In this document: piece by piece, positions 1 to 40,103 of the stretch
How positions within the stretch are numbered: position 1 is the stretch's first letter
How the letters are laid out: every line of letters begins with the position of its first letter
From: a virus
Virus record (IMG/VR): IMGVR_UViG_3300028569_000073
Coordinates: 1 to 40,103 of that record
Direction: 5' to 3' (one strand)
Length of the DNA: 40,103 nt
Program-made: the position numbers and the translations under genes
Notes under the pieces: model-generated
What the model was told of the DNA's origin: nothing
The model's input: only the letters and a program-made list of their open reading frames with translations
Databases searched by the model: none

Positions 1-402
1 CCACTCTTTTTCCACCATTTCTAAATCTTCTCTGTGTACACCGTTTTTCCATCCATTATTCAAGAAATATTCCACATCGTGTTTCAATAATTGACAATAT
101 TTTTCATTTACCCACGTACAATTACCATTGGTATCACATTCAAATATTGGTTCGGGTCTATTATCCAATATCCATTTTTGTCTTCTACATATGGTATTAA
201 TTAAATTACTATCACAACTTACCTGCTTTTCAATCTTAGCAACTTGATCTTTCAAAGAAGTTCCAGAATTAGGTTTAACTTCTTTTAGAATTTCTTTCAC
301 ATTCCGATTTAAAGTAAATACCCACTTGAATGCTCCAAAAAGAACACCTCCAGCTGCGCTTATTACCAATATTTTTTCAAGATATGCAAAAATGATTTCC
401 AT
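1..402 (-). CDS. Membrane-anchored PAS-domain protein (C-terminus beyond window)
   Basis: This frame is open from an ATG at 402 to the left edge of the window (134 codons, no stop), so only the N-terminal part is visible. Residues 5-30 form a hydrophobic segment (start MEIIFAYLEKILVISAAGG), probably one membrane helix or anchor, followed by a short charged linker. From about residue 83 the sequence reads PEPIFECDTNGNCTWVN, and it later contains NGWKNGVHREDLEMV. Together these match the start and the W..xVHxxD signature of the PAS_3-type PAS fold. PAS domains bind small ligands or cofactors and act in signalling; what this one senses cannot be told. It follows nrdB but is separated from it by a terminator, and it has its own ATATTTAT box 14 bases upstream. 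An effector domain could lie outside the window. Confidence 0.72.
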   Translation of the reverse strand, partial: MEIIFAYLEKILVISAAGGVLFGAFKWVFTLNRNVKEILKEVKPNSGTSLKDQVAKIEKQVSCDSNLINTICRRQKWILDNRPEPIFECDTNGNCTWVNEKYCQLLKHDVEYFLNNGWKNGVHREDLEMVEKEW

Positions 403-415
403 AATAGAGATGAAT

Positions 416-423
416 ATAAATAT
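416..423 (-). promoter_or_regulatory. ATATTTAT box upstream of the PAS gene
   Basis: The coding strand reads ATATTTAT, ending 14 bases before the ATG at 402. It lies just downstream of the nrdB terminator hairpin, where a new promoter would be expected. The promoter role is inferred from recurrence of the box at other start codons in this window. Confidence 0.4.
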
Positions 424-456
424 AATAAAAAACGGATACTAATTAAAGTACCCGTT
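421..456 (-). terminator. Rho-independent terminator after nrdB
   Basis: On the minus strand a 10-bp stem (AACGGGTACT pairing with AGTATCCGTT, one G-U pair) closes a six-base TTAATT loop. It is followed directly by a T-rich tail (TTTTATTATA). It begins 29 bases past the nrdB stop codon and ends the nrdA/nrdB transcription unit. Confidence 0.8.
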
Positions 457-484
457 ACATTTTTTAACTATTTACAAATGTAAA

Positions 485-1543
485 CTACAATTTGAAGTCA
501 TCGAAAGCACCTTCACTGATGGTATTATCAACTCCTTTAACATAACTACTCAATTCAGTTTCTTGAGGAGCTACTTGTAACTTCTTGCTGTCATAGTAAC
601 TATCCAACCATCCAGCCAATGGATTAACCTTGGCAGTAGGATACAACTTCTTATATCCCATACTAGATAGTCTGTTATTAGCCAACCATTCAATATAATG
701 TTTCAAACTTTCTGCGGTCAAACCAATCAAACTACCTTTACTGAATAGATAATCTGCCCAATCCTTTTCCGCATTAACTGCCATTTCATAAGCAGCGTAG
801 ATCTTGTCTTCATTCTTCTTAACAACATCTTGGAATCCTTCTTCTGGGTTATTAATCCAGTTCTTCATAATGTTCTGGGTAATAGCAACGTGAAGATTTT
901 CATCTCTACTGATAAACTTAATAATCTTACTGTTACCCTCCATCTTTCCACGATATCCAAAGTAGAAACTACAAGCAAATGATACATAGAAAATCAACCC
1001 CTCAGTGATCTGAGTTGCCAATACCGCATCAAACAATTGTTGTTTAACATCATCTGATGGTGCTAGTAGTTGATCATACTTCTTACTGATTGCATTAGCC
1101 CTTTTAACAATTTCTTGATCTTCCAAAACACTATCAAAGAACTTGGTAGCATCTGGATAAACATTGTTAAGAATGTATGTATAACTGTTACTATGAATGG
1201 TTTCAAAGAAACTCCATGCATTCATACAAATTTCCAATTCACTGTTGGTGCAATGTTTCATCAGTTCGTGAATACTACGACTCAACATACTATCAGTCAT
1301 AGTTTGAAACTTTAAATTACTATCAAAAACAAATCGTTCTTCAGGAGAAAGATTCTTGTAATCACTGATATCTTTTACCAGTGACACTTCTTGTGGTCGC
1401 CAAAAGAAGTTTAGCTGTTGATCATACAGATCGTAAAACTTGGGATACTTGATTTGATCATATCGTTGTAGCGATAGATCTTCTCCCAAGAACATTGGAT
1501 TACGTAATTGATCTATATTTTTCTTATTTAGTACTGTCTTCAT
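485..1543 (-). CDS. nrdB: Class Ia ribonucleotide reductase small subunit (R2)
   Basis: NrdB holds the diiron-tyrosyl radical that drives reduction of ribonucleotides by NrdA, giving dNTPs for phage replication. The expected ligands are visible: the Asp of MTDSMLS, Glu/His of WSFFETIHS, the radical Tyr of SNSYTYI, Glu of ITEGLIFYVSF and the Glu-x-x-His of SRDENLH. The length (352 aa) is normal for the family. An upstream alternative start would add eight residues (MCSIIGGH), but the ATG at 1543 is preceded by a perfect AGGAGG four bases away, so it is chosen. The nrdA stop is 11 bases upstream, so the two genes are co-transcribed. The gene is uninterrupted, unlike its nrdA partner. Confidence 0.97.
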   Translation of the reverse strand: MKTVLNKKNIDQLRNPMFLGEDLSLQRYDQIKYPKFYDLYDQQLNFFWRPQEVSLVKDISDYKNLSPEERFVFDSNLKFQTMTDSMLSRSIHELMKHCTNSELEICMNAWSFFETIHSNSYTYILNNVYPDATKFFDSVLEDQEIVKRANAISKKYDQLLAPSDDVKQQLFDAVLATQITEGLIFYVSFACSFYFGYRGKMEGNSKIIKFISRDENLHVAITQNIMKNWINNPEEGFQDVVKKNEDKIYAAYEMAVNAEKDWADYLFSKGSLIGLTAESLKHYIEWLANNRLSSMGYKKLYPTAKVNPLAGWLDSYYDSKKLQVAPQETELSSYVKGVDNTISEGAFDDFKL

Positions 1544-1547
1544 ATGT

Positions 1548-1553
1548 CCTCCT
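1548..1553 (-). promoter_or_regulatory. Shine-Dalgarno site of nrdB
   Basis: The minus strand has AGGAGG four bases before the chosen ATG. It is the only strong Shine-Dalgarno sequence noticed in the window and it decides the nrdB start. It overlaps the last codons and the stop of nrdA, suggesting translational coupling. Confidence 0.75.
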
Positions 1554-1554
1554 A

Positions 1555-2091
1555 TTATAGAGCACAAGCTCCGCTTTCACAACCGGATTCTTGTACTACT
1601 GGTTTTACTTCAACAGTTTTTGTTTCCATAGCTGTTTGCTTATCACCGTCATCTGTATTGGCATAATATAGATTCTTCAATCCATACTTGTATGCCAACA
1701 AAATATCTTTAATAACAACCTCTACAGGCACTTTATTCTTCTCATAACGGGAAGGAATATAGTAAGTGTTGGTGCTGATACTCATATCTGTGAACTTCTG
1801 AATAGCAGCAGCTACCTTTAAATATCCTTCATTACTTGGCATATCAAAAGCAAAGGTATAATTATCCTTGTACTTATCAATATTTGGAACTACCACAGGC
1901 AAAATGTTACTCTTGCTTCCTTTGAAACTAATAGCACTACGAGGTGGTTCAATGCCATTAGTGCTACTTTGAATTACACTGGAATTATGTGACACCAATC
2001 CACATTCAATGGGATAATGATGACAATCAGGTACTTCCAAATCATAAGTAGGTATTAATGATTCATTATTTGTTATTTTTTTTACTTTCAT
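1555..2091 (-). CDS. nrdA: NrdA C-terminal fragment preceded by a split-intein C-half
   Basis: Residues 1-36 are the C-terminal piece of an intein: block F (TYDLEVPDCHHYPI) and block G (GLVSHN), followed by Ser as the +1 extein residue at 1983-1981. Residues 37-178 are the C-terminal part of the ribonucleotide reductase large subunit (NGIEPPR, then a region matching the E. coli NrdA barrel end). They finish with CESGACAL, the redox-active C-terminal cysteine pair that re-reduces the active site. The protein has no function alone. Trans-splicing with the fragment at 3215-4210 would restore NrdA. The ATG lies 26 bases inside the end of the upstream HNH endonuclease gene, so translation is probably coupled to it. 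Confidence 0.93.
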   Translation of the reverse strand: MKVKKITNNESLIPTYDLEVPDCHHYPIECGLVSHNSSVIQSSTNGIEPPRSAISFKGSKSNILPVVVPNIDKYKDNYTFAFDMPSNEGYLKVAAAIQKFTDMSISTNTYYIPSRYEKNKVPVEVVIKDILLAYKYGLKNLYYANTDDGDKQTAMETKTVEVKPVVQESGCESGACAL

Positions 2092-3163
2092 ATGTTGTTA
2101 TTAAATTTTTGTAGTTTTCCAACAATTTCTCTTTTGAAATTGAACATTTTTCTTTCTTTTTTGAATTTTCAATTGACGGAATAATTTCTAAATTACAGAT
2201 AGATCCAATAATTTTTGCAGGAATATCATCCACATAACCTTTTTTTATTGAATATTTATGATCCAAACTAAATTTTGTAGATCGTTTATCAATATCACTC
2301 AATTCATATTCTTGTATAGATAAATTTGTATATACCCATACTAATTTTTTATATTTTATAAAATCATCTAATAAATCGTTTTTTATCCAACGTCCACAAT
2401 CTTCCATATTTTTTCTAATTTTGTTTATAGAACTAAACCATTTTTCTTCCCACGAATTTGGATAGTGATTTTTTAAAAATAACTTATTTCTATTATGCAA
2501 TCCTTTTTTCTTATTTATTTTTAATATCACCGCATTAATTTCATCATTTGAATATCCTTTATTAATCCAATATTGTTTATTTACACCGGCTGAATTTTTC
2601 TGTATTTCAGATATTATCTTTTTTGATTCATCCAATGTTTTTCCTTTTTTCATCCAATGTGATACTGTTAGTCTATTACTTTCTTCAGTATATTTTTTCT
2701 TTTCAAATTGCCATCTATCACCATATAATTTTTTAAATCTTTCATCTGAATTTGTATATGATGAAGTTTTTTTAAATTTATCAAATTTTTCTCTGCCAAC
2801 AACATCACCATGTCTTTTTATAAAAGATTCCAATGAAGTAGATTTTGATTTTTTTAAATTTTCAATATATTGTATTGACTCTTCATCCGTTAAATTAAAT
2901 TTATATTTATAATATGATGGTTCATAGATTACCGGTTTTCCCGTAAGCAATTTAACATGTGATATGAAAATTGGTATTCTTTTTTTATCAAATGTTTTTT
3001 TGGTTTGACCAGATGAAAATCTCTTCAATTCTCGTTTTGAAATTTTATTTTCAATACAAAATTTACATGTTTCTAATATTTCATTGTCATCCAAAAAATC
3101 TAAATTCATTTCTTTCTTAAATAATTTAAGATTATCATTGTTAGTTACTTCAGTTAATTTCAT
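2066..3163 (-). CDS. Free-standing HNH homing endonuclease between split nrdA intein halves
   Basis: A 365-aa basic protein. Residues 296-341 carry an HNH-type core: SLDHKYSIKKGY, then IIGSICNLEIIP and IENSKKK, with His/Asp, Asn and a late Asn at the expected spacing. Residues 167-218 carry two copies of a module reading roughly (H/Y)W(M/I)xKGxSxxE..xxI. The same module occurs in the Vsr-like endonuclease of the helicase cassette and probably recognises DNA. A CxxC pair lies near residue 33. The gene presumably cuts intein-free nrdA alleles to spread the cassette; that role is inferred from position. A 14-bp hairpin abuts the start codon, and the 3' end overlaps the following nrdA fragment by 26 bases. 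Confidence 0.85.
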   Translation of the reverse strand: MKLTEVTNNDNLKLFKKEMNLDFLDDNEILETCKFCIENKISKRELKRFSSGQTKKTFDKKRIPIFISHVKLLTGKPVIYEPSYYKYKFNLTDEESIQYIENLKKSKSTSLESFIKRHGDVVGREKFDKFKKTSSYTNSDERFKKLYGDRWQFEKKKYTEESNRLTVSHWMKKGKTLDESKKIISEIQKNSAGVNKQYWINKGYSNDEINAVILKINKKKGLHNRNKLFLKNHYPNSWEEKWFSSINKIRKNMEDCGRWIKNDLLDDFIKYKKLVWVYTNLSIQEYELSDIDKRSTKFSLDHKYSIKKGYVDDIPAKIIGSICNLEIIPSIENSKKKEKCSISKEKLLENYKNLITTYESKKNNK

Positions 3164-3209
3164 ATATGCCTGTTGGATTTAGATATAAATATAACCCAAC
3201 AGGCATATA
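3163..3209 (-). promoter_or_regulatory. Hairpin directly before the HNH endonuclease start
   Basis: A perfect 14-bp inverted repeat (3163-3176 with 3196-3209; arm core ATGCCTGTTGG) encloses a 19-base loop. Its 3' arm on the minus strand runs into the ATG, so folding would hide the initiation region. The loop contains ATATTTAT (3185-3192). A transcript started from a promoter there would lack the 5' arm and leave the start open. The layout resembles the I-TevI control hairpin of T4; the role here is inferred. Confidence 0.6.
3185..3192 (-). promoter_or_regulatory. ATATTTAT box in the hairpin loop of the HNH gene
   Basis: The coding strand reads TTATATTTATATC across the loop, 22 bases before the ATG at 3163. 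If it is a promoter element, transcription would begin within or near the 3' arm of the hairpin. Confidence 0.4.
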
Positions 3210-3214
3210 ATACA

Positions 3215-4210
3215 TTATATTTCAACTATATCATCATTTTCTTCTAATTCATATGCATGTTTCCATACATCGCCATTTTCAGTCTTAACCAAAAATTTAT
3301 GATTGGCGGTACATTTTATAACAATGCCATTTTCCATTTCTATATTAAATGTTGATTTTTTTCCATTATAATATATCTTATCGACTTGTTTTATCCCTTC
3401 TAAAGTTTTAACAGATATTGGATATTTCAATGAATACCATCCAATATAATTGTTATCTTCAATAGATTTCCAGTCAATTTCACCACTTTCACATATTTCA
3501 TGGAATGTTTTCTTTCCATCAATTGTTACTACTGATGTATCCCATGATAGACAACTTTCCACAGGCATACATGCAGTAAGTGTACTGTGTCTCATACCAT
3601 ACTTCTTGATTTCTTCTCTTAGAGCTTCCCAATCCATATGTAGAGGTTCAGTGATGAATTCATCAATGTCTCTCTTATAAGTATCAATTGGAAGAATTCC
3701 TTGACTAAATTTAGTACGATCAAACTTTTCACATTTACCAACTTCTTTTGCCATTTCAACACTAGCCTTGATTAGATAGTAACTGGTCTTTTCCATCCAC
3801 TGAGCTACGAAGTTTGGAGCTTTGGCATCCCAATACTTCAATCCTTCTTTAGCCAATAGAGCTGCCAAGTTACTTACACCTACACCTAGACTACGACGTT
3901 TAGTAGCAAAGTTTTTTGCGCCTGGTACGAAATATTCTTGATGATCAATCAAAGCATCCAACATTCTTACAATGATATCACAAACGTTTTCCATTTCATT
4001 GTCATCTTTAATTTCTAACCAATTCAATGCTGCCAATACACAGACTCCAATTTCTCCTTTTTGATCATTAACATCATAAATAGGAATTAATGGATGATGC
4101 ACTTCAAGACAATTATGAACCAATATGTTATTAGCATAAAAATTATTATTATCTTTTACAGTAATATCATATACATCTGATTTTTCTTTTATTTTTTTAA
4201 TTTTTAACAT
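3215..4210 (-). CDS. nrdA: NrdA middle fragment flanked by two split-intein halves
   Basis: This polypeptide carries three parts. Residues 1-33 are the C-half of intein 1 (DVYDITVKDNNNFYANN, ending ILVHN). Residues 34-219 are the middle NrdA extein, from CLEVHHPLIP to ACMPVES. Residues 220-331 are the N-half of intein 2, starting CLSWDT. The extein begins with the catalytic cysteine (E. coli Cys439, in NLCLE) and its Glu441 equivalent, so the first residue after splicing is the one that carries the thiyl radical. It needs two separate trans-splicing reactions, with 5019-6635 and 1555-2091, to form a 761-aa NrdA, the same length as the E. coli protein. The ATG lies 14 bases inside the end of the GIY-YIG gene. 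Confidence 0.94.
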   Translation of the reverse strand: MLKIKKIKEKSDVYDITVKDNNNFYANNILVHNCLEVHHPLIPIYDVNDQKGEIGVCVLAALNWLEIKDDNEMENVCDIIVRMLDALIDHQEYFVPGAKNFATKRRSLGVGVSNLAALLAKEGLKYWDAKAPNFVAQWMEKTSYYLIKASVEMAKEVGKCEKFDRTKFSQGILPIDTYKRDIDEFITEPLHMDWEALREEIKKYGMRHSTLTACMPVESCLSWDTSVVTIDGKKTFHEICESGEIDWKSIEDNNYIGWYSLKYPISVKTLEGIKQVDKIYYNGKKSTFNIEMENGIVIKCTANHKFLVKTENGDVWKHAYELEENDDIVEI

Positions 4211-4958
4211 ATTTCAAAAGTCCTTTTTTTAAATTTAATGTTGTTATTTTTCCGTCATTTGAATACAACATATAATTATTTTTTCCGTCATTGTACCAAT
4301 TTCTACCAATTATTGATTTAGATAAGTTTTCACACCTCGTTTTATCTCTTTTATCATATACAAAATCAGAATCATTAAAAGTTATATTTTTAATTTTTAA
4401 TTCATTTTTTAGTTGTTTTAAAAATCCAACTCTACCTTCTCCATCAAATCTAAATTTTGTATAATTGATAGGCATTTTTTTTGTTCTACAAAATTTAAAC
4501 CAATGATTGAATATCAATTTTTTATTAATATTAAAATATTTAACTGCTTCTTCAATTATCTGTTTATCTGTATATCCTGAATAATTTGGATTTTTATTTC
4601 CGATTGAAAGTTTTTTTCTTACATCAATAAATTTTTTATATTTTTCATCACTCAATGAATTTATTATATCACCACCATCTCCTCCTTCGGTTGAATTTAA
4701 TCCCGTTTTAAATGTATTATATTGTTTGATATAATTTTTTTCCAATTGTTTAACTTCAACTTCATCATTACATTCAATTAATATTTTAGATATTATATTT
4801 TTTGGACCGTGGTTTCTAATACATCTATAAAATTTTGTATCTATACCACTCAGTGCATTTATTATATGTTTGTGCAATCGTTCTTCTAAAGATTTGGATG
4901 TATATCCAATATAAGATTTGTCAAAAATTGTATGCATGTATATTATATATTTTTTCAT
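4197..4958 (-). CDS. Free-standing GIY-YIG homing endonuclease
   Basis: A 253-aa protein with an N-terminal GIY-YIG nuclease domain (residues 1-95). YIIYMHT is the GIY strand, SYIGYTS the YIG strand and LEERLHKH carries the catalytic Arg. GLNSTEGGDGG closes the domain. Behind it are a NUMOD3-like GNKNPNYSG element and a C-terminal IIGRNWYNDGKNNYML segment seen in other phage endonuclease tails, both probably DNA-binding. It sits between the halves of nrdA intein 1, so it presumably promotes homing of that cassette. Its start follows an 18-bp hairpin, and its last codons overlap the next nrdA fragment by 14 bases. No convincing Shine-Dalgarno site is visible. Confidence 0.9.
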   Translation of the reverse strand: MKKYIIYMHTIFDKSYIGYTSKSLEERLHKHIINALSGIDTKFYRCIRNHGPKNIISKILIECNDEVEVKQLEKNYIKQYNTFKTGLNSTEGGDGGDIINSLSDEKYKKFIDVRKKLSIGNKNPNYSGYTDKQIIEEAVKYFNINKKLIFNHWFKFCRTKKMPINYTKFRFDGEGRVGFLKQLKNELKIKNITFNDSDFVYDKRDKTRCENLSKSIIGRNWYNDGKNNYMLYSNDGKITTLNLKKGLLKYVKN

Positions 4959-4961
4959 ATG

Positions 4962-5013
4962 AATGAGTGGTTTACTTCATATAAGTATATATCAGTGAAG
5001 TAAACCACTCATT
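4962..5013 (-). promoter_or_regulatory. Long perfect hairpin before the GIY-YIG gene
   Basis: An 18-bp perfect inverted repeat (4962-4979 with 4996-5013; arm core GAGTGGTTTACTTCA) fills the gap between the NrdA-N stop and the GIY-YIG ATG at 4958. The loop holds ATACTTAT (4981-4988), a one-base variant of the box in the HNH hairpin loop, at nearly the same distance from the ATG (23 versus 22 bases). No T-run follows, so it is more likely a translation-control structure than a terminator. Confidence 0.6.
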
Positions 5014-5018
5014 TATTT

Positions 5019-6635
5019 TTATATAACATCTAAAATATCTAATTCATTTAAATCTTTTGCTTTTACATATCCTCTATTTTTAGTAAAAATTAAATGGTCT
5101 TCAGTACATTTTATTGTAAATCCAGATTCTTCATCTGTAATTTCTAACAATTCCATATCAACACCGGTTATATTTGAATTTAAAACTTCTTTATAAGAAA
5201 TTTCTTGATTGTCTATATTTTTTGATAATACACTTATATTTTTATTTTGTTTAAACAAGTCATTCAATTCTTTAATTGATAATTTCATAGGAATATTATC
5301 AATAATAGTAGAAACTAATGTATCAGGATGTAAACATAAATTGCTTGTATCTACTTGATCTAACCAACTACCGTGTTCATTTGCGTGATCAACAAACATT
5401 GTATAAATACGACCAGTTTCAAGACGTTCTTTAGCAAGTAGTCCCATCAATTCACGAGCAGGTACTTTCTTCTTGAACTTAATGTTCTTGTTAGCTTCAG
5501 CCTTTTCATACTTTTCCTTGAATCCTTCCAAACCAAAGGTATTCCAAAGACTTGGACATTCGTGATAGCTAAACAATGTTACATCTTGATTCTTCAAGAA
5601 ACGTTCAAAGATTAGTTTATCTAACCCCACACAATAATCTAGTTTACGAACACGATTATCATCAGTACCTTGATTGTTCTTCAATACAAGAATGTCTAGA
5701 ATATCATAATGGAACCAAGCGAAGTTTACAGTTGCACTACCACCACGAATACCATTTTGATGACAGCTCTTTACAGTAGATTCAAACGCTTTAGCAAATG
5801 GAATTGGACCAGTGTGTACTACTTCACCATTACGAATAGGAGCATTAGTAGCACGTAGTCTTGATAGATTCAATCCGATACCATAACGACTTGCAGTAGC
5901 AAAACCAACTGCACTGTTATTACTGAAAATACTACGTAGATCATCATCTACTGTGAATAGTGAACAGCTAGCATAACTCTTCATTGGAGTTCTTACCCCA
6001 GCCATAATTGGTGTGGGTAGGTTAATCTTATGTTTACTAAAGTAGTTGTAAGCTTTCTTTACGTACTCAATACGGTTTTCTTTATAGTCTTTAAAGAATG
6101 TCATTGCGATAAGCATATAAGCAAACTGTGGTGTTTCATAAATTACTTTGGTAACTCTGTTTTGTACCAAGTACTTATCACACAACTGTTTGATACCAGC
6201 ATACGTGAAATTAAAATCACGGTCATGCTTTAAATATTCATCTAGCTTATCAAACTCTTGTTTACTATACCAATCAAGAATAGATGAGTCATAGACCAAT
6301 GCATCAATATTAGTTTTAACTAGATCATATAGTTTAGGTGGATTCTTGCCTCCCCAAACATTTTTTCTCAATTGATAATTCAACAAACGAGATGCCACAA
6401 ATTGATAGTTTGGCTTCTCTTCTGTAATAAGATTTGCAGAAGATTCAATTAACATTGCGTGAATGTCCTTGGATGCCATTCCATCAAAAAATGACAAATG
6501 TGCATTCATTGCTACTTCTTCAAATCCGACACCTTTTATGTCTTCTGTAGCCCATTGTAAAATCTTATTGATTTTGTCTGCATTGAACTTTTCAGTATTA
6601 CCATTTCGTTTCTTTATAAAAATTTCTTTATTCAT
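5019..6635 (-). CDS. nrdA: NrdA N-terminal fragment with a split-intein N-half
   Basis: Residues 1-95 form the ATP-cone regulatory domain (FIKKRNGNTEKF start). Residues 96-433 are the NrdA barrel up to DTSNL. They include the first active-site cysteine (SYASCSLF), RYGIGLNLSRLRA and ESTVKSCHQNGIRGGSAT. Residues 434-538 are an intein N-half (CLHPDTLVST; block B CTEDHLIF) that ends at the stop codon. The protein is the 5' third of a gene encoding the large subunit of aerobic ribonucleotide reductase and must be trans-spliced to the 3215-4210 product. It starts about 100 bases after the helicase gene, behind a small terminator-like hairpin. No Shine-Dalgarno sequence is seen before the ATG. Confidence 0.96.
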   Translation of the reverse strand: MNKEIFIKKRNGNTEKFNADKINKILQWATEDIKGVGFEEVAMNAHLSFFDGMASKDIHAMLIESSANLITEEKPNYQFVASRLLNYQLRKNVWGGKNPPKLYDLVKTNIDALVYDSSILDWYSKQEFDKLDEYLKHDRDFNFTYAGIKQLCDKYLVQNRVTKVIYETPQFAYMLIAMTFFKDYKENRIEYVKKAYNYFSKHKINLPTPIMAGVRTPMKSYASCSLFTVDDDLRSIFSNNSAVGFATASRYGIGLNLSRLRATNAPIRNGEVVHTGPIPFAKAFESTVKSCHQNGIRGGSATVNFAWFHYDILDILVLKNNQGTDDNRVRKLDYCVGLDKLIFERFLKNQDVTLFSYHECPSLWNTFGLEGFKEKYEKAEANKNIKFKKKVPARELMGLLAKERLETGRIYTMFVDHANEHGSWLDQVDTSNLCLHPDTLVSTIIDNIPMKLSIKELNDLFKQNKNISVLSKNIDNQEISYKEVLNSNITGVDMELLEITDEESGFTIKCTEDHLIFTKNRGYVKAKDLNELDILDVI

Positions 6636-6640
6636 ATGGG

Positions 6641-6667
6641 TAAAAAATAACTATCTTTTGGATAGTT
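6641..6667 (-). terminator. Short terminator-like hairpin between helicase and nrdA
   Basis: On the minus strand AACTATC pairs with GATAGTT (7 bp, five-base loop), followed by ATTTTTTA. It ends five bases before the nrdA ATG. It may terminate the helicase transcript or act as a leader structure of nrdA. A TATAAT-like stretch (GTTATAATC) lies about 50 bases before the nrdA ATG and could be its promoter. Confidence 0.5.
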
Positions 6668-6736
6668 CTTTTTGTGTTTAGATTATAACTTTTTAATAAT
6701 TTTTTTGTACGTTTTTTGTCTGTTACATACTATCAA

Positions 6737-7909
6737 TTATTCTTCATCATCGTTGTTATGAACGTTCCACTTGGATTTTAGAGCCTTTTTGACTTGATTT
6801 TCACCATCCATCATTTCATTCAAGATACTCATACCCTCACGGCTATTTTCGCCATAAATTTCGATGTGACCACAACCAGCGTTCATTTTACTTGGGAATG
6901 TCAAACCATCTGGTCCGAAACGATTCTTAATTACGTGGAATCGTGCAGTATTCGCTTGTTTATCGTTAACTTTACGACTTAGACTCATAACGAAGTCAGC
7001 AGTCATAATCTTACGATAACTATCAGCGATGTTGTTAGCCTGAATAATATCTTCATCCATAGCAGCACGATTACTCTGTGAAGCACTCCAAATAGGAACT
7101 TGTAGTTCCCCAGCTACACCGCGTAGTTCTTCATAAATACCACCAGCTTCACTATAACTGTTACTGTTACGTTCACTCTGTGAGGGACGTAGAATATCAG
7201 CATAGTCAACAATAATCATATCAACTTTGGTGCCTAGTACTGCCAATCGTTCACAATGAGCCTTAAGACTATAAGCACTTACAGTTTTAATTGGAAAGTA
7301 CTTGATCTTCAACTTGCCAGGCACATCAGCAATCTTCTGCTTTACGATGTCTACGTTGTTACGAATGTTCTGGAAATCAATTCCAGTAAAACAAGCATCA
7401 TAACGAAGACCCACATAGTTTTCATTCAATTCTAGAGTGAAGTGAACTACGTTCTTACCTTGTTTCATAGCTTCAGCACCTAGCTTAGATAGTACCCATG
7501 AATTGTGAGATAAAACGCCATTACTATAATAACAGTGTACTTCATCAACTGATATATCATATAGAATTTCTTCATCACCTTCTTTTTTTGATATTAGTTT
7601 TGTAGTACCAAATTCAGTTTCTACTAATTCCCCTACATTTATATCATTTACATGTTTCCATTGACCATTTACTTTGAGTCTATGTTTTCCTGATGTTTTT
7701 AGTGTTTTATTGTTACCAAAATAAGATGTTACTGTTTTCTGTGATTCTGTTCTAAATGCCGTGACAATTTTTTTGTAACCATACGGCGTCTTTACTTTTA
7801 ATGGAAATTTAATTTCTTCAATTGAATTTTCAGTTTCACTCACGCCAAGTTTTTCAAAAAGGTCTTTAACCTTAATTGTTTTTTGAATTTTTCTAATTAC
7901 CATTTTCAT
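6737..7909 (-). CDS. gp41: gp41-type replicative helicase, C-terminal part with a long intein C-piece
   Basis: Residues 1-136 are the larger part of an atypically split intein: TIKVKDLFEKL, then block B (LKTSGKHRLKVNG), block F (LYDISVDEVHCYY) and block G (GVLSHN). Ser is the +1 residue at 7501-7499. Residues 137-390 are the DnaB/gp41 helicase motor. They start at SWVLSKLG, which continues the Walker A motif, and include Walker B (VDMIIVDYADILRP), the SASQSNRAAMDED segment and an acidic C-terminus. Joined with the N-part the helicase is 460 aa, close to T4 gp41. It unwinds DNA at the replication fork as a ring. The ATG overlaps the upstream endonuclease gene by 17 bases. Confidence 0.94.
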   Translation of the reverse strand: MKMVIRKIQKTIKVKDLFEKLGVSETENSIEEIKFPLKVKTPYGYKKIVTAFRTESQKTVTSYFGNNKTLKTSGKHRLKVNGQWKHVNDINVGELVETEFGTTKLISKKEGDEEILYDISVDEVHCYYSNGVLSHNSWVLSKLGAEAMKQGKNVVHFTLELNENYVGLRYDACFTGIDFQNIRNNVDIVKQKIADVPGKLKIKYFPIKTVSAYSLKAHCERLAVLGTKVDMIIVDYADILRPSQSERNSNSYSEAGGIYEELRGVAGELQVPIWSASQSNRAAMDEDIIQANNIADSYRKIMTADFVMSLSRKVNDKQANTARFHVIKNRFGPDGLTFPSKMNAGCGHIEIYGENSREGMSILNEMMDGENQVKKALKSKWNVHNNDDEE

Positions 7910-8878
7910 AATATTTTTTAATTAAACTAATACACTCACTTTTATTTTTTTTCCAATCGTATTCCCATATTATTAATACACTATAACCTATTGATTCTAA
8001 GAAATCAATTCTTTGTTTATCATATGTCCATATTTCTTCTGATGTTTTGTTTATACTAAACGCTTTAATTTTGTCATCAGATTTAAAATATCTCGGATTT
8101 GCGTGCCAAAAATCACCATAAAATTCAATAATCTTTTTATCATCAATAATATCAACAATATATTTGTTAATAGGAACATTAGCTTTAACATTTACGTTTA
8201 AGTTTTCTTTAATATAAAGAAAAACTTCTTTTTCTATTTTTGAATTTCCGTTAAATTCACCAAAATGTCTAGCCCACTTTCCTTTACCAACCAATTCAAT
8301 TTTTGCTTTTAATGAATTAGAAATTTTAATTTTACTTTCATCCGTTCTTATCTTTCCTTTGAATTTAGGAGATTTCAAAGATAATCTTGATTGTAATTCA
8401 GATATTTTCTTTATTGCATCATTTTCCGATAATCCTTTTTTTATTATCCAATATTCTTTTCTAAAATGAGAATATTCCGGTTTATATTTTTTTGTATTTT
8501 TACTTGCGTTTTGTGTTTGAATATCAGTCACTTTTTGTTTTGCATCAACTTCAGACATTCCTTTTGTCATCCAATATTGATATCTGTATATTGAAAATTC
8601 TTTCTTTTGTTTATTCATATATCATATATATGACTCACATGACATAAAAAACAAGTTATTTATGTAGTTTTACCACTTCCAATGGAAATGTTATTTTGTT
8701 TTAGATTTTCCAATTCAAAAAATATATTTTCTATTTGCCATCCATACAATTCTTTATCATCAAGTTTATATTTTTCAAACGGATTTATCCACAATGTGTA
8801 TTGATTGCCCGAATTTCCATTTATTTCAATTCCGAATTCATAATATTCAATTTCAATTTCCGTGTTTGGACCTACACA
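7502..8878 (-). mobile_element. Atypically split intein cassette in the helicase Walker A motif
   Basis: The N-piece is at 8878-8663 (starts CVGPNTEIEI). The C-piece is at 7909-7502 (136 aa, ends SHN). The Vsr-like endonuclease gene lies between them. Unlike the two nrdA inteins, block B is in the C-piece. The split therefore falls soon after block A, as in the AceL-TerL and VidaL class of atypical split inteins. Splicing joins ACAGSGK to SWVLSKLG, restoring the P-loop GSGKS. The nucleophiles are Cys1 and Ser+1. Confidence 0.88.
7893..8618 (-). CDS. Free-standing Vsr-like (EDxHD-type) homing endonuclease
   Basis: A 241-aa protein in three parts. Residues 10-80 hold two copies of a YWxxKGxSExDAxxxIxxxQ module (YQYWMTKGMSEVDA and EYWIIKKGLSENDA). 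Residues 90-110 are NUMOD3-like (TDESKIKISNSLKAK). Residues 125-235 form a Vsr/very-short-patch-repair-like nuclease domain with VDIIDDKKIIEFYGDFWHANP and, later, IWTYDKQRIDFLESIGYSV and IIWEYDW. This matches the endonuclease family first reported with split inteins in fractured phage genes. It lies between the helicase intein halves. The 3' end overlaps the helicase C-part by 17 bases. Only a weak 7-bp hairpin (8642-8665) lies upstream. Confidence 0.87.
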   Translation of the reverse strand: MNKQKKEFSIYRYQYWMTKGMSEVDAKQKVTDIQTQNASKNTKKYKPEYSHFRKEYWIIKKGLSENDAIKKISELQSRLSLKSPKFKGKIRTDESKIKISNSLKAKIELVGKGKWARHFGEFNGNSKIEKEVFLYIKENLNVNVKANVPINKYIVDIIDDKKIIEFYGDFWHANPRYFKSDDKIKAFSINKTSEEIWTYDKQRIDFLESIGYSVLIIWEYDWKKNKSECISLIKKYYENGN

Positions 8879-9496
8879 TTTGCCCGAACCAGCACAAGCA
8901 GTAATAATTCCAAGTTCACCACCAGCAAGTCCACCATCCATAATGGTATCAACTTCTGTCCAATTGGTCTTGACACAATTACGACTCATTACACTCATAC
9001 GTTTTTCAACGTCTTCAGTATAATCGTGGCCGATATTACGTTCCATACCAGCTTTCATTGCGTGATCAACTACATTCTTGATCTTTTCATATTGACCAAG
9101 TGCCAATAGGTCTGCACTTTCAATAATAGCATTCTTTAGTTTCTGATTTTTGCAGAATTCCAAGAACTGTTCTTTGACAAACTTCAAATCATTGTCGCTT
9201 ACCTTTTGGTAAACCAACTTTAGATTGTCTACGATACTTCGTTTGAGAAGCTCATCATTTACTTCATCAACTTTAATTTTAAATACGGTTAAGGTTGGTA
9301 GATCTTTATACTCGTTAAAGTATTTAATACTTTCTTTTACAACCCACTTGTTTGCATCACTTTCAAAGAAATCTACTTCGATAATATCGTTAATACGTTC
9401 AATAAATGAACGATCAGATATTAAGCACGAAATACACTTGATTTGGAAGTCACGGCCGTATTTTGTTAATGAATCAATTGCTTTTTTGTTTTCCAT
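8660..9496 (-). CDS. gp41: gp41-type replicative helicase, N-terminal part with an intein N-piece
   Basis: Residues 1-206 are the N-terminal domain and start of the motor domain of a DnaB/gp41 helicase, ending ELGIITACAGSGK inside Walker A. Residues 207-278 form the intein N-piece. It begins with block A (CVGPNTEIEI) and carries a long extension ending ISIGSGKTT. No block B is present. The extension is unusual because atypical N-pieces are often only about 15-30 residues. The ATG at 9496 lacks a Shine-Dalgarno sequence. A 6-bp hairpin (ACCACT/AGTGGT) lies about 20 bases upstream. The protein can only work after trans-splicing with the 6737-7909 product. Confidence 0.92.
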   Translation of the reverse strand: MENKKAIDSLTKYGRDFQIKCISCLISDRSFIERINDIIEVDFFESDANKWVVKESIKYFNEYKDLPTLTVFKIKVDEVNDELLKRSIVDNLKLVYQKVSDNDLKFVKEQFLEFCKNQKLKNAIIESADLLALGQYEKIKNVVDHAMKAGMERNIGHDYTEDVEKRMSVMSRNCVKTNWTEVDTIMDGGLAGGELGIITACAGSGKCVGPNTEIEIEYYEFGIEINGNSGNQYTLWINPFEKYKLDDKELYGWQIENIFFELENLKQNNISIGSGKTT

Positions 9497-9557
9497 AAGA
9501 TAACTCTACTATACCACTGAATTAAGTGGTCTTCAACTTTTATTAACCGATATTTTT

Positions 9558-10502
9558 TTATTCTACGAAACTATTTAATTTACCGAAACATTCATTGAGC
9601 CAAATGTGATAATTGGGGATATTATTCCACATTTTGTCCTCTGTGATTAATTTAGAAAAGCTCATTTTATCAATTCTACGTACAGGAGATTTTATAATTT
9701 CTTCTATACGTAACTGGGTAAATGATTGCACTTGCGTATCTTTCAACTGCATCAAACTATAATTACGTTCAAGCAATAGCTTGTTGTCTAATACAGTCTG
9801 ATATACTTTATATTTACTCTTGTTATTCTCCGCGTAATTGTAAATCTCATTCAGATCATATTGGCGTTCTTCTGATAAGAAAGGAAATGATTTTACTACC
9901 CGTTTTAAACCTACACCATCTAAACCAGGTATATTATCACTTACATCACCTTCCATAACTCTATACAAGATATAGTTGCTGCATGTAACGCCATATTCAT
10001 CCAATATTTCTTTACAACCAAAAATTCTCTTTTTGACAGGACTCCAAATTTTGACTTTATCGTTTGCCAATTGTAAGAAGTCTTTATCAGTGGACATAAT
10101 TGTTACATTACTGTCCTTGAAAGTTTCTGTGGCTAAATAAGCAATTGTATCGTCCGCTTCTATTTGATCAATTGCCATTACAGTAACAGGCAATGTATCT
10201 AAATAATTTATAGTACGAATCAATTCTTTTTTAAAATTTACAGATTCTATCTCAGATGAAGATAGTTCTTCGTAATTACGATTGAGTCTAATATCTGTCT
10301 TTCTACCATTTTTGTACGCTGGATAAATCTTTCTGCGTTTCTGACTACCACCTTTACCATCAAATACAATAATAACTCGGGTAGGAGAAAGTAATTTAAT
10401 TGCATATCCAATACTCTTCAAGAAACCGGCAATACCACCTGTATGTAATCCATCCTCATTGAGAGAAGGAATGGCCATAAAACTTCTAATGTAAGTATTC
10501 AC
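9558..10502 (-). CDS. rnh: 5'-3' exonuclease / RNase H (FEN family), main part
   Basis: Most of a T4 Rnh-like flap endonuclease, which removes RNA primers and 5' flaps during lagging-strand synthesis. Visible metal-binding segments are VFDGKGGSQKRRKIYPAYK, IEADDTIAYLA, STDKDFLQLA and EGDVSDNIPGLDGVG (helix-hairpin-helix). The frame opens with GTG at 10502, followed by NTYIRSFMAIPSLN. The family normally has VDGxN(T)xIR, so the first strand and its catalytic Asp are missing here. They are encoded by the small frame just upstream (10502-10630), whose TAG stop overlaps this GTG as TAGTG. The enzyme may be made by stop/restart coupling as two chains, or the gene may carry a 5-base insertion. Confidence 0.85.
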   Translation of the reverse strand: MNTYIRSFMAIPSLNEDGLHTGGIAGFLKSIGYAIKLLSPTRVIIVFDGKGGSQKRRKIYPAYKNGRKTDIRLNRNYEELSSSEIESVNFKKELIRTINYLDTLPVTVMAIDQIEADDTIAYLATETFKDSNVTIMSTDKDFLQLANDKVKIWSPVKKRIFGCKEILDEYGVTCSNYILYRVMEGDVSDNIPGLDGVGLKRVVKSFPFLSEERQYDLNEIYNYAENNKSKYKVYQTVLDNKLLLERNYSLMQLKDTQVQSFTQLRIEEIIKSPVRRIDKMSFSKLITEDKMWNNIPNYHIWLNECFGKLNSFVE

Positions 10503-10630
10503 TACAATCCGTCAACCAAAAGGACATCACTATTAAGTGATTTTTTAAGTCCTCCGGTGACGGAATCTCTTTCTATGTTTTGAAATAAAGAAAATAATTT
10601 CTTCATTTCTTTGTTGTCAAAATTGCTCAT
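10502..10630 (-). CDS. rnh: N-terminal piece of the split FEN nuclease
   Basis: A 42-codon frame from ATG 10630 (starts MSNFDNKEMKKLF, ends LNSDVLLVDGL). The ending is the first beta strand and catalytic Asp (VDG) of the FEN family. Removing five bases (TAGTG, 10500-10504) would give an uninterrupted VDGLNTYIRSF. The stop TAG and the GTG of the next frame share one base, an arrangement typical of translational coupling. The 5' flank has an odd run of seven G on the plus strand and no Shine-Dalgarno site. Confidence 0.75.
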   Translation of the reverse strand: MSNFDNKEMKKLFSLFQNIERDSVTGGLKKSLNSDVLLVDGL

Positions 10631-10675
10631 TTAACGCGGGGGGGATTATATTATATAAATCTTAGTCGAATGAAA

Positions 10676-10715
10676 GTTTTCCACACAGTCATCTATATTA
10701 GACTGTGTGGAAAAC
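10676..10715 (-). terminator. Strong hairpin after uvsX
   Basis: A 15-bp perfect inverted repeat (10676-10690 with 10701-10715; core TTTTCCACACAGTC) encloses a 10-base loop, 10 bases past the uvsX stop. On the minus strand the stem ends GGAAAAC and is followed only by TTTCATT. Termination is therefore plausible but not textbook. It may instead stabilise the mRNA end. Confidence 0.55.
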
Positions 10716-10725
10716 AATCAATGTT

Positions 10726-11865
10726 TTATTCCTCGTTGCCTGCAGTTTCTTCTGTTTCAACTACAGCATCGTCAATGATTTGACTATTAGGATCTTTGTA
10801 TTTCATAATTACAGCGTCACAAATCTTCAAGTAAATTTCTTCACTCAATTCCTTGTCACTTTGCATAATGTTTACAAAGTCTTTGGATTGGAACTTCCAT
10901 TCACTGCCATCTGTCTTCTTATATGTATAATAAGCACCACCTTGCTTCACCAAGTTATTTTCCTTCAATACCTTGATCCAAGAACCATAATCTGCAATTC
11001 CAGAATCAAAATAAATATCGAAACTAGCTTGACGTTGTGGTGGACCCATACGATTCTTCACAACAACTGCTTTACATTCGTTTCCAATAATCTCTTCACC
11101 CTTTTTGAGTTTACCAGTATTATTCAAACGAACACGAACACTACAGTGATAAGCAAGTGCCTTACCACCACTAACTACATACTTGTCACCAAATGCCATA
11201 GCATTTAGATTCTGACGCAATTGGTTGGTGAATACAGTAAGAACCTTCTGACGACCAATCATAGTGGTAATCTTACGCATTGCTTTACTGATAATAATTG
11301 ATTTACCCGTAGCATAGCCATCTTTACCGTGGTCACTTTCAAGTTCTACCTTGGTTGATGCAGCTGCTACAGAATCAACAATAATTGTTAGAATACGATC
11401 TTTGTTGCTCTTACGAACAATAGCAATCATTCGTTCCATCTGAGCAAAAATATCTTCAACGGTTTCACATTGAACATATAGTAACTTGGATAGATCTACA
11501 CCCAAACTTCTCCAGAATTCAGGAGCAGCTGCATTTTCAGTATCAATTACTACTGCAACTCCACCTTTCTTCTGAGTGTCGGCAACAACGTGTGCGGATA
11601 GCAAACTTTTACCAGTACCTTCGAGGCCGTTAAATTCTACCATTTTACCAACTGGCAATCCGCCGTGAGGACGATTACTAATCGCCAAATCCAAAATAGA
11701 AGAACCAGTGCTAATCCAATCCGTAATTTCAGATGGATTGTCTTGTTCATCTAGAAAATGAGCAATCTTTCCACCGTCTTTATTTGCTTTATTTAATTCA
11801 TTTGCCAACATTTCGATAAGCTCGTCACGTTGACCCGTATCTTTACTAACACTTTTTTTTGCCAT
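10726..11865 (-). CDS. uvsX: UvsX/RecA-like recombinase
   Basis: A 379-aa strand-exchange protein of the RecA/UvsX type, used in recombination-dependent replication and repair. Walker A is FNGLEGTGKS, Walker B ILTIIVDSVAA, and the L2 region includes VFTNQLRQNLN followed by VVSGGKALAYH. The C-terminus is acidic (VVETEETAGNEE). An in-frame start 14 codons upstream (11907) lies inside the intergenic hairpin and would add an unrelated hydrophobic stretch, so the ATG at 11865 (MAKKSVSKD) is preferred. It follows gp32, its usual partner, with a hairpin between. The gene is uninterrupted, although uvsX is a known intein target in related phages. Confidence 0.95.
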   Translation of the reverse strand: MAKKSVSKDTGQRDELIEMLANELNKANKDGGKIAHFLDEQDNPSEITDWISTGSSILDLAISNRPHGGLPVGKMVEFNGLEGTGKSLLSAHVVADTQKKGGVAVVIDTENAAAPEFWRSLGVDLSKLLYVQCETVEDIFAQMERMIAIVRKSNKDRILTIIVDSVAAASTKVELESDHGKDGYATGKSIIISKAMRKITTMIGRQKVLTVFTNQLRQNLNAMAFGDKYVVSGGKALAYHCSVRVRLNNTGKLKKGEEIIGNECKAVVVKNRMGPPQRQASFDIYFDSGIADYGSWIKVLKENNLVKQGGAYYTYKKTDGSEWKFQSKDFVNIMQSDKELSEEIYLKICDAVIMKYKDPNSQIIDDAVVETEETAGNEE

Positions 11866-11883
11866 AACGTATATAACTAGAAA

Positions 11884-11911
11884 GCCGGTGGGGTATAAAA
11901 ACTCCACCGGC
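11884..11911 (-). terminator. GC-rich hairpin between gp32 and uvsX
   Basis: An 11-bp stem with one G-U pair (GCCGGTGG/CCACCGGC core) closes a six-base loop, 14 bases after the gp32 stop. It stands out in an AT-rich background. On the minus strand the following tail is TTTCTAG, a weak T-run, so it could attenuate or protect the 3' end of the gp32 message. Confidence 0.5.
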
Positions 11912-11924
11912 TTATTTTTATTTT

Positions 11925-12758
11925 TTAGGAGTTAAACAAGTCATCAAATGCTTGTTCTACACTGTCTTTACCCTTAGCCTTAGCAGTACTTGGTGACTGT
12001 ACTGACTTGGCAGGAGCTGTTGCCGATGGAGTAGATGGAACTGTAAACGGAGCTTCGTCATCATCCCCACTTGTAGTTGGTTCAGCTGCAATCTCAGTGG
12101 CAGATGCTTCTGGATTCAACCACTTATCCATAACATCTTTTAGATCATTATAGGATAGTTCTTCAAATAGATCCAAAATATTAACTTGAGCCTTCAATGC
12201 ATCAAGCAATTGACCGTTTTTAGGATCTACTGCAACACTTACATTTGGCTTAACTCGGATACTGGTTTCTGGGAAACTAGCTCCACCTTCAGCCGTTTTG
12301 AATTCTACAACAATATCACGACCATTGGTTAGATCAGTAATATCACCGAAGTCAGGATCACTGATGATCGATAGAAGTTCTTGATAAACTTGTTTACCAA
12401 ATCCCCAGAACTTAACTCCCTCACCTTCTTCACCACGAACGATAACTGGTACGAAAGTACGCATCTTTGGTTCCATCTTACGACCCATCTGCCAATCTTC
12501 CTTTGAACCAGTCTTCTTCAGGCGGTTAGCAAATTCAACGATTGGATCTGGACGACCAAAACTATCAGGAGATAGATATGTCTTGTTGTTGATGTTGTAA
12601 TGAAACTTTAGTTCGATGAATGGATTCTCCGGTACATACTTGTACGGAACAATACGAACTACCTGTTTTCCAGGCTTTGGTTTCCAAATCAAGTTAGATT
12701 TTTGATTTGTGTTTGAGAGAGAGTTCAAACGGCTCTTTAGCTTGCTAATATCTAGCAT
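11925..12758 (-). CDS. gp32: gp32-like single-stranded DNA-binding protein
   Basis: A 277-aa protein with the T4 gp32 layout. The basic N-terminus (MLDISKLKSRLNSL) is the region used for cooperative binding. An OB-fold core contains LIWKPKPGKQVVRIVPY and HYNINNKTYLSPDSFGR. A Ser/Thr/Ala-rich linker leads to the acidic tail DSVEQAFDDLFNS that recruits partners. The T4 protein uses Cys and His residues to hold zinc. This sequence contains no cysteine at all, so the zinc site is lost. It coats single-stranded DNA at forks and recombination intermediates. The gene heads a gp32-uvsX-rnh-helicase run and has no Shine-Dalgarno sequence. Confidence 0.93.
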   Translation of the reverse strand: MLDISKLKSRLNSLSNTNQKSNLIWKPKPGKQVVRIVPYKYVPENPFIELKFHYNINNKTYLSPDSFGRPDPIVEFANRLKKTGSKEDWQMGRKMEPKMRTFVPVIVRGEEGEGVKFWGFGKQVYQELLSIISDPDFGDITDLTNGRDIVVEFKTAEGGASFPETSIRVKPNVSVAVDPKNGQLLDALKAQVNILDLFEELSYNDLKDVMDKWLNPEASATEIAAEPTTSGDDDEAPFTVPSTPSATAPAKSVQSPSTAKAKGKDSVEQAFDDLFNS

Positions 12759-12786
12759 ATTTTTAATTTATTAATTTTTAATTGTT

Positions 12787-12810
12787 AATTGATAATTGAT
12801 AATTGATAAT
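12787..12810. repeat. Short tandem AATTGAT repeat upstream of gp32
   Basis: Three copies of the 7-base unit AATTGAT followed by AAT lie 29 bases upstream of the gp32 start, in a very AT-rich gap (12759-12855) with no gene. T4 gp32 represses its own translation by binding AT-rich leader RNA. A similar operator here is possible but only inferred. Confidence 0.45.
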
Positions 12811-12855
12811 TTTTAATTACTCACTCAAGTACAAACTATCAATAAATACATATTA

Positions 12856-13761
12856 TCACACATTATAATCTTGTAAAGTTATTTTACACAATTTTTTGTT
12901 TTGTTCGTCATAACGCCAAAATTCACATTTTAAAAAATTAATAATATTAATCATTCTATTTGTATCTTTCTTTTTTAATGTACCATCTACATTGTAATGT
13001 CTAACTTCATCGTATTCTACAACAATATTTTTATTTTTATCATACGCATCAACCCAATATCCAAGTTCTTTTATAAAAAATTCACCTCCATTTAAAGCGT
13101 GTTGTAGATTCCATCCAAATTCCTCGTTTAATTTTGTAAAATATTCACAAGCAACTTTATTATAATTTGGACAAACTTTTCCATACTTAGATTTTAAATC
13201 TTCAATTCGTTTTAATCTTAATTTATTTCGTACATCTTCTCTTTTAGTTGGGTTTTTATCTCCGATAAATTTTCCTTTTAATGCACTGCTTATTTTAATT
13301 TTCGATTCAATTGAATGTTTTTTTCCATACATAGGATGATTTTTTCCAGATAGCCTACTTTTACCCAAACAACTCATTTTTATTTTATTTTTAGTTTCTT
13401 CACTGTGTTTTTTTCCGTATAACGGATGATTTTTACCTTTTAGTTTTTCACTTATTTTTGTTTTTCGTTCATCCGTTAATTTTTTTCCTATGTGTGTTTG
13501 TGAAATTTTTTCTTTCACATCAAAAGTATGTTTTTTCCCATACATGGGATTTTTTTCACCTATGTAATTTCTACAAGCCATACATTTAGATTTTTTATTT
13601 ATTTGACGAATCATATCCAATTTAAGTCCGTATAATTGAATATTTCCACAACCATCACATATTTTAAAATATTTTCGTTTATTATCTATAGTAATAAAGG
13701 GATAATCATTAGATCTATCGTAAAAACATTCATAGATTTTATTATTAATTTCAATATTCAT
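12856..13761 (-). CDS. Free-standing homing endonuclease with NUMOD3 repeats
   Basis: A 301-aa protein. A four-cysteine zinc-binding segment (CDGCG, then CMAC; residues 35-63) is followed by three to four NUMOD3 DNA-binding repeats (NPMYGKKH, NHPLYGKKH, NHPMYGKKH with KISxxLKGK linkers; residues 68-175). The C-terminal nuclease domain (200-295) contains GYWVDAYDKNKNIVVEYDEVRH and FWRYDE, a Vsr/PD-(D/E)XK-like arrangement of Asp, Glu and His. It stands alone between gp32 and the structural block, not inside an intein or gene, so it probably homes into this intergenic site. An ATATTTAT box lies 29 bases upstream. Confidence 0.85.
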   Translation of the reverse strand: MNIEINNKIYECFYDRSNDYPFITIDNKRKYFKICDGCGNIQLYGLKLDMIRQINKKSKCMACRNYIGEKNPMYGKKHTFDVKEKISQTHIGKKLTDERKTKISEKLKGKNHPLYGKKHSEETKNKIKMSCLGKSRLSGKNHPMYGKKHSIESKIKISSALKGKFIGDKNPTKREDVRNKLRLKRIEDLKSKYGKVCPNYNKVACEYFTKLNEEFGWNLQHALNGGEFFIKELGYWVDAYDKNKNIVVEYDEVRHYNVDGTLKKKDTNRMINIINFLKCEFWRYDEQNKKLCKITLQDYNV

Positions 13762-13789
13762 ATTAGTTTAGCAATGTCAATAGACATAA

Positions 13790-13797
13790 ATAAATAT
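13790..13797 (-). promoter_or_regulatory. ATATTTAT box of the NUMOD3 endonuclease
   Basis: The coding strand reads TTTATATTTATTTATG, 29 bases before the ATG at 13761. A 5-bp ATGTC/GACAT hairpin lies between box and start. Confidence 0.35.
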
Positions 13798-13827
13798 AAA
13801 TGAAAAAATCAAAAGTATTTTTTTTTA

Positions 13828-14220
13828 TCAAATTTCGGAGATAGAAAACAATTTTAATGGAACTATTTTAACCCCAACTTCATTTGTTAAAATGATGCTA
13901 TTTTTATATAAATCCCAATTTAATTGAAAGCTCTTATCAAATACACCATTGTTTTCGTCAGCAATCAACTTATTCATTGCGTTGAGCGTATATAGTGTAT
14001 TCGTTTGCTTCTTACGATGTATGCTAATAGTACCTTTGAATCGGTTATTGCGATCATTCTTTTCCACATTAAAGGTAAGATATAGCTCCCGTAGATTAGT
14101 TTCATTAGCAAATATAAAGATCTTATTATCTATAAGAGTATATTGATTTGGTATTTCTTTTAATACGTCTATATAATTTAAGCTATTTGCAAATGTGCAA
14201 AGTAGTTGTTTTTGTATCAT
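13828..14220 (-). CDS. Small conserved-looking phage protein, function unknown
   Basis: A 130-aa protein that I do not recognise. It has no membrane segment or signal peptide and no clear catalytic motif. The sequence alternates short hydrophobic strands and polar loops (YTLIDNKIFIFANETNLRELYLTF), suggesting a compact beta-rich fold. Its ATG overlaps the stop of the 719-aa gene upstream in the form ATGA, so the two are translationally coupled and probably act together. It is the last gene of the structural run before the endonuclease at 12856. Confidence 0.75.
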   Translation of the reverse strand: MIQKQLLCTFANSLNYIDVLKEIPNQYTLIDNKIFIFANETNLRELYLTFNVEKNDRNNRFKGTISIHRKKQTNTLYTLNAMNKLIADENNGVFDKSFQLNWDLYKNSIILTNEVGVKIVPLKLFSISEI

Positions 14221-16376
14221 GGTATTTCAAATTCAAATTTACCGCTAATTTCGGGTTCCATATCAAAATAATTAGCAAAATGTTCAAACCCTTTATCTAT
14301 AATTTGTTTGACTGCAATCGATATTTTTAGAACCATGCGTTTGAAAAATTCTTTGACTTTAGCATAAAATGAATTTAACGCACTTTTGGCAGTAGCAGAT
14401 AAATTTTTTACAAATTCTAAACTATTTTGCACTACACTTTTAAATTCAGATCCTAAAGTATTAATAAATGACATCAAACTTTCTTCTATTACTTGATTCT
14501 CTAACAAAAGATAATCTGGTTCATCGAATTGTTCTTTTAAGATTCCAATTCGCAGTGATCCACCACGTTCATTTCCTCTGTCACGCACACCGAATTTAAT
14601 TTTGTTATAATTATCGTCGATGAATTCATCTACTGTATAAATCAAGCAATCACCTTGACAATCCCAAGTCATAATATGATCAGCTACACACTTTTCGCCA
14701 GCCATAAATCTCTTTTCACCTGTGGAGAATTCTCTTAATAAAGCTTTTTTATACTTGTCTTCGGTAAAAATCTTATTCAATTCACTCAACATTTGATGCA
14801 TTTCTTTTTCATCTATCTTAATATCGTTAACAGCATCTGGACTTTTTATAAGTGATGTCAAGTTATTTACAGCTTCCTTTGTTTTCTTTGAGTCTGTAGC
14901 TGTTGATAAAATTGTTAAATTTTTGTTGATAACATCAGCATTCTGATAATAAAAAGACTTTTCCATCAAATGAGCAAGAGTCTGAGTGATGTTTGTAACT
15001 ATCTTGTTTTTAATATCTGGAAAATCCTTTAATACCGCAGAAATTACTGTGGTTAACTCTTTATGTTGTGAAGATGCTATTTGTGACCCACCAGCTTTTT
15101 TTGCACTACATTTAATGGTGCCATTAATTACCAAATCTGTTTTTGATACTTTTGATATTCCCGCAAATTCTTCTGACAATTTACACCCGGTATCACCCAA
15201 TACAGCTATAGAGGTAACAGGCGCACTAATTTCTTTATATTTTCCACTTTTCAACTTTTCTGCTATTTTTTTAGCAACTACATTTTTTGATCCACCTGAA
15301 CTATTAAACTCCTCGCCTATGTAGTTTTCCATTTCTCTAGCAGGACAAGACTTGTCCATATCACTATTGGATTTAGCTATAAACTTGTTTTTATATTTTT
15401 TGTACAATGTAGATAATACAGCAATTGTTTGTATATCTTTCTTTTTATACTGAATTAAACGTTCGTCGGATAAACTTCTGATTTTTACATAATCAGAAGC
15501 TGGTACTAAATTTACATTATTGGTAGATAGATATTTATCAAAATCGGCGTATGTAAATTGTACATCTCTACCTCTTGGAAATTTAAATGTGTTGAAATCT
15601 GTAGTTTCAAATATTTTTTGAAAATAAAGTTCAGGTGGTATTGTTTTACCAGCGTCATCCATTCCAGCAATAGGTTCATAAAACAAATTATCCTTTGCAA
15701 TTTTAAAAAATTCATCGTTATATTTTACCATCTTGGCTTCTTTTAATGATTTTTTAATTACGGCTGTTTTTAACAATTCATCGTATATCTGTTCGCCAAT
15801 TAAACTACCCTCACTATCATACCAATTAAATCCTTTTTTATAAAACCCAAATTTCTTAGCCTCGTCTACACTATAGTTTACCAATGGAGTTTGTCCAATT
15901 AGTATTGCTTCTACACCACCAGCGTCAATTTGTTTTTCTTTGGGAGTTCGATCATCTGTATCTTTATCACTAACAATATCTTTTTCTAGTGTTTGGTCCA
16001 ATGTAGCTGGTTCTTCTTTTGGTTTTGAAGAATCGTCTTTTTGATCGGCTCCTTGTTCAGCATCTGCTTTAAAAATATTAGCTTGAGCCTTTTTAGGATT
16101 TTCTGCAAAGTGAGTACCTTTGTTTACAGCTCTATCTCTATATTGTTTGTTTGGAAATGTTACAAGTATACCATCTTTGTTGTATGCTTGTCTATCAGGA
16201 AATCTACCAGCTTCAAATAATTTTGCAGTCTTTTCTACGATTTCATTAATATCGTAACCAGCCTTCTCCAAGTACTCTTGTAATACAAAAACGTGATCTT
16301 CGTTTTTAAGATCCAATGCTCCGTTTTTAATACGACTATCACAACCAATTTCGTTTACTAATGATTTAAAGTTCAT
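14217..16376 (-). CDS. 719-aa protein with a PD-(D/E)XK-like motif, probably structural or packaging-related
   Basis: A long protein with an N-terminal region including RFPDRQAYNKDGILVTFPNKQYRDRA, a charged Glu/Asp/Lys-rich linker (about 100-150) and a large C-terminal part. Residues 411-430 read SKTDLVINGTIKCSAKKAGG. An Asp, a short strand and a Ser-x-Lys-Lys strand in this form are typical of PD-(D/E)XK nuclease folds in restriction enzymes and resolvases. An upstream Glu near residue 350 could complete the site. The last 60 residues form amphipathic helices. It is encoded downstream of the baseplate and polymerase genes and coupled to 13828-14220. The nuclease idea is inference from one motif; a purely structural role remains possible. 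Confidence 0.6.
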   Translation of the reverse strand: MNFKSLVNEIGCDSRIKNGALDLKNEDHVFVLQEYLEKAGYDINEIVEKTAKLFEAGRFPDRQAYNKDGILVTFPNKQYRDRAVNKGTHFAENPKKAQANIFKADAEQGADQKDDSSKPKEEPATLDQTLEKDIVSDKDTDDRTPKEKQIDAGGVEAILIGQTPLVNYSVDEAKKFGFYKKGFNWYDSEGSLIGEQIYDELLKTAVIKKSLKEAKMVKYNDEFFKIAKDNLFYEPIAGMDDAGKTIPPELYFQKIFETTDFNTFKFPRGRDVQFTYADFDKYLSTNNVNLVPASDYVKIRSLSDERLIQYKKKDIQTIAVLSTLYKKYKNKFIAKSNSDMDKSCPAREMENYIGEEFNSSGGSKNVVAKKIAEKLKSGKYKEISAPVTSIAVLGDTGCKLSEEFAGISKVSKTDLVINGTIKCSAKKAGGSQIASSQHKELTTVISAVLKDFPDIKNKIVTNITQTLAHLMEKSFYYQNADVINKNLTILSTATDSKKTKEAVNNLTSLIKSPDAVNDIKIDEKEMHQMLSELNKIFTEDKYKKALLREFSTGEKRFMAGEKCVADHIMTWDCQGDCLIYTVDEFIDDNYNKIKFGVRDRGNERGGSLRIGILKEQFDEPDYLLLENQVIEESLMSFINTLGSEFKSVVQNSLEFVKNLSATAKSALNSFYAKVKEFFKRMVLKISIAVKQIIDKGFEHFANYFDMEPEISGKFEFEIP

Positions 16377-16381
16377 CTGTT

Positions 16382-16401
16382 ATAAATATACATATAAATA
16401 T
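16382..16401 (-). promoter_or_regulatory. Double ATATTTAT box before the 719-aa gene
   Basis: Two exact copies of ATATTTAT on the coding strand (16394-16401 and 16382-16389) lie within 25 bases of the ATG at 16376, filling the whole gap after the polymerase gene stop. Confidence 0.4.
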
Positions 16402-16403
16402 AT

Positions 16404-17702
16404 TTACAATTGGACTAATTTCAAATCATTGTAATTATTTCCAGTATAGGTTTTTACCTTAAATCGTTTGTTTTTGATGATATCAACCAAATCAATTAGT
16501 TCTTGTTTATTCGTATCATTGTGTACATCAAATACAATTGAGTCATACACATATAGTATAGGCACGATTCTTTTATCACTAACAAACTTAATGCACTTAC
16601 TTAGACTATCAATACCATATTCAGTTTCAGCAGCTTGAATAATATAAGAAAACAATTTGTTTTTGTTGGGGTCAACAATGTGTTTATTTGTAATCTTACG
16701 TTTATAGATAGGAGTTGTTATGTATCCGTTCTTTTCAAATTTTTGCCAGTACTTGTCCTTTAATTCATTTACCTTCGCAAAATATGGAATATCACAATAC
16801 TGTTGTGAAATTTGTCCATATAGATTAACCATCGTCAGTTTCTTCGATTTAGCTATATCATCTGATGTTACGGTTTCAATATCAAAATAGTGTTTCGCTA
16901 AATGTTCATATATGGTCTCCTTTTCAGGAACTTTATAATCAATCAAATTAGCCACAATATAAGGATGAAACCCAGTGAAATCCACCATCATTAAGTGACC
17001 AGATTCCCCATATCTAGACACAAAACTAGCTCTAGATCCATCATCTTTTTTAAGCGCTACATAATTGATATTATCATATGCATTGCTTGGTCTACCCGTT
17101 GGATTATAAATGTTATAATTTGTATATATGAATTTGTTGTACGTTTTGCTTTTAAAGTATTTTGAAAATACATCCGTATCAACTTTCAATCCGTTTTTCT
17201 CCACCTCAAACAAAGTATCAGATATAACATTATTGAAAAACTTGAAACAATAATTGTCTGTGTCTTTGTCACCCAAAGACTCAATTTGCTTTATTTCAAC
17301 GTCAAATATTCGCTGGTGTATAACATAAGGCAATATCATATTGAAGTTATTGATATTACGATAACTATATTTTAGGAAGTTCTCAGTCAAACACTCCACT
17401 TCATCTAGTATTTCATTGTTATCAATGAAACCAAACAAATTAACATCTATCAAATTACAATTTAACCAGTACTTGTACGTCTTCTTGTTGTTGACATATA
17501 CACTTACATTTTGCGACTCAATATCAGATTTAAACTTTTCAAAGCTGCAATCTATAGGTAAATCTGTATGCGCAAAATTCAAATACTGTTTTGTACCATC
17601 TTTAAAATTATAAATGAAAGCAGCAATAATATCATTACAAGCATTATGATAATTATTGTGTTTTGTAACTAATTTTAGATAAATTTTAGATGAATACTCC
17701 AC
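16404..17702 (-). CDS. Short, divergent family-A DNA polymerase
   Basis: A 432-aa protein whose C-terminal half carries the family-A polymerase motifs. NPTGRPSNAYDNINYVAL precedes motif A (MVDFTGFHPYIVANL, catalytic Asp241). Motif B follows as AKSKKLTMVNLYG (about 285-296), then a Q-helix-like LFSYIIQAAETEYG, and motif C as YVYDSIVFDV (catalytic Asp387). Both metal-binding aspartates are kept. The usual HDE of motif C is YDS and the DYS of motif A is DFT, so it is divergent. The N-terminal 150 residues show no clear exonuclease motifs. It starts at GTG 17702. It is encoded between baseplate genes rather than with the replication genes. It could be a repair polymerase or have another role. Confidence 0.75.
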   Translation of the reverse strand: MEYSSKIYLKLVTKHNNYHNACNDIIAAFIYNFKDGTKQYLNFAHTDLPIDCSFEKFKSDIESQNVSVYVNNKKTYKYWLNCNLIDVNLFGFIDNNEILDEVECLTENFLKYSYRNINNFNMILPYVIHQRIFDVEIKQIESLGDKDTDNYCFKFFNNVISDTLFEVEKNGLKVDTDVFSKYFKSKTYNKFIYTNYNIYNPTGRPSNAYDNINYVALKKDDGSRASFVSRYGESGHLMMVDFTGFHPYIVANLIDYKVPEKETIYEHLAKHYFDIETVTSDDIAKSKKLTMVNLYGQISQQYCDIPYFAKVNELKDKYWQKFEKNGYITTPIYKRKITNKHIVDPNKNKLFSYIIQAAETEYGIDSLSKCIKFVSDKRIVPILYVYDSIVFDVHNDTNKQELIDLVDIIKNKRFKVKTYTGNNYNDLKLVQL

Positions 17703-17732
17703 AACTTAATTTTACATCAACAACATCAAAAG

Positions 17733-18125
17733 TCAATTTGTTTGTTTGTAAAATTGAGTAAGATTTGAAAAAACATCATTAGCACCTCTGATTATGGTGT
17801 TTATCTGTTCCACTTGTTTTTTATTAAATTCTATTACTCCCTGTTGTAATAACATCTTGCCATCGTATTTGCTATTTAATACGCCTGTAATCTTCCATTT
17901 GAATTTTGCCTTTTTAAAAAAGTTACTGTCCATTTTACTATACACATCAGATGAAACTTCAGTTATCTCATTGTAATTTATTTTAGAAACCACATATCTT
18001 TCTATATATCCAACTTTGTAGTCTTTATCAGTCGGATTTGGCAAAAATGTATTTGGTAGGTTAATATTGAAATTACCCAAATTTAATTTTGTCTTGGTTA
18101 TAATATCTGTGTCTTTTATTGTCAT
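17733..18125 (-). CDS. Small baseplate-cluster protein, function unknown
   Basis: A 130-aa protein with no recognised domain. It contains VGYIERYVVSKINYNEITEVS and FKWKITGVLNSKYDGKMLLQQGVIEFNKK, a beta-rich pattern without catalytic residues. The ATG overlaps the stop of the 954-aa hub gene (ATGA), so it is translated together with it and is probably a small baseplate or hub component. The gene runs into the polymerase gene with a 30-base gap. Confidence 0.75.
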   Translation of the reverse strand: MTIKDTDIITKTKLNLGNFNINLPNTFLPNPTDKDYKVGYIERYVVSKINYNEITEVSSDVYSKMDSNFFKKAKFKWKITGVLNSKYDGKMLLQQGVIEFNKKQVEQINTIIRGANDVFSNLTQFYKQTN

Positions 18126-20986
18126 ACAGGCACCAATTCAATATTTTGATCCGCTACACATCTAGCTAAACAACCAACAACAGTTTCCCATTTACCATTT
18201 CCAGCAGTTACGTAATGTGTAACATCGGTAATCATAAATATAACATTTTCAGGAATATATGGTTTTGGAAAATTAGAAATACCAAAGTGTTGAAACATTC
18301 TAAATCCAAATATACCATCAAACGTTACAGTCAATGAAAAGTTTGGCGATATACCACTATACAATGACAAATTGTTTTCTATATCCTGATCATCTATAAT
18401 TTGCCCCAACTTATCCTTCAAATCAGTAGATAAGTTTAATTGTTTATAGTTCTTTGAAGCATCATTTGCATTTTCACCTGTAGCTATATAAGCACTGGTA
18501 ATAGTTAATACTTTGTCTATAGCACCGTGAGTTTGTATTGTAGAAATTAATGGATTTTGATCCACTGTAATTTCATCTTGTGAAGGTACAGTGTTGCTTT
18601 CACCAGTACCAGTTTCTTCTTTATTGAAAACGTCTAATCTATCTATAAAACTAGTTGCTGGTACACTTGAATTCTTTGCACTCATAGATGTATCAGAATT
18701 ATCTGGTTTATTTATACCAGCTTGAAATAGTGTTAATGTAGCTTGCTCACTTGTTAAAGACGTATCAAAACTAATATTCTTTATACACGAATCGGTTCCA
18801 CCCGCATCAAATACATACACCTGTTTCAAACTTGGAGCCTTATCACCCAAATCAATATAATTGTTATCTAGTATTGATAACCCACCCAAATCATCTTGTG
18901 ATATTTGAAACTTCCAAAATCCATTTGAAGCTTCATTGATAATGTTTAACACAGCATTTGCAAATTGTTGCCAAGTTTGAACTTCTTTATTTTCTACAAT
19001 TTCAAGCACTTTAGTCTTGCTTATGTAGATATTTTTCAAATTGCCATATCTAAATTTCTTATATGTTCTCTTGATAGTAGAAGATCTTTGTTTTTGTGGA
19101 TCTGTTAATACCAATTCTTGACCACTCACTTCAACATTTTTATCATAAATAAATGGAAATGATATATTGTCAGATGGACTATCTTCGCTCAATCCACCAA
19201 TATCATAATACAATCTATTTATAACCGTGTCTAAATTATCTCTATAAGCACCAGCTGTTTTGAACACAGTTTCTACCTTTTTAGCAGCTCTATATAGTTC
19301 ATCGTTTACATCGGTAATTTCTACATCGTATTTGGATTTTAAAAAGTTATTTTGATTTGGATCTCCATTTTTCAAATAACCACCTGATTTTATCTCTGTT
19401 TCCACTCTACTTTGTGCAGTTGGATCAAGTTTATTATTTTTTATGGTGTTTAAATAACTTTCGTCTGGTAACTTCTTACCAATGTTAAATTTAGGAGCAA
19501 TACCATTTGGAATTAATACGTGTGGATCACAACTTATTAAGTTAGGATGTGCGTTAATAATCTTATCAACATTTATAGTAAATGTTTTGTTTGAAACAAC
19601 CGAACAAAATTTGTTAGCCACCTCAAAAAGAAAGTCCAATTGCATCCAAACTTCATCATCACCTTTAGTGTCAAAATCACATCTATCATCTTTATATGAT
19701 ACAGCTTTATAATTTACACCACCAATTTGAACAGACTTGTACGATATACCATCATCACCAACTGGAATAGACGGTTTTTTGTACACGTTAGGCGCATCAG
19801 TTCTGCCTATAAAAATTCTATTTTCAACTTTACCATCGTAAAATGTTTGTTGTTTTAAAAATTCTTGAGTTATTGAATTATCATAATCTTCTGAATTGGA
19901 TATACCGTTTGTTGCGATATACTCCATAAAGTTCTTTCTATCTATAACAACTTGTTTTAACTTAGGCAATGCTGTTTTTAAGAACGTCTTTAGGCCAGTA
20001 TACTCTTTTGTTTCTGTTGGAATCTTTTTTCCATTTGCATCCGTTTTTGTTTCTACGGCGGTACTTACGTTGTTTTCGGCTGGCATACCAGCAAACAATG
20101 CCTGACGAGAAGTTAATTCAACACTACAATCATATATCGTGCCATCTTGAGTAGCAAAGTTATATTTTGTGATTATGCCCGTTATACATCCATAATTGCC
20201 ATATGACTGATACCACTTGTCCATCACTTTTTGAGGGCTTTGTATTATAGACCAACATTCATTAGCATTACTCAATTCGATTAATGAATTAATATTAAAT
20301 AAATTCCACCCAATTTCAACGAATACATTTATTCTGGGTGTTAAAAAGAATGGTGCTAAATATTCCAATTGAGCCAATCCATAACATTTGAATTTTATCG
20401 TAGCAAAAGATAACATATCTTTGCTAGTTTTTATTTCTATGCTATCCAAATTAGGAGGGGGTAATACAGAAGATACTTCAGATTTCTGTACACTCTCTAC
20501 AATATTACCATTTTTGTTAAAAGTACTTGGCCACTTATAAGAAAATTGAGATCTGTATTTAAGATCTATATAATGCGCTTCTCCATTGGCTTCATATCCA
20601 ATAATAGCCTTATCTTGTTTTAAAATATTACCTTCTTGTTTGAATCCATACGATTCATAAAAACCGTTTCCAGGAATAAATAAAAAACCATCGTATTCTT
20701 TTTCCTTACCATTCTTATTCAATATTGTGCTACGTGGCACCAATCCGTTTCCGGCTATACCGGTACCATTTGAAAACACACGTATCCACGGAGTCATCGG
20801 ACCTTTGTACTGACCGTGTTTATTGAAAAAGTCATAAACTACACCACTTGGATCTCCTGAACTTGGGTAGTTGAAACCAACGTTATTTGAGTTTTTTCTA
20901 CGTCTCAACTCACGAATCAATGCAACAGGAATATTTTGTACTTCCCACCATCTAGGTTCTTCTGCAATTTCATCTTCGTATGCCAT
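18122..20986 (-). CDS. Large baseplate hub-like protein
   Basis: A 954-aa protein following the gp53/LysM-like gene by six bases and coupled to 17733-18125. Features include an N-terminal EEPRWWEVQNIPVALIRELRRR, a beta-rich segment DSIEIKTSKDMLSFATIKFKC with LEYLAPFFLTPRINVFVEIGWN, and a C-terminal FGFRMFQHFGISNFPKPYIP leading to VTHYVTAGNGKWETVVGC. This strand-rich build and the position after tape measure and wedge genes fit a central hub protein (gp27/gp5-like role) of the baseplate. I see no lysozyme motif. The assignment rests on position and general character, not on a diagnostic motif. Confidence 0.65.
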   Translation of the reverse strand: MAYEDEIAEEPRWWEVQNIPVALIRELRRRKNSNNVGFNYPSSGDPSGVVYDFFNKHGQYKGPMTPWIRVFSNGTGIAGNGLVPRSTILNKNGKEKEYDGFLFIPGNGFYESYGFKQEGNILKQDKAIIGYEANGEAHYIDLKYRSQFSYKWPSTFNKNGNIVESVQKSEVSSVLPPPNLDSIEIKTSKDMLSFATIKFKCYGLAQLEYLAPFFLTPRINVFVEIGWNLFNINSLIELSNANECWSIIQSPQKVMDKWYQSYGNYGCITGIITKYNFATQDGTIYDCSVELTSRQALFAGMPAENNVSTAVETKTDANGKKIPTETKEYTGLKTFLKTALPKLKQVVIDRKNFMEYIATNGISNSEDYDNSITQEFLKQQTFYDGKVENRIFIGRTDAPNVYKKPSIPVGDDGISYKSVQIGGVNYKAVSYKDDRCDFDTKGDDEVWMQLDFLFEVANKFCSVVSNKTFTINVDKIINAHPNLISCDPHVLIPNGIAPKFNIGKKLPDESYLNTIKNNKLDPTAQSRVETEIKSGGYLKNGDPNQNNFLKSKYDVEITDVNDELYRAAKKVETVFKTAGAYRDNLDTVINRLYYDIGGLSEDSPSDNISFPFIYDKNVEVSGQELVLTDPQKQRSSTIKRTYKKFRYGNLKNIYISKTKVLEIVENKEVQTWQQFANAVLNIINEASNGFWKFQISQDDLGGLSILDNNYIDLGDKAPSLKQVYVFDAGGTDSCIKNISFDTSLTSEQATLTLFQAGINKPDNSDTSMSAKNSSVPATSFIDRLDVFNKEETGTGESNTVPSQDEITVDQNPLISTIQTHGAIDKVLTITSAYIATGENANDASKNYKQLNLSTDLKDKLGQIIDDQDIENNLSLYSGISPNFSLTVTFDGIFGFRMFQHFGISNFPKPYIPENVIFMITDVTHYVTAGNGKWETVVGCLARCVADQNIELVPV

Positions 20987-20991
20987 ATAAC

Positions 20992-21285
20992 TTAACTATT
21001 AATCTGTTTGAGATTCTGCAATATATTTGGTAAGTTACCTGGTATTCGCAATTGTTTATTTGCATTAACAGATAATTTACCATCTGATATATTATTAGCC
21101 AATGCGATTATCCACCAATACATTTCATCACCATAATACTTTTTAGCTAAACTGTCTAAATAATCTTCATTAGACGCTGTAATATATAGATCATCTTCAG
21201 ATTCGGGTATGTTTGGATAATATGTTGTTTTAAACACTATTTTACCATCATATCTTTTTTCTGTTGGTGTAAATTGATATCTCAT
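20992..21285 (-). CDS. LysM-like baseplate wedge protein (gp53 type)
   Basis: A 97-aa protein. Its core YLDSLAKKYYGDEMYWWIIALANNI is the LysM-like motif found in T4 gp53 and in tail protein X-type proteins, followed by a second basic segment NKQLRIPGNLPNI. These small proteins clamp baseplate parts to the tube. The ATG overlaps the stop codon of the upstream 869-aa gene (ATGA) and the next gene starts six bases downstream, so it belongs to a tightly coupled baseplate operon. Confidence 0.78.
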   Translation of the reverse strand: MRYQFTPTEKRYDGKIVFKTTYYPNIPESEDDLYITASNEDYLDSLAKKYYGDEMYWWIIALANNISDGKLSVNANKQLRIPGNLPNILQNLKQINS

Positions 21286-23891
21286 TTATTTCCTTGTTTA
21301 TCAACATCATATCTCATATTCGTTGAGAAATCATTATTAGCCACATCATTATAATCTTTGCCATTATATAAATCAGTTGTACCAAATGTGGATACAGTAG
21401 CAGTTTCCCCAATATCTGCTTGTGTAAAGGTTGGAACAGGAGCATTTCCCCAAACAGCTCTTCCTGTTTTTGGTCTGTCTTTTTCCATTACAGCCATTGT
21501 AATGCTAATTTCAGCTTCTCTTGGAAACTGAGCTACTTTACCTTTCATACTGGTTTTACCAAATGTAAATATATTTCCCAAATTATAACTCCAATCTTGA
21601 TTTTGTACAGTACTTTCATTGATCAATTCCCAAGATGCATCTTCTGGTATAGATACGTTGCAAGAATTTAATACAACGCAATGGTTCTTATAAAAGTCAC
21701 CAAGTGTAAATTGTACCATAGGCGGTATCATAAATCCACCATTAACAGTAGATGTATAATTAGAAGGTCTAGTTAATCCCACCAAGTAATTTACACGTTG
21801 CCACATAGGCAATAATTCTTTAACAGAATGTGCTACCACTTTGAAGTTGAAACTAACATCTCTTGTAAATCCTTTGTAATAGTATAACTTGTCAGGTCTT
21901 CCAAGATATTCAATTGGCTCCCAGTTTGATGTATTATTTTCTTGTAATCCTTTTACAGTAGCATTAAAAGGTATGAATCTATTGTTGACAATATCATAAA
22001 AATAAAACTTAACTAAATCAGGGCCCAATCCATTAAATTGATCGTTATATTTTTCAGCGAATTCATCGGCATTTAACACACCCAAACTGTTGACGTAATC
22101 AACGTTGTTGGTGGGTCTTATAAATCTATCTTTACCTACTTGTTTGCCCAATAAGGTTGGGAATTTTTCTGGATTTGCTCTTATTCTTCCTGTGTATGTA
22201 TACTGATTTGCACTATCAGATCCTTCGGGGTTCGTTCTATCCGATTTTACTTTTGCCAAATAATTAAAACCCACATCATCAGTAGCATTTTGTTGTATTT
22301 TTCCAAATGCTGGATAATAAGCATATTTTTGATTGTCTATTCCAGCAATTGTATTTTTTAAAGTAACATTTAATTCTTGAAGATATTGTACTGTTTTATC
22401 TGTTTTATCAGAATATGTACGTTGATAATTTAACGATAACTTTGGATCTGTATATTGTTTGTAGTTTAATAGTTGATCGCTGAATTCTACATCACCATCT
22501 ATTTTAACCAAGTCGCCATAACGATTTGTACTAGCTCCATCTACAGAACTAATTTCAACGTTGCTAATTGTATATGAATCGGTTAATTTACCAACGCCAG
22601 GAGTAGTCGAATATGTAACCGATAAAAAGCTATTGTTTCTTAAATTTTTATTGCTTTGAACATATAATCTCAATCTTTTTGAAACTATGTTTGTTAACGG
22701 TGTAGCAAAAAATCTCATTCCACTGGTACCACTACTGTTGCCGCCTGTTATATTTTGCAATCCAATTGCTTTCAATAACCCACCAATAAAACCACCTTTT
22801 GTTTTTGGTTGAGTACCTGTAAATAATAAATTGTTACCTTGATTTACACCAACATTTAGATTTGTGCTTTTTTTACCACTTGATGTATCGTGTGTAATCT
22901 CATTACTCCATCTATTTGTGTTAAGCATCAAATCGTATGTATCTTCATCCGCTCTATAGTTTAATCCTGCTATTGGTTGTGTAGGTGGCAACAATCCGCC
23001 TAAAATCGTATTGTTCTTTAAAAATGATCCAGCCGCTTTTAATAGGTTACCAAAGAATCCGCCTTTACCAGCCGAATTACTCATCAAACTCTTGTATCGT
23101 TTGTTGTTATAACCAGCCGTAGCCGTATTACCTCTTAGTAATCCTTTAACACCGTCACGACCTGTAATAGGCATTACTTGATCAGCTTTATCACCTCCAC
23201 CAAGTAATCCAGTAAAATTGAAAAATCCACCCAATCCACTTTTTGGTTCACTAGCAGCACTAGCCACACTACTACGTGGTGGAGATGGATTTCCTTCAGT
23301 AGCACCAAACAAACCACCGATGGTTCTAGTAATACCACCAAGACCAGCTGCTCCCATCAAACCACCAACAATGTTGCTACTATCTATAAATCTGGTTGGT
23401 CTTTCTATAGCACCAAACGTTGACAATCTAACTGCGGCTAAAAGAGGACTAGCTGGGTTATAAATCTTTGTTTCGTCAAACGGAGCAAATCCCTGCAATA
23501 ATATTTGTTTTGTTAAAAACGTACCACCTTTACCGGATCCCAAAAATCTTCTGATACGTGTTCCGTCTCTTAATGCGGATTGTATAGGAAACGATCTGCT
23601 AACGTTTATCTTTTGACGTTGCCCTTGATTAGGATTTGCATAAAACGGAGGTGCTAATTCGCTACTGATTAATCCTTTAGTATATAAATCGGTTGGTTTA
23701 TTTTTGCTATACAATACTTCGCTGTTATTATTAGCATTAAATAGTGTTTCTAATTTACCAGGTGCTCTTAGGTTTATATACTGTTCAGTATTTGGCGGTA
23801 AAGATAAACCAGCACCTTGTATATTAGAAAGTGTGGTAACCTGCGCACCGTCATTGCCTATTGCGTTATAATATGTATTACTATTTGCCAT
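21282..23891 (-). CDS. Large tail/baseplate structural protein
   Basis: An 869-aa protein directly after the tape measure. The N-terminal half is Gly/Ser/Asn-rich with several glycine-rich stretches (GGLMGAAGLGGITRTIGG). The C-terminal part is more conserved in character: LYYYKGFTRDVSFNFKVVAHS, LLPMWQRVNYLVGLTRPSNY and GGFMIPPMVQFTLGDFYKNH. That pattern, with the coupled LysM-like gene downstream, fits a baseplate or tube-cap protein (gp48/gp54-like position). No enzymatic motif is seen. The exact T4 counterpart is not assignable from sequence alone. Confidence 0.65.
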   Translation of the reverse strand: MANSNTYYNAIGNDGAQVTTLSNIQGAGLSLPPNTEQYINLRAPGKLETLFNANNNSEVLYSKNKPTDLYTKGLISSELAPPFYANPNQGQRQKINVSRSFPIQSALRDGTRIRRFLGSGKGGTFLTKQILLQGFAPFDETKIYNPASPLLAAVRLSTFGAIERPTRFIDSSNIVGGLMGAAGLGGITRTIGGLFGATEGNPSPPRSSVASAASEPKSGLGGFFNFTGLLGGGDKADQVMPITGRDGVKGLLRGNTATAGYNNKRYKSLMSNSAGKGGFFGNLLKAAGSFLKNNTILGGLLPPTQPIAGLNYRADEDTYDLMLNTNRWSNEITHDTSSGKKSTNLNVGVNQGNNLLFTGTQPKTKGGFIGGLLKAIGLQNITGGNSSGTSGMRFFATPLTNIVSKRLRLYVQSNKNLRNNSFLSVTYSTTPGVGKLTDSYTISNVEISSVDGASTNRYGDLVKIDGDVEFSDQLLNYKQYTDPKLSLNYQRTYSDKTDKTVQYLQELNVTLKNTIAGIDNQKYAYYPAFGKIQQNATDDVGFNYLAKVKSDRTNPEGSDSANQYTYTGRIRANPEKFPTLLGKQVGKDRFIRPTNNVDYVNSLGVLNADEFAEKYNDQFNGLGPDLVKFYFYDIVNNRFIPFNATVKGLQENNTSNWEPIEYLGRPDKLYYYKGFTRDVSFNFKVVAHSVKELLPMWQRVNYLVGLTRPSNYTSTVNGGFMIPPMVQFTLGDFYKNHCVVLNSCNVSIPEDASWELINESTVQNQDWSYNLGNIFTFGKTSMKGKVAQFPREAEISITMAVMEKDRPKTGRAVWGNAPVPTFTQADIGETATVSTFGTTDLYNGKDYNDVANNDFSTNMRYDVDKQGNK

Positions 23892-23896
23892 TAATT

Positions 23897-23904
23897 ATAA
23901 ATAT
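23897..23904 (-). promoter_or_regulatory. ATATTTAT box before the 869-aa tail gene
   Basis: An exact coding-strand copy ends six bases before the ATG at 23891, in the 17-base gap after the tape measure stop. At this distance a transcript from it would be nearly leaderless, so a translational role is also possible. Confidence 0.35.
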
Positions 23905-23908
23905 TAGA

Positions 23909-26900
23909 TTAATTGGTTGTTGCTTGACCAAATGAACCAAATTTTGAATTACTTGTTGCCAATAGTTGATTTGCACGTTGACCATCAATGTATACAGCAA
24001 TTTGACCAGATGCCATCATTGATGTTAGTTTATCTAGTTTTTCCAAAACAGCTCTATTACTATCTACAATTGTTGATATCAACAAATCATTACTTTTTCC
24101 AGCCGTTTTTGTTTCACCAGCTGGTTTTGTTGTGGTTTCTTCAGAAACACCTATAATTCTACCTACAAAATTAAATGTTTTTCCAATTGTTTCAGATATA
24201 AATGAACCAATTCCTTTCATTTTTTCCCAAACCTTCTCCAACGCATCAACTATAAATGTAAACGCAGAGCTAAATACATCTTTGAATATTGCAGCTACAT
24301 CGGATACAGCTGATTTTACCAATTGAAACGATTTTTTGAATGGATATGTAAGAACATCAAACAACATATCCATAACAGATTTAATTCCATTAACGATTGA
24401 TAAACCTATTTGTGAAGGGGAAAAGCCTAACCATTCTTTGATTCCTTCATATGCTTTATTAAATCCTTCGATTATTACATCTGGTATTAGGAAAGAAAAT
24501 ATATCTTTTACTCCTGTCCAAAGAGCAGTGACTACTTTTTTCGTACCATCCATAACTTTTCCAAAAAAATTATACACAGATTCGCCAGCGTCAATCATTA
24601 CATCGTAAAAAGAACCAAATACATTTTCTCCAATCCACGCACCTATGTCAACAAACGTTTCTAAAAATGCAGAGTATGCGGCTTTTGCTATACCTTTAAA
24701 TGCTCCAATTAATTTTTCCGAAAAACTTAAATTAGGATTGTTTATAACCTCCATTACATTTTTATAAGATTTGTATAAAAATTCTAAAGCGGCTATAATT
24801 TCTCCTATACCAGATGCCCATTTCAACCCAAATCCAGCAAACTTTAAAATTTTCATTAATTTAGGAAATTGTGATGCGGTGCTGACTAAACTTTTAAATC
24901 CTTTTATAACAGGTTCTATCAAATCTTTAATCGGTTTAAAAATATCCCCAATACCTTTAAATTTTTTTATTAAAAATTCAAATGGTTGTATAGCTTCCGC
25001 TAAAGATCCTTGTAGATATGTTTTTATAAGAGATCCTAGTTTTTGTAATGACCCAAAAGATTTACTTATTTTATTAGGTATATCAAGTATAAAATTATTA
25101 ATAGATTTAATTTTATTCAACAAATCGGTTAATATAGTTATAGTTTTAGTAGAAAAAACATCTATTAATTTATTTACTGTTTCAAGTAAGGCTTTAAAAG
25201 ATTTAAAAGGAAAAGATATAAAGTCTTTAACAACTTTAATTTTTCTAAAAAAATTATCTTTTAAAGCAGTGCCCAGTGTCTTTACATTGCTTAAATCTTT
25301 AATTAGATTTTGTAAATCTAACCCACTTGTCAAATTTACTAACTTCTCCATTGCATCTGTAATAGCCTCTAGTACAGGCAACATTATCTTCATCATTGCT
25401 GCATTTAATCTATCTTGCAATATAACAATTCTTTCTTGATTACTCTTATTTAATAAATTCTTTTCATATTCATCTTGTGCCAATTTACCATTAGTTTTCA
25501 ATAAATTTTGTTTTTCCAATTGAGCTTTAGCAGCGTCTCTAACTTCTTTATTATTGGATGTCAATGCAGATTTCATTCTGTTTTCAGATTCCAACATATC
25601 CTGCAATTCTTTTACACTCTTTCCCGCCGCAGCGGCAAATGCTTCTTGTGCTATTGGATTTAACTGATTGAATTTTATTTTCTTGGCTTGATCTAGTATC
25701 AATTTGTTAGCTTCAACTGTTTTACCTTGGAAAGCTAATCTACGAGCTTCATTAAAATTAATATTTTTACCAATTAATGCACTTGCTTTTAATTCGGCTT
25801 GAATGCTAGTTTCAAAATTTAACAAACTTTTAGATGACTTGGCCATATTGTCTAACGTAGTGCCCATTTGTCTAGCTTGCGCAGCGCCTATAATCAACTC
25901 GTCAGCTGTCTTACCAGCATACATTCGTACATCATCGCTGGCCTCCGCTACATCGGACATCACTTCATCTAATCCGATGCCATATGCAGTAGCTACAGAT
26001 CCAGCGAAACTTAACATACTTTTGTTAGCAATGCCACTTTCACCTTTTATACCACCAATTGTTTTTAAGAATTTAGCACTTTTTTCTTCACTAATATCCA
26101 TTTGTTTAGCCATCATTGAGATGTCTTTAACAATTGTCTTATCCAAAGTATTTATGTAATTAAAAGTTTTTCCAATCGATGATATTGATTTTTTCACATC
26201 ATCCGCTTTTATACCAAATTCTGCTAACTCCACCACTATTTCTCTTATATTAGACTCTATAATTGCAGCGTCAGATCTAAATAGTCCAAATGTCTTTCTA
26301 ATACTAGTTGCTGCTTTATCTATCTGTTTGAATAAGTCATATACATTTCCAAATAAAGTACTTGCGTCTTTTGGAAATTTTAAATCATCGATAAATTTTG
26401 TTCCGCCTATCATTGTAACCAGTTTAAGCGTATCTTTCAGAAAATTATTAGTATTTGCCAAATTAGTATTAGCATCTGATATATTTTTCTTTTCTTCACT
26501 CAATTGTCCATTGATATGTTTATATACTTCTTCTATTTTAGCACCGTCTTTAATCTGAGTTTGTATCATTTTTACGTTGCCGCCTAAAGCTACATTTTGT
26601 AAAAACAAAGAATCCTTCATCTCATTTGCTCTTTTCAATTGTTCCTGAGTTAAAGCACCTGAATCTATAGCATCTTTTAAAGCATCTTCTTGAGAGCTTA
26701 AAATTTTCTGTTGCGTTTGCAATCGTTTATTTTCCAATTGGAAAGATAAATCGTCATACACCAATCCCGCTTTTTTCTTTTCGTCGATTATAGTTGTGAT
26801 TGATGACTGTATACCCGTTAGCTTATTTATTTTAAGTTGCGACTTTTCTTGTTCGCTCAAATTTTTACCTATATCTTCCTCCATAGATTTAATTTTTTCA

Positions 26901-26974
26901 ATTAAATCACGTGATGCACCTAACGTATTAAGTGAGTCGGCTAAAGTTTTCGGATCAAACGGTTGTGCTGCCAT
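23909..26974 (-). CDS. Tape measure protein
   Basis: A 1021-aa protein with the typical tape-measure build. It has long alpha-helical and coiled-coil stretches (about 30-190, rich in Lys, Glu, Gln, Leu), an Ala-rich middle (EAFAAAAGKSVKELQDML) and repeated amphipathic helices. A hydrophobic region near residues 750-785 (FAGFGLKWASGIGEIIAALE) could insert into membrane on ejection. Its length would set tail length at roughly 1.5 angstrom per residue (family knowledge). It lies directly downstream of the frameshifting chaperone pair, as tape measure genes do in most tailed phages. Confidence 0.88.
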   Translation of the reverse strand: MAAQPFDPKTLADSLNTLGASRDLIEKIKSMEEDIGKNLSEQEKSQLKINKLTGIQSSITTIIDEKKKAGLVYDDLSFQLENKRLQTQQKILSSQEDALKDAIDSGALTQEQLKRANEMKDSLFLQNVALGGNVKMIQTQIKDGAKIEEVYKHINGQLSEEKKNISDANTNLANTNNFLKDTLKLVTMIGGTKFIDDLKFPKDASTLFGNVYDLFKQIDKAATSIRKTFGLFRSDAAIIESNIREIVVELAEFGIKADDVKKSISSIGKTFNYINTLDKTIVKDISMMAKQMDISEEKSAKFLKTIGGIKGESGIANKSMLSFAGSVATAYGIGLDEVMSDVAEASDDVRMYAGKTADELIIGAAQARQMGTTLDNMAKSSKSLLNFETSIQAELKASALIGKNINFNEARRLAFQGKTVEANKLILDQAKKIKFNQLNPIAQEAFAAAAGKSVKELQDMLESENRMKSALTSNNKEVRDAAKAQLEKQNLLKTNGKLAQDEYEKNLLNKSNQERIVILQDRLNAAMMKIMLPVLEAITDAMEKLVNLTSGLDLQNLIKDLSNVKTLGTALKDNFFRKIKVVKDFISFPFKSFKALLETVNKLIDVFSTKTITILTDLLNKIKSINNFILDIPNKISKSFGSLQKLGSLIKTYLQGSLAEAIQPFEFLIKKFKGIGDIFKPIKDLIEPVIKGFKSLVSTASQFPKLMKILKFAGFGLKWASGIGEIIAALEFLYKSYKNVMEVINNPNLSFSEKLIGAFKGIAKAAYSAFLETFVDIGAWIGENVFGSFYDVMIDAGESVYNFFGKVMDGTKKVVTALWTGVKDIFSFLIPDVIIEGFNKAYEGIKEWLGFSPSQIGLSIVNGIKSVMDMLFDVLTYPFKKSFQLVKSAVSDVAAIFKDVFSSAFTFIVDALEKVWEKMKGIGSFISETIGKTFNFVGRIIGVSEETTTKPAGETKTAGKSNDLLISTIVDSNRAVLEKLDKLTSMMASGQIAVYIDGQRANQLLATSNSKFGSFGQATTN

Positions 26975-26981
26975 ATAATAT

Positions 26982-26989
26982 ATAAATAT
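26982..26989 (-). promoter_or_regulatory. ATATTTAT box before the tape measure gene
   Basis: The coding strand reads CATATTTATATATTATATGG. The box ends eight bases before the ATG at 26974. Confidence 0.35.
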
Positions 26990-27010
26990 GACAACTATAT
27001 CATTTTAGCA

Positions 27011-27223
27011 CTAAAAAGGCTTATCTACTTTGCCTGACTTTTTAGCTGGTTCTTTGTAACTATCACTTTCTTTGTTCTTTATATTTGCCAATTGAGCATA
27101 ATAAAAATTGCGCAAAAATACAGGCAATTGATACGCAATTTGTACATTTACCGCTCCTTGCGAGAAGTAACTTAACTCAAATATTTGTTTGTGAACTTGA
27201 ACTCTATATTCAGGATTCAGGCC
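27011..27223 (-). CDS. Frameshift extension of the gp26-type tail chaperone (gp51-like position)
   Basis: A 70-codon frame (begins GLNPEYRVQVHKQIFELSYF, ends SGKVDKPF) in the +1 frame relative to the upstream gp26-type gene. It contains no ATG, GTG or TTG positioned as a plausible start and is closed upstream by a TGA at about 27239. It begins exactly at a run of seven T inside the last codons of the upstream gene. This suggests it is translated only as a frameshift extension, giving a fusion of about 339 aa. The FLRNFYYAQLANIKNK helix and the place just before the tape measure match the C-terminal (T) part of G/GT tail assembly chaperones. Confidence 0.7.
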   Translation of the reverse strand, partial: GLNPEYRVQVHKQIFELSYFSQGAVNVQIAYQLPVFLRNFYYAQLANIKNKESDSYKEPAKKSGKVDKPF

Positions 27224-28031
27224 AAAAAAACTGTACCGTCATCGGTACATCCATCCTTTCCACCTCACCACAGTGTTCACAAACAAAGTCAAATCCCATA
27301 TCCAATTCAGGCGCAATTGTTTTAATATAGGATCTCAACGCCATACTGTCCTTTGACAACAATTCATTATCAACAAATTTATTGATAGCGGCTATATCAG
27401 GTTTACCATCAATGCTAACGATCAATCTCTTAAGTCTGGTGGTAACTTCAGCACTGGATTGTTTTTTAATCTTGGTCAACGCTTTAATATCACGTTCAAT
27501 ACTTTCCTGATCACCAGACGTAATGAGTTTAAACGTGATTCGTCTCTTGCTAAATGGAAACTCGAATTCAAATTCATTAGCACCTTTTTCAAACTTACTG
27601 AAATCTACTTCTTTTTCATTTAGTGTGCTTAAATCAATATAAGTTTTGTTTTCGGTGTTACACTTCTTACACTCAATCTTTACTGGACCATATTTATCAC
27701 CATATGCCAATCGTCTAGCAGCAATAAACAAAGCGTTTTTATCAATCATTAATAGGTCTTGGGTTCGTACACCAGGTGTAACAATTAGACCTTCCAACAA
27801 TTTGTCCAACACAGTACCGTTTTTGATGAAATTTTCATTGGTCAGAATATCTTCTTCCCTAGCCGTCATCATCTTTAATTCAATGGTTCCTTTGCTCAAT
27901 GGATTGGATTCATCGTAAAAATAACCCTTTGATGGCAACTCAATTGTTTCAGCTGGATAACTCGTAGCTACAGGAGCAGGAGCAGCTGAATGTTGTTGTT
28001 TTAATTTTTGAATAATAATTTCGTCACTCAT
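27210..28031 (-). CDS. gp26-type T4 baseplate/tail assembly protein
   Basis: A 273-aa protein. After a flexible N-terminus comes TIELPSKGYFYDESNPLSKG, then MMTAREEDILTNENFIKNGTVLDKLLEG, the signature of the T4 baseplate (gp26) family. Two CxxC pairs (CKKC near 124 and CEHC near 255) could bind zinc. The gene lies directly before the tape measure, where siphophages and other myophages keep the tail assembly chaperone G/GT. The 0-frame ends FFWPES. A T7 run there allows a +1 slip into the downstream 70-codon frame. It probably coats the tape measure during tail assembly. Confidence 0.82.
   Translation of the reverse strand: MSDEIIIQKLKQQHSAAPAPVATSYPAETIELPSKGYFYDESNPLSKGTIELKMMTAREEDILTNENFIKNGTVLDKLLEGLIVTPGVRTQDLLMIDKNALFIAARRLAYGDKYGPVKIECKKCNTENKTYIDLSTLNEKEVDFSKFEKGANEFEFEFPFSKRRITFKLITSGDQESIERDIKALTKIKKQSSAEVTTRLKRLIVSIDGKPDIAAINKFVDNELLSKDSMALRSYIKTIAPELDMGFDFVCEHCGEVERMDVPMTVQFFWPES
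27224..27230 (-). promoter_or_regulatory. Candidate +1 frameshift site (T7 run)
   Basis: The minus strand reads CAG TTT TTT TGG in the gp26 frame. A Phe-tRNA on the second TTT can move one base forward onto another TTT with full pairing, after which translation continues GGC CTG AAT in the start-less downstream frame. A -2 slip would reach the same frame. Confidence 0.55.
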
Positions 28032-28080
28032 AACTTTATAACAATATATAGAACTTTATATAACTTTTTAGTTATTATAT

Positions 28081-28989
28081 TTAAGTACTTGCTTGATGTT
28101 TTGCAGCATCATACATCGATTTTTTTGAATCCACAACTTTTTTAGCATTTTTTAAAGAAATGTCTGCCGCTGCCTTTTCTTCTGGAGTTGTAGCCGCAGT
28201 ATATTTTTCATTTGCAACATCATATTTTTCTTCAGCGTCATCTAATTCAGCTTGTCTTTGCACAACTAATGCTAAATTTGCTTTATGTGTCGCTGATTTA
28301 ACTTTAGCTTCATCTTCTTTTAAGATACCCACAATCAACTTCTTTAATAACTTCTTTTGCTTTTCAGTTAATTTACCGCTGGTATTACCCAACTTGTTGT
28401 TTAATATATTATGTATCTTTGGGTTGTAACTTCCGAATAAATCCATAATAAATGCTTTTTGTTGTTCAGGATTTAGCGTCGAGTATTGTGATCTCAATTG
28501 ACTTGCACTTCTTGCAGGTGATCCTAATACTGTAAAATCTGTTGTTGGAACAGTAATTAAGTAACCGCGGTTAATTGCGGGTTCCAATTTACTTTCGTTT
28601 TTTGGCATTGGTTGCAAATATGAAGGAGATCCGTCTTTTTTAACAAAGCTCTTGAATCTTGGATCTTCAGCCATATCTTTTTGACTAACCGCAAAAATAA
28701 TACTATCACGTTCAATATTGATCGGTATCTGATTTGATACACTTTGCAAGTTGTAGTTGTTCTTTACATTTAGTATTTTGTTGGCTGGTATGCCAGTTGC
28801 CATCATCATTTCTTTTTTCTCGTCAAATGAAAAAGGTGACTTTGGCAATTCAATTACCCCCGTTGTGGTTACATATACATCATTGCCACCAAATTTGGTG
28901 CTTAAATAATTATATACACTTTTGTGCCCTGCGTGAAAAGGATGAAATCTACCAGGATAAATGACGAATGTTTTTTTATTAAGTTGCAT
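28081..28989 (-). CDS. HxGH nucleotidyltransferase (NMNAT/cytidylyltransferase-like) with coiled-coil tail
   Basis: Residues 7-25 read FVIYPGRFHPFHAGHKSVY, the nucleotide-binding GxFxPxHxGH motif of the adenylyl/cytidylyltransferase superfamily. GSPARSASQLRS (near 170) fits the second, ISxTxxR-like motif. These enzymes join a nucleotide to a phosphate group, as in NAD or coenzyme A synthesis; the substrate here cannot be told. Residues 215-302 are Lys/Glu/Ala-rich and likely coiled coil. The gene lies between the tail tube and tail chaperone genes, an odd place for a metabolic enzyme. The product may be carried in the virion or simply be co-expressed late. An ATATTTAT box precedes the ATG by seven bases. 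Confidence 0.82.
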   Translation of the reverse strand: MQLNKKTFVIYPGRFHPFHAGHKSVYNYLSTKFGGNDVYVTTTGVIELPKSPFSFDEKKEMMMATGIPANKILNVKNNYNLQSVSNQIPINIERDSIIFAVSQKDMAEDPRFKSFVKKDGSPSYLQPMPKNESKLEPAINRGYLITVPTTDFTVLGSPARSASQLRSQYSTLNPEQQKAFIMDLFGSYNPKIHNILNNKLGNTSGKLTEKQKKLLKKLIVGILKEDEAKVKSATHKANLALVVQRQAELDDAEEKYDVANEKYTAATTPEEKAAADISLKNAKKVVDSKKSMYDAAKHQAST

Positions 28990-28995
28990 ATGTTA

Positions 28996-29003
28996 ATAAA
29001 TAT
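28996..29003 (-). promoter_or_regulatory. ATATTTAT box before the nucleotidyltransferase
   Basis: An exact coding-strand copy ends seven bases before the ATG at 28989, in the 15-base gap after the endonuclease at 29005-30663. Confidence 0.35.
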
Positions 29004-29004
29004 G

Positions 29005-30663
29005 TTATTCTGTTTTTATCCACTCGTATTTCGTGTGACCACAATCCCATATACGATCATATCGATTATTTTTCATATTATCCCATTCACTTAGTGTAAC
29101 ATCATAACTTTTTAATTTCTTTGACAATGTATGTTTTGCAAAACCATATCTGTGCCATCTAATATCATTTCCCAATTCAAAATACCAATAATTTGGTTTG
29201 GTATCTTTTATTTTGGTAAATCCTAATACTTCATATAAGTTACCAACACTATATCTTTTATCAGCATAAGTTATTATTTTATGCGGATTATAGTTTTTAA
29301 TAAAAAATTTTAATAATTTGCCCGCTATACCTACTATTCTTTGATTTGTTGTGAATCTAATTAGTTCATATTGATTTTTATCTTTATTGATATAACCCAA
29401 TGATTTTCTTTTTTTACCAAATGTCATTACCGCAACTAATAAATTATTATGATATGCGCCTAGTTTAATAGATGACGGACAGTCTCCTTGTATATGATTT
29501 TCATTAAGAAACAATTTACAATCATCTATAACTTTAACCACACAATTTCTAGCATATATAGACTTTTCGTTTGATTTGCCTAGAATATGTTTTAATTTGG
29601 TTTTTACAATATTTTTATTGTATACCCATTCGTCTTCAAATATATGAATAAGTCTTATTCCTTTAGATTCACATATTTTTGTTTTATTCAAATGATAATC
29701 TTTATCTTTACCACCACTATTTTCACTGTGCCAATATAACCCGTCATATTCAATTGCTATTTTCTTTTCAGGAATATACACATCCAATTCTAATCCATTA
29801 AGTATACTTCTATCATTTTCAATCAAATCTATATCACCAATTAAACTTTTTACATAATTTACTATTTCTTTTTCATTGTGACTAAAACCAGCAATATACG
29901 GATAACATTTTAAACATCTGGGTAAATGTCCACCATCAATATGATCTTCAAATATATCATTACATTGTTTACATTTAAATTTATATAAATTGTTTTTATC
30001 TGTTGAAATATAATCTTCTTGTGTAAACAATGGAATCGCAACAGTTGATAATTTATGATTTAAAATATTGTCAAAAAATCTTTTTTTAGATTCACTTTTT
30101 GCTAAATCTTTAAAATATTCCGTTTTTGATATATTATCCACTCCATATTTTTCTATACAAGTTGATTTTGCTTTTTCAGCATTAACATATGTTGCACTTC
30201 CATAACGATTTAACTTTGTATTTTTAATTTTATCTACACGGTTAATATCTTTAGAAACATATATACCACTACATTTAGCACCACAACATTTTTGGTTTCT
30301 ATAAATTAGAGATTCAAAGTTTATACTACACACTAAACATTTTTTAGTTTCATAATATAAATGTCTATTTTGTTTATTTTTTTCAATCAGTGTATTTGTT
30401 CTTACACTTACAGTAGATACATTACTACATTTCTTACTACAATATTCACTATAACCAACTATAAATGATTTAAATTTAGTTGAATTATTACAAACTTTAC
30501 ACTTTTTTTCGCCATTTATACTTTTATATAACTTTTCACCAAATGTTTTCCCAGAATACTCCGAATTAATTTTTATATAAAAGTCTTTGTGTTTAGACTT
30601 TATTATTTGAACATAACTATCGGGATTTGATTCTATTATTTTTAGCAGATCTTCTTTTTTCAT
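29005..30663 (-). CDS. Large zinc-finger homing endonuclease downstream of the tail tube gene
   Basis: A 552-aa protein. Three zinc-like Cys clusters (CKVC/CSKKC, CLVC/CCGAKC, CKQC/CLKC) are spread over residues 55-255, with YGVDNxxK-type repeats (RYGSATYVN, KYGVDNISK) between them. The nuclease domain (265-350) has ELDVYIPEKKIAIEYDGLYW with HSE and RLIHIFEDEW, a Vsr-like EDxHD pattern. The last 200 residues resemble a GNAT-like module (NHIQGDCPSSIKLGAY, VLGFTKIKDTKPNYWYF) seen in related phage endonucleases. A GTG two codons upstream is possible, but ATG 30663 is preferred. It is paralogous to the plus-strand gene at 31387-32892. Confidence 0.85.
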   Translation of the reverse strand: MKKEDLLKIIESNPDSYVQIIKSKHKDFYIKINSEYSGKTFGEKLYKSINGEKKCKVCNNSTKFKSFIVGYSEYCSKKCSNVSTVSVRTNTLIEKNKQNRHLYYETKKCLVCSINFESLIYRNQKCCGAKCSGIYVSKDINRVDKIKNTKLNRYGSATYVNAEKAKSTCIEKYGVDNISKTEYFKDLAKSESKKRFFDNILNHKLSTVAIPLFTQEDYISTDKNNLYKFKCKQCNDIFEDHIDGGHLPRCLKCYPYIAGFSHNEKEIVNYVKSLIGDIDLIENDRSILNGLELDVYIPEKKIAIEYDGLYWHSENSGGKDKDYHLNKTKICESKGIRLIHIFEDEWVYNKNIVKTKLKHILGKSNEKSIYARNCVVKVIDDCKLFLNENHIQGDCPSSIKLGAYHNNLLVAVMTFGKKRKSLGYINKDKNQYELIRFTTNQRIVGIAGKLLKFFIKNYNPHKIITYADKRYSVGNLYEVLGFTKIKDTKPNYWYFELGNDIRWHRYGFAKHTLSKKLKSYDVTLSEWDNMKNNRYDRIWDCGHTKYEWIKTE

Positions 30664-30679
30664 ACTCACACTCTCATAT

Positions 30680-30687
30680 ATAAGTAT
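30680..30687 (-). promoter_or_regulatory. ATACTTAT variant box before the endonuclease
   Basis: The coding strand has ATACTTAT 17 bases before ATG 30663. CATACT overlapping this box can pair with AGTATG that includes the start codon (6 bp), giving a small start-hiding hairpin. The same C variant occurs in the loop of the GIY-YIG hairpin. Confidence 0.35.
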
Positions 30688-30708
30688 GAACCATTTTAAA
30701 TTAAAATC

Positions 30709-30742
30709 AATAAAAATCCTTCTAATTTTAGTTAGAAGGATT
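30709..30742 (-). terminator. Rho-independent terminator after the tail tube gene
   Basis: On the minus strand an 11-bp perfect stem (AATCCTTCTAA/TTAGAAGGATT) with a six-base loop is followed by TTTTATTG. It lies 50 bases past the tail tube stop and separates that highly expressed gene from the endonuclease downstream. Confidence 0.82.
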
Positions 30743-30791
30743 ATGAAAATAAAAGTTGATTTATAAAATCTAAAACGACCAGATTGTAATA

Positions 30792-31283
30792 TTAATACTG
30801 AAGAATTGCATAATCGTATGCAATTGATAGGCTGATCATTTGAGCAGCACCATCATCGCTCCAATCCATTTCTTGGAAATCGGCGCTTACGATGAATGAA
30901 CCCACCAACTTCCATTCTTCTACTTTGTCACCAACTGGACCAAGAACGTTGATGGTCAAATCTTTCTTGTAAAAGTCTTGATAACCATCACGGCCGGTAA
31001 CAGATTCGTGATGCAATCGAACCCATTCCATTACAGCTTGCGCACCAGATGGTACAATTGGATCATAAAGTTCCATACTGATTTCATCCCATACACTCTT
31101 ACCTTTGTAGTAAGATTTTGTATTGATATGATCAAGTTCTTTCTTAGCTTGTGTTAGCTTAGGACGATTGACCTTTTTAATAATGAATGATGGAATGCCA
31201 TCAACATAAAGAATAAAACGATTCTTTACTTTTGGTTCAAACGCGGTAGCGAATATTTCACTTGGATTTAGTAGTTCTGCCAT
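30792..31283 (-). CDS. gp19: Tail tube protein (T4 gp19-like)
   Basis: A 163-aa protein, the same length as T4 gp19. It starts MAELLNPSEIFATAFEPKVKNRF and contains FILYVDGIPSFIIKKVNRPKL, VWDEISMELYDPIVPSGAQAV, a KKDLTINVLGPVGDKVEEWKL strand pair and the closing FQEMDWSDDGAAQMISLSIAYD. These are hallmarks of the gp19-type tube subunit, which stacks as hexamer rings to form the inner channel of the contractile tail. It has its own terminator downstream and an ATATTTAT box 23 bases upstream, so it is probably a separate, strongly expressed unit. Homing endonucleases flank it on both sides. Confidence 0.93.
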   Translation of the reverse strand: MAELLNPSEIFATAFEPKVKNRFILYVDGIPSFIIKKVNRPKLTQAKKELDHINTKSYYKGKSVWDEISMELYDPIVPSGAQAVMEWVRLHHESVTGRDGYQDFYKKDLTINVLGPVGDKVEEWKLVGSFIVSADFQEMDWSDDGAAQMISLSIAYDYAILQY

Positions 31284-31305
31284 AAATTAAATACCTTTCT
31301 TTATA

Positions 31306-31313
31306 ATAAATAT
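31306..31313 (-). promoter_or_regulatory. ATATTTAT box before the tail tube gene
   Basis: The coding strand reads TAATATTTATTATAAAGAAAGG, with the box 23 bases before the ATG at 31283. A weak GAAAGG purine stretch follows it. Of all copies, this one has the spacing best suited to a promoter -10 element. Confidence 0.42.
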
Positions 31314-31386
31314 TAAAATTTTTATTTTATTTGATTTATTTGAAATATATATTAATATATATCTATGTATGAGCCAAAGGTAAATT

Positions 31387-32892
31387 ATGAGCAGACCTAA
31401 AAATAATCCTGATTTTGTTGAAAAGGTATGTGAAACTTGCAGTATAAAGTATAAAATTTCATTTTACAAGAGAAATACATCAACGTATTGCAGTAAACAA
31501 TGTTCAAATGCAAACGTAAAAGTTTTAAATAAGATGCGTGAATCACAAAAAAAAACGTATTTTCAAAAATATAATGGGATGCATCCAATGCAAACTGACG
31601 GAACAAAGAAAAATTTTAAAAATGCTATCTTGGATAAATATGGAGTTGAATCTTATAGTAAGTTAGATGTATATAAACAGCGTGTTAAAAACACTAAATT
31701 TAAAAAATACGGAGATGAAAATTATAACAACATTGAAAAAATAAAATCTACCTGTCTTACGAAATATGGTGTCGATAATGTTTTAAAAGACGTTACTATA
31801 AGGAAAAATATCGCGGATAAATCTAAAATAGAACGTTTTGGTTTTATTAAAAATTATTGCGAGGTTAGAAATATATCTCCTTTATTTTCTGAATCTGAGT
31901 ATGACGGTTATTTATATAAAAATAAATATAAATTTTTGTGCACAAAGTGTAACAAGGTATTTGAAACAGACGTTTATAAATTAAACCATATATTTTGTAG
32001 TTATTGCAATCCACTAGATAAAGATACTCTTGAAAATGAAATATATCACTTCATTAAATCTATTTTAGGAGATAATGTTATTGTAAAGAGAAACGACAGA
32101 TCTGTACTTAACGGTAAAGAATTAGACATTTATATTCCATCAGAAAATATAGCGATTGAACTGAACGGATTATATTGGCACAGTGAAAACGGCAACAGTA
32201 TTAAAAAATATTATCATTTAAATAAAAGTCGCAGCTGCACTTCAAAGGGGATACGTCTAATACATATATTTGAAAATGAATGGATTCATAAAAAAGAAAT
32301 TGTTAAATCTGTGATTTGTTATTTATTCAAAACTAACATTAACAAAATTTATGCGCGTGAATGTGATATAAGATTAGTCTGTGAAACTGAAAAAAACACA
32401 TTTTTGGAACTTAACCACTTGCAAGGAAAAGATAAATCTTCTCTAAAATACGGATTGTATTATAAGAATGAATTAGTATCTCTAATGACATTTGTTAAAT
32501 CTAGATTTGATAAAAAAATACAATATGAAATGTATCGTTATTGTAATAAACTAAACACATGTGTTATAGGATCTGCATCAAAACTATTTAAAAGGTTTAT
32601 TAATGATCACGATCCTAAAAGTATAATATCTTATAATGATAAAAGATATTTTGACGGTATAGTGTATCAGAATCTGGGTTTTAATTTTATTGAAAATACC
32701 ACCCCTAATTATTGGTACATTAGTTCAGATTATAAAACATTATTTAATCGAATGACATTTCAAAAACATAAATTAAACAAGATATTAAATAATTTTGATC
32801 AAAATTTAACAGAGTGGAAAAATATGCAATTAAATGGTTATGATCGTATTTGGGACTGTGGAAACGGAAAATGGGTATGGAATTCCGTATAA
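31387..32892 (+). CDS. Homing endonuclease on the opposite strand, paralogue of 29005-30663
   Basis: This is the only plus-strand gene. The 501-aa product has an N-terminal Cys cluster (CETCSIKY, CSKQC), YGVxSxxK-type repeats (DKYGVESYSK, TKYGVDNVLK) and a second cluster (CTKC, CSYC). The Vsr-like nuclease domain reads ELDIYIPSENIAIELNGLYW then HSEN and RLIHIFENEW, and a GNAT-like C-terminal module follows. It is closely similar in layout to the endonuclease at 29005 and shares the ending YDRIWDCG. The active-site IEYDG of the paralogue is IELNG here, so one acidic residue is changed. AAAGG lies seven bases before the ATG. It converges with the HAD gene with three bases between stops. Confidence 0.86.
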   Translation: MSRPKNNPDFVEKVCETCSIKYKISFYKRNTSTYCSKQCSNANVKVLNKMRESQKKTYFQKYNGMHPMQTDGTKKNFKNAILDKYGVESYSKLDVYKQRVKNTKFKKYGDENYNNIEKIKSTCLTKYGVDNVLKDVTIRKNIADKSKIERFGFIKNYCEVRNISPLFSESEYDGYLYKNKYKFLCTKCNKVFETDVYKLNHIFCSYCNPLDKDTLENEIYHFIKSILGDNVIVKRNDRSVLNGKELDIYIPSENIAIELNGLYWHSENGNSIKKYYHLNKSRSCTSKGIRLIHIFENEWIHKKEIVKSVICYLFKTNINKIYARECDIRLVCETEKNTFLELNHLQGKDKSSLKYGLYYKNELVSLMTFVKSRFDKKIQYEMYRYCNKLNTCVIGSASKLFKRFINDHDPKSIISYNDKRYFDGIVYQNLGFNFIENTTPNYWYISSDYKTLFNRMTFQKHKLNKILNNFDQNLTEWKNMQLNGYDRIWDCGNGKWVWNSV

Positions 32893-32895
32893 TTT

Positions 32896-34062
32896 TTAAA
32901 TATGACTCAAATTTTTATCCGTAATATTGTTTATTGCGTCTTTTAGCTGATTAACATACCCAGTGGATCTTAAAAGTTTGAATACCAAGTTCTCGGTGCT
33001 GTATTCTCCACTTTTAGACAATCCAGCTTGACGCATTTCATATAACCGCTTTACCAACCGCTTTAATTTATCCAAATTTTGTTCTTTTATAGCAGTATTA
33101 ATAAATGTTACATATTCTTTGTATTTCTTAGAAATAGCAGCTTTATCTATCTGTATATCTTCAACTTTTGGTTTTTTTACCCAAGCATTTTTCATCAAAC
33201 TATATACAGCTTGACTTCTATTGACTTCACTAATATCTTGAATATAAACTTCTACTGGATGATTACCAATTCTAATATCGTGTGATTCGTTCCATTTGCT
33301 CTTTAATCCATCTACATAATTCTTAACAAGTTCTTTACTGTCACCAATTTTAGAAAAATCTACAAGCAAATGTAAATCTATATCGCTGGTTGGAGTCCAA
33401 TTATACCCAGCGGTACTACCAAGAAAATAAACATCTTCAAGGGGTACATTCAAATCAGTATCTTTATAGAAAGTATTGGCAATGGTTAATAGTTTATTTA
33501 GCACTTCAGGCTTTATTGCATCTTCAGTTGCCCAAATTTCAGGATTTAAAATACTATTATAAATTCTATGTTTTTCTTTGATACCCAACATTTCTTTTAG
33601 TTGATTGATAGTATCTATAGCATTTTTATGCAATATTGCTTTACCACCAGCATTAATAAAATCATTTATATTATCTTCTCGGTCATCTATCAAGATACTA
33701 TCAACAGTTGCAAACTTCGCTTTTAAGTTTCTATGCGGTACCAAATTAGCTTCAATATCTATCTTATTATTAGCTAACCATTGTTTTTTACCAATATAAG
33801 ATAACTTGGTAGGCGCATGACTCAATATTTCTACAGGTAAATTTTTTATAAAATTATAAAGTAATTTGCCATCTTTCATCCAAGGCATTGTAGCATAATA
33901 TTCAGGACAATTTTTATCAACAAATTTAAATCTATTTTTTTTGCCATGCTCAACATCATAAGTTTCTACAGGCACTCCACCACTATAGCGCTTAAACTGT
34001 GATTCCCAATCACTTATCACTCCATCCATATCCAAATATATTTTATGTTTATTAGTAATCAT
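32896..34062 (-). CDS. HAD phosphatase fused to a pol-beta-type nucleotidyltransferase
   Basis: A 388-aa two-domain protein. Residues 7-155 are HAD-like, of the 5'(3')-nucleotidase type: IYLDMDGVISDWE (nucleophile Asp11, Asp13), a Ser/Lys region (ILSHAPTK) and ILIDDREDNINDFINAGG (metal-binding Asp pair). Residues 205-290 are nucleotidyltransferase-like: FLGSTAGYN followed by TSDIDLHLLVDF, the GS...DxD motif, with VEVYIQD as the third strand. The rest is helical. A phosphatase and a nucleotidyltransferase on one chain suggest end processing of a nucleic acid or modification of a small nucleotide; the substrate is unknown. It lies between the tail tube region and the tail-fibre genes. Confidence 0.8.
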   Translation of the reverse strand: MITNKHKIYLDMDGVISDWESQFKRYSGGVPVETYDVEHGKKNRFKFVDKNCPEYYATMPWMKDGKLLYNFIKNLPVEILSHAPTKLSYIGKKQWLANNKIDIEANLVPHRNLKAKFATVDSILIDDREDNINDFINAGGKAILHKNAIDTINQLKEMLGIKEKHRIYNSILNPEIWATEDAIKPEVLNKLLTIANTFYKDTDLNVPLEDVYFLGSTAGYNWTPTSDIDLHLLVDFSKIGDSKELVKNYVDGLKSKWNESHDIRIGNHPVEVYIQDISEVNRSQAVYSLMKNAWVKKPKVEDIQIDKAAISKKYKEYVTFINTAIKEQNLDKLKRLVKRLYEMRQAGLSKSGEYSTENLVFKLLRSTGYVNQLKDAINNITDKNLSHI

Positions 34063-34222
34063 TTATAATAAATAGTAGCATATCAATCGCTTAGCTTTAA
34101 TTTAACTATCAATAATTTAGTATTATTTAATTAATATTTAACAACTACTTAATTCAACAAGCGCTTACTTATGCTTATACTTTATATAAATTATAAAGTC
34201 AAGACTATTAATAATTTTAATT
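34063..34222. other. Intergenic AT-rich stretch without a gene
   Basis: This is the longest gene-free stretch (160 bases). It contains an ATAAATA (plus strand) next to the HAD gene start and a 7-bp inverted repeat CTTTATA/TATAAAG (34180-34198) just past the chaperone stop. Neither is a convincing terminator or promoter on its own. A promoter for the HAD-fusion gene probably lies here. Confidence 0.4.
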
Positions 34223-34669
34223 TTAATTTGGCTTAATAGGCCACGTAATATTATCCGGATTATTTGCGTTTTGAGGTATATCTCTTAAAGACTGTCTATA
34301 TTGTCTCCATGCAGTTTTTTGTTCATCCGAATAAGCTTCCCATCTATCAATTGTGACGTAACCATCAGATTCGTTTAAAAGATTATTGCGACACACTCTG
34401 ACTTTTATTAACTTATCTGATTTAATTTCCGCATCTGTTTTATCTAAAACTTCAACTGTATAAACTATATTATCTTTTAGTACTGGCACATCTAATAAAT
34501 TAAAGATTTGTGTTTCTGGATTATGTGGTATATAGTCAAGTACTTTATATAAATTGTGTGTCTGTAAAAATTCATCAGGTATTCCAACGTCAGGAAATGA
34601 AACGTTAGGAAACATCACAAATATACTTTGTATATAAATTGAATTGTTTATTATTTTTGCTACTTTCAT
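34223..34669 (-). CDS. Tail fibre assembly chaperone (Phage_tail_APC-like)
   Basis: A 148-aa protein. The C-terminal WRQYRQSLRDIPQNANN and ITWPIKPN form the typical ending of tail assembly chaperones found next to fibre genes, used to fold or attach the distal fibre. The N-terminal part (MKVAKIINN) is variable. An in-frame GTG seven codons upstream would overlap the preceding gene. ATG 34669 leaves a seven-base gap and is preferred. It follows the two fibre or adhesin genes, as chaperones usually do. Confidence 0.78.
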   Translation of the reverse strand: MKVAKIINNSIYIQSIFVMFPNVSFPDVGIPDEFLQTHNLYKVLDYIPHNPETQIFNLLDVPVLKDNIVYTVEVLDKTDAEIKSDKLIKVRVCRNNLLNESDGYVTIDRWEAYSDEQKTAWRQYRQSLRDIPQNANNPDNITWPIKPN

Positions 34670-34676
34670 AATTTTA

Positions 34677-35327
34677 TTATTTTGATCCACCCGCAGTTAA
34701 ATACGCAACTCTTTGATAACTTCTATCAGCCGCGTTAAACATAAATTTATCTACAGCTGGAACTGTAGCACTTAAACCGCTATAAAGAGCACTGCCAGCT
34801 CCAAAAGTAATGTAAGCGTTGCTACCAATATATGCAGTGGTTCTGGATGTACCAAAAAATGTTGTTGGTGCTATTGTTACTGAAACGAAAGCATCATCCA
34901 CACTCGCATTTTGTAAACTAGTCCAATTTGTAGGAGGCCAGCTTCCCACAGAGCTTGCCCCTAAAGAAGGGTTTGTTGATCCTGCGGCTGTTGCGACTCC
35001 GTTTATATATTGATAACCAGCTAAAAATGTAGTGGTTGTTCCTGTTGCGTTCCAAACATATGTAGTATTAGCTGATGGAGAAAGAGATGTGCCAGTTCCT
35101 CCAGCAGTATAATGGCCAGAAAATCCACCAGAATTAGCCCAATTGCCTAATCTCATTTCTACAAATCCATCTGTAAATAAATACATTTCATATATACAGG
35201 TACTGGACCCAACTGTTCCACTTGTAGTAGTAGCGCCTTCATATCTTACCAAAGTATAATTTACTGCCGATCCGGCAGCTGTTTTACTTCTTATTAATGA
35301 TGATCTACCCGATCCTATTGTTGCCAT
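34677..35327 (-). CDS. Small tail-fibre/adhesin-like protein
   Basis: A 216-aa protein rich in Thr, Ser, Gly and Ala with low charge (MATIGSGRSSLIRSKTAAGS; TYVWNATGTTTTFLAGYQY), typical of beta-structured receptor-binding or fibre proteins. It has no signal peptide and no transmembrane helix. It starts six bases after the stop of the giant fibre gene and precedes the assembly chaperone, so it is probably an accessory fibre or tip protein. The precise role is unknown. Confidence 0.65.
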   Translation of the reverse strand: MATIGSGRSSLIRSKTAAGSAVNYTLVRYEGATTTSGTVGSSTCIYEMYLFTDGFVEMRLGNWANSGGFSGHYTAGGTGTSLSPSANTTYVWNATGTTTTFLAGYQYINGVATAAGSTNPSLGASSVGSWPPTNWTSLQNASVDDAFVSVTIAPTTFFGTSRTTAYIGSNAYITFGAGSALYSGLSATVPAVDKFMFNAADRSYQRVAYLTAGGSK

Positions 35328-35332
35328 AAATA

Positions 35333-38300
35333 TTAAAAATTTTGTCCGCCTATGAAACCATACCAGTTTGTACCATCATATATAAAGCTAAATACATCAT
35401 ATTTACCATTCGTTGTAGTTAATGTTGGAGCTGTTCCACTAGGCCATTTGACACCCACACCTCCAAATGTCCAAGTTATAGTATACACCGATCCATTTGG
35501 TACTGTTACTATTGTAAATGAATTAACTTTTCCAGCGGTTAAATTATTAATAGTAAAACTAGTAACACTAGCATTAAGAGTTAACAAAGCAACAGTTGTA
35601 GTATTAAGGTCTATAGTAACAACACTAGATGTAGGTGCAGTAGTTGCATACGTTTCCTTAACACCTTGTATGCTACTTGCTGCAGCAATTGTAACTGTAG
35701 TTCCATTATCCGTTATAGTAGAAGTTGCAAGTGTTGTAGCACCACTAAATTTTGCAACTATATTATTTGTACCACCAGAAACTCCTGATCCAGAACTGCC
35801 ACTACTTCCACTTGATCCACTTAAACCACTACTTCCACTTGTACCACTACTTCCACTTGTACCGCTAGTACCACTACTTCCACTTGTACCACTACTTCCA
35901 CTTGATCCAGTTTGTCCACTTGTACCACTACTTCCACTTGTACCACTACTTCCACTACTACCACTTGTACCGCTAGCTCCACTACTTCCACTTGTACCAT
36001 TTGAACCACTTGTACCGCTACTTCCACTTGTACCGCTAGCTCCACTACTTCCACTTGTACCGCTTGAACCAGATGTGCCTGCTGCGGTTGCGGTTGATTT
36101 ATGAACAACACCTGTTGTATTATCTACTGTTAGATAGTATCCGGTTGCATTTGTGGTCAATCCGCTAATTTTAACAGAGCCAGATACATGAAGTTTACTA
36201 CTAGGACTTGTTGTGCCTATACCAACGCTACCACCACTTAATATTGTAAATAATGGTGTGCCTGAATGAATATGTTGAAATGCTTTTCCACTATCTGTAT
36301 ATGTGTACATAGCACCTGCTAATGCACCATTGGTTGTATCGGAACTTGTATTTTTAAACAAATAAGCATTGCTTGTACCATCACTGAATCTGATATATCC
36401 AAACTTACCACCACCATGTAGGTATATCCAAGGATTGCTAGCTCTATATACGTGAAGTGGGGCATCAATGGTTGATGTGCCAATACCAAGATTACCACTA
36501 CTATTTATGATTGCGTAATTACTACTACCACCTCTGTTTCTGAAATAGTGAGTACTATTATCATAATAATTTGCTGGATCGCTGTTATTTCCTAGATACA
36601 ATGCTGGATTACCTGCTGGTTCGTATATTCTATTATAACTTCCAGAAAACCAAGCAATTGGAGAGCCAGCACTGGCTAGGATACCATTTACATCCAATTT
36701 ATAAGCTGGAGATGTGGATCCAATACCAACGTTACCTGTGGTGGCAATTGTCATAAATTCTTGTGTACCAGTATTACTAAAGAATCTTAGTGGACCACCT
36801 GAACCACCATAACCGATGTACATACCATCACCTTGAGCAGAATCGCTTCTCAATACTCTTATATTTCCGTATATATCATATGTTAATCCACCAGAAATAT
36901 CAAAAGCGGTGGTTAAGACTCTGGTGCCTCGTACAGATACAGGGCCAAATACATCTAATTTAGTAGCAGGACTAGTTGTACCTATACCAACATTGCCATC
37001 ATATTTGAATACAACTAAATCGGTAGTTGGATTTGCTAAAGTGTTACCTCCCACTATACTCAATGTATTTGAGTCATAAAATTTAAATCCAAAATCATAT
37101 GCTGCACCTGTATTGTTTTGAAATATAATTGGTCTTGTACCGTTTGCACCTACAAAATAAGACGTACTAGACGCATTTGTATTTGTGTAAAAACCATTTG
37201 TAAAATTTGCATTTCCATTTACATCCAATTTATAAGCAGGACTACTACTACCAATACCTACATTACCATCAAAATTAACACGCATTCTTTCATTAACACC
37301 ATTTGTATAGAATTTAATAGAACCACTACTTGCATTTGATGTAAACAAATTTAAATCGGGTCTTGTAGTACCAGTAGATCTATTAATATTTTCTATTAGA
37401 CCACCATTTACAGTTGCATTTCCAGGAGTAAATTCTATGTTTTCACCAGAACCATTTGACACCACTAATTTTGCAAATAATGTAGATGTGCCTATACCTA
37501 CATTGCCATTAACATCAATAAGCATTCTAACAGCTTGAGAACCGAATCCCGCATTTTGAACATTAAAAACAATACCTTGATAACTACAGACATTAAGATA
37601 ATTATTACTACCTAATGATCCAATTCCTCCTCTAAATATTCCATTATCACCATATGTACCAGTCGGATGAGCATCATTACCTAAAGCAATTATTCCAGTT
37701 TGTTCATTAGCCGCCCCACCAACTCTCAAGAAACCATATATATGTAACTTTCCAAGAGGACTTGTTGTGCCTATACCTACATTACCAGCAGTGTCAATCG
37801 TAATTCGTTGAGCATTTGCTGTATAAAAATAAAGATTATCAGATGAATAACTTATAATTCCCGCATCAGAAACGCTGTTTGTAAATTTTATTGCAGCAAA
37901 TGTACCAGTTGATTTAATATGTAATTTTTGACTTGGTATAGATGTACCTATACCAACATTACCATCTCCTGCAATACGCATTTTTTCAGTGGTACTTGTT
38001 ATGAACTTAATTGGATAACTACCAACACCACCTAAAGTTAAACTACCATCGCTGTCATCATATCTTATTTCTTGTATTTTGGTATTGCTACTATTTTTGA
38101 AATGAATAGAACCTGTAGTTACACCTGTCATTTTGATGGTCATATTACCACCATACATTTCAAACTTTGAACCAGGACTTGTTGTACCTATACCTACATT
38201 ACCGCCCTGTTCGTTAAAAAAAGAATTTCCACCAGCAAGTCCAAGCCTATGATTTCTAGTCCATGTAGACCCATCACTAGAAGAGATTCCTCCAAATTCA

Positions 38301-40103
38301 ATACCACCATCAGTTATATGATTAATAGAAAAAATTCTCATTCCTGCATTAGAAGGGTGGAGACCAAATCCTACTCTAATATTTGCTCCAACTTCTCCTA
38401 ATAAAAGAACTTGAGCAACATTATTAGCTTTAGCCAGATCTAATAATACTCTTGGATTTGTTACTCCTATACCTACATTACCGCTACTATTAACATTTAT
38501 TCTTTGATTTCCTTGACCATCGGCAAGTATAATGTTGTTGGATATAGATGTAGATAATCCGGTTACATTTGCACCTAGAATTGTGTTGTAATTACCCGTG
38601 GTAATTTCTCTGCCTGTATTAAATCCAAGTAATGTATTTGTTCTACCAGTGGTTATATCATAACCAGAAGATTGACCTATTGCTGTATTTTCAACGCTAG
38701 TTGTTAAGCTTCTAAGAGAATACGCACCAAAAGAACTATTATCTATACCAATAGTATTGCTATATAAAGCTTGTTTACCGAAAGCAGAATTTTTGCTACC
38801 TGTTGTATTAGAATATAAAGATGTATCGCCAAATGCACTGTTATCTGTGCCTATAGTATTAAAAGCTAAAGATTGAAAACCAAATGCGTTATTACCAGTT
38901 CCTATTGTATTTCTTTCTAAAGCGCTAGTGCCAAATGCACTGTTACCATTACCAGTTGTATTGAGATTTAGTGCTTGATAACCAACTGCGGTATTATATA
39001 AACCAATTGTATTAGATAATAACGATGAAAAACCTACAGCAGTATTGTATGTGCCTGTTGTATTGCTAAATAACGCTTTGTAACCAAATGCACTATTATT
39101 ACCTGTAGTATTATAATACAATGATTGAAATCCAACAGCTACATTCTTTGTACCAATAGTATTGCTATATAAAGCTTGTTTACCGAAAGCAGAATTTTTG
39201 CTACCTGTTGTATTTGATCTTAAAGATGTATCACCAAATGCGCTGTTATTTGTGCCTATAGTATTATTATAAAGTGATTGATAACCAAATGCATTATTAT
39301 TACTACCTGTTGTATTTTGTTGCATTACCGATAAACCTACAGCAACATTATAATTACCAATTGTATTATTTGTCAAAGCATTTAAACCAAATGCTGAATT
39401 GTTTATACCAGTTGTATTAGTATACAACGCTTTGTAACCAAATGCGCTATTATTGTTAGTTATGTTACTGTAGAGAGCTTGATGACCGACAGCAGTATTG
39501 TTATTTCCAATTACATTATTATTTAAAGACTGAAAACCAAATGCGCTATTATTGTATCCAGATGTATTAGCAAATAACGCCTGTGAACCAAATGCGCTGT
39601 TATTAGTACCAGTTGTATTTGAATTTAATGCATTATTACCAACAACAGTATTACTAACAATATTACCAACACCTCTACCAACAACAACTCCATTAACATT
39701 TATACTATGAGTAACATCTGTAGTATTGCTATCACCAATTGTAGAAGAAGATGTGAATTTAACTATTGTATTTGTTGTGCCTGAAACGGTTACGCTTGTT
39801 CCACTACTTCCAGCGGTACCGCTAGATCCACTTGTACCACTTGATCCTGATGTACCGCTACTTCCGCTTGTACCACTTGATCCTGTTGTGCCACTACTTC
39901 CACTTGTACCGCTACTTCCACTACTACCACTTGATCCAGCACTACCACTAGTACCACTACTACCGCTTGTACCACTTGATCCTGATGTACCGCTACTTCC
40001 GCTTGTACCACTACTACCTGTTGTGCCACTACTACCAGCGGTACCACTTGATCCTGATGTACCGCTACTTCCGCTTGTACCACTTGATCCTGTTGTGCCA
40101 CTA
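35333..40103 (-). CDS. Giant mosaic tail fibre protein (N-terminus beyond window)
   Basis: The frame is open from the stop at 35333 to the right edge (1590 codons), so the start lies outside. The TTG near 39427 that could be taken as a start is internal, because the same repeats continue upstream. In N-to-C order it has: a GTSGSS collagen-like tract (40102 to about 39795); about 20 head-type repeats of the form NxAFGxxALxxNTTG (about 39640-38560), like those in trimeric adhesins; ten GNVGIGTTSPxxKLxV repeats (about 38500-36180) separated by unlike strand-rich segments; a second GTSGSS tract (about 36085-35776); and a C-terminal domain ending YDGTNWYGFIGGQNF. It probably binds the host surface. 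Confidence 0.88.
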   Translation of the reverse strand, partial: SGTTGSSGTSGSSGTSGSSGTAGSSGTTGSSGTSGSSGTSGSSGTSGSSGTSGSAGSSGSSGSSGTSGSSGTTGSSGTSGSSGTSGSSGTSGSSGTAGSSGTSVTVSGTTNTIVKFTSSSTIGDSNTTDVTHSINVNGVVVGRGVGNIVSNTVVGNNALNSNTTGTNNSAFGSQALFANTSGYNNSAFGFQSLNNNVIGNNNTAVGHQALYSNITNNNSAFGYKALYTNTTGINNSAFGLNALTNNTIGNYNVAVGLSVMQQNTTGSNNNAFGYQSLYNNTIGTNNSAFGDTSLRSNTTGSKNSAFGKQALYSNTIGTKNVAVGFQSLYYNTTGNNSAFGYKALFSNTTGTYNTAVGFSSLLSNTIGLYNTAVGYQALNLNTTGNGNSAFGTSALERNTIGTGNNAFGFQSLAFNTIGTDNSAFGDTSLYSNTTGSKNSAFGKQALYSNTIGIDNSSFGAYSLRSLTTSVENTAIGQSSGYDITTGRTNTLLGFNTGREITTGNYNTILGANVTGLSTSISNNIILADGQGNQRINVNSSGNVGIGVTNPRVLLDLAKANNVAQVLLLGEVGANIRVGFGLHPSNAGMRIFSINHITDGGIEFGGISSSDGSTWTRNHRLGLAGGNSFFNEQGGNVGIGTTSPGSKFEMYGGNMTIKMTGVTTGSIHFKNSSNTKIQEIRYDDSDGSLTLGGVGSYPIKFITSTTEKMRIAGDGNVGIGTSIPSQKLHIKSTGTFAAIKFTNSVSDAGIISYSSDNLYFYTANAQRITIDTAGNVGIGTTSPLGKLHIYGFLRVGGAANEQTGIIALGNDAHPTGTYGDNGIFRGGIGSLGSNNYLNVCSYQGIVFNVQNAGFGSQAVRMLIDVNGNVGIGTSTLFAKLVVSNGSGENIEFTPGNATVNGGLIENINRSTGTTRPDLNLFTSNASSGSIKFYTNGVNERMRVNFDGNVGIGSSSPAYKLDVNGNANFTNGFYTNTNASSTSYFVGANGTRPIIFQNNTGAAYDFGFKFYDSNTLSIVGGNTLANPTTDLVVFKYDGNVGIGTTSPATKLDVFGPVSVRGTRVLTTAFDISGGLTYDIYGNIRVLRSDSAQGDGMYIGYGGSGGPLRFFSNTGTQEFMTIATTGNVGIGSTSPAYKLDVNGILASAGSPIAWFSGSYNRIYEPAGNPALYLGNNSDPANYYDNSTHYFRNRGGSSNYAIINSSGNLGIGTSTIDAPLHVYRASNPWIYLHGGGKFGYIRFSDGTSNAYLFKNTSSDTTNGALAGAMYTYTDSGKAFQHIHSGTPLFTILSGGSVGIGTTSPSSKLHVSGSVKISGLTTNATGYYLTVDNTTGVVHKSTATAAGTSGSSGTSGSSGASGTSGSSGTSGSNGTSGSSGASGTSGSSGSSGTSGSSGTSGQTGSSGSSGTSGSSGTSGTSGSSGTSGSSGLSGSSGSSGSSGSGVSGGTNNIVAKFSGATTLATSTITDNGTTVTIAAASSIQGVKETYATTAPTSSVVTIDLNTTTVALLTLNASVTSFTINNLTAGKVNSFTIVTVPNGSVYTITWTFGGVGVKWPSGTAPTLTTTNGKYDVFSFIYDGTNWYGFIGGQNF
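35776..36085 (-). repeat. Low-complexity GTSGSS-coding repeat tract, C-terminal copy
   Basis: About 310 bases coding for tandem Gly-Ser-Ser / Gly-Thr-Ser triplets (DNA unit near CCACTTGTACCACTACTT on the plus strand). It is a collagen-like flexible or triple-helical rod segment between the VGIG repeats and the C-terminal tip domain. Long antisense frames across it are artefacts of the repeat. Confidence 0.85.
38747..38809 (-). repeat. 63-bp exact direct repeat in the fibre head-repeat region, copy A
   Basis: Identical over 63 bases to 39152-39214. It codes for the segment around KNSAFGKQALYSNTIG. The exact match shows a recent internal duplication or gene conversion among the head repeats. 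Confidence 0.85.
39152..39214 (-). repeat. 63-bp exact direct repeat in the fibre head-repeat region, copy B
   Basis: The partner of copy A, offset by 405 bases, a multiple of three. Recombination between the copies would remove or add 135 residues in frame. Confidence 0.85.
39795..40103 (-). repeat. Low-complexity GTSGSS-coding repeat tract, N-terminal copy, cut by the window edge
   Basis: The same Gly-Ser-Ser / Gly-Thr-Ser coding repeat as at 35776-36085, here before the head repeats and continuing out of the window. The two tracts bracket the whole repeat body of the fibre. Confidence 0.85.

What the first reader, a model, noticed from the sequence alone, without database searches (positions are those of the whole stretch)
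3163..5013. Start-blocking hairpins with a putative late promoter in the loop at two cassette endonucleases
Perfect 14-bp (3163-3209) and 18-bp (4962-5013) inverted repeats lie directly before the HNH and GIY-YIG start codons. Each loop holds ATATTTAT or ATACTTAT, 22-23 bases before the ATG. Long early transcripts would fold and hide the start; transcripts begun in the loop would lack the 5' arm. T4 I-TevI in the td intron is controlled in this way. The arms share no sequence, so the architecture has arisen or been kept independently.
Basis: partly seen in the sequence, partly recalled or inferred. Interest (0 to 1): 0.7.

Follow-up and report, generated by a model that had tools for sequence, protein, structure and literature searches.

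The report
Late-only switches on split-intein homing endonucleases
Selfish DNA-cutting genes lodged inside a phage's nucleotide-making enzyme gene seem to be kept silent early in infection by an RNA hairpin over their start, and turned on late from a promoter in the hairpin's loop; T4 uses the same kind of switch for its own selfish genes.

Summary
The window has only three perfect inverted repeats with arms of 12 bp or more. Two of them are the reported ones, and each fills the 51-60 nt gap between a split-intein N-half stop and an endonuclease start. No shuffle gave 14 bp. The loop motif TA[CT]TTAT is a promoter-like element of this phage group: 93 of 97 upstream regions of five late-type genes carry it, against none of 65 of nrdB, ssb, gp41, uvsX and rnh. 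The GIY hairpin is kept in three further variants with two compensatory changes, and vanished with the endonuclease in a derivative that kept the split intein. A third split-intein endonuclease (in uvsX) has an unrelated stem that buries AGGAGG, with the motif in its loop. A cultured jumbo phage, KP13-7, carries a 34%-identical endonuclease in its nrdA; there a different stem encloses AATAAATA. T4 I-TevII and gene e show the same anatomy in the same test. Best explanation: early read-through RNA folds and hides the start; late RNA begun in the loop lacks the 5' arm. This is a known kind of switch (I-TevI, I-TevII, segB, Aeh1 mobE), newly seen on split-intein cassettes with a different promoter word. 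No transcript or translation data exist.

The parts
4962..5013 (-). 18-bp perfect hairpin (16-nt loop) filling the gap between the nrdA N-fragment stop and the GIY-YIG start
   Evidence: conserved in L009-L012
4981..4988 (-). ATACTTAT, late-type promoter word in the loop, 22 nt before the ATG
4197..4958 (-). GIY-YIG homing endonuclease (253 aa) between the split-intein halves, nrdA site 1
   Evidence: Pfam PF01541 E=2e-7; PHROG homing endonuclease
5019..6635 (-). NrdA N-extein plus N-intein half (begins C434LHPDT)
   Evidence: Pfam RNR and Intein_splicing; exact empty sites in relatives
3215..4210 (-). C-intein half of site 1, NrdA middle extein and N-intein half of site 2
3163..3209 (-). 14-bp perfect hairpin (19-nt loop) whose 3' arm ends on the A of the HNH start codon
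3185..3192 (-). ATATTTAT, late-type promoter word in the loop, 21 nt before the ATG
2066..3163 (-). HNH-like homing endonuclease (365 aa), nrdA site 2
   Evidence: similar to the HNH-like gene at the same nrdA site in phage KP13-7
1555..2091 (-). C-intein half of site 2 plus NrdA C-extein
7893..8618 (-). Vsr/DUF559-like endonuclease in the gp41 split-intein cassette, without a strong motif-in-loop hairpin (contrast case)

Best explanation
Each hairpin is a timing switch for a homing endonuclease sitting in the gap of a split intein inside nrdA. Early or middle RNA that reads through from nrdA folds into the stem, which hides the start region, so the essential nrdA fragments are translated but the endonuclease is not. 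Late in infection the phage's late transcription machinery starts RNA inside the loop, a few bases after TA[CT]TTAT. That RNA lacks the 5' arm, cannot fold, and is translated. Shown here by sequence: the hairpins, their place, the promoter-like distribution of the motif, covariation, loss together with the endonuclease, and recurrence on unrelated endonucleases and in an unrelated phage. Inferred: that RNA starts in the loop, that this happens late, that the stem blocks ribosomes, and that the endonucleases are active.
For: 1) Only two chance-defying start-abutting repeats in the window, both at endonucleases (z -5.8 and -9.3). 2) ATATTTAT is the top 8-mer upstream of ATG starts in relatives: 148 of 576 regions, against 3 on the opposite strand. 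Upstream of gp19 28/28, tape 8/8, 869-aa 20/21, 388-aa 24/24, 302-aa 13/16; nrdB 0/27, ssb 0/26, gp41 0/3, uvsX 0/6, rnh 0/3, nrdA 4/32. 3) GIY hairpin kept in L009, L010 (= L012) and L011 with G-C to A-U and A-U to U-A compensations; loop flanks change but TA[CT]TTATA stays. 4) L077 keeps both split-intein halves but has lost the endonuclease and the hairpin together (z -0.7). 5) The uvsX split-intein endonuclease (L034, L068, L179) has another stem, CCTCCTACTA/TAGTAGGAGG, that buries the Shine-Dalgarno sequence with the motif in its loop. 6) Klebsiella phage KP13-7 has a GIY relative (34% identity) in its fractured nrdA, with an unrelated 14-bp stem; the loop holds AATAAATA and an outer helix pairs the AUG. 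[TA]ATAAATA precedes 7 of 34 genes in its structural region against 4 of 155 elsewhere. 7) Motif-enclosing helices of 9 bp or more: 3 of about 8 endonuclease families against 2 of about 46 others, p=0.02. 8) Same picture for T4 I-TevII and gene e.
Against: No RNA or protein data. The late sigma factor of this phage group was not found: T4-type gp55, gp33 and gp45 from HTVC008M gave no tblastn match, and Sigma70_r2 gave none, so 'late' rests on which genes carry the motif. Only four distinct GIY hairpins exist, so the covariation is thin (58 of 500 shuffles reach its score). The gp41 cassette lacks the hairpin. KP13-7's HNH gene also lacks it and overlaps the upstream ORF. The GIY and HNH leaders have no clear Shine-Dalgarno sequence.
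Confidence: 0.78

Rival explanations
1. Bridging hairpin: the stem brings the N-intein stop codon next to the endonuclease start, so that terminating ribosomes re-initiate or jump to it. It promotes coupled low-level translation rather than blocking.
For: The stem fills most of the 51-70 nt gap in every case, so stop and start are juxtaposed. In T4 genes 38 and 25 a hairpin between Shine-Dalgarno sequence and AUG aids initiation (PMC3014915).
Against: There is no Shine-Dalgarno sequence 5' of the window stems. In the uvsX cassette the Shine-Dalgarno sequence lies inside the 3' arm. The model does not explain a late-type promoter word in every loop.
Confidence: 0.1
2. The inverted repeat acts as DNA, as an operator for the endonuclease or another repressor over the loop promoter, like the I-TevI operator.
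For: T4 intron endonucleases bind operators overlapping their late promoters (PMC2988022). Palindromes would also keep matched arm changes.
Against: Arms of 14-18 bp spaced 13-19 nt apart are long for half-sites. Arms differ completely between endonucleases but always lie at the start codon. The gene after nrdB shows a G-C to G-U change in its stem, tolerated in RNA rather than in DNA symmetry.
Confidence: 0.06
3. Transcription terminators or attenuators that limit read-through into the endonuclease.
For: Terminator-like stems occur in the same genomes before uvsX, and possibly at L132, where the stem is followed by T6.
Against: No T-run follows either window stem. The downstream nrdA fragments must be transcribed through the hairpin for the enzyme to be made.
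Confidence: 0.03
4. Chance or neutral inverted repeats; the loop word is common AT-rich sequence.
For: The genome is AT-rich and TATTTAT is a simple word.
Against: 0 of 60 shuffles with 14 bp or more; recurrence in unrelated endonucleases and phages; strand asymmetry of the word, 148 against 3.
Confidence: 0.02

Closest known systems
T4 intron endonucleases I-TevI and I-TevII (td, nrdD introns)
   Same: Stable hairpin over the start region with a late promoter placed so that late RNA lacks the 5' arm. I-TevII tested here: TATAAATA in the loop, 18 nt before ATG, stem buries the Shine-Dalgarno sequence (PMC2988022).
   Different: The host element is a group I intron, not a split intein; the promoter word is TATAAATA; expression there was measured.
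Aeromonas phage Aeh1 mobE (HNH endonuclease inside a split nrdA)
   Same: Endonuclease gene inside nrdA with a ribosome-site hairpin and a late promoter (PMC2988022; PMC3014915).
   Different: From memory, the two nrdA halves there work as separate subunits and are not joined by a split intein; the sequence was not compared here.
Fractured genes (Dassa et al. 2009): split inteins with a free-standing endonuclease between the halves
   Same: Same gene order: N-extein and N-intein, endonuclease, C-intein and C-extein. Known to me from memory and from citations in PMC3653736 and PMC7090010; the paper itself is not held.
   Different: I found no report of late-promoter hairpins on these endonucleases in the held literature.
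T4 gene e (lysozyme) leader
   Same: Same test result: TATAAATA in the loop, Shine-Dalgarno sequence in the stem (PMC3014915).
   Different: A lysis gene, not a mobile one. A 126-aa membrane-type gene after nrdB in L055/L072 may be the local counterpart.

Membership tests
T4-type late-promoter / start-sequestering hairpin switch | Stable RNA hairpin pairing or abutting the initiation region of the gene | tested here: met
   3' arms end 0-3 nt from the ATG in both window cases
T4-type late-promoter / start-sequestering hairpin switch | Late-promoter sequence between the 5' arm and the start, so late RNA lacks the arm | tested here: met
   TA[CT]TTAT in both loops; the word marks late-type genes of the group. 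Promoter activity itself untested
T4-type late-promoter / start-sequestering hairpin switch | Gene lies in an early or middle transcription unit | tested here: inconclusive
   Inside nrdA, same strand; nrdA mostly lacks the late word (4 of 32); no transcription data
T4-type late-promoter / start-sequestering hairpin switch | Late 5' ends in the loop and translation blocked on long RNA | not testable with these tools
   needs infection RNA and reporters
T4-type late promoter as such | Consensus TATAAATA read by gp55 | tested here: not met
   The word here is TATTTAT; HTVC008M has TATAAATA; gp55 homologue not detected. So it works like the T4 switch but is not the T4 promoter
Fractured gene (split intein plus free-standing endonuclease) | Two intein halves on separate ORFs flanking an endonuclease ORF | tested here: met
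   Intein_splicing hits and intein termini at both sites
Fractured gene (split intein plus free-standing endonuclease) | Exact cassette-free alleles in relatives | tested here: met
   about 74 exact empty sites at site 1, and empty site 2 and gp41 sites
Fractured gene (split intein plus free-standing endonuclease) | Trans-splicing of the halves | not testable with these tools
   no expression data

The most novel reading that the evidence does not exclude
Late-only hairpin switches are a recurrent part of split-intein endonuclease cassettes in phages of different lineages. They are built anew around each host phage's own late promoter word, so that moving to a phage with another late promoter means rebuilding the loop.
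Probability: 0.35. Interest if true: 0.65.

Novelty: new variant of a known kind. Interest (0 to 1): 0.55.

Why it matters
Why T4-like phages silence their endonucleases until late has been studied mainly in introns, where early translation of I-TevI harms splicing. Split-intein cassettes have no intron to protect, yet at least three unrelated endonucleases in one phage group, and one in a cultured jumbo phage, carry the same late-only anatomy built from different sequences. That suggests early endonuclease synthesis is itself costly, or that homing pays only late. It gives natural test pairs: with and without endonuclease, TATTTAT against AATAAATA loops. It also identifies a probable late promoter word for a phage group common in the viral contig collection.

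Tried and rejected
Close relatives of the HNH protein: none in IMG/VR. GIY relatives in GTDB genomes: none. HNH in the PDB: none. gp55, gp33 and gp45 homologues in a 131-kb relative by tblastn, and Sigma70_r2: none. Considered the motif as a translation signal rather than a promoter: rejected because its distance varies from 4 to 41 nt, and a Shine-Dalgarno sequence appears when it is far (30 of 68) but not near (0 of 136) (part of that contrast is forced, since a near motif occupies the Shine-Dalgarno zone). The L132 HNH hairpin is ambiguous: its stem is followed by T6 after gp19 and may be a terminator. Aeh1 mobE: the region fetched did not contain nrdA, so the comparison rests on the review. 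Dassa 2009, and Gibb and Edgell 2007 and 2009, were not held.

Full report
WHAT IS THERE. The window is a whole 40,103-base IMG/VR viral contig of a T4-like myovirus distantly related to cyanophages and Pelagibacter phages (NrdA about 54%; gp18 36%, gp23 30% and gp17 29% to HTVC008M in a 131-kb relative). Its nrdA gene is broken twice. The order on the - strand is: NrdA N-extein plus N-intein half (6635-5019), GIY-YIG endonuclease (4958-4197), C-intein half plus middle extein plus second N-intein half (4210-3215), HNH-like endonuclease (3163-2066), C-intein half plus C-extein (2091-1555). gp41 is broken in the same way around a Vsr/DUF559-like endonuclease. This is the split-intein 'fractured gene' arrangement. 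Of the nrdA loci fetched, about 74 have an exact empty site 1, and five genomes carry the GIY cassette; the GIY-bearing relatives lack the gp41 cassette, and where site 2 could be read (L011, L012) it is empty too. The cassettes are therefore separate mobile insertions.

THE HAIRPINS. Both inverted repeats are exact and are two of three such repeats in the window; shuffles do not give them, and folding z-scores are -5.8 and -9.3. They occupy nearly the whole 51- and 60-nt gaps between the intein-half stop and the endonuclease start. The third repeat (10676-10715) lies after uvsX, 60 nt from a start, with no motif in its loop.

THE LOOP WORD. ATATTTAT is the commonest 8-mer upstream of ATG starts in relatives: 148 of 576 distinct regions against 3 on the opposite strand. 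TA[CT]TTAT precedes the tail tube gene gp19 in 28 of 28 distinct regions, the tape-like gene in 8 of 8, and three further late-region genes in 57 of 61; it precedes nrdB, ssb, gp41, uvsX and rnh in none of 65 and nrdA in 4 of 32. It sits 4-8 nt from the start in many genes and 20-41 nt in gp19. A Shine-Dalgarno-like word is present in 30 of 68 far cases and 0 of 136 near cases (partly forced by space). It is read here as a late promoter, with possibly leaderless mRNAs where it is near. It is not the T4 word: HTVC008M has TATAAATA in the same test.

COMPARATIVE EVIDENCE. (a) The GIY hairpin exists in three more distinct versions (L009, L010 = L012, L011) with two compensated pairs and a conserved TA[CT]TTATA, while other loop bases change. 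With four sequences the covariation statistic alone is weak (58 of 500 shuffles), but sliding the partner by one column drops pairing from 97% to 44% or less. (b) L077 has the same site-1 split intein, but its endonuclease has been deleted down to about its last 25 codons and the hairpin is gone with it. The stem thus belongs to the endonuclease and is not needed by the split intein ORFs. (c) The uvsX split-intein endonuclease (L034, L068, L179; another family) has its own stem in two registers, both burying AGGAG(G), with TATTTAT or ACTTAT in the loop. (d) Klebsiella jumbo phage KP13-7 carries GIY (34% identity) and HNH-like (24%) relatives in its fractured nrdA in the same order. Its GIY gene has an unrelated perfect 14-bp stem with AATAAATA in the loop, and an outer helix pairs the AUG. 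That word marks 7 of 34 genes in its structural region against 4 of 155 elsewhere (p=0.0007). Its HNH gene has no hairpin. (e) Over 998 distinct upstream regions in 201 families, motif-enclosing helices of 9 bp or more occur in 3 of about 8 endonuclease families and 2 of about 46 others (p=0.02; the family counts depend on how endonucleases are grouped). One of the two others is an AT-repeat before a tape-like gene; the other is a small membrane-type gene after nrdB whose stem includes its start codon. (f) T4 controls: I-TevII has TATAAATA in the loop 18 nt before ATG, and gene e has it 13 nt before ATG, both with the Shine-Dalgarno sequence in the stem; T4 mobE and segG do not.

CONTRAST CASES. 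The gp41-cassette endonuclease lacks the hairpin. Three relatives (L210, L211, L212) have the motif 6-9 nt before the ATG, and in the window the motif is degenerate. Window endonucleases at 13761 and 30669 have the motif without a strong enclosing stem. So the switch is common but not universal.

MECHANISM. Shown by sequence: hairpins, positions, promoter-like word, conservation, loss with the gene, recurrence. Inferred: late initiation in the loop, ribosome blocking on long RNA, active endonucleases. Rivals (bridging for re-initiation, DNA operator, terminator, chance) are weighed above; bridging is the most serious.

NOVELTY. The switch is known for T4 I-TevI, I-TevII, I-TevIII, segB and Aeh1 mobE (PMC2988022; PMC3014915). 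New here, as far as the held literature shows, are its presence on split-intein cassettes, a different late promoter word, and rebuilding around two promoter words in relatives of one endonuclease. It is rated a new variant of a known kind.

Noticed in passing
window 10502-10640 (-); L009, L018, L034, L044; L077, L179: An RNase H / 5'-3' exonuclease-like gene is split right after DVLLVDGL by a 5-nt TAGTG (a stop overlapping a GTG start). L077 and L179 have an in-frame 6-nt TAGTTA at the same place; other relatives are intact.
   Followed up: partly
window 16376, 23891, 26974, 28989, 34062 (-) and relatives: The late-type word sits 4-8 nt before the start codon of several late genes, with no Shine-Dalgarno sequence, which suggests leaderless late mRNAs.
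   Followed up: partly
L055:9412-9792, L072:9406-9780: A 126-aa membrane/coiled-coil gene after nrdB has a 14-bp hairpin whose 3' arm contains its start codon and whose loop holds the late word; possibly a lysis-type gene held back like T4 gene e.
   Followed up: partly
L034, L068, L179 (uvsX); L077 (nrdA); L036 (gp41): uvsX is also fractured by an atypical split intein with a very short N-half, and L179 has a further intein half upstream in uvsX. L077 and L036 carry endonuclease-free split inteins.
   Followed up: partly
L209 (KP13-7, record 28225-38860): A cultured jumbo phage has nrdA in several pieces with relatives of both window endonucleases at nrdA; most pieces are annotated as hypothetical.
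   Followed up: yes
window 10676-10715: A perfect 15-bp inverted repeat between uvsX and the rnh-like gene, with no motif in its loop and no clear T-run.
   Followed up: partly
L078, L080, L081 and one other nrdA locus: 4 of 32 nrdA upstream regions carry the late-type word 18-21 nt before the start, unlike the rest.
   Followed up: no
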